Assembly (NCBI GenBank): GCA_001986395.2
Contig: MQVO02000001.1
Coordinates: forward strand, 2,790,001 to 2,854,000
DNA: 64,000 nucleotides
Source of the DNA: Irpex lacteus
Lineage: Eukaryota > Basidiomycota > Agaricomycetes > Polyporales > Irpicaceae
Direction: 5' to 3'
The notes under the pieces are model-generated. The model was not told the origin of the DNA. It worked only from the letters and a program-made list of their open reading frames with translations, and ran no database searches. The translations under genes and the position numbers were made by a program. This document shows positions 1 to 64,000 of this stretch, piece by piece (within the stretch, counting starts at the first letter, position 1; each line of letters opens with the position of its first letter).

Positions 1-289
1 GTGCAACTACACCATAGACCAGGCCATAGAGGACTGGCACGACGTTATCGAGGGAGGTGATGGATGTTGGAGGATACTGCCGCGCTTGAAGGACACCAAT
101 ACTTTGCCTACAGAGCGGATTGGGCGGCCGATAATAATAGTACCTCCATAGAAATACACTCAGAGGACCAAGAGGCACTCTGTATGTAGTGCCCTTGGGG
201 GTATGAGAGTCGGCGACACTGTTTACCTTGTGAAACACCGGACGCCGCCGCATTGGAGTCGACCGTGACTATCTGTACACGCCCAGGCG

Positions 290-500
290 AAATAGACATA
301 TGGAGGATACCGGTCCGGGGATATCTCCCACTTACACGTACGATATCGGCCGGTTATCTTTCGCCGTATATACTTGAGATGTTGGTGTGTACGGTATACT
401 GAGGATATCCGACAAATCTATACGGAGTATATCGTATGTATGACGTGGCGTTATACTCAATGTATACTAACCGTATCAGCCTGGAGGATATCACTGTGAA
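290..500. repeat. ATATCC/GTATAC-rich cluster 1
   Basis: Words such as GGATATC, GGATACC, CGATATC, GTATAC and CGTATA recur every 15-25 bp on both strands in this stretch. There is no constant period, so it is not a clean satellite. A matching cluster lies at 1465-1710. Confidence 0.4.
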
Positions 501-811
501 ATTGGAACGCGCTCTATACCCAGGATGACTGCATGATGCACGTGGTTTACCTATCGCATTGAGCATTGCACTCCGGTCGATGTTTGACAGGCAAGACGGC
601 GGCCATAGGCCTTTGTATCCAACCAAAATGTAAATAATATGTATAATACTACGAGCTATATACAATAATACTCGACAGGAGTCCAGGAAAAACAGGGTGC
701 GGACAGTGTGTGAAGCAGTCGGGAGGTGGGGGATATGTGACGGCGGCGAGGTGATTGTATATGCGCAGTGCCACTGCGCACGGCGGCGGGTGGGTGGGTG
801 GCAATGATGTA

Positions 812-855
812 GGCTTGAGGCTTGAAGCTTGAAGCTTGAAGCTTGAAGCCTTGAA
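812..855 (+). repeat. Short tandem array of a 7-bp unit (GCTTGAA)
   Basis: About six consecutive copies of GCTTGAA, with variant first and last units (GGCTTGA, GCCTTGAA), are visible. It is a simple microsatellite-scale array with no evident gene around it. Confidence 0.8.
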
Positions 856-1464
856 CGACGTCAGTAATCCCGGATAGACTGCTGCCAGCTCACCGTATCT
901 CAACAATGGGATTTAGAGCGAGCTGGGTGCTGTATGCAGGTGGTGCGTGCAAGACTTGCATTGGGATGCAGGGTGGTATGGACGGTTGTACACTCTATAG
1001 GACATGCTACGTATTGGAGGCCATTCATTTAAGTCAGTGGCATGATGCACGTCATACAAGTTTAAGTCAACATACATGAAAGTTTACACCTGTGAGTGCC
1101 TAGTCACCTCGTTCGCCAAGCATCGCTATCGGAGCCGTCTTGCATTGATCGAGTGATGGCAGGAATGGTTGGGAGGGTTCCAGTGGGAGTAGCATTAGAG
1201 GCCGAGGCTTGGGGCGTGACGAAGCAAGAAACGACCTAAAGGTCGGGATGGATAAAGGTCGTGGCTTAAGTGGTGTTGATGAACGGCGATAGAGACGGAG
1301 AACGGAGAGTGTTAGACTTAGAATGCGCGAGGGGCCTTCGCGCGAGTGACGTGGAAGAGGTAAGAAACGAACATACTTAAGTTAACGCGCCTAACTTGAA
1401 GGTACTTAGGCGTTTGTGGACTTGGTTGAACTTCAAGTTGTGCGATCAGCCTTAGGTGCCGCCG

Positions 1465-1710
1465 TCGATATACGCACCATATCCTTAGGATATTCCCCGG
1501 ACATCTGAGCCGCGTATATCTGACGGATATCGTACTCGGGATATCAACAGGATATACACAAAATTTATCTCGTCGTTATGCTCCGGATCACCGCAGTATA
1601 TTTCCTTTATAATTCACGGTTATGTGCGTTTGATACCGCCAAGATATCGTTGTGGTGATATCCGTAGGATAACGCATTAATTTATACGCCGATTGTCTGA
1701 CACATATTCA
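1465..1710. repeat. ATATCC/GGATAT-rich cluster 2
   Basis: The same GGATAT/ATATCC vocabulary as at 290-500 recurs about a dozen times here, mixed orientation and irregular spacing. The two clusters flank an apparently gene-free 1 kb. Confidence 0.4.
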
Positions 1711-2436
1711 CAGTATAACCCTCGACTATCACCGCGCTATCACTCGCGCTTTTATCCGCCTGATAACTTTTTCGGCTGGGCGTGTAGTATGATTCTGTTA
1801 TGTAGTACAATCAACATCAGTTCATCAAATTCTACTTGATATTCGTTTAGATCAGCCAATTTGTGATACGAAGTCCCAAGACCAACTCACACAGCATCGA
1901 TGAGCCGGACACAGACCTAGACGGTTGCGTCACGAATTGCGATCAAATTGAAGAAAGCACAGATTAAGCGCTAATTCTCTCCGGAAGGGGAAAGTGTAGG
2001 CTCGTGAACCAGCCTCTATATACCTCGTACCTCGGAATAGAGGCTGGGACTGAACCGCGCGTTTGATAGAGAGTCCCCCCGTGGGAACGTCGGAGTACGA
2101 ACTTGCCGTCGGCAAGAAATCCTTCGAAGACGATGTGCTCTCTTCGATGCTATTACGAGCTCTACTATGTCTCATTAATCCACTGGAGGTTCTGAGCTGT
2201 ATGGAAATGAAAATTGAAGAGTGATCCAGGTAGTATTGAGGACAGTCTCTGCTCAATGGCTTGATCAGACACTCCGGCCAGTAAGTATGTTCGTAGGAGT
2301 TCCTCATTGCTTCCCTAACACACAGACATGTTTTACATCCCAAATTCATCAGTAAGACTGTTTCCCATCCGTGCCAGGTGATATGAAAACAGCTACTCTT
2401 GAACTAGATCTAAAGCGTGCTCTACCGGACGAGTAA

Positions 2437-2441
2437 CTGAG
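2437..2441. repeat. 5-bp target site duplication of the gypsy element, left copy (CTGAG)
   Basis: CTGAG stands directly before the TG of the left LTR and again directly after the CA of the right LTR (39467-39471). A 5-bp duplication is the normal product of Ty3/gypsy integrase. Confidence 0.9.
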
Positions 2442-2904
2442 TGTGACGGGGCGTCCAAGTACTTCAGGCGTGACGAATGCTTAGGTAATTTTTCGTGTTT
2501 TATATGTGCTCGTTTTTGACCGTCGAGGGGATTCGAACTCGCGCAGTCTTGTCGCGCGTAACTGTCAGGTCGCGCGTACAGCTGGCGCTCGATGATACAA
2601 GGACTGTTATTGCTTGTTTATATGTACATGCGCATACCTCATGTTGTTGTGTATATTCGACGGACTCGTCGTAGGAAAATACATCTTCTTCTTTTCCCCC
2701 ACTTGCCTTGTCCGCCAGAGAGGCGTTGATTGAGGCCCGGGAGAATTCTGCTAGAAGCCTAGTGAGCTCGACGACGAGCTCACCCGACGCGCGATCAGGC
2801 GCGCGTCCAATCTCTCGTTAAGACGAGAGTAAACACCTCTGTTCCTCCTACGCCGCCGGATTATCCTCGTGCGATCCCTCAGACGTGACGGTCGAGTCGT
2901 CACA
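2442..2904 (+). repeat. Left LTR of the gypsy element
   Basis: This 463-bp sequence begins TGTGACGGGG and ends GTCACA. It matches the right LTR (39004-39466) with only one difference found by eye: T in the left and G in the right copy, within the GACGAGAG context near the 3' end. Promoter and polyadenylation functions are expected from the family; the sequence itself shows only AT-rich TTTATATG near the middle. Confidence 0.95.
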
Positions 2905-2978
2905 AAGGTGGACATTGTGGGATTCGCACAAGTACCGGCCGCGGAGGAGATTTATCAATCCAGCTAAGTCGTTCGTTG

Positions 2979-5900
2979 ATGCCACGCCGTAAAGCACGCT
3001 CAGAAGAACCAACCCATAGAAGTGGACGATTGCTAGGGAACGACGCTACGCCGCGCACCCTACCACCAACGAGAATTCCACGGGCCAAGATGGCGATGCC
3101 CTCAACGAACACCCCATCCAACAACATTTCAGAACAACTAGCCAGCGCGGCGCCTAGTGTCGTCTCAGGCCAACGCCGGCTTCCAGGATCTTACGCTCGA
3201 GATCAATCGTTTGATGCGACACAGGCAGCGATACCGGCACCGTCTACCTCGCTACAGGTCGACCTCAGCCAGATGTCTCAGCAGGAGATCGACAATGTGA
3301 AGGAAGAGCTCGACCGTCTGTCCGAGAAGGATGACGAGGAAGAGGCACCGAACGCCAAGGCAGAAGACTTGTACGGTTGGTATCTGAAAGGACCAACCGA
3401 GGAGACGTCCCTATTCTCCTCCATCGAACGCCTTTTGACTCGAATCACGCTGACCCGTTCCGACGTCGTCGACTTCGGTCCTTACACTAATCGAGCGAAG
3501 GGTCGTTACTGTGTGCGTCCGGCGTTAAAAGCCGCAATCGCCGAAACTGTCGACAAGCTCCAGGTCGTCGTTCGCGACATGGCAATGGAGGTTCCTATTC
3601 GCAAGCAGCTCGACCATTACTACAAGATCGACGAAGACGGCGCCCTCACCTTCTCTCTCGAGGGTGCTCACACGCTACTCGAGTTGCAGGCGGTATGGGA
3701 TCTCTTACGCGAGCGCATATACCGCGGAACGCGATTCATCGACAAGTACCTCATCGAGTCTCGAGGAGTCGAGTCCCCTAACTCTCCCGTATCGACGTCG
3801 TCCTCCCTCACGCACCGACTACCACCCCGCACGGCTACAACAAGGGAGCTCATTAAAGCATACCGTACGGGCATACCCTCCGCCAAGTGGGACGGGGAAC
3901 CGGAGTACGACGACAATGGCCAGTTTCGACTTGACGCGAGGACGACGCTCGCGGACAACTTATCAGAGTCGTTTCCTATGATCCCTCCGGACACTCGGCC
4001 CTTGCCTTATACATTTTCGGGAGCAGGAGAGGTCGTCGCGGCTACCCACGTCGATCGCTCCAGCCTAGGGGACAGCCAATTCCAAGTACCCCCTCCGGTG
4101 ATACTACCTAAACGCCATCGTCGTCGAGATCGTCGCGGAGCCTCCTTCGATGCGGGGCACAGGTCGGAAGAGGAAGTCGCTGAAGCCATCCGAATAAGGT
4201 CGGCCCCTCCGGGCGACAGCTTCATGCAGCAACCGTCCATCTCGAGGCCCATCGCCGCTCCAACCCCTCGCGTTTGCCCGGAAGATCTGTACCGGGCAGC
4301 CAAGAACCAAGGAGCGATGTTCGGGTCAGGTCCCCTGATAGGAGGCAGAAGCAGAGGAGCCACCTTCAGCCACGCCCCTCCGACAAACAATTGGAGGCAG
4401 TACGACGTGTTGACAGGAGCTGCCTCTGCTGTAGTTTCGACCATCAGGCGCCCCTACGCTACGGGAGGAGTTCAATATCAGAACCCGACCACGCCGAGTC
4501 GTCCCTTGCCCCCTATTCCTGGGCAAGCCTTCGCTCGCACGCCAAATGCGCCTCCTCGTCCTCACTCGAGGAGTTCGACTAACTCCGACCAACAGTCGAC
4601 CCCCGGGCGTCGTCCTCCAGGCCCTCCAGGAGGCGGAGGCAGCAGCGATAGTAGCAGCAGCGATGGACGAGGTGGAGGACCACCTTACCTTCCTCGAGGA
4701 CCACCGCCTGGGCCTTCCGGGGGTGACCCAGACCCAGGACGAGGACCAGGACGTCGCGGACCACCAGGTCCCCCAGGACCACCTGGACCACCAGGCGGTC
4801 CTCCGTGGGGGGCAGGGCCACCGGATGAAGACGACAACGGACCAACGTACGCGAACCCCTACGCACGGGGATGGGATTACTTCCATGGCAGGCCAACTAT
4901 CATCGTCTCTCGCATGGAGAACAAACTCAAGATCGAGGAGGTGCCAGAGTGGGACGGCAACAAGGCAACGGCTATCCGGTGGATCGCAGCCGTCCAAGAG
5001 TTCGCTAGCTACGGTGACTACGTTCCCTGGCAGCTGGGCCAGCATCTTTGGCTTCGCCTCACCGCGGGTTCCAAGGTAAGACTTTGGTACCACTCGCTAT
5101 CCGCTGACTGGAAGGCATGGATGCGCGAGCACTACCACAACTTCCTCACCAAGGTCATCGACTACTACCTTGGGGACCGCTGGCAACAAGAACGCCAAAC
5201 GGAATATACTACTCAACGGTTCCGACAAGAGGGCCACACGCACGAGGCGCCGCTGGACTTTATACAGAGGAGAATCCTATACGCTCGCATGCTCCTCAGC
5301 GTCGCCCCCGGCTCCGTCGAAGAGGTAAGAGAGGTGATGCAGAGAGCACCCGTCTCCTGGAAGACTATTCTGGTGTTAGAAAGCATCCCCTCCGTCATAG
5401 AGCTCCAAGTACGGGTAAGTGATATGGAACCACAGCTCATCGAAGCGGCCAAAACGGAAGGCGGGCACCGGTCGAACCCCGACGCGTTGGCCAGAGAATT
5501 GTGGAACGCGGGCTACGACCTGAGGCGAAGAGACAGTGCTGCAAGGCCGTCTAATTCGATTAGCGGGGCCAGGCGTTTCCGTCCTCAAAGGACTGCCAAC
5601 GTAGTAGGTGCCAACGATACGCTGGACGACATTCCCGAGGAAGAAGCTGAACAGTCTCCGGTGTTCGTCGACTCTCCCTATTACGTGTCTGAGCCCAACG
5701 ACCCGATCGTCCAAGAGGCCTACGTTTCGAGCACGAAGAGACAAAGACCTCCGCCCAAGGGGGGCTACCCATTCCCTCGCAGGGACGATACCGTCAGTCC
5801 TCTCAGACTCCCGCCTTCTCCTTGCAAGTGCTGCGGCAGCCCTAAACATTGGGATCGGGAGTGTCCGTTTTATAGCTTGTGGGAGGCGAAGTACCGGAAG

Positions 5901-8084
5901 TCGGCGAATCTTAACGAGGCTCAGGAAGACGTAGAATTTGAGAATGTATATACCAAGTCGTTCGAAGCTCTAGTAATACAAGCTGCTTTCTCCGCTTATT
6001 CTACGTCTGGTGTGAACTCCAACGCCCCAGTAACACAAAGTTCCGCCCCCAGCGAACGATCGAAGGCGGAGGTGACTCGCCAACGCCGAACGACGACTGT
6101 AGAGGACGCTGAGGACGACCCTGCGTGGGCCCGATCTTCAGAGCCTCGAGCTTCGCGTTACCTAATCGAAACAGCCGAAGGACGGGAAATAAAGGTAGTC
6201 TCTGGAGCGAAGGAAGCGAATTCAGCAATCGTGACCGACGAAGTAGGAGAGGACGAGGACGCACCGGGTATGTCGTTAACCCCAGAGGGCGAAGCCGTCC
6301 CCGAAGTACGCTGGGTCAAACCTCGTCGTAAGTACCGTAGCGGGGAGTCGGCATTGGGAGTGTCCGTTCTCTCGATGCCTGGAACGGTTGGCAACGTTCG
6401 CGGGAAACTGGTAGACTTGCGTCTGGACTCATGTGCGGACATTTCCCTGATGTCCTCCGAGTTGTATCGAGAGTTGAAGCCAAGGCCGAAGCTACAGAAG
6501 GGCAAACGGATGAGCTTATGGCAGCTAACGGACAAAGATAAGGAAATCGAAGGGTTCGTGGAGGTCCCCATCTTCGTGAAGACAGATCAAGGGGCCGTGC
6601 TAGGACTTACGGTAGAAGCTTTCGTGGTGCCAGACATGACTGTCCCGTTGCTGCTAGGAGAGGACTTCCAGATTAACTATGAACTGGAGGTCAGTCGAAG
6701 CGTGGAGTTCGGCACGACGGTCAAGCTACCGCAAGGCGGATGGACCGTACAAGCTAGAGGGGTTAGGAAGACAGGCGACTTCGACAGGTTAAGGAAGAGT
6801 GCGTCGGAGGTCGCCTCTTTCGTGAGGTCAAAGATCCATCGTAGGAATAAAGCCAGACGTCAACGACAGAAGGCCAAGTTCCAGGCCTCGCAAAAGGAGC
6901 TACGAGTAGTCAAGGACGTGAAGATTCCAGCGTACTCATGCCGAAGAGTACACGTGGAGGGAAGCTTCGATCCTAACACGGATTACACGGTAGAGAGAAC
7001 CGTGATTGGGAACGACGTAGAAGTTCAGCTCATCATTCCTAACGTGCTCTTGAACGCTCAGGACCCGTTTGTTCCTGTAAGTAACCCCACTGGACGAGCT
7101 AAAGTCTTGAGAAAGGGCGAGGTGCTAGCTGAGCTGAAACGAGCGGACGATTGGTACGACCGGCCACAGATAGCAGGAGAGGCTAGGAAGATGGTCGAGG
7201 GAGCAGAGAAGGCAGCGCTGCTGATAGCCGTGCAACAGGAGATAACCACCGGCGGGGTCCACCCGAGTACGCGAGATACTGAGAGGGCTCGTGACTCGGA
7301 AGAAGACGAAGAACTGGGACCCAAGACAGCCGCGGTGCCAGACATGAAGATATACTCGTCAGAAGATCTCGAGAAGACGTTGGACGTCGGGGAGATCCCA
7401 GAGGCTCTGAGAGAGAAAGCCTGGGATATGCTGAGAAAGCGACAAGGAGCATTCGCGTTCGACGGACGACTCGGACACCTAGATGCGAAGGTTAAGATAC
7501 GAACTCAAGAAGGAGTGGAGCCCATCTCCGTACCTATGTACGGCTCCTCGCCGGCCAAGCGTAAAGTAATAGAGGAACAACTGGATAAGTGGTTCGCACA
7601 AGGCGTCATCGAACCGTCGGAAAGTCCCTGGGCGGCGCCGGTAGTCATCGTGTATCGCAATGGCAAGGCCCGCTTCTGTGTGGACTACCGGAAGCTTAAC
7701 GCGGTGACCATACCGGACGAGTTCCCTTTACCCCGCCAAAGCGAGATTTTGGCAGCTCTATCCGGCGCTCAAGTCCTCTCGTCTCTTGACGCACTGTCTG
7801 GATTCACGCAACTGGAATTAGACGAGAAGGACGTGGAGAAGACGGCGTTCAGGACTCACCGCGGACTCTTCCAATTCCGCCGAATGCCCTTCGGTCTAAG
7901 GAACGGGCCCTCGATTTTTCAGCGAGTAATGCAAACAGTGTTGGCACCCTACCTCTGGCTCTTCACACTGGTTTACATAGACGACATAGTGGTATACTCG
8001 AAGAGCTTCGAGGAGCACATCGAGCACCTAGACAAAGTGCTCGCGGCTGTGGAGAAGGCCGGTATCACTCTGTCTCCAGCGAAG
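2979..8084 (+). CDS. Gag-pol polyprotein of the gypsy element, truncated after reverse transcriptase
   Basis: One open frame encodes, in order: a low-complexity N-terminus; a Pro/Gly-rich collagen-like stretch (about residues 545-610); a retrotransposon gag-like helical region (about 645-830); a CX2CX4HX4C zinc knuckle (about residue 949, CKCC..H..C); an aspartic protease-like site reading LDSCAD (about 1150); and a reverse transcriptase with the FCVDYRKLN block and the YIDD catalytic box (about 1667). Known gypsy pol order puts RNase H and integrase next, but the frame enters foldback element A at 8085 and stops inside it at 8192. The ATG at 2979 was preferred to the upstream TTG. The protease carries Cys where DSGA/DTGA is usual; whether it is active cannot be judged. 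The frame has no internal stops, which fits a recent insertion. Confidence 0.92.
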
Positions 8085-10516
8085 CACCCTATGGGCAAGG
8101 TCTCATGCATCATTCTTGCTACATGTCCAGTGAGTTTCATGCACCATCCAGGCTTCGTTCATATGAGGGGCAAAAGAAGTGATGGGAACTGATGGCTGTA
8201 CACCATATAGGGTATAGCCATCAAACCATGACCCAAAAGGGTGGGTAGCATGGGCTCCTATTATATTAAAAGCTTTAAAAGTGGCCACATCAATAAATTA
8301 ATGATTTCTGAGCCATCAAATGACTAATACATGCATGCTTTCGCTTCAGATTGCCTAAAAGGGTAATGGAGTGCTCTCACCGCCTTCCTGGGCGCTTGGG
8401 CGCTTATTTTGTCGTTTTACTCCTTTGGGATGGTGTCACATGACACAAACATATGCTGGTGTCAATAATAAAAATATGGTTTCTGAACCGGATTTTCTCC
8501 AGGATTCCGAATCTAATCTCAGAATTTTGATAGCTGAACTGGTTCAGGAGATATTTGAGGAACATTGAATATATTTCGCATTTTTGGATTTTCCCAGGCT
8601 TTGATCAGCTTGGTATAGGGGTAGTAGTGGGGGTATGGCTTAGTAACTTTGGGATCATGATTCTAACATATATTACCTGTGTCTATTAACTTTCTGGGTC
8701 ACCAGAACATCATGTCACCTAGGAAAACATATGAATTAGACATATAATGTTTTGCTTCCCTATTCATGACATAGGGTATTATGGGAGGTTTGAGGTCTCG
8801 GATAGCTTTATTCATACTGCTATAATATGTCTACAATGGGATTTTATGATTGCATCAATGTGCACCACTGTGTAAGGGATGTTCTCCTCCTCCCCTTGGT
8901 ACCAAAAAGTGCGCCCTATATAGGCTACTATTCTCATCACCTTGTATAAGTACTGCCTGGAACATTGATACTATAGTACAAACATATATTCTGGATGCTT
9001 TAAGGGTTAAAAAACACGTCCTGAACCCTGCCAGGATGCTCCCAAGCGAAATTCATCGAAAAATACAATTATATTCACTTTACCCTCTCCCATAGGCCTC
9101 CTAACGTGTTTCACTCCAGGCACAGCGTGTCAGGACGTGTTGTCGTACTATGTAAAGCCCCATGAATATTTGTAGGACATCCCCTTTACCCCCCACCCTC
9201 CCATCAGCTCAGAAATGTTGAAAAATGCGCAAAACACCCAAATCTGACATAGATTTGACATGTACTGCCTGCTACATAGCCTATAAATATCACAAAAAGT
9301 CATAATAGATACCTATACACTGTCATGACATGCTACAGGAAAGATCTTCCCAGTAGCATGACATGCAGGTATGATATAGCAGGAATACAGCATAAGTGAG
9401 AAGTGAAGTCATTGCACTGTACATGCACATACCTTCATCCATGCTTCTTAGCCTGTTTCCATATTATAGTGTCTCAAGCTATTGCTTAGGAGCCAAAGTA
9501 TTGTACCACATATGTTTTAGAACCTTAATAGACTGTTATATGATTATTTGACAGCCATCATGATGTGTCAGAGGATGTCAAATGTTAAATATATGTTCAA
9601 AAACCTGTACAGAACGCATTTTTCAGCACTTCTGAGCTGATGGGAGGGTGGGAGGTAAAGGGGATGTCCTACAAATATTCATGGGGCTTTACATAGTACG
9701 ACAACACGTCCTGACACGCTGTGCCTGGAGTGAAACACGTTAGGAGGCCTATGGGAGAGGGTAAAGTGAATATAATTGTATTTTTCGATGAATTTCGCTT
9801 GGGAGCATCCTGGCAGGGTTCAGGACGTGTTTTTTAACCCTTAAAGCATCCAGAATATATGTTTGTACTATAGTATCAATGTTCCAGGCAGTACTTATAC
9901 AAGGTGATGAGAATAGTAGCCTATATAGGGCGCACTTTTTGGTACCAAGGGGAGGAGGAGAACATCCCTTACACAGTGGTGCACATTGATGCAATCATAA
10001 AATCCCATTGTAGACATATTATAGCAGTATGAATAAAGCTATCCGAGACCTCAAACCTCCCATAATACCCTATGTCATGAATAGGGAAGCAAAACATTAT
10101 ATGTCTAATTCATATGTTTTCCTAGGTGACATGATGTTCTGGTGACCCAGAAAGTTAATAGACACAGGTAATATATGTTAGAATCATGATCCCAAAGTTA
10201 CTAAGCCATACCCCCACTACTACCCCTATACCAAGCTGATCAAAGCCTGGGAAAATCCAAAAATGCGAAATATATTCAATGTTCCTCAAATATCTCCTGA
10301 ACCAGTTCAGCTATCAAAATTCTGAGATTAGATTCGGAATCCTGGAGAAAATCCGGTTCAGAAACCATATTTTTATTATTGACACCAGCATATGTTTGTG
10401 TCATGTGACACCATCCCAAAGGAGTAAAACGACAAAATAAGCGCCCAAGCGCCCAGGAAGGCGGTGAGAGCACTCCATTACCCTTTTAGGCAATCTGAAG
10501 CGAAAGCATGCATGTA
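8085..10516. mobile_element. Foldback element A, left and central part
   Basis: The element begins CACCCTATGGGCAAG at 8085. From there to about 9229 it is the inverse of 9614-10516 plus 37842-38084, giving two arms of about 1.15 kb around a 0.38-kb unique centre (9230-9613). The arms are nearly perfect inverses: the same 81-codon shadow frame occurs at 8850-9095 plus and 9749-9994 minus. The distal part of the right arm lies 27 kb away at 37842-38084 because a Helitron inserted in the arm. No transposase is visible, so it is non-autonomous. The family match to B and C (same size of about 2.7 kb, shared inner arm sequence) is clear. The gypsy sequences at its two outer ends do not share an 8-bp duplication. 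Confidence 0.9.
9230..9613. other. Unique centre (loop) of foldback element A
   Basis: This AT-rich spacer separates the two arms and has counterparts in B (17381-17765) and C (about 28113-28497). It carries no credible open frame. Confidence 0.75.
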
Positions 10517-10560
10517 CGTGGGTTAGAGGCTGGCGCCCTCCGTCCGATTTCCCGTTTGTC
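10517..10560 (-). other. Helitron 3' terminus
   Basis: The end reads CGTGGGTTAGAGGCTGGCGC on the plus strand, followed by CCTCCGTCCGATTTCCCG. It includes a GGCGCC palindrome and a subterminal TCCGATTTCCC that is the inverse of the distal end at 37831-37841. A closely similar terminus, with about 33 of 37 matching bases, stands at 59365. Confidence 0.75.
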
Positions 10561-10663
10561 TCGCGCCACTCGAGGGAATCACGCAGTGTAACGCCTGTAG
10601 GGTGTTATGTTTTGTAGTCGGGGTCTTTCATATCGTGCATGTTAACTCGCTACTACCTGTATA

Positions 10664-13526
10664 CTACATTATGACTTCGCTTAGGGAATCCATTGCCATT
10701 TGCTCCGCGTTGCGCATGAACTCTTTCATGGTCCCCTTCCCTTGGTGTAGCTCTTTAGTCCAAAGCTTGTTCGACTTCGGCTGTGCTAGACCCAGCCGTA
10801 GTGCTTCGATGCGTCTCTGGTACCAGTCCTCTGCTTGCTCCGTCCAGTATCCCGCGTTATAACCCGACTGCTCCCACGTTGTTTGCAACGGCCACCAGGA
10901 CACTATGGACCCTTGCTCATTCGATTGAGCTGTTGGTTTCTCGTTAGCGTAAAGTGCTCTTCGTTTCGTTACAATACGTACGTGTGAGCACCCGGTATAC
11001 GCCCGCTATCACGTACAATTGCTGTTCGGTCAGTTCACCCATGGTGAAACGTTCCCCGGCAACCTCGACAGTCTTCACCTCCGCCTCCATCTCGTTCGGT
11101 CGATGGTAATACACCAATTCGCTGATGTCCAGTGACTCGTGACCGAGTCTCCATGCTATTCCTCCCCTTTGAACAGCCAGCTTTCCCACAGGTGTCGCCA
11201 GTAGGTCGTCTCGTTGCCTTTTGTACAGGAGGTAGTCTTTCGTTCCTATATCTGTGCCGTGGGGTTTAACTCCTACACCGATCGGCCGCCCGTCGATCAT
11301 TCTTGTCGTTGGCGTGTGCGCTGAAAAGGTTCCGGTTTCACTCCACACCTGGCTGACGCGACTCCCTCGTGTGACCGCTTGCTTGAGAAGTTGAAAGGGT
11401 GTGATCTTCGTCCCACTGCGCGTGCTGTGCTGTAATTCTAAAGCTGTTATACCTACGGCCCATTCCGGTTTGTTCGATGCCACTTCGCGGTCATCTCTGC
11501 GCGATCGCACCAGAACCGTTGCAGTCTCGCACGACGACATGCGGACGACATCGACTCCCGACAGTCCGTCGTGGTATCTTCGGGGCTTAGGATGTCGAGC
11601 AAATGTTGCGGCGGGAGGGAGGGTGTTGCTTGTTACATGCTTCACAAAGGCGTGCAGCGCTCGCACACCGCCGTTCGGCAACCAGTCGTCGTCGACTTTC
11701 TCCGCTAATGCACGCCGGATTTCGACTACGCACGTCTTCATGTCGATCGTGGTGATTTCCGTGTCTTCCGTAGATTCTGGTGCAACGAATCCGTACCTAT
11801 TCGCTATCATCGTCGCGAACACTTCCGGTTGCGCTAATCTGTTGTTTGTCCCGTGTATGGTTTCGATGGCGAGCAGTGTATCCAACGCGTCTTGGAGTGA
11901 TTGATAGGACTGGAACGGAGCGTCCCAGGAAGCGTCGTCCAACACTCTTAAACGTGGGTTTGGAGGCGTACGTGACCGCCTTCCTTGGGTGGAGTTTTCG
12001 CCTCTTCGGTTCATCGGCGATGCTGCTCGTCTCAGTTGTCGCCTAACCCGGGTGTCGTCCTCCTCCCTGCTTGACGCTCCTTCACTCGAGGCGTCGTCTT
12101 CAGTCGGGTCTTCTGTCCCGTAGGCTAGCATGTTCACATCGAATTCATGTCGCAAGGGATTATAGTAACGGTCTGATGTTCGTGTGTCTGCCCAGACCTT
12201 GTTGACGTTCGTGGGGTGTACGAGAGTCCGCATCTCTAGACCTTGTTGCTTCTTCCATAGGTACACTGCCGGTGAACCCCCTGTCGGGACGGGCTGATCT
12301 GAGTACTTTTCTTCTCGGTGCAATCTTGCTGCACGCTCGTCTTCGCTCTCTCGTAATTTCCATGTCGTCTGCTCCTCGCGTGATCTTGTCATGAATTCCA
12401 TGAAACCTTCTCCTTCGTTCTGTCTATGGCGAAACTTGAACCGCGTTAACATGAGGGACGAATGGCTTGGAACGGATTCTTGCAGCTGCACAAAATCGTA
12501 TGCAGTGCCGCTCTTTACGATTTTAAACGCTACGCCTTGTATCGCTCGGCGACGAAAGATGATGCACGTCGGTTGCCCGCCGTGTCCGACCGGCACATGT
12601 GCCACTGTGTAACTCGCATTCTCCGTCAGCAGTCGAGTTCTATCTTCGTTATCCAGATGCCATTCTGCGTCGGCTTTCTGTTGGACGAGTGTTACCCACT
12701 CGCGGTCAGGAATTACCCTCTTCGCAATCGCATGTGTTGCTGCCGGTAATGTTGGTAAGTCCTCTCGTCGAGTGTCTCCTCCATGAAAAGCAAACCACAA
12801 TGGTATGCTGTTGCCGTTCGCGAGTAGGTTGTCGACGTCTTCGTGCCACATGCACATCATCTCGGGACGATAAGATCTCGTTATGTCCACGAACCCTCCT
12901 ATTCTCGGCACACCAAAGTCGGCTAGCCAAGACACGCGGAACGCGTTACAGTAAGCCAGAGGAATTGCGTTGTCGCCCTCCCCCAGCTGCTCCCACGTTG
13001 GACGGTTCTTCATTTTCTCCTTGAACAGCAAGCATGAGATTAGGGCGAATTGAATCGTGAACGCGGCCCTCGCGCGAGTGAGAGCCGCTTCCAGACGCTG
13101 CCGTGTGGGCCACTGGTCTGCGTATCCAAAAGTCGAAGGCAGGGGTGGAAAAACCGTCTCGAGATAGACTCCGCCAGCTCTGTCGACTAACCGTCGTCGT
13201 AGTTTGCATGTAAATGCTTCTAGAGCCTTCCATTGTGCTGTTTGGTGACCAGCCAATTTATACGACGTTCGGCCGTTGCTTGTATTCTCCTCCGTCTGTC
13301 CAGCTAGGGGATTCAAGCAACCAAACAAAGGACCGTCGTGCTCGGGTTGTTGGGGAACAAAAGCCAGGTAGTGGAAGTCGTCGTACAAAAATCGTGGTTG
13401 CAGCAGACGGAAAATGGGAGTACTGGGAGTGTTCGTCGAAGGTGGGGTAGGCAAGTAGTCTGCCTGTATAGAGACGTACGCGGTTTGCGTATTCGGTTTA
13501 CCAAACACATAGCATTTGTGGTTCAT
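10664..13526 (-). CDS. Large protein of unknown function (agaricomycete repeat family), Helitron cargo
   Basis: A long frame (13526 to 10944) continues, after a probable short intron ending near 10918, into an exon with SWWP...SGYN.GYWT.QAEDWYQRR, closing at 10664. The layout is familiar from a very abundant agaricomycete protein family of unknown function: an N-terminal GCLNPL segment, a central FGVPRIGGFVD segment and a C-terminal WWP/GYW/W-rich segment. No catalytic motif is visible. The total is about 930 residues. The gene ends only about 150 bp from the Helitron 3' terminus and lies on the Helitron coding strand, so it is cargo or a stable passenger. The ATG at 13526 is the first in frame, but an upstream exon cannot be excluded. 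Confidence 0.65.
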
Positions 13527-13559
13527 GTGTACTGTATGCGTACAACGTAGTCAGCACTT

Positions 13560-14600
13560 TAGTTCATGTTGTCAATCCATACTAGTTGTCGACGTACCGA
13601 CAGTTCTGTGTGGGACTAGTAGTCACCGTAGCTATACTAGACGTAGAGTAAAACCTAGCTTTACCGTCAATTAGTTATGCTTATCTGCGTATTAGTTGTT
13701 ACGATGACTTACCGTTGCTCTATTTCGCACCTTGTACGTTGAAGCGTAGCTGTACCTGCTGACGCCCACGACGCGTGTAACGCATTCATGCGCGACACAA
13801 AATGAATGTCGCGTGTCTGTGACTGTGATGAGTGGCGAGCGTGACATTAGCCGCTTACTCTTATTCACGTCTCGCAAGTTCCCACCGCTGTCACTGTTTC
13901 CACCATCATCGACACCTTCCGTCTACTGCTCAGTCGCTTCGTATGAGGCAATGGTCGTTGGTCCCGAGAATACAGGGCTGGGATTCAGGTGCGTTTTTGG
14001 GCTTTCTCGTGTTTCTTCGCTAATGAACATTCAGGACTTTATCACACTGAGAGCACGGGGCTGTTTGAATGGCCCTGTGTCTTTCAGGGTGCGTAGCTTG
14101 GGCTGGATGTAACGTCCACACCGACACTCGTGGTTTTGATTCACATACGGAGGGTTGGCTGTGTTGGCCAGTGACGCGTCACGCCCAGATGACTTCGTTG
14201 CTGTACCGTAGTGTACCCACCTCCACTCATGTACATACGCTCCTCAGTGCCAATGCGAATTATATGCCTTTAATAGCCTTTCACGTGTGCAGGAACCTCT
14301 GTGTTTAGTCGCAAACGCGTCCAATACGTATCACTCACACTTTTTGTTTATCCCTTGTTGCTTGAAAACTGACGCATCGCATCCCCATCGAGTGACGCGT
14401 TTCGCACGTGGTAACCAAAAAAATGCAGAAGTGGCAATGATGAAGTATCATGTTGGTACCATAGCTTTACATGTGCGCGTTCTATTGAAGCCTGAGCGTG
14501 TCTAACGAGGTACAGATTGCTTTTTCTTCCTGTGCACGCTAGGCCACAGTCTACTTCACAGATGGCCGTCTGTATGACCAGCGAGAATATACCACTAAGA
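13560..14600. other. Helitron interior without a supported gene
   Basis: Only short overlapping frames are present, with no recognisable domain and no consistent splice pattern. It may contain the 3' flank of the F-box-like gene and the 5' flank of the gene at 13526. Confidence 0.45.
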
Positions 14601-14606
14601 CCGTTG

Positions 14607-15862
14607 TCAGCGAGAAACAGTGCGTGTAGCTGAGATGTACTCACCACCCTTGAAACCCTGTTGGTGTAAGTGAGTTCGCGCTGTCGCATACAACCCAACC
14701 TCCCATATGTCCGATTTGCGATGTCTGGCGTAATTCGCTGAAGACCTCTCGTTGGCTGAGAAGCGTAAGGTTAAGACGTGGACGTGGTTCGTCTTCGTTG
14801 CTATTGCTCGCCACATGGCTGGCCATGCGGTCGTGAACCTTGTGTAGCTTGAGACCTCTCGCTTCGGGTAACGTCGAAACGTGTCGATGACTATCACCAA
14901 TTCTCTGACTGACTTGGGTAGAGTTCGAATAGTCTCCGTCGCTTGCTGAATCGTTGCTGTCGCCCAATGCACGGCGCATACACCCAATTGAACAGTGGTG
15001 AGACTACTGCACAGCGATAAATTGACGTGCAAGTTGATATTCTCTCCGGGGTCTACGATGTTCAAACGACGCATCAGTTTCGTCTCGTTCAGTGTCGTCG
15101 CACCGTACCTCTTAGCATATCGCTCAGATGCCATGACAGCTTCACCTGTGATACGGATGAACATGCTTCAATGTTCTTTCGTACGAGCGTCACGGTGTCG
15201 TAGCGTGGCTCTCGCTTGCGTCTTCCATCGGCGTCCTGAGCCCATACAGCGTCGAGAGCGATGTCGCACGTGAAGGAGCGCAAGTTTCGGATCAGCACAG
15301 GTGCTGGTGCTGTAGCTGTCACGCGTTCCGTGCTGAGAACATCTGCCAGACAGAACGTTTTCGTGGTCATCGCGATGCTGAGCAGGATGGCCGGGTCCAC
15401 ATTGCCTTTGACCCGTACGTGTTGTATGACAAGTCGGTCCATATGTCTCGGTGTTGGCGGGAATGCACACTCGTGCGAACTCGAGCATCTCTTCAACGTG
15501 AAGCAAGCGAGGTCCAGCGCACGCACGTTCGGCAATCGTTCGAGAAGGCCATGAAGTGCGCAAGGCGTGATGACCATGCACCTCGGATTCACCCAACGGC
15601 CGTCTGGATCTAATGGCACTAGAGCCAAATGTATGATGTACCTCGTCAGATAGCCCATGTCGTCCAACCGTTGCGCTAAAAGCGGCATTGAATATGTGTC
15701 TCTGTACCCCGTGTCTATGCGTAGGGTGCGGAAAAGAATTGGGAGCGTAGCCTCCCGCATCATTTTGCTGGCCACACTGCATTGCAGTAGTGTATCCAGG
15801 TCGTTCCGGAGGTAGCGCAAGCACGAAGCTACCACGTCGTACGGGATCCCTACTTTGAGGCC
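14607..15862 (-). CDS. F-box-like protein, Helitron cargo, start exon not identified
   Basis: The minus-strand frame opens with IPYDVVASCLRYLRNDLDTL followed by LLQCSVASKMMREATLPILF, which has the pattern of the degenerate F-box seen in many agaricomycete proteins (LP.D....L......L...S..S..., then a hydrophobic end). Downstream are leucine-rich stretches such as LERLPNVRALDLACFTLKR. The first frame ends near 15089 and a second continues from about 15164 to 14607. This requires either a small intron or a frameshift in the 15089-15164 overlap. No in-frame ATG was found before the upstream stop codons, so the start lies in an unseen exon or is lost. The role by family would be substrate-receptor-like; not proven here. 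Confidence 0.5.
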
Positions 15863-16044
15863 ATTTAGTTATCATGGACTATGCGTGGAAGCCGTTGCTC
15901 ACCGTCCCTCGCTTGTGAGGCCATCAGGGTTTGCACGTCGATGTCACAGACAGAGCAGCCGCCGCACGTTGTATAGAAAATATGTTGTAATCTATTACAC
16001 GCGCTAATACCCTACAACCTGTATTCCTATACTCATCACAGTCG

Positions 16045-16224
16045 CTAATACACTACAACCTCTCGCCTGTCGGAAGGGCAATAGTCTGCGCACGGGGGTC
16101 CGCCCAGCTTCCACCTCACATTATCTTCCATCGCCGTAGGTCCATCGAACACAACGGTGGCGCAATCGTTGTCGTTGAACGAACGCCAGCACGCACCGCA
16201 TGCGCGACAAGTGGCACAAGTGCG
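16045..16224 (-). pseudogene. 3' half of nucleotidyltransferase-like gene 1, severed from its 5' half
   Basis: Read on the minus strand from the edge of foldback B, this 180-bp piece continues exactly in frame from the 5' half that ends at 26956 (plus strand). Both pieces carry the 8-bp word CGCACTTG at the element border. The joined tail has the pattern C..CR.CG.CWRSFND.DC, then NVRWKLGG, which aligns with the tails of the two intact paralogues at 33155-33958 (FMCGSAMRWFNDQYC, DLRWQLGG) and 34540-35520 (NVRWRVH). It closes with a TAG at 16045. Nothing else could explain a matching tail 10.7 kb away in opposite orientation except rearrangement. Confidence 0.88.
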
Positions 16225-18921
16225 AGCCGAGGGATAAGTACTGAAGCTTCATACCCACCAGCTAGCCTAAATGATCTGATACTTCAGACCAAGGCTAATT
16301 GCTGGCAGTGAGAGGGAGAGTGATTAGTAAGCATTACAACTGATGTGGCAACGCTTTATTGGGCAGTCCCATCAAAGAGTGACCCAAAGGGGTGGGTAGC
16401 ATGGGCTCCTATTTTATTAAAAGCTGAAAAAGCGGCCACATCAATAAAATAATGATCTCTGACCCATCAAATGACTAATAGACACATGCTTTCGCTTCAG
16501 ATTGCCTAAAAGGGTAATGGAGTGGTCTCACCGCCTTCCTGGGCGCTTGGGCGCTTATTTTGTCGTTTTACTCCTTTAGGATGGTATCACATGACACAAA
16601 CATATGCTGATGTCAGAAATGAAAAGATGTTTTCTGAACCGGATTTTCCCCAGGATTCCGAATCTAATCTCAGAATTTCGATAGCTGCACTAGTCCAGGA
16701 GTTATTTGAGGAACATTGAATATATTTCGCATTTTTGGATTTTCCCAGGCTTTGATCAGCTTGGTATAGGGGTAGCAGTAGGGTTATGGCTTAGTAACTT
16801 CGGGATAATGATTCTATAATATATGGCCTGTGTCTATTAACTTTCTAGGACATCAGGACATCATGTCACTTGGGAAAACATATAAATCAGACATATAATG
16901 TTTTGCTTCCCTATTCATGACAGGGGGTATTATGAGCGGTTTAGGGTCTCGAATGGCTTTATTCATACTACTATGATATGTCTGTAAAGGGGTTTTATGA
17001 TTGCATCAATGTGCACTACTGTGTGAGGGATGTTCTCCTCCTCCCCTTGGTACAAAAAAATGCGCCCTATATAGGACTCTATACACATCTCCTTGCATAT
17101 CTATTGCTTGGAGCATTTACCCTATAGTATGAACATATATTCTGGATACTTTTAAGGCTCAAAAACACGTCCTGAACCTTCTCAGAATGCTTCAAAGCGA
17201 AATTCATCGAAAAATACAATTATATTCAATTTACCCTCTCCTATGAGCCTCCTAACGTGTTTCCCTTCAGGCACAGCACGTCAGGACGTGTCATCGTACT
17301 ATATATACTTCCATAAATATTTGTAAAACGTCTCCTCTACCCCCTACCCTCCCATCAGCTCAGAAATGTTGGAAAATGCGCAAAACACCCAAATCTGACA
17401 TAGACTTGACATGTACTGCCTGCTACATAGCCCATAAATATCACAAAAAGTCATAATAGATACCCATACACTGTCTCTACATGTTCCAGGAAAGATCTTT
17501 CCAGTAGCATGACATGCAGGTATGATATAGAAGGAATACAGCATAAGTGAGAAGTGAGGTCATTGCACTGTACATGCACATACCTTCATCCATGCTTCTT
17601 AGCCTGTTTCCATATAATAGTGTCTCAAGCTATTGCTGAGGAGCCCAAGTATTGTGCTAGATATGTTACAGAACCTTAATACAGTATGATATCATTATTT
17701 GATAGCCCTCATGATGTGTCAGAGGATGTCAAATGTCAAATATATGTTCAAAAGCCTGTACAGAACGCATTTTTCAGCACTTCTGAGCTGATGGGAGAAT
17801 GAGGGGTGGAGGGGACGTCCTACAAATATTTATGGAGGTATATATAGTACGATGACACGTCCTGACGTGCTGTGCCTGAAGGGAAACACGTTAGGAGGCT
17901 CATAGGAGAGGGTAAATTGAATATAATTGTATTTTTCGATGAATTTCGCTTTGAAGCATTCTGAGAAGGTTCAGGACGTGTTTTTGAGCCTTAAAAGTAT
18001 CCAGAATATATGTTCATACTATAGGGTAAATGCTCCAAGCAATAGATATGCAAGGAGATGTGTATAGAGTCCTATATAGGGCGCATTTTTTTGTACCAAG
18101 GGGAGGAGGAGAACATCCCTCACACAGTAGTGCACATTGATGCAATCATAAAACCCCTTTACAGACATATCATAGTAGTATGAATAAAGCCATTCGAGAC
18201 CCTAAACCGCTCATAATACCCCCTGTCATGAATAGGGAAGCAAAACATTATATGTCTGATTTATATGTTTTCCCAAGTGACATGATGTCCTGATGTCCTA
18301 GAAAGTTAATAGACACAGGCCATATATTATAGAATCATTATCCCGAAGTTACTAAGCCATAACCCTACTGCTACCCCTATACCAAGCTGATCAAAGCCTG
18401 GGAAAATCCAAAAATGCGAAATATATTCAATGTTCCTCAAATAACTCCTGGACTAGTGCAGCTATCGAAATTCTGAGATTAGATTCGGAATCCTGGGGAA
18501 AATCCGGTTCAGAAAACATCTTTTCATTTCTGACATCAGCATATGTTTGTGTCATGTGATACCATCCTAAAGGAGTAAAACGACAAAATAAGCGCCCAAG
18601 CGCCCAGGAAGGCGGTGAGACCACTCCATTACCCTTTTAGGCAATCTGAAGCGAAAGCATGTGTCTATTAGTCATTTGATGGGTCAGAGATCATTATTTT
18701 ATTGATGTGGCCGCTTTTTCAGCTTTTAATAAAATAGGAGCCCATGCTACCCACCCCTTTGGGTCACTCTTTGATGGGACTGCCCAATAAAGCGTTGCCA
18801 CATCAGTTGTAATGCTTACTAATCACTCTCCCTCTCACTGCCAGCAATTAGCCTTGGTCTGAAGTATCAGGTCACTAGGCTAGGTACATGGTATGAAGCA
18901 TCAGTACTTGCCCATAAGGTG
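16225..18921. mobile_element. Foldback element B (2697 bp, non-autonomous, 8-bp TSD type)
   Basis: The ends are AGCCGAGGGATAAGTACTG on the left and the inverse of CACCTTATGGGCAAGTACTG on the right; both share AAGTACTG..GCTTCATACC, forming imperfect terminal inverted repeats. Inside, arms of about 1.15 kb (16225-17380 and 17766-18921) are near-perfect inverses around a 385-bp centre. It is the reverse complement of element C over its full length, with only scattered differences. The flanking 8-mers differ: CAAGTGCG on the left, AATAAAGA on the right; each finds its partner beside element C. An 8-bp duplication would suit a hAT-type transposase, but none is encoded here. Confidence 0.93.
17381..17765. 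other. Unique centre of foldback element B
   Basis: This is the non-palindromic spacer of the element. Its orientation is the opposite of the spacer in C, which shows that B and C face each other. The 66-codon open frame at 17344-17544 minus recurs in C and is not considered a gene. Confidence 0.8.
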
Positions 18922-21900
18922 AATAAAGAGACGGTCGTCAGCGATAGTAGCACACGCGAGCGGTCTGCCAGGGTCCTGATGAACAGGATAGTTAATGGTC
19001 TCACTGCTAAGACGGAGATAGGTGGGCCGATGGTCTGCTGTCTATTGCTCGGAAATCCCGAACACTATACTAATCGCCAATTTAAGCCCTTTTTCTGGTA
19101 TTCGTTCGCTTCCTATGTCGCTAAGGCATGGCATGAGGGAGAGGACGACGAAGGAGATGATACGGATGACCTCGTTATCATCAGCAATTCACCTGACGGA
19201 ATGCTTCCCTATGGCAAAGTTTCAGACTATATCTGCCGACCCGAGTCGATGGATTCGTTCTCTTTGACCGACTATCTCATAGCCACAACAATAGTTCCGG
19301 TGCCAAAAGGTAAAAACACCGTCAGCGACGCGTTCGTCTACTCAACCGGTCGTCGTGTAGTTTATAAGTTTACGCCAGACCACCCAAAATTCGCCACCCA
19401 CGGTATACAACTGCTAGAAGAACCCAATCGCTACGTGCTGAACTACCTTGGGGGAGTCTTACCGCGTTTGAACCATGGAGATCAAGAGGTGTATTGTCGC
19501 ACAATGCTTACCTTGTTTCGCCCTTGGCGGACCGGCCGAGAACTTCGCTCCCCAGACATGTCATGGCAGAATGCCTTCGATAGCTGGTCGTTTCTCCCGC
19601 ATCACATTGCAACCATGGAGAATATGAATGTCCTATACGAATGCAAAGATGCGAAGCATGACTTCGCGGCACAACGTCGCTTGCACGCGGATTTGGCCTC
19701 TTTGAGTGGCATCTTCGGAACCTCCCCTGCGTCGGATGGTGAGAAACCCCCAGACGACACCGAAGACTATTCAGACTTAACACAAGCCCAGGTATTGGCC
19801 ATGGTAGACCATGCCCTCGATTCCGATAAATCAATCATTACCAAGGACCGCCTCAACAACCGCATGACTCAACTGGAGGTGCATGTCATGAATGACGAAG
19901 CTGCCCATTTATTTCCTGGCCAAGTCTTTCCCGCGCACGGAAGTATCCCAGGTGCAACGCCTTTCGTGACGTCCAACAAGTCTTCAAACGAGTGGAAAGC
20001 TACCGTCAAACTGGCTAAGGATAAGGTCATTCAACACCGCATGAATGCAGACCTCGATGTGAACCATGTCATAACGGCGGGACAAATACTACCTGCCACG
20101 GGTGTACATAACGACGTTAGACTGTTGACAGCCGAAGACTTAAACGAGAGTCACAGGGTCGGCTCCTCTTTGCAGATGTTGCCCACTAAACCCACCACCG
20201 AAATGGACGGTATCATCGCAAGATTTTCTTTGAACACCAAGCAACGGAAGGCTTTCACATTAATAGCTACGCGAGTAACGCAAAACTCTGCTATACCGCT
20301 TCGAATGTACTTGGGCGGGATGGGCGGTACTGGCAAATCACAAGTGATCAAAGCACTAGTTGCATTCTTCGAGCAGCGTAGAGAAGGTCATCGGTTCAGA
20401 GTGATGGCCCCTACAGGTTCTGCAGCCGCTCAGGTGGATGGGTCTACCTATCACTATCTGTTCGGATTCACTTTGAACGGCAGCGGTATTTCAAAAACAC
20501 GCCTCGCAGCTTTGAGAGACATGCACGCACGAACAGATTTGTTCCTTCTCGACGAGGTCTCTATGATGTCTGTGGCCGACTTTTACAATCTGAGCGAACG
20601 CATGTGTAAAATCTTTGACAGCATGGATTCCTTCGGGGGGAAACATATCGTAGTCTGCGGAGACTTTGCGCAGCTGCCCCCTCCGGGTGAGTTTTCAAAG
20701 CCGTTATACAGTGACGATATCCGCTTGGACGGCTCCAACGCTGCCAACCAAAAATCAGTCATGGGCAAGGCTTTATGGCACTTGTTCACCACGGTAATCT
20801 TTCTGACGGAGAACATGAGGCAACGCGGTATGTCGGAGGAAGATATGCGGTTCAGAACAGCTCTCGAAAACATGAGATATGCTGCATGCACACAAGACGA
20901 CTTGATTTTGCTGCGTAGGCGCATTTCTGGCACCACTCCCGGCAGCCCACATATCGGAGAGGCCAGATTCTGCTGGGTGTCAGTTATAACAGCTAAAAAT
21001 TTGGTGCGAGATGCAAGGGTAGACGTCACTGTTCCCAGATTTGCCAACAGTTTTCATGAAGACCTTCCGATATTTGTATCTGGTGACTCTTGGGCGGAAG
21101 TGAAAGAAACTGGGTCCACTCGACAGACACAAAAGGCGGTGCAGCACGTTTTCGATCCCATTCGGTCCTCTAATGCCTTTGACCAGCGGATACAAGACGT
21201 TCTATGGGAATTGTCACCTCGCCGCACCAACAATGTCCCAGGTTTACTGAGACTATGTAGGGGAATGCCCGTTCTATTGAAGTCGAACGAAGCTACAGAA
21301 CTGTGTGCTACAAATGGCGCTGAGGGCATTGTCGTCGGCTGGGACGCCGTGCCCATTCCTGGTCGCAAAAACTGGTACAAGCTGAACACGTTATTTGTAG
21401 AGCTGGTAAAGCCTCCCAGAACTTTAACCCTGACAGGTTTGCCAACGAACGTTATTCCCATCGTGCCTTCCACTGTGACCTTTACAGTAGACCTCACAGA
21501 GAAACAGCGCATAAGAGTCAAGAGAACTCAGGTTCAGGTTCTGCCCAACTTCGCAATGACGGACTTCGCGAGTCAAGGGCGCACGCGGGTGAATAATGTC
21601 GTAGACCTACGCCACTGCCCAAGTCACATGTCAATGTACACTGCATTGTCTCGGGGGTCGTCCTTTGACGGCACTCTGATTCTGTACCCCTTCGATGAAG
21701 GTCGAATAACCAGAGGAATGAAGAGAGATCTTAGACGCGAATTCCAGGAACTGGAAATGTTGGCTGCTGCCACTGACGCAGAGTTCGACGGAGAACTACC
21801 ATTTTCTACGGTTGGTCAAACTCGTAGTTACGTTATAAAGGAGTACCAAGCGTGGAAAGGCATTCACTACGTACCACCCGGGGTTCACCCAGCGTTGAAC

Positions 21901-22959
21901 TGGGCACGAGAAAATGTGAATTCACTTCAGCCACCACCCGTGCCACCTACATGGAAACCTGTACTCGCGGAGGACGCAAAATCAACAGCTACTGGCAAAA
22001 GAAAGCTGCCATCATCAGCCACTTCTAAAGCAGTGAATAAACGTGCCAAGTTGTCGGGCTCACAGTTGATCAATAGCCCAACGACGCGTGCGCCCAATGC
22101 AATTTTGGGCTTTATATGGGACTCTCGCGACTGGAGCTGTGCGTACGACTCTCTGTTCACTGTGCTGTATAACTTATACAGACAAGAGCGTCTGGTGCTA
22201 TGTGGCTCTACAACCCACGACGTGACCCCTGCACTAGATCGGTTACGCACAGGCTTTGCGCAATTGAAGAGTGGTACAAGCTCAATCACACCCGAGTCGC
22301 TGCGAGACGCTGTTCGCGATCTGCTATATGCAGTCGACCCCCGTGAGCTGGTCAGACACGGCGAGTACCTGACTTCCATCGAGAGACTAGTCGAGTGCCT
22401 GTTTCCTATAACCGTCGCATACGCGAACACTGAGTATGCATGCTGCAATTGTCAAACCACGCGCCACGCTGACCCAGGAAGGTTTCGGTCCTACGTTTTC
22501 ATGGCAACGTCTCATGAATTCCCTCTTGCAAGGTACCCAAACACCTTAACTGTCAAGTACTTGCTACAATGCTTGTTCAGCCGAGTGAGAAACCGCCGTA
22601 ACTGCGCTAACTGTCAAAATGCGTTAATTAAGCGCAACACAATCTTCACTCGCACACCGTCCTTCCTGGCTCTCGAATTGCAAACTACAGACACGGCCAT
22701 GCCGGATGTGAGCGTCGATCTGATGTTCACACTGTCCGAGTACAACGCCGTAGCATGGGCATTAGGAGGTATTCTGTATCTAGGAGGTGGCCACTTCGTG
22801 TGTCGCTACGTCGACAACATGGGAAGGGTTTGGAAACACGACGGCGTTCAGCATGGTAACACACCATTGTATGAAGGCATGGCAACTTTGTTAGACTTGA
22901 CGAGGCTCGATGACAAAAAGGCGTGCATGATCATTTACGTCCCTGTGCCACGTACATAA
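18922..22959 (+). CDS. Helitron RepHel, C-terminal part: linker, Pif1-like helicase and cysteine-protease-like domain
   Basis: The frame opens at the AATAAAGA half-site with ETVVSDSSTRER and an AKTEIGGPMV block, which in intact Helitron proteins follows the Rep tyrosine motif. It then shows Walker A GMGGTGKSQ (about residue 467), Walker B LFLLDEVSMM, CGDFAQLPPP and LTENMRQRG, all Pif1/RecD-like superfamily 1B helicase motifs. After a linker it ends with a domain carrying DWSCAYDSLF (Cys box, about 1071), two CXXC pairs (YACCNC, NCANC) and GGHFVCRYV..WKHDG (His box, about 1291). That layout fits a ubiquitin-hydrolase-type (USP/OTU-like) cysteine protease; assignment by motif only. The gene has no start of its own: the GTG and first codons belong to element B. 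The N-terminal half is at 29654-32658 on the other strand. Confidence 0.93.
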   Translation, partial: NKETVVSDSSTRERSARVLMNRIVNGLTAKTEIGGPMVCCLLLGNPEHYTNRQFKPFFWYSFASYVAKAWHEGEDDEGDDTDDLVIISNSPDGMLPYGKVSDYICRPESMDSFSLTDYLIATTIVPVPKGKNTVSDAFVYSTGRRVVYKFTPDHPKFATHGIQLLEEPNRYVLNYLGGVLPRLNHGDQEVYCRTMLTLFRPWRTGRELRSPDMSWQNAFDSWSFLPHHIATMENMNVLYECKDAKHDFAAQRRLHADLASLSGIFGTSPASDGEKPPDDTEDYSDLTQAQVLAMVDHALDSDKSIITKDRLNNRMTQLEVHVMNDEAAHLFPGQVFPAHGSIPGATPFVTSNKSSNEWKATVKLAKDKVIQHRMNADLDVNHVITAGQILPATGVHNDVRLLTAEDLNESHRVGSSLQMLPTKPTTEMDGIIARFSLNTKQRKAFTLIATRVTQNSAIPLRMYLGGMGGTGKSQVIKALVAFFEQRREGHRFRVMAPTGSAAAQVDGSTYHYLFGFTLNGSGISKTRLAALRDMHARTDLFLLDEVSMMSVADFYNLSERMCKIFDSMDSFGGKHIVVCGDFAQLPPPGEFSKPLYSDDIRLDGSNAANQKSVMGKALWHLFTTVIFLTENMRQRGMSEEDMRFRTALENMRYAACTQDDLILLRRRISGTTPGSPHIGEARFCWVSVITAKNLVRDARVDVTVPRFANSFHEDLPIFVSGDSWAEVKETGSTRQTQKAVQHVFDPIRSSNAFDQRIQDVLWELSPRRTNNVPGLLRLCRGMPVLLKSNEATELCATNGAEGIVVGWDAVPIPGRKNWYKLNTLFVELVKPPRTLTLTGLPTNVIPIVPSTVTFTVDLTEKQRIRVKRTQVQVLPNFAMTDFASQGRTRVNNVVDLRHCPSHMSMYTALSRGSSFDGTLILYPFDEGRITRGMKRDLRREFQELEMLAAATDAEFDGELPFSTVGQTRSYVIKEYQAWKGIHYVPPGVHPALNWARENVNSLQPPPVPPTWKPVLAEDAKSTATGKRKLPSSATSKAVNKRAKLSGSQLINSPTTRAPNAILGFIWDSRDWSCAYDSLFTVLYNLYRQERLVLCGSTTHDVTPALDRLRTGFAQLKSGTSSITPESLRDAVRDLLYAVDPRELVRHGEYLTSIERLVECLFPITVAYANTEYACCNCQTTRHADPGRFRSYVFMATSHEFPLARYPNTLTVKYLLQCLFSRVRNRRNCANCQNALIKRNTIFTRTPSFLALELQTTDTAMPDVSVDLMFTLSEYNAVAWALGGILYLGGGHFVCRYVDNMGRVWKHDGVQHGNTPLYEGMATLLDLTRLDDKKACMIIYVPVPRT

Positions 22960-22984
22960 CAGTCTGACACGTCTCGCTAACATT

Positions 22985-23950
22985 TCACTCCTCACCCACG
23001 TACGCCCTAGTACGACTGACGACGACAACACCTTCTTCCCCGTCTCTCCCGGCCTTGGCACGGCCCGTTTTAGCTACAACGTTGGTAGTGGACTCCTTCA
23101 AGCGCACAATCTCTATGGGCCTGAAAGACACGTACACCTCCCGCTGGTTATAGTCGCGTTTGTGCGCAATGTCAACGACAGCGACGACGTTGACAAAGTC
23201 GCCGACCTGTATAACCAACGGCGACACGGCCTTGAGTTGACCTGCCTCTTGCACACGGACGGGTATCGGTGCGCTCAACTTCCACTGATCACGACAGTTC
23301 ATGGCATCATAGCCACGACGGTCCGTGAAGTCTATGACGTGTTTTTGGTCTTCGTCTTTGCCGACCTAACAGTAGAGGCCTTCTTCAGTATTGGACACAG
23401 TGGAGAACGAGAGCACTCACTTTTTTAAACACTCGCTTATAGAACTCGATCTGGCTCCCTTTCTTACCGGAGTACTTGTTCCCCAAAGCGATAGTCACAA
23501 AGCGTCTGATGTTGTCGGCTTGGCGAGCTTGTTCATCAAAAATAGCTTGCAACGGCCCACCGTGTAGTGTGATACCTTGAACGGCACTTACACAAGAACC
23601 AAGGTTGCTGACAAGACCCCGTCAGTCGCGCCTGATATCATGAAGGAATACGACCCACCCGTTCCAGTTACCATACGCTGTCAGGCCGCGCTTCTTGACA
23701 AAGCCCTGGAAGGACAACGACACTTCGTGGATCTTGAAGTGGTCATCTGACCGGTACGCGAGGTATCGATCGCGCTTCGGATCCGGATAGTCAGGATCGC
23801 GGTCGACGAAGCACCAGTCGGGATATGCATCGAGGGACACAGGAACAGGAGATAGCGTATGCCCTTCATGCCCTGGGTTCTCCTTTACATGAACAGGGAG
23901 GCCCCACTGCGAGCTAAGGCGAGTAACACCGTCTACTTAAACGGTTAGAA
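22985..23950 (-). CDS. Unknown spliced gene, copy 1 (OB-fold-like C-terminus?), Helitron cargo
   Basis: Minus-strand exons are visible: about 23950-23625 (WGLPVHVKENPG..., FVDRDPDYPDPKRDRYLAYR), a middle exon about 23590-23420, and a last exon ending at 22985. The intron before the last exon has GTGAGTG and TTAG ends (about 23420-23370). The last exon carries VIQVGDFVNVVAVVDIAHKR, then YVSFRPIEIVRL, which matches the corresponding LQVNDTVMVEMAFRRE...LELVRVVVL in the gene at 24308-25836. The two are therefore paralogues lying head to head. The short beta-rich tail could be an OB fold of the kind in single-strand DNA-binding accessory proteins, but this is speculation. The start codon was not identified. 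Confidence 0.5.
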
Positions 23951-24307
23951 CTGTGTAAACAACGGCAGTTACGGCCTGGATGGCCTACCTTGGGCGAGAA
24001 AGAGGGACATAGGAGCGAAGCGACCCTTTACCGCCCAAGCCTAACGAAGCTTCGACAGACTTTATGTCGTTTCACTGGAATGACAGATTAGCCGTCGACA
24101 TTTGTGCGAGCCCTCTCAGATTGGTCGCTCACATGGTACTCAAAGCCCATGGACGCTGGGATTACACAGACGCCAATAAACTAAAATTTATTCGACGCTC
24201 GCCTCAACAGATAACCCTACGCAGACATTCTATGTCAAGGGCGTAGACCGATAAGTATTGGCCCCCCACCTCCCTTCACCCCCCTTCACCCCCCTTCCCC
24301 CACCATC

Positions 24308-25836
24308 ATGGCATTCACTCGTGCTACCAAGCACGCTCACGAATCCTCCGATACGGACGAGGACCGTCATGCAAAGGAGGATAAATCTCCTTCCAAGAAA
24401 CAAAAGTGAGTGTAAGCAGTATGGCGTTCGACGGGTCTTTAACATTCCTCTACGGTAGAACGTCGGTGCGGTCAGCGCACACCCGGGCTAGCGCAGCGAG
24501 CGACAGCGAACCTCTCACCCCTCCACCTTCGTCGCCCATCCAACCGTCATCTCCCATCCAACCACCTTCGACCCACCAGCCGTCGTCCCCGCCTGAAGTT
24601 GACACCCTGACCGCTTCGCCCGTGCTAGTCCAGACAGATTTGCGAGGCAACCTCCCCTCTCAGTCTGTCATGCACGGGCCGTCGACGGCCGCACCAGGAG
24701 TAGGCTCCGCGACTGCGGGGGACGTCGACACTACAGTACATCGGCAGTCTTCAGTTACCACCATGGTTAGCCCTGCCCCCCTCAAACTCCCCGACGCCGT
24801 TGCAGATAGCCCCATCGTTGCAAGGGATGACCAGCAAGGGCCCCAGCCTTCCACACCGCAGGTCGCAGACACTGGAGCTACAAACACCCCTGAGCCCCCC
24901 AGCGCCAACACGAACGGTACCGTGGTGTCAGCCGCCGACGTCGATTTGGAGCCTGTAAGTGTGACCACCGTTTCCTTGAACAGTCGCTCATGACCACACA
25001 GATCTCCGAGAGGACCAGGGATTATTTCACGGAGCCTCTCATCACTCGAATGAACAAAATGCTGCACTTCAGCGATTCCACAAGCCATATCTACGGTCTG
25101 CACGTTCTGCCCACTCAGTCCCTGGGATGGGGCACCATCCGCCGCGGTGGGCGCAACACGGAGAATCTGTGTATCGGAACTGTCACCGTCACGGTGTGGG
25201 TCATCGCGGAAGTGACGTATTGGCGCTACCTCAAAATCGACGAGAACAAGGTCGTCCAAGGCAACCATCGCAGGCCTTCCCTGGGCCTGCACATCTTTTC
25301 GGACGGCGAGTTCGAGAAGTTGAAAAGGGTTATGTTCGACAACTCCCCCGTCAAGAAATGTGCGTACATTGTGACTTCGCCAGCATAAGATTTCTGACAC
25401 ACACCAGGTCGGGACGTCGTCGAGGGCGATCGAATCGTTTACGTGAAGAAATGGATGGCCCAACCCTCAGTCCCCGCAGACAAGGTTCGTCGGGGCATAT
25501 CTACCTTCAGTTTCGAACGGCATTCACGAACTCCACTCTTAGATTAAGCAGTTCAGCCAAGTTTACGACGGGTCGCTGTCGTGGTCCGGGCCAGAGGAGG
25601 ACAAGCGGATCCCGCCGTCTCGCCTTCAAGTCAACGACACCGTTATGGTGGAGATGGCGTTCAGACGAGAGTTCGAGAGAATCCCGCCACCGTCCGGTTC
25701 GCCCCGGGGCACACAAGGCTCGACGAACTACAACAGCTGGACGCCTGAGCTGGAATTGGTGAGGGTGGTCGTCTTGCAGTCTGCCCCAAAAACGAGCGCA
25801 GAGGACAAAGTTGCGTCTTCCGCTTACAATTTTTAG
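24308..25836 (+). CDS. Unknown spliced gene, copy 2, Helitron cargo
   Basis: The ATG at 24308 opens a short basic, acidic-patch exon ending in KSPSKKQK (possible nuclear signal) before a GTGAGTG donor at 24406. Exon 2 (from 24459) is a Ser/Thr/Pro-rich linker. Further exons encode TRDYFTEPLITRMNKML, YGLHVLPTQSLGWGTIRRGG and a C-terminal LQVNDTVMVEM...ELVRVVVL segment, closing with TAG at 25836. About four introns with consensus ends can be traced (for example GTAAGTGTGA at about 24956). It is paralogous to the minus-strand gene at 22985-23950 and lies about 350 bp from it, head to head. No enzyme motif was seen. Before the proposed inversion it would have run on the main Helitron strand. Confidence 0.55.
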
Positions 25837-25839
25837 TTT

Positions 25840-26247
25840 TACCACAGTAGAGTCTCGAACAGTCTTGGGCTTGTCAAATAGAAAATTTACATTGCATTCT
25901 TAAAATTTGCCACCTGTCTTTATCGTGCAATAAAAGATCCATATGCGTTTTGTACAATTTTACCGTTTCAAGCGCAAAGCGGAGGGAGAGTTGAAAAGCG
26001 CTTGAAGAACAACTTAACCAACTTAGGCAACTGTTCGATTGGTGGCGTGGAATCTCCGACGTTGCGATCGGTCCGCGGCTTGCCTAGATCTGGAGGTTCG
26101 CTTGCAATACAACGGATGCCCGATTACGGATGGAACGGATGAATGAATGGCAATCGCATGTGCCATGGCCGAGCTGCAATAGGAACATAAAAGGCGCACT
26201 TGGCGAGCAACGTCTCTGCCGTGGAAAGAGTCCATCGCTGAACGACC
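25840..26247. other. Spacer between two Helitron cargo genes
   Basis: No gene is supported. It is the likely 3' region of the unknown gene ending at 25836 and the promoter of the nucleotidyltransferase-like gene starting at 26248. Confidence 0.5.
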
Positions 26248-26956
26248 ATGCCTGCCACTACGTAAGTCAGCCCACAAGCATGAGTGTCGTAAAGTAGCTG
26301 ACTATCGCGTTTAGCCTGCCCGCCACGGACGTTGCAGACCTGTTGTCACTGGCATCTGTAGAGACTCTATGCGTTTGGCGTAGATCTAGCGATCTGGCTG
26401 CAAACGTAGCGGCAACGGAGATACAGGCGCGCATAAACCGAGAACTGGCTTGCAATTTTCGTTTCCCCGAAGCTCTCATTCGGGCGATGAAGTCTTTCAA
26501 CGCCGTACTATGCGGGGACTTCGTCCTGAGCATCCTCGAACCAAAAGAAAGGTATGCAAGGGTAGACTTCATCGCACCGAAGGGCACCTTCTGGCGCTTC
26601 ATCGAGTTCCTGGAGGATAGCGAGGACGTTGAGTACTTAGGAATCGTGCGAGTGCTCAGCACGATGCACCAGGAGGGGTACAAGCATGTCATGGATTTTC
26701 GTTGTCCCGAGCAAGACGGCCAACCAGGCACCACCGTCCGCATCATTCGGTCTACCGCCCCCTCCCCTCTCCATTCCGTCCCCTATTTCTTTTCGACCCA
26801 CCTCATGAATGTTATTACACACGATCGCCTTATCGTCCCCTACCCTGCTTTAACGTTCGCTCGCACCGGCGTAGAGGTAGATCCATCAGGCAGCCTGGAA
26901 CACCCCTCATCGTTCACCCTGGGGGACCTGGACAGAATCCTACCCAACCGCACTTG
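26248..26956 (+). pseudogene. 5' half of nucleotidyltransferase-like gene 1, cut by foldback C
   Basis: The ATG at 26248 starts a five-codon exon, followed by an intron with GTAAGTC donor and TTTAG acceptor (about 26262-26313). The main exon reads ATDVADLLSLASVETL, then SFNAVLCGDFVLSILEP, ARVDFIAP, and PYFFSTHLMNVITHDRLIV followed by PYPALTF. In agaricomycetes this series (GxxxL..L, DxDxY-like position, STxxMNxIxxDxxxxxYPxLTxxR) recurs in proteins with a nucleotidyltransferase-like fold. The metal-binding Asp pair is poorly kept, so catalysis is doubtful. The frame runs into element C after the 8-mer CGCACTTG. The rest of the gene is at 16045-16224 minus. Confidence 0.85.
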
Positions 26957-29653
26957 CACCTTATGGGCAAGTACTGATGCTTCATACCATGTACCTAGCC
27001 TAGTGACCTGATACTTCAGACCAAGGCTAATTGCTGGCAGTGAGAGGGAGAGTGATTAGTAAGCATTACAACTGATGTGGCAACGCTTTATTGGGCAGTC
27101 CCATCAAAGAGTGACCCAAAGGGGTGGGTAGCATGGGCTCCTATTTTATTAAAAGCTGAAAAAGCGGCCACATCAATAAAATAATGATCTCTGACCCATC
27201 AAATGACTAATAGACACATGCTTTCGCTTCAGATTGCCTAAAAGGGTAATGGAGTGGTCTCACCGCCTTCCTGGGCGCTTGGGCGCTTATTTTGTCGTTT
27301 TACTCCTTTAGGATGGTATCACATGACACAAACATATGCTGATGTCAGAAATGAAAAGATGTTTTCTGAACCGGATTTTCCCCAGGATTCCGAATCTAAT
27401 CTCAGAATTTCGATAGCTGCACTAGTCCAGGAGTTATTTGAGGAACATTGAATATATTTCGCATTTTTGGATTTTCCCAGGCTTTGATCAGCTTGGTATA
27501 GGGGTAGCAGTAGGGTTATGGCTTAGTAACTTCGGGATAATGATTCTATAATATATGGCCTGTGTCTATTAACTTTCTAGGACATCAGGACATCATGTCA
27601 CTTGGGAAAACATATAAATCAGACATATAATGTTTTGCTTCCCTATTCATGACAGGGGGTATTATGAGCGGTTTAGGGTCTCGAATGGCTTTATTCATAC
27701 TACTATGATATGTCTGTAAAGGGGTTTTATGATTGCATCAATGTGCACTACTGTGTGAGGGATGTTCTCCTCCTCCCCTTGGTACAAAAAAATGCGCCCT
27801 ATATAGGACTCTATACACATCTCCTTGCATATCTATTGCTTGGAGCATTTACCCTATAGTATGAACATATATTCTGGATACTTTTAAGGCTCAAAAGCAC
27901 GTCCTGAACCTTCTCAGAATGCTTCAAAGCGAAATTCATCGAAAAATACAATTATATTCAATTTACCCTCTCCTATGAGCCTCCTAACGTGTTTCCCTTC
28001 AGGCACAGCACGTCAGGACGTGTCATCGTACTATATATACCTCCATAAATATTTGTAGGACGTCCCCTCCACCCCTCATTCTCCCATCAGCTCAGAAGTG
28101 CTGAAAAATGCGTTCTGTACAGGCTTTTGAACATATATTTGACATTTGACATCCTCTGACACATCATGAGGGCTATCAAATAATGATATCATACTGTATT
28201 AAGGTTCTGTAACATATCTAGCACAATACTTGGGCTCCTCAGCAATAGCTTGAGACACTATTATATGGAAACAGGCTAAGAAGCATGGATGAAGGTATGT
28301 GCATGTACAGTGCAATGACCTCACTTCTCACTTATGCTGTATTCCTTCTATATCATACCTGCATGTCATGCTACTGGAAAGATCTTTCCTGGAACATGTA
28401 GAGACAGTGTATGGGTATCTATTATGACTTTTTGTGATATTTATGGGCTATGTAGCAGGCAGTACATGTCAAGTCTATGTCAGATTTGGGTGTTTTGCGC
28501 ATTTTCCAACATTTCTGAGCTGATGGGAGGGTAGGGGGTAGAGGAGACGTTTTACAAATATTTATGGAAGTATATATAGTACGATGACACGTCCTGACGT
28601 GCTGTGCCTGAAGGGAAACACGTTAGGAGGCTCATAGGAGAGGGTAAATTGAATATAATTGTATTTTTCGATGAATTTCGCTTTGAAGCATTCTGAGAAG
28701 GTTCAGGACGTGTTTTTGAGCCTTAAAAGTATCCAGAATATATGTTCATACTATAGGGTAAATGCTCCAAGCAATAGATATGCAAGGAGATGTGTATAGA
28801 GTCCTATATAGGGCGCATTTTTTTGTACCAAGGGGAGGAGGAGAACATCCCTCACACAGTAGTGCACATTGATGCAATCATAAAACCCCTTTACAGACAT
28901 ATCATAGTAGTATGAATAAAGCCATTCGAGACCCTAAACCGCTCATAATACCCCCTGTCATGAATAGGGAAGCAAAACATTATATGTCTGATTTATATGT
29001 TTTCCCAAGTGACATGATGTCCTGATGTCCTAGAAAGTTAATAGACACAGGCCATATATTATAGAATCATTATCCCGAAGTTACTAAGCCATAACCCTAC
29101 TGCTACCCCTATACCAAGCTGATCAAAGCCTGGGAAAATCCAAAAATGCGAAATATATTCAATGTTCCTCAAATAACTCCTGGACTAGTGCAGCTATCGA
29201 AATTCTGAGATTAGATTCGGAATCCTGGGGAAAATCCGGTTCAGAAAACATCTTTTCATTTCTGACATCAGCATATGTTTGTGTCATGTGATACCATCCT
29301 AAAGGAGTAAAACGACAAAATAAGCGCCCAAGCGCCCAGGAAGGCGGTGAGACCACTCCATTACCCTTTTAGGCAATCTGAAGCGAAAGCATGTGTCTAT
29401 TAGTCATTTGATGGGTCAGAGATCATTATTTTATTGATGTGGCCGCTTTTTCAGCTTTTAATAAAATAGGAGCCCATGCTACCCACCCCTTTGGGTCACT
29501 CTTTGATGGGACTGCCCAATAAAGCGTTGCCACATCAGTTGTAATGCTTACTAATCACTCTCCCTCTCACTGCCAGCAATTAGCCTTGGTCTGAAGTATC
29601 AGATCATTTAGGCTAGCTGGTGGGTATGAAGCTTCAGTACTTATCCCTCGGCT
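26957..29653. mobile_element. Foldback element C (2697 bp, inverted copy of B)
   Basis: It starts CACCTTATGGGCAAGTACTG and ends with the inverse of AGCCGAGGGATAAGTACTG. It has exactly the same length as B and is its reverse complement with only scattered changes (for example an A/G difference near 27895). The outer 8-mers are CGCACTTG on the left and CCTTTATT (inverse of AATAAAGG) on the right. Neither matches the other, but CGCACTTG matches the left border of B, and AATAAAGG matches the right border of B in 7 of 8 bases. Confidence 0.93.
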
Positions 29654-32600
29654 CCTTTATTTGCAAGAACCATGCGCACGGCCTCAAAAATGGAGTGGGT
29701 TTTCAGCGATGATTTCGTGATGTAGTCCGTCACGTAGGCTATTACAGCGCGAACCATGGTTCCTGATAAAAGACAGGTGACGTCTGTATTACAGCGCAGT
29801 AAGTAGGAGAGGGTGGGAGAGAAGGTGTTGATCCACGCCTCTTTCTTCATCAAAGTCAATGCCCCTGTCTCTGCATCAACCTGTGTCTCTGATTGTATCG
29901 GCCTTGGGTACCGAGCGCGACATTCAGGTCGGGACAGCGTACGACATCCCCTATTGTGCGCAGGAGAGTGATAGTTCGAGCGGAACACAATTTCATCGCT
30001 GACATGCAACATATGATTGTACCATGAGGACAACTTCGTGTCATCTATGAAGACCTCTGGCGGGGGTGCACGGGGCATACGCGCGGTGGGGTCTCCCGGC
30101 TGGATGTGTTCTGTGTCAAGCAGAGGGTCGCTGGGGTCGTTTTCGGTGATGTGAGTACACCCGTACTTAGACCGCAAACGTTTCTGAACGTCGTCCATTG
30201 AACCAGTACTGAACTGACCTTGGTGACAACTCTCCAGCCACGTCACGAGAGAATTGCGAAATGTGCTGTCCTCTAGTTTGAGAGCATCACGAATCTTTTG
30301 TGGGGAGTATGATCCTTTAATCCAAACCAACAGGTGAAGATGCAAAGCCAAACGACCTTGCTCTTCGACAGTCCCATAATAGGCAGAAGTCTCTCCGAAA
30401 AGGCCGGCTTCCTCAGAATCGACACGCAAGACAATTTTAAGGAAGGCCTGGACGAGGACGTGAAAAAAGCGAGCGCAAGCTACGGGATTTTGATTTACAG
30501 TAACGAGGCGGTGCTGGTAATCAGGAAGGCGGAGTGCAATGTCGTCAAGGTCGACTGGTTCACCACAGAAATAGAGGCAAATAGGATTCTTGTTTGGGGG
30601 TGGTGCGAAAGTTATGAAGAACACAGGCACACCTTCGGACACTATGAGTGAACGGATTTCGTTCCGTTGGTACTTGCGTTGCGTAGCAGAGCCGTCGACG
30701 TGACCCGAAACTGACTCAATATATGTAAGAAGCTTGTAGCACGACTCCTCTGCATCTGTTTCAGGCTTTACAAAGCCATCACGTTGTGCGCGACGAACTA
30801 GTTCGGAGAGAGCATCAACATCGACGTTGTGTATACGGTCGACAACGTCCTCAAAATTACGCCTCTTTGTAAGCAGATATCCACCAAGGGCGCTCTGGCG
30901 TATTTGATCTTGATTGAACGCGATGAAGGGAAAGTATGGATCCACCTGAAAGCGTTTGTCACCATACATCAGCAGTGATTGCACGTGTGTGGCCAGGGGA
31001 ATAGTTTTGGTGATGCGCGTGTTCGCGAACCCGCCGAATCCGTAAGGAAACAGCCAAGGGAAGAGACCAGGAAATAAAGAAGGGTTGTTGTACACTGACT
31101 GTGGATTGGTATCACGACCTACAGCCAAAATGTTTCCACCAGATTTAATGTGATGCAAAGCTTTCGCGGCCTGCTCTCTTCGGCCCATAGAAACCAGGTC
31201 GTCTTCGGTCACTCCATGCACTGACACAGGGCAAACACCCGCAGTAGTACCCGTCTCTGTAGCGCGGTCGTGGACAGACAACGTTTCTAGGGGATCAGTG
31301 TCTGGGGTTGGTTGGTGAAAGAACGAAACAGGCAAGGAGGTCTCTGAATAACTCTCGAGATTGGACCTCGATAGCTGCACGTCAGCGTATTCGAGGTTAT
31401 TCGTCTTCAACCATAGCAGAGCGCGCCATATATAATTACGACGTACAAGAAAAGGCGTACGCTTGAAGTCCTCGATGGTGGGGGCTATGGAACCAGTGAA
31501 GAGGACTGCGATGATTCCTTCTAGTTCATCTCGATGCATGGGAAGCACTGCGAGCAACTGAGCTACAGGCTGTGCGAACACGATGCAATTAGCACGCATT
31601 TTATACGGGCCTTTGTGAACCCTCAGAATGCAACAGTTGTGGCGGTAGCGGGCAATGAGAACCTTTTCCATAAAATTGAGATCGCTCAGAACGGAAGGAA
31701 CCTCCCCAACCCAGCGGCCATTTGCTAAGGCAAGGGTGGGCAAAGAGTTACGCTTCAAAGACGTCATGCAAGTAGGGCACACAGAAATCTGGCCCTCGTC
31801 AGAGGCGGTGGACGGGTATAGAACAGGGCCAGGCAGGGTAGTTACTGGTTCCAAAGGAGAAGCTCTTTCATGCCTGGTGACACCAGGGACATGCAACACG
31901 TTTAGCAGCGAACAGCCTGCATCTACAGCCGACAAATTTTCCTGTGGAGTTAAGGTACCACAAACATTGCATGGCGCTTCCAGTAACACGAAGCTGGAGA
32001 CGGCGGACGACCAGTCACGTACAATACCTGCCACGTCACCGACAGATAACGGAGGGGGAGGAAACGGTGGACAAACATTTGACGGCGGTACAAACTGCAG
32101 AGGCCCAGTTTGAGTAGGAACAGTAGGGGTGCGGTCTCGCATGACAGGAGGAGCGTGGGACGAAGCGGGCAATGCAACAGTCGGGGCGAAAGTGATTCGA
32201 AAGGGGTTCACTTCGCTGTGGAGAGGTCGTGAAAAGCAAGCATAGACTAAGCAACACTGAGCTTGCGGCATGTTGCAGGCGCAGCGAGTGCGGATAGCAA
32301 TGCGAAAGTCCTCAGCACGTAAGTTTCTGATTTTAATGTTTAGCATGGGTTTAAATAGCTTGGCAGACGGAAGCCCGACATAGTCGGCAACGACATGGAG
32401 GGGTAGCTTTACGCATACACAATCTGGCGCAGGCTGTGGGGCAGACGCAGAAATTCCGGTCAACTTCAGCAGGTCAGCGTCGTAAAGATTTACGAAGTCG
32501 CCGAAGACGATAGGATAGACACGGAGGGTAGTCACGGGAATGCGACTTGTATACGGAGCACCGCCCAACAGTTGTGGGCGAACAAAAGGTATACGTAGGA

Positions 32601-32658
32601 CATCTGACACCGAAGGAGTGCTACGGACATGTAGTCGGCTCCATAGCCAAAGAAGCAC
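29641..32658 (-). CDS. Helitron RepHel, N-terminal part: DUF6570-like region and HUH Rep domain
   Basis: The minus-strand frame includes a Cys-rich region (CNVCGTLTPQENL...CPTCMTSLKRNSLP...LANGRWVGEVP), the pattern of DUF6570 found at the N-terminus of Helitron proteins. It then has FFITFAPPP, the HUH box HLHLLVW (about residue 771) and the YVTDYITK motif with both candidate catalytic tyrosines (about residue 975). These are the marks of the Helitron rolling-circle replication initiator, which nicks and joins DNA strands. The frame leaves real Helitron sequence at 29654 and stops four codons later inside element C (TAA at 29641). The continuation, helicase and protease-like part, is at 18922-22959 on the plus strand. 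The start is uncertain: upstream frames to about 33047 may hold a further exon. Confidence 0.93.
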   Translation of the reverse strand: MLLWLWSRLHVRSTPSVSDVLRIPFVRPQLLGGAPYTSRIPVTTLRVYPIVFGDFVNLYDADLLKLTGISASAPQPAPDCVCVKLPLHVVADYVGLPSAKLFKPMLNIKIRNLRAEDFRIAIRTRCACNMPQAQCCLVYACFSRPLHSEVNPFRITFAPTVALPASSHAPPVMRDRTPTVPTQTGPLQFVPPSNVCPPFPPPPLSVGDVAGIVRDWSSAVSSFVLLEAPCNVCGTLTPQENLSAVDAGCSLLNVLHVPGVTRHERASPLEPVTTLPGPVLYPSTASDEGQISVCPTCMTSLKRNSLPTLALANGRWVGEVPSVLSDLNFMEKVLIARYRHNCCILRVHKGPYKMRANCIVFAQPVAQLLAVLPMHRDELEGIIAVLFTGSIAPTIEDFKRTPFLVRRNYIWRALLWLKTNNLEYADVQLSRSNLESYSETSLPVSFFHQPTPDTDPLETLSVHDRATETGTTAGVCPVSVHGVTEDDLVSMGRREQAAKALHHIKSGGNILAVGRDTNPQSVYNNPSLFPGLFPWLFPYGFGGFANTRITKTIPLATHVQSLLMYGDKRFQVDPYFPFIAFNQDQIRQSALGGYLLTKRRNFEDVVDRIHNVDVDALSELVRRAQRDGFVKPETDAEESCYKLLTYIESVSGHVDGSATQRKYQRNEIRSLIVSEGVPVFFITFAPPPNKNPICLYFCGEPVDLDDIALRLPDYQHRLVTVNQNPVACARFFHVLVQAFLKIVLRVDSEEAGLFGETSAYYGTVEEQGRLALHLHLLVWIKGSYSPQKIRDALKLEDSTFRNSLVTWLESCHQGQFSTGSMDDVQKRLRSKYGCTHITENDPSDPLLDTEHIQPGDPTARMPRAPPPEVFIDDTKLSSWYNHMLHVSDEIVFRSNYHSPAHNRGCRTLSRPECRARYPRPIQSETQVDAETGALTLMKKEAWINTFSPTLSYLLRCNTDVTCLLSGTMVRAVIAYVTDYITKSSLKTHSIFEAVRMVLANKGAEG

Positions 32659-33154
32659 CCAGTAGGCGTGCTTCCATAACCAAAGGAGGCTCGTACGCGA
32701 GATCCTCCATAACCAGGTAAACGAGACCGAGGGACATTGCCAATGGTCGAGTAATTTGCGGGCTGCTGGAGAACCGCGGTCAGAGGACGTTGTGCACAGG
32801 TGAAAGCATCCCTAGTAAAGGGTCGTACCGTATCGCAAGCGCGACATATGTGGACTTTGTGGGAGCGAAGTTCTCGACCAGAGCGGTTAACGAATGCGAT
32901 GGTAGGGATGAGCAGAGGGAGGGCACACGATACGCAGATGCTCCATATATAAGTACAATTTTTTGCGGCGTTTGTAGAACAATTAAGCGCAGAAAGTCGG
33001 GATTTGACGGGTGGTGAGAGAACGAAACTGACACGCAGGAAATCCATGAGCGAGAACGCTGTTAGGCAGTGAGGGCTGGTCCCCCGGGGCGAGGGGCCAA
33101 CTAGAACATATTCTCTACTACAGGTTGTGTACTCGGCTGGTCACTACTACAAGT

Positions 33155-33958
33155 TCAAAGCGGACCGTCCCTCGCAACCAAAAACTCGTCCGATACACAT
33201 TGAGCGTCACACCGTTCCCCTCCTAACTGCCAGCGCAGGTCACCTATCACCTCGTACTCCTCTTGTAAGCCTATGACGGTACAGTACTGGTCGTTGAACC
33301 AGCGCATAGCGGAGCCGCACATGAAGGACGACGTGCAGTCGATGAGGGGTTCAATCTCCCTTCTCGTGCCAACTTCGAATTGAGTTGCCAGAGACGGGGG
33401 TAGGGTAGGACGAAGACGAATGGACCGACGTGAGAAGGTTAGGTCTGGATAAGCGACGACTAGGTGGTCTGGGGCGATATAGTTCATGAGGTGAGTAGCC
33501 GGATACTGCGGTATGAGGAACTGTGGTTGGCTGTTCACTGCGCGGATGAGGCGAACACGGGTTCTGCCGCGAGGCAACCTGAAGAGCAGTGCATAACGAT
33601 ACGAGTTCCTGGGGAAGTCGGGTAGCTCACTGAGGCGGGCATGAAGACGTGCTCCATACGAGTCCTCCAAGAAGTGAGCGAACAGCATGAACAGAGGAGA
33701 GTCCCCCCCAATGACGTCTATGACCTTGTACGTCTCACTGCCCATCGGATCAAGCAAGCTCAAGACGAATGGGCCAGCTAGGATGCAGTTGAAATGGCGC
33801 AAGGCTTCGAGGAACCTGTGAATGTTGAAGCCGTGCTTCTTCAGCAGTTCTTCCAATCGACGGAAGAATTCGCCCTGTACAAGCAGGCGACCGGTAGGAG
33901 AAGAGTTCTGAAAGTCTGCAAGGGAGGACAGTGGAGTAAGGGAGAGGAGGTCCTTCAC
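33155..33958 (-). CDS. Nucleotidyltransferase-like protein 2, Helitron cargo
   Basis: The main exon encodes KDLLSLTPLSSLADF, HFNCILAGPFVLSLLDP, PQYPATHLMNYIAPDHLVVA then YPDLTFSRR, and a tail FMCGSAMRWFNDQYC...DLRWQLGG. All segments align with gene 1 (26248-26956 plus 16045-16224) and gene 3 (34540-35520). The first codon of the open frame is GTG, behind a CAG acceptor-like site near 33962. By analogy with gene 1, a small first exon with the ATG should lie upstream; it was not located with certainty. The fold assignment rests on the ordered motif series; the Asp residues expected for metal binding are not obvious. Confidence 0.65.
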   Translation of the reverse strand: MKDLLSLTPLSSLADFQNSSPTGRLLVQGEFFRRLEELLKKHGFNIHRFLEALRHFNCILAGPFVLSLLDPMGSETYKVIDVIGGDSPLFMLFAHFLEDSYGARLHARLSELPDFPRNSYRYALLFRLPRGRTRVRLIRAVNSQPQFLIPQYPATHLMNYIAPDHLVVAYPDLTFSRRSIRLRPTLPPSLATQFEVGTRREIEPLIDCTSSFMCGSAMRWFNDQYCTVIGLQEEYEVIGDLRWQLGGERCDAQCVSDEFLVARDGPL

Positions 33959-34021
33959 GTTCTGGCAGTGGACGCTATCGGGACGTTAGGCCCGGTGGAG
34001 AAAAGCTCACAAGAGTGAAAC

Positions 34022-34539
34022 TTACAGCTGGGCGTCCATAGTGGTTCTTGGTGAGGAATGAACGTTAATGAACACTGGAGTTGCAAGACCGCTACGGAAC
34101 GCGCCACGTTTCGAGAGAGTGCTTTTTGTATGTGTGTATAATAAGATAGGTTGGGGAGAAATTCGCTGGTGGGAAAGCAAATGAACATGAAGGCTAGATC
34201 TCTCGGCAAAACCGACGAAAAGGAGGAACTGGCGCAACAGCCATGTGCGCACGCCATGTGAGGATCGAAATGCCATGTGGCGACAGGGGCCACAGCGATC
34301 TCCCCTAGAAGGCTACCCTTTAAGGCAATAGCCGCTGAAGCAAAAGCTCGATCACCGGCGGCGGTAAGCAAGCCTTTTTCATAGTCCAAGGGGCAGTCGC
34401 CGGCCGTTGGAGGCGTCCTGTGAAAACAGTATATGGGAGCAGTTGGATGTATTCGAACAATGTAAACGCAGCCGTATAAGTACGTCACAGGCGAAGGTAG
34501 CTCTATGGAAGGTCTATGGAAGGTAGGGCAAAGCGAGGG
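34022..34539. other. Spacer between nucleotidyltransferase-like genes 2 and 3
   Basis: Overlapping minus-strand frames are present, but none has a recognisable domain. The small first exon of gene 2 may lie here. Confidence 0.4.
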
Positions 34540-35520
34540 TCATCTGTGAACTCGCCACCTAACGTTTTTGAGGGCACTGACATCGGCCGGCACCTTGGTG
34601 AGCCATATATGGACACAGTCTTCGTCGGCAAAAGTTCTCCATTTGTCGAACTCCGCGAAGGTCGCGGATGGATTTGCTAAACGACCTCCTGGGAAAGTGT
34701 TATCGGGAAAGGAGTCGTGTTGTGGGTCGAGGACGGAAAACGAAGTCGGCTCCGGGTCGGCGGGGTATTGATCCTCCGTGAGCACGCCGCGGTGCAAGAA
34801 TGTGAGCTTAGGATACGCGATAACCAGTACGTTGTTGGTAATTGCGTTCATGAGGTGCGTCGAATAATAGAGCGTAATGGGAAAAAGAGGAGACTCTCGA
34901 ACGCTCTGGATAAGTCGAACGAGGCCTCCCGCAGAGGTTTCGAGCTCGAGGGCGGATTTGAAACCCTCGGACCTCATTCCAGGAACATCTGCCAAGACGC
35001 CCCTAATCGAAGCACCCTCTTTTTTGAGGAGATAAGACAGCGTGTCGGAGAATGTGTCTCGCCCGGAGAAGATGTCCAAGTACGTGTACTGCTGGCTGTT
35101 TGTAGTATCGAGCATTGCGGAAACGAACTGGCCGCTAAGAACCGCGTTGAGGCGGGAGGGACATAGCTGGTTGAGGAAGACCAACGGCTCAGCGAAATAG
35201 GGGGTCAACAGGTGCGTGATGCGTTCAACCATTTCCGTTGTCACCCGTGCACGGGCGGAGGTACTCGTGTGCTGAAATCGACAAAGCGATTCGACGGTAG
35301 AGAACCCCACCAAGGTGTTGATATCACTGTCCAGACACCTAAAGACGTCACATATAATTATTGAGGTGCTGGGTGAAGGAAACCATGAAGTACTCACGCC
35401 ATGATAGAAAGAAGTTAGAGAGGTACGGAACGAACAAGAGGGTGGTGTGAGTGTATGCAAGACAAGAGACCATCGGAATTTTGAGGGAAAGGGGGGGGGG
35501 CAGTTTAGCCGGTTTTTCAT
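34540..35520 (-). CDS. Nucleotidyltransferase-like protein 3, Helitron cargo
   Basis: The frame contains LVGFSTVESLCRF, RLNAVLSGQFVSAMLDT, YTYLDIFSG, PITLYYSTHLMNAITNNVLV then IAYPKLTFLHRG, and a tail ending NVRWRVHR. These follow the same order as in genes 1 and 2, including the STHLMN...YPxLTF block. The reading frame starts at the ATG at 35520, but the first 60 or so codons look non-conserved, so an internal exon start near 35340 is possible. The gene has the same strand as Rep. Three paralogues within one Helitron suggest local duplication or repeated capture. No function can be assigned beyond a possible nucleotidyltransferase-like fold. Confidence 0.62.
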   Translation of the reverse strand: MKNRLNCPPPFPSKFRWSLVLHTLTPPSCSFRTSLTSFYHGVSTSWFPSPSTSIIICDVFRCLDSDINTLVGFSTVESLCRFQHTSTSARARVTTEMVERITHLLTPYFAEPLVFLNQLCPSRLNAVLSGQFVSAMLDTTNSQQYTYLDIFSGRDTFSDTLSYLLKKEGASIRGVLADVPGMRSEGFKSALELETSAGGLVRLIQSVRESPLFPITLYYSTHLMNAITNNVLVIAYPKLTFLHRGVLTEDQYPADPEPTSFSVLDPQHDSFPDNTFPGGRLANPSATFAEFDKWRTFADEDCVHIWLTKVPADVSALKNVRWRVHR

Positions 35521-36257
35521 TTCTCCGGGAGCAACGACAGCCGGGTGAGATAAGTCTTTGAATGATGAAAAGAAATGTATTTAATTAGAGGTGCAGATGT
35601 ACATAACATGATGACGTGGAGCCGACGCCGAAGACATTATACGCAGAGAGGCGGAGGTGGAGGTGAGAAGGTGTACATTGCCTCTTATGGCAATGGGCAA
35701 GACAAGCGCTGGCGCGTGAGAAGAACAGACGTACAATGTGTCTGGACGAGTGAAAGGAGGTAGGGGAGGGAATGAATAATACGGCGATACAGCTCGAGAG
35801 ATGAGGTAGCAATTAGGAGCTCAGGAGTCGCAACTTAACGTGTACAGGCCCAGAGGGCTATTGTCGCAACGGACCATAAAGCGGGGTGGAAAGAAAGCGT
35901 GAAGTGCGGATGCCTGTAGAAGCCCCATAGACGCGCGTAGTGAAGTCGAAATTATGTAGATGGTAACCTAACTACGCTAAGTTTAATAAGCGCGACGTAA
36001 AGGGGTAGGAAAAAGGCGTGAGCTGGAAAAAGAAACGATGAAGAGGGAGAAGTTAGCGATGTATGCGCGTCGGCAAGTGAAGGAGCAACGGACGTGCAGC
36101 GTGCACTCCAGCTTGATCAGTACATGCGGAAATGACATGAAATAATATTTGAGAAGATCATTTCTTGCTACAGGCGTATACAAGCCTCTGTGAACGCATC
36201 CATGTGACGTGCAATGTCCAAGGCGCGACAATGTGACGATGCAAACCGGATGTTGAG
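35521..36257. other. Helitron 5' region without a supported gene
   Basis: No open frame with recognisable features was found. It separates the minus-strand cargo genes from a plus-strand gene starting near 36366 and may hold divergent promoters. Confidence 0.45.
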
Positions 36258-36365
36258 ATGACGCTCAAGTGGTTGCCTAATGCGGTAAGTCAGGGTACTC
36301 AACGCTCTCACCCAGACCAACCACCCTCCACCACACAACCCCTCTCCACCACAACTAGTGCATCT

Positions 36366-37560
36366 ATGACAGAACCAACCACTGTGGACAGTCAGTTTGA
36401 GCAATTGGTTGCGCTTGCCAAAGAAATTGTGGCTATAGGAACGGCTCTACGCGACGATGACACGGTTGGGCACGTTCGACGCGGTAACGGACGAGGCATG
36501 CTGCATAAGGACCCAATCATGATCAGGAGGCACGTTGTGAAGCTCATACAGTCGGGGCAGAGGCTATTGGACGGATTGGACGAAGAAAAAGGTGGTCTTG
36601 GGCATGAACGCTTCGAGGTGGTCGCAGCAACCCGTGCGAAGTGCGTAAACGTCGTCGATTCGTTTGCGGTCGTCACTAACAACCGATATGCGCGTACCAT
36701 TGCAAAGGTTTCGCGAAATCTTTGAACAAGTCGTCAACGTTGAAACTGGGACGTCAATCGTGGGTGGACCACGGTGCCAGGAAGTCGCACAGGCGTCAGG
36801 GGAAGGCTACACGGACAGGTGCGTACAAGACGTCTTCATGCTATGTGAAGTTCTATTAACAAATGCGAACGTTAACTACCTACATGGCACTGTGTTGCAT
36901 AGTATGTTGAAGCGTGGGGTAATGGCGTGCGAGGGAGAGGCGAACGCAAGCCGAAACGGCCACGCAGACGGGTAAGTGTTGATCGTCACATGCATTTAAT
37001 CGCACACTGTACAAATGTATGGCCTGGTTATGATTAGTGGACGCATGAGAGAGGCGCAAGATCTTGACGAGGGGTCAGGCACACCCCGCACTGCAGATCC
37101 GACGAAAACGATCTCGGAGGAGAGGACCGATCAGCGTAGCACACACGGTCGGAGGAAGCCGAGGTAAGTGTAATCACTGTTGGAAGTTAAAAATCTAATC
37201 AACACTGCCGGGGACGTTCCAGAAAACGAAGGACGTATGCGTACAGCATACCCACGGAGCGCATCAAAGGGGACCCCAGCTATGCAACACCACCGGAAGA
37301 CCATGTAGGAGGCCCTCGTGAAATAACCGGACGTCGAAGGCCTTCGTTCACCCCCGGCCCGTCAGAGGATGGCGCGCAGCCATGGGCTCGTCGAGCGTTG
37401 AAGGCCACGGTCTATCGTGTGCAAGGCGTAATGAGGATCAGGCGAGGAGAAGCGTTTACAGGGAATGCACAGGGGTGACTCAAGTCACGTGGAAACTGTG
37501 TCAAACGTTGCTCGCGATGGCTGTCTATAGAGGCTCTCAGCAAGTACATCTGTTAAATAG
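36366..37560 (+). CDS. Unknown spliced gene near the Helitron 5' end
   Basis: The ATG at 36366 opens an exon with helical, acidic sequence (MTEPTTVDSQFEQLVALAKE). A second frame, 36690-36974, encodes FREIFEQVVNVETG and YTDRCVQDVFMLCEVLLTN before a GTAAGTG donor at about 36974. A third exon (about 37040-37165) ends at another GTAAGTG, and a further exon follows a CAG acceptor near 37222. The splice signals support a genuine transcript, but the exact join near 36690 and the 3' end are unresolved. No domain was recognised. It is the only cargo gene outside the inverted segment that runs against the Rep strand. Confidence 0.4.
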
Positions 37561-37819
37561 GCCGACATAAATGATAATAAGATGGCATGGGAAAGAATTG
37601 CCGGGCTGAGGAAGAAGTCGACAGCGGAAAAGACTGCACGCAGGCGAAGTACGGTGAAAAATAGACGCCCGTGCGCCACAGCGCACGGTAAGGCAAAAGA
37701 GCGCATCAAAAGGCGTGGGTGACGGAGAGAGCGGACCGGACGGGGAGGAGCGGGACGTCGGTGAAACCGCGGGTGAAACGACATCACGTGATGAGTGGGC
37801 GAGCACAGACCGAGTAAAA

Positions 37820-37841
37820 AGCCCGATTTGGGAAATCGGAA
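37820..37841 (-). other. Helitron 5' terminus
   Basis: On the minus strand the end reads TTCCGATTTCCCAAATCGGG, a near-palindrome (TCCGATTTCCCAAATCGG). Its TCCGATTTCCC part is repeated in inverse form about 25 bp inside the opposite end. The junction to element A is fixed by the mirror arm sequence. Confidence 0.75.
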
Positions 37842-38084
37842 TTAGTCATTTGATGGCTCAGAAATCATTAATTTATTGATGTGGCCACTTTTAAAGCTTT
37901 TAATATAATAGGAGCCCATGCTACCCACCCTTTTGGGTCATGGTTTGATGGCTATACCCTATATGGTGTACAGCCATCAGTTCCCATCACTTCTTTTGCC
38001 CCTCATATGAACGAAGCCTGGATGGTGCATGAAACTCACTGGACATGTAGCAAGAATGATGCATGAGACCTTGCCCATAGGGTG
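37842..38084. mobile_element. Foldback element A, distal part of the right arm
   Basis: These 243 bp are the inverse of 8085-8327 and end CTTGCCCATAGGGTG. They complete the right arm that breaks off at 10516. The 61-codon frame at 37881-38066 is a mirror of 8103-8288 minus and is not a gene. Confidence 0.9.
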
Positions 38085-38991
38085 GCCGTGGAACTCCAAG
38101 ATCGCCGTGTACGGGTATATCATCGCGGACGAGAGGACAGAGGCTAGACTACGACATTACGCTCTCACTCAACTCGTCAACGTTCATGACCCCGTCAACG
38201 CTCTCCTTACCCAAGCTGTCAAGTGGGGGCTACCCTTCAAGTTAGCGTACCCATCTAGCGTGGCCAAGGAGTTCCACCCCAACGGGAACCGTTGGGACGT
38301 CACGGAGCCTAACGCGTTCGACGCGGTCGTCCCTAGCCTCTACCTTCCTCGCACGCTGAGCCGCCGGGACTCCTGGGAGGCCGTCGTGGCGCGTATCGCT
38401 CAAGTCGCCGCTCGACCTGAAGCCGTCGGACTCATTCAACGAGGTAGCATCGTGGGTAGGATCGTCACGCAGTTCGGGCCCCCCGGCGTGCTAGAACGGG
38501 TCGTGGAAGGGCCGTCTACTAGAGCTCATCGTACTCGCTTCGGTACGGGCAAGGGAGAGACCTTGTACTCCGACGAACCGAGCCCCACCGTTATCGCCAT
38601 CGTGCTGGGCACCGTCGAAGGCGATTCGGTAGAGGGCAATAAGACTTGGTTCCCGCCTGTCGATCTCGTCGACAAGTATCTCACTGGCGGCTTGGACTGG
38701 ACTACCTTATGCGAGAACTGGTTTCAAGATCGTGTGCGGGTCTGCGCTGCTCAAACCTCTCCCAACGCCAAGCCCTTGACGAGGTCTAGGTGGGCGTGGT
38801 TGCTTAAGAAGAGGGTACGTCAGAGGACGGCGATGCGAGCCAAGATCCACCCAACGGACGTCGATATCGATCTCTTACGCGAACGTTTCGATGAGGAATG
38901 CGGGCCTAGCTGGGAATCTTTCATCCAACTCTCTCGATTGCACGTTTCGGTCTTACGCGGGCGCGGTATCAGTCTGAATTCGGCAGCCTGA
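38085..38991 (+). CDS. 3' open frame of the gypsy element (5'-truncated), function unknown
   Basis: The frame emerges from element A and reads PWNSKIAVYGYIIADERTE, then FHPNGNRWDVTEPNAFD, LVDKYLTGGLDWTTLCENWF and RSRWAWLLKKRVRQRT, stopping at 38991. It ends about 12 bp before the right LTR, which together with its strand shows that it belongs to the gypsy element. It shows no RNase H, integrase (HHCC, DDE) or chromodomain signature, so it is either an extra downstream ORF or an unusual pol tail. Its own beginning is missing. The apparent start codon at 38029 lies inside element A and is not original. Confidence 0.7.
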
Positions 38992-39003
38992 AGTGGGGGG
39001 CTC
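38990..39003 (+). other. Polypurine tract of the gypsy element
   Basis: The purine run GAAGTGGGGGG stands immediately before the right LTR, the place where plus-strand DNA synthesis is primed in LTR elements. Confidence 0.6.
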
Positions 39004-39466
39004 TGTGACGGGGCGTCCAAGTACTTCAGGCGTGACGAATGCTTAGGTAATTTTTCGTGTTTTATATGTGCTCGTTTTTGACCGTCGAGGGGATTCGAAC
39101 TCGCGCAGTCTTGTCGCGCGTAACTGTCAGGTCGCGCGTACAGCTGGCGCTCGATGATACAAGGACTGTTATTGCTTGTTTATATGTACATGCGCATACC
39201 TCATGTTGTTGTGTATATTCGACGGACTCGTCGTAGGAAAATACATCTTCTTCTTTTCCCCCACTTGCCTTGTCCGCCAGAGAGGCGTTGATTGAGGCCC
39301 GGGAGAATTCTGCTAGAAGCCTAGTGAGCTCGACGACGAGCTCACCCGACGCGCGATCAGGCGCGCGTCCAATCTCTCGTTAAGACGAGAGGAAACACCT
39401 CTGTTCCTCCTACGCCGCCGGATTATCCTCGTGCGATCCCTCAGACGTGACGGTCGAGTCGTCACA
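39004..39466 (+). repeat. Right LTR of the gypsy element
   Basis: This 463-bp sequence starts TGTGACGGGG and ends GTCACA. It is equal in length to the left LTR, with one base difference seen. It is followed at once by the duplicated target CTGAG. Confidence 0.95.
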
Positions 39467-39471
39467 CTGAG
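39467..39471. repeat. 5-bp target site duplication, right copy (CTGAG)
   Basis: It matches the 5 bp before the left LTR (2437-2441). Confidence 0.9.
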
Positions 39472-40072
39472 GACAACGACCTTGCTCGTACAGAAGCGCT
39501 TCAAAACACAATTTTACCTTGTCATCGTATCTTCCGTACATAGTATAAGCTTACAGTAGATGACTGTCGGATTACAGAGGTGCAGTTGAGGCGTATAGAA
39601 GATGAAGTTGAGACCGTAAGTACGCCAGATGATTGGACGCTTGCCCATGCCGCGTCGGGCCGTGAAATATTTGTTCCCACGGGGGGACTCTCAGTAAGAA
39701 GCGCGGTACGAGACTGAGACTAGGAAAGTGATGCCTTTGAATCCTACTACTTAACAGGGCCAAACAGGACTTCTGATAGTAGCTCCTCACTCAGGCTGTT
39801 GACGTCCTCAATCTGTTGACTATCTGCTCCCAGAATGATAAGTAGGTACGTATGCACCCAAATTTTCGAAACTTATCCTCGCCCACGGAATAGGACAGAT
39901 TGGTTTTCATCCGAGTCTTCGTTTTCAAGCACTGGCACGTAAGGCGAGTCGTAGTAACTGAGTCCGACTCGGAGGAGCTGCGTGCCACATACCATGTATT
40001 GACACTGTCCTCGAATGCGTGGTATGTGTAACTCGTTGGCATGAAGATGGACCCGTCTGATTACCTTTGTAG
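39472..40072. other. Spacer between the gypsy element and the aldo-keto reductase
   Basis: No gene is supported. The first exon of the aldo-keto reductase, with its expected N-terminal strand (GTMTFG-like), was looked for here and not found. Confidence 0.5.
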
Positions 40073-41180
40073 TCCGCTGTTCAGAAATTCATAGACGTGA
40101 TACTGGCTCATGGTCACATTGGCATTGATACAGCACAGAATTACGGTAATGGTACTTCAGAGAAGGTGGATACGCTATCGACGGTGATACTTTGTAAACT
40201 AACTATATATATCTGGCAGATGCTGGGGACACTGGATTTGAAAGGACTTGCACGTATCGACACCAAGATTTTCCCCCTCCACCCAGGCGACCATGCAGCC
40301 TCACGCATCAAAGACAGTATCAAGAAGTCTCTCCAAGACCTAGGTCCACACAAAATCCGTGTCTTTTATCTTCATGCCCCTGATCGTGCTACCCCTTATG
40401 AAGAAACGCTGGAAGCCGTCAACGATTTGTATAAGCAAGGGATATTGTACGCCGTTGTGCACCACTAAGTATTATACGCACTGAGCTCATTACCGTGTAG
40501 CGAGGAGTTCGGGTTAAGCAACTTCATGTCGTGGGAGGTAGCGGAGGCCGTAGGTATCTGCGAGCGACGAGGATTCATCAAGCCCACGGTCTATCAAGGC
40601 ATCTATAACCTCCTCGATCGAACTCCAGAGGGCGAGCTTTTCCCGTGCCTTCGCAAATTTGGTATACGGTTTGCTGCATACTCCACCCTTGCTGGTGGGT
40701 ATCTTACTGGAAAACATCTCGACACTTCTCCACAGGCCAAGGCCGCGGCTAGTGATCATAAGCATAGTCACTTCAACCCCGACTGGGCAATGTCGTCGTT
40801 CTTCCTTACTCGTTATCCGCCGATGGCAGCGGCAGTCACCAAACTTAAAGCTGTCGCGGAAAGCCACGGTATTCCGCTTGCAGAGGTGTCATACAGATGG
40901 CTGCAGTGGCACAGCAAGATGATTCCAGGTGACCAAGGCGTCATCTTGGGTGCAAGCAGAGTCGAGCAGCTCGAAGCTGCAGTCCTCAGCTCGTGAGTAA
41001 CGTGTCCTCTTATAGCGTTGGTATTTTTCCGGCGACTGACTGTTAGTGACCAGAGCGAAAGGCCCGCTTCCTGACGAAGTTGTCAAAGCCTGTGAGCAGA
41101 CTTGGCTCGATATTAGAGGATTCGCGAAGAACTATTGGTTGGAAGACTCTATCCTTACTACTATCGCTGAAACCTACTAG
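40073..41180 (+). pseudogene. Aldo-keto reductase (AKR7/aflatoxin-aldehyde-reductase-like), 5'-truncated
   Basis: After a TTTGTAG acceptor the gene reads VQKFIDVILAHGHIGIDTAQ then NYGNGTSEK, holding the AKR Asp and Tyr of the active site. The next exon has KIFPLHPG...GPHKIRVFYLHAPD, then EEFGLSNFMSWEVAEAV, YQGIYNLLDR, YSTLAGGYLTGK and GVILGASRVEQLEAA. It closes with VVKACEQTWLDIRG...NYWL and TAG at 41178-41180. Introns with GT..AG ends lie at about 40165-40218, 40446-40500 and 40996-41053. AKRs of this group reduce aldehydes with NADPH in the cytosol. The expected first 25-30 residues, including the beta-1 strand, are not visible upstream, so the gene may be 5'-truncated or have a remote first exon. 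The remaining frame is clean. Confidence 0.75.
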
Positions 41181-41314
41181 TGGGCCCCCAATATGAGTAC
41201 ATAAGATAGTATGCTACATCGTCCTACAGACAGAGGATAGATACGGTACAGCGAAACTTTTGTCCATGAAAAACCCAGAAAATACAACGTAACTCTAGGC
41301 TCCCGCTTTGGGCT

Positions 41315-43437
41315 CTATACAATGTCAATCACGTTTTCGATGTGATCCGGAGGCTCACTATTCCGTCGCGAAGAATAGGCGGAGCCCAAAGGAGACGAGT
41401 CGTCGTAAGATCCTAGGTTGACTTCCGTAATCTCTCCGTCGACATTTCGGGATACCGACTTTTCTACTTTGATGTGTAGCTGAGAGGAGGAGGTAAGAAC
41501 GTTAATGCTAACCGTCGTAGTCACGACAAAGCTATATATTCACCATTTTGGGATTCGTCAATTCCAGCGACGGTCTTGGTGGACCCTACGACAGGGATTA
41601 GTGGATGTCGGTGCGCTTCAACCAGTTGACGTACGTAGGTGTGAACAACCGCTGCAGAATGCGGTCTTCGCGAGCTACCTGACAGCATCCCGCCCAGTAT
41701 TGAACTGTTCTTTTCTGAGCTTGATGTGGATTGAGACCTTGCTCGCAGCGTCGCTCGGGAGTTAAGTCTGACGGAGAGGACAGAAACGCATCAGATCAGT
41801 GAGGAGCTTTTATGCAGTAGACGTACACTCACGTAGCTAGAAAGCAGTTAGCGTAGACTATCAGTTGAATGGAAGTTCAGTTTCAGTAGGCGGATGGAGC
41901 TGATAGAACCTTGACATACATTTGCAGATGGTAAAATGCATCGTTAAGAATATCAGATTGTAGGGCATTACAAGCCACTAGAACGCAGAGCTCGTTAGCA
42001 AATCAAATAGTAAGGGACATGTCTGCTCACGCAAATGAGCGATATGATCGCCGCCACACTATGAAGCACAATCAGCTGGAATATTTAGATGAAGGCTAAG
42101 AGTGCAGCCTACCATGTTATCATGCCCGTTTCCACAGTGTACCGAATGAGCACATCGATGATCTCATTCATGCTACTTCATGGGATGAGAATCTCAGCGA
42201 AAGGAGAATAACGAAGTACACACGTAACAAAACCGGACTTGCTCTGTCGTAGGTAGTAGCAGAGCGCACCGGTGATAAGGACGTCCAGTACAGCCGCACT
42301 GACCAGTCCCATCGTGAATACCCACTGGAAGCAAAATCATTCATGAGCTGAGCCTCTGCGAGAATAGAAGTACTTACGCTGTAGTGTGTGACGAATCCGT
42401 GGTAGCTTGCTATGGTAATCCTGTCTCGATGTCGGCATAAAACACGCGAACAGGACTGAGGAAACGCACATTTGTACTGTTGAGACTGAACGAGATTTAA
42501 TCGGATAAGTTTTACCGTACATGTACAGTGATTTGAACTTACCCATGGCTGCCGCTATCCATTATGGCACGATCGTGAGGCTACGGTGTGTATGATAGCA
42601 ATGTGATAGATTTACCTAGACGGAAGCAGGAAAGTAGGCCCTGATAGCGAGTGTCACCATATATCGCCTTGTATGAGGCTGAATGCACTTACGAGAAGGA
42701 TTGGAAGAACTTTTCGCCCTTTGCTGACTGCCATACTGTGTGAATGGGCAATGTAAAGGAAGACTATACGCTACACTCCTCACCAACATATATCCGGTGA
42801 ACGAAGAAACTGCATGACTGGGATCAGCCTCAGATTATCTCTATATCTTCAGTTTTTGGCTCACCAATGCGAGAGAAAAGTCACAAGAGCCTGAATGATA
42901 CGATGTCAGCACCTTACACACGATACATGCACTGCCATCCATCTTACGGTCAAGGTGACAGTGACCCCAATACTCCTGTAATAGTATTGGTTGAGGTATG
43001 TTTCCTATTGACGAGCCTTATGCAGAGAACATGACGTACCATGGTATGTAATCGTAGTCCGGCTCTCCAAACCCATGTATAAGATAATACCAGTCTGCGA
43101 TGCACACAAATATTGTGTGTACGAAATCCATGGCCCTAGAATCGCCTGATGTTCGCATACGTTCAAGTCCTGCATGTGTAACCTGCTACATACCATATGA
43201 TTGCCACCTGTGTCAGAGTCAGCTTAGCGGTCCAAGTGAGGACTGCCGTGTTGAAGGCCAAGACTCACAATCGATTTCACGCGCCACCTATCTTTCGGGT
43301 ACACCCTCCAATAAAAGTATGCCTGCGCCATTCCGATCCCTGTTAAGCTTTTCGTTACTCAGCTTGGTTTTCTAGGAAAACAAACAACGACATCCTCACA
43401 ATACGCTCACCAATCCCCCGACCAACAGGGCGCCCAT
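41315..43437 (-). CDS. DUF6534-type multi-pass membrane protein
   Basis: Pieces of the family pattern occur in order on the minus strand. MGALLVGGL at 43437 (before a GTGAGCG donor) is followed by GMAQAYFYWRVYPKDRWRVK (about 43340-43275) and DFVHTIFVCIADWYYLIHGF then GEPDYDYIPWYV (about 43130-43030). WVFTMGLVSAAVLDVLITGA then LCYYLRQSKSGFVT lies at about 42320-42230, MNEIIDVLIRYTVETGMIT at about 42160-42105, and a Ser/Thr-rich tail with VSINVLTSSSQLHIKV ends at 41315. Members are predicted seven-helix proteins of unknown function, abundant in agaricomycetes. Not every exon was resolved, so the gene may be intact or mildly decayed. Confidence 0.68.
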
Positions 43438-44465
43438 TGAAGTGCGAGCATCTCCCAACTCTTGTTCCATGATTGGATCCATGGCTGGAGTATACTGGGA
43501 TGTAATGGACTGACCGTGGGTGTGGGTTTACCGTTGACCTCAACCAGATCAAGGCAAAGCCATATATTATATGGCTGGGCCGTGAGCATTCCACCCAGGT
43601 CTCAGACCTCAGGCTTGGTGTCCCTGAAAGCGATACATTTCTCGAGTGCCACTGGCAGCTACAGGTATCCGGGTCTATTGGTCTGACGAAGCTGTCCAGC
43701 CTGAGCGAACTTGAGTGTGCTTCGGAGCGTAGATCAGTTATAGTGCCTGAACTCCGCGTAGGTATTTCCCGCAAGGGAAAGAGGCGGGCTTGATGCGGCC
43801 CAATATGAGAACACACGAGTAGCACTCCTTGTTCAATGATGTGTATATACTTACTATAACTGCGAAGAATTCCTTGACAAAAGTCAAAGACAATTCATTC
43901 CCGTTGTCAGTGATGCGCAGACTACCAGTAACAAGGTAGACTCGCTTTATGCAGTGCGATGTTCGAGGGCGGGTCAGCGACCTATGGTGGTCAAATGAGC
44001 AATTCACTTACACGTTGTATCGTACATCGCTCCGGATAGCTCGGACTTCTGATATACGCTGGTCTTCGTATTCTTACACTGACAGTGTCGATGTAGTGGG
44101 TTAAGCTGCTCAGAGTATTTCAACGCCACGAGGACCCGAGTCGTGGGTAAATTAGTCATTCCCATTCATGTCAGCCAGCTGCGTTTTGTAAGACTTGAAC
44201 TCTTGAAGCTGCCATCTCTCCCTGCGATTGTCAGGTACGTACTTATAATCGCTGCGTTCGCAGCTAAACCCTCTACCAGTGTTCTGTTCAGTAGATCCTC
44301 TGCGAGGTAGTGAGCAGCGAGCACGGCCGGCGCACATCGCTGCCGGCCTCCGGTGGTGTCGGTGCTAAGCGCTTAGTATGGTGCTCACAACATCGATATT
44401 CACAACAACCTTAGACTATACCGCTACAATCTCTGGCAAATTCTATTCCGCATAACCTCAATTAT
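43438..44465. other. Spacer without a supported gene
   Basis: Several short frames overlap here (for example 43407-43825 minus), but none shows a domain. It presumably holds the promoter of the DUF6534 gene and of the kinase-like gene. Confidence 0.4.
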
Positions 44466-44467
44466 AC

Positions 44468-45877
44468 ATGCTGGCATCTAGTGAAGATACCGACTGGGAT
44501 ACGTTTTGGAATGATAACATCCAAAGACTAATGGATCGCGGGTATCGGCTGTGTCCCCCGGATTGCGCAGGTTGTAAAGGTGTTGTGGCGTTCAGCCAAA
44601 GCGGGGAATCCGGAGAGATGGATACACTGGCAGGAGCAGAATATAGTCACGGTAGAGTGAGCCAGCTCTTGCGATTCCGAACAATTTACATCTTATACTA
44701 ATTGCATAAAGTAGACATCCACTGGTGAACCTCCGGCTCCCAGCACCGAAAACTGTGTGCCCAGTCGTACTCGTAAAGTTATTGGCACACGGGTAGCCGA
44801 TGGTCTGCTTGTGTACGTGACAAGAACGAATACCAGCTTTGTTAGCACCGAAGCCCAGAACCTCAAGTCGCTTCATGGAGCCCATTCTCGGTGATCTCAA
44901 GCAAACCACTGTACTCCGGTTCTCGACACATTTCCTGTCAAGGATGACTCTAGTGAGGATCAGCGTGACCTCTTCGTAGTCACGCCCTTCCTTTGCCCGG
45001 CGTTCAAACGGCGTTCAAGTTTTCAATGCGTCGGAGACGTTGTAGAACTTATGAGTCAAGTATTATTGGTACGTCCATCGCCGATATGGAGTAAAGTAAG
45101 CTGTTGGTAATAGCTCCGTGGCTAATCGACCACTGCTCGAGCTAGGGTATCTTATTTATGCACAAGAAAAAAGTCGCCCATCGGTGTGTATCTGAAACTT
45201 CTATACTCCTATGCTAAGCTCACGAATTGGCACTTGTTAGCGATTGTTCGGCTCATAATATTGTGATGGACGTTGGCGTAGACCATTGTCGTGAACTTCA
45301 TCGAGTCATACTGGCAGGGCAGCTGCAGAAGTATGACTGCTGTCATACTGCTACCTATCTATCGGCCCGAGTCGATACCGTGCGCACTTAAACTCTTCGG
45401 CCTAGATATTACATCGATGATTTGTTCCATTCGGTATCTGCGGAGCCAGAATCGACGGTATTGTACGAGGAACCTGGACGTGATCGTGATCCTCCTGAAT
45501 ACGAGAGCGAATCAGAGTATAATCCATTTCGTCTCGATATCTTTCTCGTCGGAAACATGTTTCTCAGCGAGTTTCTCCACGTAGGTTGACGTTACTAGCG
45601 CAGTTGGTGCACATCACTGAAAGCTATGTATACACAGAAATACTCCAACTTAGAGTTTGCCCGTGACCTTGTCGACCTCATGACTCATGAAATCCCAGAT
45701 CTGCGTCCGGTTGCCGCTGAATGTCTCAAGGAATGGTGTTACATTTTGCAATTTTTACCGCCCTCTACCCGCAGACGTCATCTACGCCTCCGTGAACTTG
45801 ACAGTCATCAGGATAGTGTACTACATACAGCTAGATCACGACTTACCTCCTTCATTACTAGAGGAGGCTTGCAATAG
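44468..45877 (+). pseudogene. Protein-kinase-like gene, probably damaged
   Basis: Segments typical of an agaricomycete kinase-like family appear in order. SEDTDWDTFWNDNIQRLMDR then GYRL lies at 44474-44550. NHCTPVLDTFPVKDDS then LFVVTPFLCPAF and DVVELMSQVLL lies at about 44905-45070, before a GTACGT donor. The DRDPPEYESESEYNPFRLDI then FLVGNMF segment (about 45480-45570) fits the substrate-lobe stretch that usually reads PYNPFxVDIxxLG. The last exon has FARDLVDLMTHEIPDLRPVA, matching the M...DP..RP kinase end (45655-45720). The catalytic loop HRD/DFG was not recovered, and a TGA lies in frame about 15 bases before NHC, unless an intron removes it. I therefore read it as a pseudogene or a pseudokinase. 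Confidence 0.5.
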
Positions 45878-46349
45878 TGTTGTCTCCACTCTAACTTTTA
45901 TTGTGGCCGACGAATAATTCCCTAGTATCAAATCATAACATAATCCAACCCTGTGTTTATGTCCTGTTGTGGCTGTTAATTGAGGTTCACGTAGTCTTCT
46001 AGGCGCGCGGGAGTGGTTTGGGGTCCTAACGCCACATACGTATATATCATTGTCTGCCAGATTTGTGGACCTTTGCGCCCGAGTCAATAGTTATTGGTCT
46101 TCCTCTGTAAGATTTCACTTACTCTCTCGAGATTACTTAGGACACTAGTAAGGCCCAATTAATTAATTGGCGGCCGTCACTGGCGAAAAATGGCCATTTA
46201 ATCAAGCGCCAAACACGCGCTCACGTGACGTTAATTGCCCTTATTTAAAGTTATTTTCCCGCGCCGTCTTTTTCCTGGACGCCACCTCCTAACTCAAACC
46301 CGTCGGCGCACTGGAATACCAAACCCTGAAACGTCTATCAGTGACAAAA
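45878..46349. other. Promoter-side spacer of F-box/zinc-finger gene 1
   Basis: It includes the palindrome CCAATTAATTAATTGG at 46157-46172, which also carries a CCAAT word. No coding region is supported. Confidence 0.45.
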
Positions 46350-48842
46350 ATGGATACGACGGTGCCAAATTCAGACCATAATTATATGAGCAACCCGTCG
46401 AGAAGTAGACGTGGTGCAGCCCGAAGGCGAAATGGAAGACTTCAGCCAATGCTTGAACTGCCATTAGACCTCATCATGGAAGTACGTACTTTTTTTTCAA
46501 AACGTGCGTTTAATAATTCCTGACAACATTACATGTCAATAGATTTGCAATTACCTGCACCCTAGAGATCTTCTGCATCTCGCACGGTCTACCAAGGAGT
46601 TACGAGCCTTTTTCATGAGTAGGAACTCCTTACAATTCTGGATGGCTGCGCGTGCTACAGTCATAGATCCGCGCCTTCCTCCGTGTCCACCAGACCTAAG
46701 CGAGCCGGAGTATGCCAACCTGATGTTTGACGCACGCTGTCATGTATGTCACCATCAACCACTCGAGCCTTTTCCCCGTCATGATCACCCCCTTTCGGCA
46801 TTCAGAACTGCTTGAAACAGAACTGTCATGATGTATACCTGGCATGCAGAGTCAGGCTATGCAAAGCTTGCTACGGGGAATTGTAAGCTTCGTTACCAGT
46901 GATACGGCTTAGGCTGACTGAAGTGCGACGTGCGTTAATAGAAGTATTCCCATATACGACTGCCGTACCCCGGGAGTGATTGATGAGGATGTGTTTCAAT
47001 TGATCCATCCTTTATATATCGAAGATCTGGTTCCGACACTAAGCTTGGGAGCGTCTGGTACAGTATATCTCTATACGAACGTCAACTCCGGGGCTAATCA
47101 GCGATATTATCTAGCGGGAAATTGCTTTTATATCCCGCAGTTAGACTACCTTCTCAACGAGCTGCCGTCGATTTCGCAGGACTCGCTCGTGCATTATCTA
47201 AACTCCAGACAAGACCTAGTACTATCTCTCGTGGGAAGCAAGGTAGGTGCGCGAGTGACCAGTATACTGTTATCCGCTCATCATTCCGTTAGAGCACAGA
47301 GGAGCTATGGAATTTCTTACAAGATAGCAAGGCCACTCGCTCTATCGAGCTTAATAGTCTCCGCGAGAAACGAAAGCAAGAGTACGCACTCTCCCCTACA
47401 CGTGCACTGTTTCCGCGTACTTACTCTCGACAGCATTATCGTCCGTCTGAGAGAAGCTGGTTATGGACAAGAACTCGATCGGATGATGGACGAGGAGGAT
47501 TGGGTGTTGGACATGGAAGGGTTTGAAAAGCTGCCAGAAGTACGAAAGCCCCAAGCATTGACTGCCAGAAGTTAGTGCTTTCTTCTTTACAGCGAGTGCG
47601 AGAGCTGACTCTTACGGATGATGTTAAGTATGGACCAACATCCAAGAAGCCGTGATTCAATACATGGAGAACGCCAGAGACTTCTGTCGGAAGAAGGACA
47701 TGGAGAGAATTCTTGTGGAACGCCTATCAATAGTAAACGACGTCGTCGAGCATTTCGCCTCACCCCTCCGCAGCCAGACTTTCCTCCTCGGACTCACCAT
47801 GGTCATACCAGAGATCTATGAATTATTCAGCCCCGCCAAAGTCTCAGTCGGCACCGAAGAACTACAACGCTCCCTGTGGGAACTCATGCCTCAATGTCTG
47901 GATACCTGGGAGCGAGAGATGAAAGAAATGTTCGTCAAGCAAACTCGCGAACGTCTCGGAATTGACGACTCCGTCAACCCTTTCGAGCTCGCACTCGCCG
48001 GATGGTTCACCTGCCTCAACTGCCACGTAACCCTCAGACTTCCCTACGCCATGTACCATCAATGTTCTTCTCGTGCTCCTCCACCTGACGTACCCGAGTG
48101 GTTCTCCCCAGACGACTACGAGATCATGTGCGCTGCATTCGAGCTCGTGGCGACCAGCGTTTATCATTTTATACCTATGAATCTGCTAAATGCGAGCGGT
48201 ACACACCAGACAGAGGTCGTGATTAGATTGTGTGGGCTTGATCCTAGAACTGCAACGCCTGACGACTTGGACGAGGAGAACGTGTGGCTTCAGTGTCTTT
48301 CGCACGACCCGGAGGGACCTGGCATCCCAATTATGAATTGGCGTACAGCGGTACGTATTCATTCACTCCTTACTCCCGGGCTCACAACGAGTACTACGCA
48401 TGATTGATGGCTAAGATAAATACTCATGTAGGCGACGCACAGATGCAATTCACCACACCCTGTGTTAGCTCCTGCCGACGATGAACAAATATGGCTGGCA
48501 GGAGAGGGGTGGGAGGAGGCAGAACGCAGGGCTAGTATCTGGTGGGAAATGGATCGCGTCTTCAGCTGTGCGTACTGCGAAGACGTCGAAGAGGAAGACG
48601 CAAGCGTTGTGAAAGATCATTTATTGAGCCGGTACGTCACATATCCATGTACGTGAATTATATGTGCTGATTTTTATGTCAGCCATGGTGTAGAGGAGAT
48701 GACTGAGGAAACTTATGTCGATACGCACCAGGGCGTTCTTGCGCCTTTGCCAGTCTGGCTGGTTTCGCGGACGACGCTTGGACAGAGATGGCTAGACAAA
48801 TTCGGGCATGTAGCTCAGGTCACGCAACTTGTGGACTTCTAA
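46350..48842 (+). CDS. F-box plus zinc-finger protein 1
   Basis: The ATG at 46350 starts a basic N-terminus (RSRRGAARRR) followed by an F-box-like LQPMLELPLDLIMEV^ICNYLHPRDLLHLAR split by an intron. Next come LPPCPPDLSEPEYANLMFD, a Cys-rich unit C....C....ACRVRLCKACY, a middle part with YIPQLDYLLNELPSI, and FELALAGWFTCLNCHVTLRL. The C-terminal segment is CAYCEDVEEEDASVVKDHLL, with a His after the intron (C2H2-type spacing). The stop is TAA at 48840-48842. About seven short introns are traceable. F-box proteins usually hand substrates to SCF ubiquitin ligases, and the zinc units may bind protein or nucleic acid; neither is shown. A diverged paralogue lies at 60834-63466 in opposite orientation with the same exon order. 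Confidence 0.78.
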
Positions 48843-49026
48843 ATGAATGTTATTCTGGCTTCGGTATTGGTACTGACAAGATCAATGATACTACCGTGTC
48901 TTCACCAACTCGGCTTGAAGTAGCTATGTGAGTGGCGAATGACCACGCACAGCCGCATCAATACGAACATCGAGTTCATACGTATTACAATAAGCCTGTT
49001 TATGAGCCGACAAAACAGAAGTTCCT

Positions 49027-50463
49027 CTACTCCTCATAGCGTGGCGGAAGCTCCTCCTCATACCTCCTACCTACACTGCCAGTGTGGGACTCGGATAGAA
49101 CAGCCCTGGTAATCCGTTCTACAATTCCGACCAACGATGTCGGGTCCACCAGCAAGGGTCGGTTCCCGCGTACAACACCCACATCTCTGTCATGGTGTTC
49201 AGCGGGTTCGATGTTCCTGGCAGGTGTCGCGGCTGGATCCGATCTAACAGTGTCGACGATTTCTTCAGGCGGTTGGAGTGCTGACTCGGAAGTCGACACA
49301 GCACCCTCGAGTGCCGCACGATCCTGTGTGCGCCCGTTCTTCGACTCTCCGAGCCTTGGACTGCATGCATTCGACAACGACTCAGATCCATTAATATTGG
49401 TCTCATCTTGATTATGATCTCCAGTCGAAGGACGCTGCGATCTGGGAGCCGTAAATTTATTCCAGCGTCGTAGCCACTTTGTACGCATGAGCAGAACTGT
49501 CGCCGAGGTCACGACTAGCAGAACACCTCCCGCAATCATACCGCCAATAGCGCCATTAGGAAGGTGGTGTCGGACATCTGAGGTGGTCTGCGGTACAGGC
49601 GCGGCGTGTGGTGTAGTTCCCACAGTAGAAGAGCCACTGGTGAAAGAGGTGCTTGCGTCCGGAGTAGGACTATCGATATCGGATTGATCATGGCGAGCAT
49701 CCAAATTAGAGTGGCACGATAACTCACGTTGTCAATTGGAAAGCCAGGGTAGCAGAAGTAGGGCTATATGTTATCATTGTACTTGAGGACAGTAAAACCC
49801 CTGAAACCGTCAAACATGATACATCGTCTAAGATTGAACCAATTATTCAAAGTTGTAGAAATGGATTTGCCGACTAGCACGCTACTCACCACTGTCTTGT
49901 ACTATGAAATCATCAGACGAGACCGACGGCATGCTGATATCCGCGTCGTACATTAATAGTTTCAGTGTAGTGTCTGAACAAACGGTACGGAGCCGTCAAT
50001 GGTGAAGACAGGTATGCATAAAAAGAAACGACGTTACGCACTAGCTCTGAGATTAGTGAGCCACTGAACTGGTGAGTGGGTTAGATCAGGATACGATTGG
50101 TCATGCATCAATCCCATTCCTTCAGCTACTAGGTCTCTTGCGATCCTAAATAAGGTCAATATAGATAAACACCACCGAATAGTTGAAGGCGTACTGAAGG
50201 ATGAAGGGAGCTGCTAAAGCACTTCATCAAATTCCTGACAAGGAAAGAATGCTCAATAGCTCACCAGTACCCCCAACCCAACTGATTTCAGTGTACATGC
50301 ATTGTGTCACGTTCTTCCTACAAATCAAATATAGTGAAAAACGAGGTTAGCAGGAAGGATGTCACCTCTCTTACGGTGTTGAAATTTCGAGTGTGGTGTT
50401 TTGTCCTTGAACGAAGCATATTTCAGAAGCTGTGATAGCGACAAAAGCGACTAACGTTCTCAT
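49027..50463 (-). CDS. Single-pass secretory/membrane protein 1 with PPRYEE tail
   Basis: The first exon (ATG at 50463) encodes a signal-peptide-like MRTLVAFVAITASEICFVQG then QNTTLEISTP, closing on GTAAGAG. Small exons follow (KNVTQCMYTEISWVGGT; DLVAEGMGLMHDQSYPDLTH; YDADISMPSVSSDDFIVQDS), all with GT..AG ends. The last exon (from about 49700) holds a Ser/Thr-rich stalk, a Gly-rich transmembrane helix GAIGGMIAGGVLLVVTSATV followed by basic RTKWLRRW, and a long cytoplasmic tail ending ELPPRYEE. That gives a type I membrane topology. The short motif at the C-terminus recurs in the paralogue at 59890-60449. It converges on F-box gene 1 with fewer than 200 bp between stop codons. Confidence 0.72.
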
Positions 50464-52348
50464 CTCCCAACTTGACGGAGCGACAGCAGCAAAGAGTAAT
50501 GGGGAAGAAAGTAGTGAATAGCTAAAAGTGTAACAAGTCAGTCTTATAGCCGTACGGAAGGTTCCAGAACAAAATGCGACGACAACAAACGTGAGCTCGC
50601 ACAGGTGAACCGTGTTAGCTATCATATATCATATGCTGGTTACAGCATATCTATGCCGGTGCGACTGTGATCCTTTGTCGTCGTAATCGAGCTGTTGACG
50701 GAGGTGAGAGCATAGTTTACTTACCGCGCGCCATAGGGGTAAAGTGAGGTGAGTTGGCCAGTAGATTCAGCAGGACCTTTTCCTCTGTCCAAAACGCGTC
50801 TCTCACGGCCATGGGTGATCGATACACGTCACTTCTCACGATGTGCCAGTCACCAAGTCGTGGAGAGCATAGAAACAGAGAGATCCTGTCGAAGTTGGCG
50901 AAGTCGCTGCAAAATCTAGGCTCAGATCAGTGCATCGCAGGCCTGATTTCGAAACAAGAACTGTACGTAGACATGATCGACGAGAACTGCTCGATCGCTC
51001 ACCAAAGGGTACTCGTTACGTGAACAAGTGTAAGCTTATACAGAGCTCATCACATGCGGCCAGGGTGGAAGCGTGCGTTAATAAGTCGCAAGAACAGCGT
51101 ATTCGCGAACGTTGAATACGAAATCGATTGCGATTGGAGTGGTCCTCGCTCGGCTACTTGACGAGTGGCTGAGTATACCCTTGGCTGAACGCACGGGCTT
51201 GGCCTCGTGAGGTGCACGTTTGAGTCTAGACCGGATGTTAATGTTTGGAGATCAAGAAGACGAGATCTGGGTGTGGAGGTTCGATTGAAATGAGGGTGTG
51301 GTGCATTGGCTACACGGCATGAAGGAGTGTCGCAGTGACACCGAAGCTGGACGTTATGGCTTGTACTGCGCAGTACGTCCGACCGGCTTCCTAGGTTAAA
51401 TATAGGCGTATTTGGATACAGGTTCAGCAGAGATTGGAGTGTTTGACTTTGGGGATTGTACCTATAGGGAAAGCACGCGCCAAGTATAAAGGACAGAGAT
51501 CAATGGGGGTATAACACTTACGGTCACCGGGTTCTGGATCTTGAAACAAATGGTACGTGGCAGGGCACGTAAAGGGTGGTCAGGTGCTTCACGACATGCT
51601 GCGAGTCGGTGGCCGCCTGGGCGGTCGATGGCAGCCAACAAAAGTTAAACGCATAAACAACGTAAGTCGGAGGACGACGAGGGCCGCATACGCCGCAAGA
51701 TCCATGCATGCCTGGCTGAGACTATGTACGAGATTTGCGTCCGAGATGTACGATGCAGCACAAGTACAAGTACCGGCCGTGTTACATTGAGGTAGGAGGT
51801 AGCATAGCGCGGTCGGATCTATTGTCGAACATATTTCGACCGTATTGCCGTGGGCTGTGTCGAGCTTACTGGACACGTCAGTTTCGACAGCGCTGAGGTA
51901 TGTTGCGCAAGGCGTTGCGAACAACGAGGAAGACGGATGTTCGAAGGCGGTCGCTGTCGTGCATAACGTTCTCGATGTCGAAGCTCGAGTCTTTCCAGCT
52001 TCTGAGACATAACGGGCTGTCGGACGGCGAGCCGGAGGCCTGTGGCTGCATTCCCGGAGCCTCCGGGCGTATTTAGCGCCATGATCGGCGGTAAACGTCC
52101 GATCTGAATCGCAGATCGCCCGGAGAGCTGAGGTCTGTGACTTGCTTGCTTTTGGACATGACCTCGGTTTCTCGTCACAAATGCACCATGCTCCGGACAT
52201 ATATAAACCCATCGACCTTGTCGTCGTTTCGTTCGTCTTCTTCCCCACAAACAACCACCATCCTCCACGTTTCGCATAAACCACCGCCATCCAGATCTCT
52301 TTCTCTATCTAATACTCCTACCTAATCCTTACGACTTCACTGTCTGCC
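50464..52348. other. Intergenic region upstream of GDH2
   Basis: No gene is supported. Minus-strand frames such as 51589-52290 overlap the GDH2 promoter, have poor composition and no domain, and are taken as chance. A TATA-like box lies at 52198-52205. Confidence 0.55.
52198..52206 (+). promoter_or_regulatory. TATA-like box of GDH2
   Basis: CATATATAAAC lies about 145 bp before the start codon, followed by a CT/CA-rich leader typical of highly expressed fungal genes. Confidence 0.5.
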
Positions 52349-55300
52349 ATGTCCGACTCGCGCCAAGTTCCTTCGGAAGTTGCGACACCCGTCTCAGCGG
52401 GCACCCCAACTGAGGCCAAGAATTTCCTGCCTGTCCCTGGCCAACGCGCTGCCACTAGCGATCATGCCTTGCAGCGCGTCCAGAACGTGCCAGGTTACTC
52501 AACTCCTGTGTTCAAAGGCAAGGAGGAACAGAGGGCGAAAGTACAGGCCAATGTCGCTGCTCAGGTGGGTACCAACTCCTGTTCATGTTCTGAAAGCCAC
52601 CCCTTTCATCATTTGCGATCTGGACTTCATCTTGTCTGGGCATGACGTATGGTGTCAATCCGAATCTGTCATCTACACTCATGTGCGGTGAACGCGAGTG
52701 TTGTCCTCCCTTGCAGCTGATCGATGCTTGCTACTTGCGAATATGAATGTTATGTGTTCTGAACTATCGCTTTAAACTCTACACGCGAGAATATCCTACC
52801 AGTTCTGGCTTCATCCGTCGTACCGTGACTAACACAACTCATCTCCATAGGGCTTTATTCCCCGTGAGCTTGTCCCCAACGAGGTCAACTGGTTCTACTC
52901 GCATCTGGGGATCGACGACAACTATTTCTCATCCGAGCCCATATCTACCATCTCGGATCATATCATCGCACTTTATAGTGCAAAGGTTCTCGCATTCACG
53001 AAGCATGACCCTAATTCCCTCGTGATCGATCTCGAACACATCGACAAAGATGGGAAGGGTGCTACATTCATTCACACAAGTCCACCCGGTCGTACCTCCA
53101 CTGAAGGCCCCGGCGCAACTTGCGAAACTAGGATTGACGACCAATTTCTTGATCGCTCGACTCCGGAGAACGCGTATAGGTTGGAGACGTACCGTAGTAC
53201 TGGAAGCGTTTCGGCTACTGCCAGTCAGCAGTTGCGATGCTACTTTGTAAACAAATGCAACTTCCCCGCGAATCCTCCTCCTTCTACTCGTACGGATGGG
53301 TAAGTATTCAGTCATCTTAAACCGTTTGAATTGCACTGATCCGTACATTCTGCTAGACGAACCGATATCCGTACCGTCTCCGACACCGTTTTCCTCGAGA
53401 AGGCTTCACAAAACACTCTCGATATCTACCAGCAAGTCATGTGGAACGTCGAGAAGCGTTACGGTCCAGTCATCGAGCAATTTGCCGTGGAGGGCTCGCG
53501 AGAACGTCGCCTCGTGATTGGCTACAAGATGGGCGGCACGTCCAAGTTCTTTAGCGCCCTATCGAACCTCTACCACTTCTACTCGCTCTACAGTGCGAGG
53601 AAGTACGTCGGTACGTACTGTTCGTCTGTTCTCCCGAGTATAATTTCACTGAGTCGTTATTTTTAGAGCAATTTTCAAACGGCATCACTATCATTAGCTT
53701 GTACTTGAACCCTCTTCCGGGCGCAAGAGCTCCTCCGATTGAGGACTCTATCTTCCAGATCATGAAGGAAGCGTCTTTGCTCTACTGCCTCCCCGACAAC
53801 CCCTTCTTCTATGCCACCGACGCGTCCGTCGCGTCACACGCCGTACAGGAAGCTACCTACGCCTGTGAGTCTTGCCAGCCCGAGACGTGAGATTGACCTC
53901 TGAGTATTCGTCTAGACTGCGGGTGGATCTTCGCTCAGCATTTCTGCAACCGTCTCGGTTCTGCATACCTCGGATTGAAGAATATCTTGGACGAGTCGAA
54001 TCCATCGCATGCTGAGGTCCTCAACGATATCAAGAGACGATTCAGGGAGGAGACTTTCACTCGTGAGAGTATTGCGCAGGTTCTCCACGCGCATCCCGAC
54101 TTGGTAAGTACTCCATGCTTTGTAATGATGTGTTTTTTGTATGCTTATACGCGTGCATAGGTCAACCTCCTTTATGTCAACTTTGCCATGGTTCATTATC
54201 CTGGCGCGGATGAAGCTTCGCAGTTGATGTTCGTATCTTCATTCCTCTTTGTTTACCAATAGCTTTTCTTACTGTTCACAACAGGCCAACGCTCTCTTAC
54301 CAACGCCTACAGACTGTCGAAGTACTTACTGATCAGCAGCTGTACGAGAAGATTCGGCGAACAGTGGCCAACAAGCACGAGTTGCAAGTTCTCGAGTCGT
54401 TGCTTATTTTCAACAAGTGCGTTTGTTTCTCGCCTTAAATAGTATCTCTCCGCTGATCCAGCTATTGCTCCAGGCACGTCCTGAAGACCAACTTCTACCA
54501 ACCCACCAAAGTTGCTCTCTCCTTCCGTCTCGCACCCGATTTCTTGCCAGACTTCGAGTACCCGAAGAAGCCATTCGGTATTTTCTTCGTCATCGGCAAC
54601 GAGTTCCGCGGGTTCCACATTCGATTCAGAGACGTCGCTCGTGGTGGTATTCGATTGGTTCGCTCGAGGAACAGGGAGTAAGTCGTTTAAACATGAGACA
54701 TCGTCACAGTAATCTGAAACGCTTTGCTCAGGACGTATTCCATCAACCAGAGACAGCTGTTCGACGAGAACTACGGCCTCGCCTCAACACAATCGCTCAA
54801 GAACAAGGATATCCCCGAAGGTGGCGCAAAGGGTACCATCCTCCCCTCGCTCGGAGCCCAACCCAAAGTCTGCTTCGAGAAATACGTCGACGTATGTCAT
54901 CTATATTTACATCTCACCCATTGATAAAGCGAGCAACTGTGCTAATTGGATGACGTCGACAGGCGATTATCGACTTGTTGATCCCTGGCCAAAGCCCCGG
55001 AATCAAGGAGCGGCTTGTCGATCTGTATGGCAAGAACGAGATCTTGTTCTTCGGCCCCGATGGTGCGTAGACTCCATGGTGTTGTGTTTTGGTGTGGCTG
55101 ATCGATGTGGGCGTGTTTTGTAGAGGGTACTGCTGATCTCATGGATTGGGCAGCTCGTGAGTATCCTATGCGCTGGCTCCGTACGAAGAGCCCAATTGAC
55201 GTGCCATCATCACAGTACATGCCCGTGACCGCGGTGCCGAAGCTTGGTGGAAGTCGTTCACGACCGGAAAGAGCGCAGAGCATCTCGGCGGTGTGCCGCA

Positions 55301-56607
55301 CGACACGTATGGTATGACCTCGCTCGGCGTACGTCAATACGTTATCGGCATCTACAAGCAACTCGGGCTACGGGAGAAGGATATCACCAAAGTGCAAACG
55401 GGAGGGCCTGATGGTGATCTCGGCTCTAGTCAGTACTTTGCCAGACTCTCTTTGTTTTATCGTTGCTGACAAGTCGATCATGTAGACGAGATCCTCTTGA
55501 GCTCGGACAAGACGGTTGCGATTATCGACGGAAGCGGTGTACTTGCTGACCCAGCAGGATTGAACCGCGAGGAGCTCATCAGGCTCGCCAAGGCGCGTAT
55601 CCCGGTGGCGAACTTTGACACGTCGAAGTTGAGCAAGGATGGATATCTTGTGCGCGTGGAGGACCAAGACGTCAAGTTACCTTGTAGGTTTTTCGCCTAA
55701 TGTTGCTGCGACTTCTTGGCTCATGAGCTGTTGTAGCTGGCGAAGTTATTGCCGATGGAACTGACTTCAGGAACGGTGCTCACTTGAGGTTCAAAGCTGA
55801 CTTGTTCGTGCCGTGCGGTGGCAGGCCAGAAGCTGTCAATATCTCCAACGTTGCCGCGCTAGTCGACTCTGAGGGCAAGCCTCATTTCAAGTACATTGTT
55901 GAGGGTGCAAACCTGTTCTTTACGCAACAAGCTCGTCTGTACTTGGAGAAGCGCAAGGTCATTCTCTTCAAGGACTCGAGTGCCAATAAGGGTATGTAAC
56001 CGGTCCGTCTTTCCTTCCTCAAACGTCCGCTCACTCCTACACAGGTGGTGTCACGAGCTCCTCACTCGAAGTCCTGGCCGGTCTCGCACTCGCTACCCAA
56101 GAATACATCGACCTCATGATCTTCAAGGACGGCAAGCCTTCCGACTTCTACAAGTCATACGTCCGCGACATCCAACAAAAGATCACTGAAAACGCTGCCG
56201 CCGAGTTCCACTGCATTTGGAAGGAGCACCAACGTCTGCAAGGCGCGAAAGCTCGCACCATCATCTCTGACGAGCTCTCTAGCAAGCTTAATGACTTGCA
56301 AGCCGAGCTGGAGGCGTCGGATCTGTTCGATGATGAGGCTAGTCGGAAGGGTGTTATCAGGCGGGCGGTACCGCAGACGTTGGTTGAGAAGGTGGGGTTG
56401 GAGGAGTTGCTGAAGAGGTTGCCCGAGCCGTATCAGCGGGCGTTGTTCTCGAGTTGGGTGGCGTCGCATTTCGTGAGTGTTTATTTCTATTGGACGGTTG
56501 AGGTGCAGCATGACTGACTGGTTCGCACGATACGTCAGATTTACAAGTACGGCGTGAACGGCTCTTCGGTTGACTTCTTCCACTTCGCGAGGGATCTTGC
56601 GCACTGA
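52349..56607 (+). CDS. GDH2: NAD-specific glutamate dehydrogenase (large type)
   Basis: The enzyme oxidises glutamate to 2-oxoglutarate and ammonium with NAD+, a catabolic step. The N-terminus (MSDSRQVPSEVATPVSAGTP) is followed by GFIPRELVPNEVNWFYSHLG and a long regulatory region typical of the roughly 115-kDa fungal form. Catalytic core: FYQPTKVALSFRLAPDFLP, RGFHIRFRDVARGGIRLVRS, then KNKDIPEGGAKGTILPSLG with the substrate-binding Lys region. The NAD-binding half shows ITKVQTGGPDGDLGS, VAIIDGSGVLADPAGL and ADLFVPCGGRPEAVN, ending SSVDFFHFARDLAH and TGA (56605-56607). About 15 introns can be traced, mostly 50-60 nt; the first is long (52565-52850). The coding length of about 1,050 residues is normal. 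Nothing suggests damage. Confidence 0.95.
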
Positions 56608-57587
56608 TTTGGTATTCGTGGTATTGTGTATTTCTACGGTGAAACTTGGGTGGACTGGAAGGAAGAAAAATGTAGAATAGTGGACGGGAACGTCGGGTGT
56701 GGTATAACGGACTTAACTGTACAGAACTTACTTAATGAACAACAAAACTTTAGTTGGATCCTCAGTTCTCTCGTTGTGTATTGTCAGTCATCAGACTCCC
56801 TGAAAGATCAGAGGCTGCTGTCCACAAGGCCTGCGGTAGGTTTGCCGTCTCGATTGTCGCTAAGATTGCATCATACTCGCAAAAGACGGATCCCAAGCAG
56901 AAAGAGTGGACTGCCCCAAAAGTTGAATTCCGAATCCGAAAGTCGTGCAAACAATGGTGCGATGCTACGTAACGCTGCGAACAAACCTTCAGTAATCCCA
57001 ACAGCACGAGACACCATCGGCAACGTTCTAGACAATGTGGAAGACACCCCGAATATGTGGACAACCCCCGGCGTCGAGGCAGGTGACCCCCAGCGCTGGG
57101 ATCATAGCATGTAGAGCCGGTGCTGCGTGGCCGAGCGATCAAAATGAGGTCCGAAATAGAGACGAAATGGGCGGTGGTGTCTGGAGCGTAGGAAAGCTGG
57201 GACAGTGAGGATGTGTACGGCAACGACGGTGACCGTATGCAAGAGTCTTCAGGTTCTCAGGCATCGAGGAGGCTCAATAACCGTAGCACTTCGACTCCCA
57301 TGAGGGTGGTAAATACTAAACAGAGATCAGTGCCTTCGGCCGTAACTTTACATGCATGCATGGTCTGAACCCCAGCCACAATATATAAGCGCCCGAAGTA
57401 ACGTCATAGTAACTCGAATAAGATCGAGGAACTGTAAACCGATTGTAATAAAAGCCAGAGGCTATATAAGAACCGCCTAGATCGCCAGATAAACAGCCAC
57501 AACCACTCTTTACTTATCCTCACCGCCCACGACAATACGCTTGCTTGAATTCGGAATACCTATCTTTATTCGTACCTTATCGCCACC
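56608..57587. other. GDH2-SDR intergenic region
   Basis: No gene is supported. The frames at 56626-57114 plus and 56762-57223 minus overlap one another and lack domains. TATA-like words lie at about 57381 and 57463 before the SDR gene. Confidence 0.55.
57460..57468 (+). promoter_or_regulatory. TATA-like box of the SDR gene
   Basis: GCTATATAAG lies about 125 bp before the SDR start codon; a second one, ATATATAAGC, occurs about 80 bp earlier. Confidence 0.5.
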
Positions 57588-59100
57588 ATGTCCCTCAGCA
57601 TACCCAACAGTCGAGCACAGTCTCGTACCCGCTCCTCGCGCGCCTTCGAGGCACCCATCACCCCGCTAGATGGTGTGCATCCAGTGTTCCACGATGGCCG
57701 CGTCGCCGTTATCACTGGGGCGGCCAGCGGGATCGGCCAGGCAGCCGCGGTCGAGCTGGCAAAGTAAGCGCAATCGATTGCTCTGGCGCACACCGTACAC
57801 AGGCTCATTCGTGGTTGTGACGACCATCGCAGACTCGGGCTGAAGATCGCAATTGTGGACGTCGATGAAGAGGGTCTCGCAGAGACGGCGAAGCAGGTCT
57901 CGAGTATTATCGGCCAATCGAACTTGCTAGTCATACCGACCGATGTCAGCAAGAAGGAGCAGGTTGAGAATTTGAGGGACAAGGTGTACGAGGCTTGGGG
58001 CGAGGTGAGTACATGTTCCAACTTATGTCTGCTCGTGAGGATTATACAAGGCCAGTCAACCTGTGCTGGGTGCATGTGGGTCCGTGATTAGCGTACTATC
58101 TGCGCGATGCTCGTTTGATTGGCCGAGCAATGACGGCAAACCGTCGATCACCTCACCCCAGCGAGGCAGTCGAAATGCTCGTTCTGAACCCGAACTCCAT
58201 CTTAAACACTGCGCCTGTCGATTATGCATCTGTCTAACTCGTAATCACGCTTCATAGGTTGCAGTCCTCGTGAACAACGCCGGCATTGGCCCAATAGGCA
58301 AGTCATGGGAAGGCCTCGATAACTGGCACAAGATATTCGATGTCAATGTCTTCGGGTATGTGTATTCGTGGGATCGTCGCTTTCGTAGCTCATGTCTTCC
58401 TATGAACCTTGATAGAGTTGTCAATGTACAACAAACATTTGTTCCTTCAATGCTGCCTCAAGAAAACCCCTCTGTTATAATTAACACTGGATCCAAGCAG
58501 GGCATCACCAACCCGCCGTACGTCATGATCGTCGCGAATTTCGCTTTATCATCGCTGACAGTGTTCAATAGAGGTAACGCAGCCTACAACGCCTCTAAAG
58601 CCGCTGTGAAGTCTCTCACGGAGAGTCTATCCCATGAGCTGCGTAACTTGGCCTACGCAAATGTCACCGCCCATCTCTTCGTGTAAGTGCTGAATCCATC
58701 TGACTCCACTCTCTTCCTCGCTAAAAATATCTCGTGATCTGTTCATACAGACCCGGATGGACATGGTCAGGACTGACAGGTAGCAAGACCGGTGCCGAGC
58801 GACCCTCAGGAACTTGGACAGCCTCAGAAACAGTTCTATACATGGTACCCTACCTCTCATTCTCCACCTTTTTCTCATTATTGACATAGACACTCAATCT
58901 CACAGCTCGACAAGGTCCGCCGCGGACAGTTTTACATCGTCTGCCCAGACAACGAAACCCGCAAAGAGCTCGACCAGCTGCGAATCATGTGGGCTGCTGG
59001 AGACGTCGCTGAAGGTCGTCCCGCGCTCAGTAGGTGGCATAAGGACTATAAGAGTTTGTATGAGGAGTACGTCAGGGATGGGCTGGAGAGTCTTGATTGA
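57588..59100 (+). CDS. Short-chain dehydrogenase/reductase
   Basis: The ATG at 57588 sits in a good context (CGCCACCATG). The protein shows the classical SDR Rossmann motifs: VAVITGAASGIGQAAAVELA (TGxxxGIG cofactor loop), an acidic residue after strand 2 (IAIVDVDEEG, which suggests NAD rather than NADP), and VAVLVNNAGIGPIG (NNAG). They continue with VIINTGSKQG (catalytic Ser), AAYNASKAAVKSL (YxxxK) and PGWTWSGL. It ends YEEYVRDGLESLD and TGA at 59098-59100. Six introns are recognisable, one long (about 58003-58257). The length is about 310 residues. The substrate cannot be told. Confidence 0.92.
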
Positions 59101-59364
59101 AATTTGTGGGATGGTGTTTGCGGTAGAAGGTTGATGGGAACGGAAAGACGAACTTGAAAAGAATGTACCTGTATTGCTATATGATGGATCTGACTTCTTG
59201 GCTTTCTATCAGTCTGCACCTGTGTGAGCCTGCAGTTGTGTTTACTACGCTCTATGAAATGCACAGCAGAACGTTGTGGGATCAGCACATCTCGGAGTAC
59301 AGGATGGCCGGATTGCTCAATAAGGCAATGATGGCCACGACAGATGCCGCAGTCGCCTGACGGA
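59101..59364. other. Spacer between the SDR gene and the lone Helitron end
   Basis: It contains one open frame of 68 codons (59154-59360) with no domain. The expected N-terminal exons of membrane protein 2 were looked for here and not found. Confidence 0.45.
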
Positions 59365-59402
59365 CGTGGGGTAGTGGCTGGCGCCCTCCGATCGATTTCC
59401 CA
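59365..59402 (-). mobile_element. Lone Helitron 3' terminus
   Basis: CGTGGGGTAGTGGCTGGCGC, then CCTCCGATCGATTTCCC, matches the 3' end of the big Helitron (10517-10552) in about 33 of 37 bases, including the GGCGCC core and the subterminal ATTTCCC. The body should extend to the right on the plus strand. No matching 5' terminus (GGGAAATCGGAA) was seen up to 64000. Confidence 0.65.
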
Positions 59403-59889
59403 GAATAGCTCAGTCCAGCTCGGCTTTGATGGCTCTTGTGTCAAAATCAAACGCCGAGCCGGACCGAGCCACTGATTAGCGGCTGGCTCTGAGCGGCTCC
59501 GGCTCAGCTCTGGCTCGAGCCGCTACATTTCGGTCGTCTACAACTTGAAGGATGCGCTGTACGCGCGCGATTTTGCAGATTTTTCCTCAGAAATATACGC
59601 TATATAGTCACCGGTAATTATATTGCTTGTTTTTGGCGTGGAAATCCTTCGATATACAGGTCAGATATTCAGCATTTGCTCACTGCTCATAAGTAGTGCT
59701 AAAGATGGACAGGCCAGCGCGTCATCAAGTGAAACGAGTTCTGACAATGCTGTCTCTACCCCTACCACAAAATTAGCAAGGTAAAAGAACATGTTGCTCA
59801 ATTGACTTAATGTTGATTCGTCAATCGAAGCTCTTCTCTCGCCAGCATCTCTTTCAACAGTAGTTCCCCTAAAACTGCTGCTTCTCCGG
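59403..59889. other. GAGCC/GGCTC-rich stretch and spacer upstream of membrane protein 2
   Basis: Between about 59410 and 59525 the words GGCTC, GAGCC and CGGCTC recur about a dozen times on both strands, making it self-complementary and GC-rich. The rest is AT-rich and without a supported gene. Confidence 0.45.
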
Positions 59890-60449
59890 ACGGCTCGGTC
59901 ATGTCGCAAAGTAACTTGAACCACTCCTCTCACCACCTTCCAGGCGGCACTATTGGTGGTATAGTTGCAGGAGTCATTGCATTACTCATCTCGGCAGGCG
60001 CTCTTTTGCTAGTGCGCACAAAATGTGTACAACGCCGTCGGAGGCCCAATCCTCAACACTCTTTGGCTGGAGATGGAATGCGATCAGTGACCAGTGAATT
60101 CGAGTCGCATCCATCATCGACCACTGAAACGCTCGGAACACGAAAGCATCAACGCAGACAGCCTCGCACCATTCCCGGGGACATCGTAGCAACCTCTGAT
60201 CCACAACCTCGATGTCCACAGGATACTGTGACAGTCGCCACTGTTGGGTCAGGTACAGTCGGGATACCTAACGCGCCCCCTGGTATCCCTGATGGAAACG
60301 GAGACAGGGGGACAGGAGAGCGACCGTTGGTGTCAGAGTCTACGTCGTTAATTGGACTTGTAGAGAGAGTCGCCAGAGCGATTCTCTCTGAATCGCCCTC
60401 TAGACGTAGGGGTTACGAGGATGAGCCTCCCCCACGGTATGAGAAGTGA
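59890..60449 (+). CDS. Single-pass membrane protein 2 (paralogue of membrane protein 1), 5' part not found
   Basis: The open exon encodes a Ser-rich stalk (SSSPKTAASPDGSVMSQSNL), HHLPGGTIGGIVAGVIALLI then SAGALLLVRTKCVQRRRR, and a tail with RPLVSESTSLIGLVERVARA then ILSES, closing PPPRYEK. Each block aligns with membrane protein 1 (HHLPNGAIGGMIAGGVLLVV; RPLLVDPTSLVGIVERITRA; LPPRYEE). The reading frame continues upstream of the ATG at 59901 to an AG acceptor, so this is the last exon. The signal peptide and stalk exons expected about 750 bp upstream were not found; they may be lost at the Helitron end at 59365. Confidence 0.65.
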
Positions 60450-60833
60450 GCTTAGTTACCGCATCATTAAATCATAGCCGTATCGGCGATGATATCGACA
60501 TGATGCTTGGGCTGCTCGCGGTGGTAGTGATCATATGTTGGAACGTTATTACCAAAGAACTATCATCCGTGCTGCAATGTGGCGCCGCCTTCCGCGGAGC
60601 TCAGGCTGACAAGCAAGAATTATAATGCATCTAATAATTGATTAACCTACGTTCGACTACTAGTAAGGTGAGCCAAGGGGCCCAAAGTCAAGTGGTTTAG
60701 TCCAAGTTCCGGTGTGAGCGAGGAAGACGGCGAGACATCCGTAGCGTAATCTAAGGCGTTAACGGAGAGAAGGCGAAGTTTGATATACATTAGTAGAGTG
60801 TACGAAGGCCTGCAGCGCCACGTAAGATATATC

Positions 60834-63466
60834 CTAAAAATTTACGACGGTCCTAACACGAGCTATCCTGCCAAACCTTTGTATCCACATTTCGTCAACC
60901 TCCTCGTGTCGCGACACCAGATACACCGGTCTACGAACGCGAACGCCTCGGTGACCATCTACCCAATCATTCTTCGTGATATTAGGGACGTTATGACTAT
61001 CAGACCAACCAATCAGCACGTAAATTTGCTTGAGCGGCAGTGAAAGACACGAACATATTCCGAAGATGATTGATCAACGCCCATGCGTCTCCCCCCACGA
61101 ATTCTGTACAATGCGTACAACTGAACTCCCCGTCTGTCTGCCAGTCGTGTTTTGACACAAGGTCCGCTTCGTCCCATAAAGGCTTCGCCGCTAATATCTG
61201 TTTTTCCGTTGCCCGAGCAAATGTAGGAGGCCCTGAGTCACCGCAACGGTGTTGGGCCTATTGGAGAATCAACGCCCCGTATAAATTATCGATGTTGATT
61301 CAAAGGATGAGAAAAAAACGACACGTACCGCTGTGCGCCAGTTCATAATAGGGATACCCGGGCCTTCCGAGTTGTGCGAGAGGCACTGAAGCCAGACGTC
61401 GGCCTTATCCAGCTCATCAGCGGTCGTCGTCTTTACATCAAACCCACATGCTTCAATCACGGTCTCAGTCTGTTCAGTACCCTCGGCAGCCACGATGTTC
61501 ATAGGCACAGGAATTGCGAAGCCCCAATGTATGCGCAAACACGCACACTCAATGAGATCGAAGTCTTCTTTCGACAACCAACCTGGCTTAGGAGCAGAGG
61601 ACGAGTAGCAGAGGTGGTGGAGTGCGTGAGGAAGTCGTTCTGAGCTGTGGCAGTAAGGGCAGGTGAACCAGGCGGCGAAGGCTAGCTTGAAGAGATCGAC
61701 GGATTCGTCCAAGTGGAAGCGCTCACGAGCCTGCGCGACAAACGAGTCTTTCGTCTCTGTCTTCCCCAAGTACGTTGGCATGAAGTCTTTCAAAAATTGA
61801 CGCAGTTCCGTGACGTCCACTTCCGAATCGCTAAGCAGGATCCGGTTGTAGACTTCTGGAATAGATACCGTAAGTGCGAGTAGCCGTTTCCTGGTTCGGT
61901 GAGGAGTGACAAAGTCCTTAAGGATGTCGTTCACCAATGAGAGACGCTCGGCCAGAGCTGTCTTTCGGTTGTCGTCCAGACGTCGTTCTCGGACGTCTGT
62001 CATGCACTTGATAATAGGCTCTCGGATGTTCTCCCAAACTAGAAGTCGAAGGTGAAGAATGAATCGATCGTGCCAGCGACAGCTCTGAATCATACGAGTG
62101 GATACTCACTTCTGTCTGTCAACGCTTGAGCCTTCCGTACTCCTGGCACCTTGTCAAATCGAGAGAGATACATCGCGGTGGATGTCCGTGCCAGCCAATT
62201 GAGTTCTTCTCCATATCCTTCTTCCCTTAGCCGCTTGAAGATACTTTGAGAGATGTCGGTATGAGCGCACGCATGAAATGAACAGACTCAGATGAGACTG
62301 CGTACTTACTCTCTTTTTCGGGCCTTTCGCATTTTCTCAAGCTCAACTGATCGAGACGTCTTTGCTTTGTACAAGAACTTTGACAGCGGCAGGATATTCT
62401 GAGGGATAAAAATGAGTACAGACATCACTCCGAGTCTGACCACAGAGAGCTTACATTGTATGTCCTACGAGAGAGGATTAGCTTCTTTCTGGAACTTAGA
62501 TACTTAGGGAGATTCTTCTGAGGAACGGACTCAAGTTCAGCGAGGAAACATTCCAGTTGGGGAACGTAGAATGAATCTCCAGCTGTCGTGCATGGTAAGC
62601 AACATCGCGGACATAGGTTCAATAAGAATACTACGGACTGAATGGTTCCATTTCGAGAACCGGCAGCATATCATCAAGAACGAGCGGCTTTATCATCTGT
62701 AGAGTCTCTGGTGCAATGATAACGCTGCAGTCGTCGACGGGGATACTCCTGAAGATACGTGTTTTACATTCAGCACTACGCACGAGACATGGTTAATGGT
62801 AGCGACACTCACATTTTCTCATAACAAGGTCTGCATAACCGGACCCTACACGTCAAATACACATCCTGGCAGTTCGGTTTCAAGCAGTTCTATCGACAGC
62901 AAAGCGATGAAGACTGAGCAAAGGCTTGGCGAAAAATAAGCTTCACTTACATGACAGTGCGTGTCAAACATCAGATTAGCGTACGCCGGCTCACTGAGAT
63001 CTGCAGGACACGGGGGCAGGAGGGGCTTAGTGACCGTAGCACGGGCAGCTTTCCAGAATTGCAAGGATTCCTTGCACATGAAGAAAGCTCGCAGCTCTTT
63101 GGTAGAACGCGCGAGGTACAGAAGGTCTTTGGGATGCAGGTAGCTGCATATCTGTAGAAATAGTGACGTTAGCGGTGTGGTAATGAAATACTACTTCAAA
63201 GCAAGAGAACAATAACAAAGATACACAGTATGAAAGACGCGACAACTATTGCTCACCTCCAGAATGATGTCCAAAGGCATATCGAGCATTAACTGCAGCT
63301 TTCCACCTTTCTTTCTCATGTTTTTCGCATCGTGTTCAAGTTTCCTCTTCTTCCGATTCTCCTTGTTTACCTCGCAGCGTTCGACTCTCGGTCCTGTCAG
63401 TCCACTGGCAGCATCAGCCTGAGTGGAGGACTGACCCGCCTGTAAACGTTGTGAACGTCGTGGCAT
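60834..63466 (-). CDS. F-box plus zinc-finger protein 2 (paralogue of gene 1)
   Basis: The ATG at 63466 starts a basic N-terminus (MPRRSQRLQ). An F-box-like LMLDMPLDIILEV^ICSYLHPKDLLYLAR, CPADLSEPAYANLMFDTHCH and the Cys unit NCQDVYLTCRVRLCRPCYEK follow. Further exons give FYVPQLECFLAELESVPQ, RLSLVNDILKDFVTPHRTRK, LAFAAWFTCPYCHSSERLPH and NSEGPGIPIMNWRTAV. After a CAATAG acceptor near 61240 comes HRCGDSGPPTFARATEKQIL, CTHCTEFVGGDAWALINHLR (zinc-finger spacing), and the last exon DGHRGVRVRRPVYLVSRHEE, ending at 60834. Every exon has a counterpart in gene 1 (46350-48842), though protein identity is only moderate. It points towards membrane protein 2, as gene 1 does towards membrane protein 1. 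Confidence 0.75.
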
Positions 63467-64000
63467 CCAGAACAGTTACTTATGAGTATTGTATTTCCGC
63501 ACACCGTCGAACACGGTGGTCGGTACTATATATGCAGCTTCAAGTTGGGGCTAGCTCTGCCTCGTCTACTCTCGAGTCCCGTCCAACTCCGCTTAGCGGC
63601 GAGCGTTACCGTGACACTCGGCGGAGGGCATGTTCCGAGTCGCCAACTACTGAGCGGCGCGGCGTGACTGCGGTTTGATCGATTACCTAAAAGGGCAATG
63701 ATAAATTGAACATCCGCAATCGCCCGACCGCGGCCTAAGTGATTGCTGAGCGCTGACTGTCGATGGTCGTTGACGAATGCAGTGTGCAGTGTGTCTGCAT
63801 GTGAGCTATTTTATATTTTAATATTTTTGTAGATCTACTCATTTACTTGGTTTGTTCGTTAGCGTCGCGCAGACTCGGATATGTACTACCGTAACACATT
63901 GTTACATACTGGACTGTCAGTGTAATGAAGTGTACTAACGGAGCTCGCATGCAAGCTCCAAAGCTTCAACCCGGAGTGACGGTGAATGTCTCCCGTCCAA
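63467..64000. other. Right edge of the window, no supported gene
   Basis: Only short chance frames are present. The words CGATTACCTAAAAGGGCAAT at 63681-63700 resemble the foldback arm motif AGATTGCCTAAAAGGGTAAT, with no further similarity around them. Confidence 0.45.

Follow-up and report, generated by a model that had tools for sequence, protein, structure and literature searches.

A segment of 8 kb (positions 18922-26956, minus strand) lies inverted within one Helitron of Irpex lacteus relative to both other copies of that Helitron, and it is bounded on both sides by the inner edges of two foldback elements, B and C, whose target duplications are swapped. The reading that we favour, and hold to be probable as a whole, is that crossing-over between the two inverted copies made the inversion, that the inverted order is real in the strain, and that the foldback family is one mobilised by a KDZ transposase. 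The flip is a well-documented rearrangement of the known Galileo-like type, with a probable KDZ foldback as its substrate. The whole stretch of DNA that was analysed (the window, 64,000 nucleotides, whose own coordinates are used unless a contig is named) sits on a 3.25-Mb contig (C58), and the assembly searched comprises 44.3 Mb in 317 contigs.

Swapped duplications and the un-inverted copies of the host Helitron

Element B (16224-18921, plus strand; ends GAGC...GGTG) and element C (26957-29654, minus strand) are 2698 bp each and form an inverted pair that differs at a single base and by no gaps. Each is nearly palindromic, with arms of about 1145 bp that are 98% alike and enclose a 385-nt spacer, and there is no long frame in either. 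B and C have no closer relatives than one another, the nearest further copies in the assembly being only 95% alike. The flanks of B do not match one another and neither do those of C, yet between the two elements the exchange is perfect: B reads CAAGTGC-element-AATAAAG, and C, in the direction of B, reads AATAAAG-element-CAAGTGC (7/7 and 7/7). In coordinates, the duplication of target site 1 stands to the left of B (16217-16223, plus strand) and, swapped, to the left of C as GCACTTG (26950-26956, minus strand); that of target site 2 stands swapped to the right of B (18922-18928, plus strand) and to the right of C as CTTTATT (29655-29661, minus strand). Among the 7-mers of the window on both strands the two flank 7-mers make up shares of 6.3e-5 and 1.3e-4, and the product puts the chance of both matches at pre-set places at about 8e-9. 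The joints of the inverted segment show no gain or loss other than the 7 bp. An earlier note on this DNA had described the same swap with duplications of 8 bp; the swap stands, while the length does not, and the 7/8 match of that count arose because the base counted eighth at the GAGC end belongs to the element, as its first G.

B and C lie in a Helitron (10516-37841, minus strand) that measures about 21.9 kb without them. Two other long copies are present (C147:23148-58679 and C58:2681105-2703412), and the ends are common to short derivatives (L034, L038, L040). Both long copies have the un-inverted order, lack B and C and hold each target once. In the C147 copy, which is 87-96% like the window by segment, the empty sites read CACGTGC (C147:28854-28860) and, in the direction of B, AATAAGG; the C58 copy is 66-91% like the window, with RepHel near 73%. 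Because two un-inverted copies have both sites empty, the order in the window is the derived one. We considered whether the C147 copy might be an allele of the window locus and rejected this, as the likeness begins and ends at the Helitron ends (window positions 10514 and 37841). Judged by such borders, the C147 and C58 copies are paralogues of a mobile element. So the un-inverted arrangement that the earlier note wished to see sought has been found, though not as an allele, and within the same assembly no copy of this Helitron was found with B and C present in un-inverted order.

Turning 18922-26956 back restores colinearity with the C147 copy, just as had been claimed, and it does so through two broken genes. 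A single uninterrupted RepHel frame of 2395 amino acids in C147 spans both pieces in the window, neither with gaps: the N-terminal piece (29655-32658, minus strand; DUF6570, PF20209, and Helitron_like_N, PF14214) corresponds to residues 52-1052 at 94.6% identity, and the C-terminal piece (18922-22959, plus strand; PIF1 helicase, PF05970) to residues 1051-2395 at 97.6%. It is thus by way of the C147 frame that the Rep and helicase domains (PF14214, PF05970) fall in one protein. Similarly, a frame of 276 amino acids in C147 runs across the joint of the two pieces of gene 1 (N-terminal, 26250-26956, plus strand, no Pfam match; C-terminal, 16045-16223, minus strand). RepHel is cut by C in either orientation and, being interrupted by C itself, would not be made intact by the un-inverted order alone. 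The best 120 of 179 RepHel relatives (7986 candidates scored) include named ones that are all from mushroom-forming fungi at 30-39% identity, among them Hermanssonia, Grifola, Phlebia, Meripilus, Trametes, Peniophora and Panaeolus. For gene 1 only two relatives were found. Its description as nucleotidyltransferase-like, made in the earlier note, is without Pfam support: neither the C147 protein (E ≤0.01) nor the window frame at 26343-27011 (E ≤0.1) gave a match, which leaves that function neither supported nor excluded.

Helitrons insert without a target duplication and have a 5' TC end and a 3' CTRR end. Where the present one entered its own host (element A, see below) there is at most one shared base, and the 5' end is TC in the direction of RepHel; at the 3' end there is no CTRR. 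Further frames within 10516-37841 are conserved in C147 (871, 260, 276, 201, 276 and 340 amino acids there) and have no Pfam match. The outer parts of the Helitron (10514-16224 and 35808-37841) are 87-88% like C147 and the middle 94-96%, a contrast that may possibly reflect a mosaic. A short stretch at 59364-59401 resembles the Helitron 3' end, the remainder being absent.

The foldback family and its candidate transposase

Outside the window there are at least 16 foldback copies with matches no shorter than 2.3 kb (scoring covered the best candidates), and all 16 were examined. The family ends GAGC...GGTG and has a duplication of 7 bp. In an end scan a perfect 7-bp repeat adjoined such ends in 13 of the 16, and L055 and L056 have one too once CAAC is accepted in place of CACC at the end, which brings the total to 15; in L051, the sole long outside copy without a readable duplication, one end was not located. 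A duplication of 8 bp was rejected, since the eighth base differs in L004, L005, L006 and L007 whereas all 15 two-ended copies agree over 7 bp. The earlier statement that no element has matching flanks therefore describes A, B and C in the window but not the family, in which 15 of the 16 long outside copies match. The genome has many copies whose duplications can be read, which allows a direct count of how often flanks are mismatched or swapped and spacers flipped.

Of the 17 two-ended copies, which are B, C and 15 others, 10 have the spacer in one direction and 7 in the other, and three close pairs, in which each copy has its own perfect duplication, have the interior flipped relative to one another (L055/L056, L049/L050, L007/L054). 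L055 (C308:1057079-1060259) and L056 (C32:458905-462085), whose duplications are different, disagree at 296 of 2688 positions when aligned unaltered; with block 401-2781 of one flipped, 17 differences remain and they are 99.4% alike; a symmetric flip gives 99.4% as well but with 106 gap positions, and these gaps are gone with the block derived from the alignment. On flipping the interior, identity rises from 88.1 to 96.1% for L049/L050 and from 87.0 to 92.4% for L007/L054. In a control set of four pairs whose spacers point the same way (B/L003, B/L004, L005/L057, L007/L049), flipping the interior reduces identity. Such a pattern is expected if inverted arms cross over with each other; it shows that arms recombine in this family, not that B and C did so with one another.

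As to what moves these elements, the C147 Helitron copy carries, where the window is empty, an insert of 13.5 kb (C147:30870-44393) that starts GAGC, ends CATAAGGTG and is flanked by a 7-bp duplication, CCAACTC. It codes for a transposase domain of the KDZ family (PF18758, E 2.5e-30), present in one of 10 proteins scanned. The same insert (L012, L044, L045, L010) has inverted repeats of about 770 bp. Its ends, GAGC on one side and CACCTTATGG on the other, are common to B, C, L003 and L004, and the duplication length is the same; no further likeness was found between the B family and the insert. For the KDZ (Kyakuja-Dileera-Zisupton) transposons of fungi, the accessible part of PMC12730594 gives a 7-bp duplication for Kyakuja of Laccaria bicolor and 8 bp for Zisupton, and reports the Kyakuja termini as CA..TG. 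The foldback duplication fits the former figure. Unlike the KDZ transposons described there, however, B-type elements encode no transposase themselves, have long palindromic arms and end CACC...GCTC, which does not agree with CA..TG. The 13.5-kb insert is a possible autonomous partner of the foldbacks, and on the strength of shared ends and duplication length we think that the family is probably moved by a KDZ (Kyakuja-like) transposase and that KDZ parentage of B and its relatives is likely.

Proposed crossing-over between B and C, and its rivals

In the course of events that we propose, a palindromic DNA transposon that was probably mobilised by a KDZ (Kyakuja-like) transposase would have entered one 22-kb Helitron copy twice, the two near-identical insertions lying 8 kb apart in opposite orientation, at site 1 within gene 1 and site 2 within RepHel, each insertion making its 7-bp duplication. 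A crossover between the aligned inverted copies would then have turned the intervening segment round, exchanged one duplication per pair and left RepHel and gene 1 each with its two pieces on opposite strands; the exchange point could lie anywhere within B and C. That two parents should have been identical is plausible, as near-identical separate insertions are found in the genome: L005 and L006 differ by no substitution and one gap, L052 and L053 by nothing at all, and both pairs have different duplications.

This course of events closely resembles the Galileo inversions of Drosophila buzzatii (2z3, also 2j and 2q7), as they are presented in the accessible part of PMC2775673. In both, long-armed copies in opposite orientation occupy both breakpoints, 7-bp duplications are exchanged, the non-inverted order (here that of the paralogues) has single target copies, and spacer direction varies among copies of the family. 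They differ in that Galileo belongs to the P superfamily and lives in Drosophila, whereas the foldback family has a likely KDZ transposase and a fungal host; that a Galileo inversion involves a chromosome arm, and that of B and C 8 kb inside one mobile element; and, most relevant to the argument, that Galileo copies are chimeric while B and C are identical save for one base. In the Galileo case it was the chimeric copies that separated crossing-over from hybrid-element insertion (PMC2775673). With one difference in 2698 positions, B and C leave nothing traceable of this kind at the breakpoints.

Hybrid-element insertion hence deserves to be weighed. It would start from a single parental element that was replicated, the left end of one sister and the right end of the other being treated by the transposase as a single element and inserted 8 kb away, and it would leave an inverted segment between two identical copies in opposite orientation with the same exchanged duplications, that is, nearly the outcome of crossing-over but with copies that are identical rather than chimeric (PMC2775673). 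The single difference between B and C, and the distance to their next relatives, agree with this. Identity is, however, also expected of recent ordinary transposition, as the pairs L005/L006 and L052/L053 attest, and because such substitution-free separate insertions occur in this genome the identity of B and C argues only weakly for a hybrid element. As this route also requires a rarer transposition event and no further sign of it was found, we regard it as unlikely. It does bear on the claim of the earlier note that the swap proves an inversion between two copies: that the ancestral order was inverted is upheld by the two un-inverted Helitron copies with empty sites, but 'prove' goes too far for recombination, given that B and C are all but identical and that the hybrid element predicts the same swap.

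The same note had counted four independent signs. All four result from a single flip, and a misassembly would display them just as well: if the living strain had the un-inverted order with matching duplications, an assembler that crossed the 2.7-kb inverted repeats wrongly would have produced what we see, and inverted repeats of 2698 bp with one difference are a classic cause of such errors. On the other hand, the contig is 3.25 Mb long, there is no N in the window and many long repeats have been crossed, and this continuity suggests that the reads were probably long enough for a 2.7-kb repeat and its flanks. To our minds an assembly flip is accordingly quite improbable. Least credible of all is coincidence, with B and C as separate insertions and the gene halves stemming from different Helitron copies. 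Several Helitron copies do exist in the genome, but the pieces in the window make up one Helitron in which every segment occurs once and the joints are exact down to the duplication, both 7-mer matches would have to be due to a chance of the order given above, and the C147 and C58 copies already contradict it; we can hardly credit it. Thus homologous crossing-over remains most likely the cause, and the inverted order most likely real rather than a flip in assembly.

Swapped duplications together with empty un-inverted copies are evidence of the quality that showed Galileo to make inversions in Drosophila. The case of B and C seemingly extends this to another transposon superfamily and probably to another kingdom, which suggests a tendency common to long-armed palindromic elements of unrelated origin. 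The titles and abstracts searched announce neither a fungal inversion with exchanged duplications nor a fungal foldback; most subscription papers fall outside that scope, so absence is not shown. Fungal Helitrons with captured genes have been described (PMC4289320), with a RepHel that combines Helitron_like_N and PIF1 and with extra conserved frames, as here; unlike those set out in the accessible part of that paper, the present Helitron does no more than house the rearrangement.

Element A, nesting and the order of events

The region 2442-39466 is a nest of four layers, in which an LTR retroelement holds foldback A, A holds the Helitron, and the Helitron holds foldbacks B and C. The retroelement (2442-39466, plus strand) has LTRs at 2442-2904 and 39004-39466 with one difference in 463 positions, the duplication CTGAG on both sides and RVT_1 in 2976-8192. 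Another copy of this retroelement family likewise contains a foldback (L049, C308:2388351-2391064). The nesting gives the order of arrival: the retroelement came first, A entered the retroelement and the Helitron entered A. B and C came into the Helitron once it had split from the C147 copy, either before or after its arrival in A. A single difference between the two points to a recent event, provided that they were not homogenised by exchange afterwards.

Element A is split by the Helitron into a first part with the left end CACC (8085-10515) and a second part with the right end GGTG (37842-38084). Both of its ends are thus of the CACC type, and its flanks, AGCGAAG and GCCGTGG, do not match. 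In two relatives of the retroelement (C58:244599-255546 and C308:2380203-2401454) the places that border A are 4.18 kb apart, of which the window keeps about 0.1 kb, and a short look at the C58 relative shows the reverse transcriptase frame continuing where A begins. A deletion between two foldback insertions would perhaps explain both the two like ends of A and the loss of about 4 kb, although other deletions may also fit, and it is possible that the A locus is a second REARRANGEMENT. One may tentatively, and with more doubt than conviction, go further: since each element is itself palindromic, two copies would be homologous whichever way they point, and either an inversion or a deletion could follow. 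The window would then have an example of both, the inversion at B and C and the deletion at A, besides the spacers that flip within single copies; KDZ-type foldbacks would be a general engine of rearrangement in this lineage, with the segment between B and C perhaps still switching to and fro in living mycelium.

Elsewhere in the window, 46533-48356 and 61323-63161 are related by two diverged inverted matches of 73% and 67% identity over 370 and 449 aligned positions.
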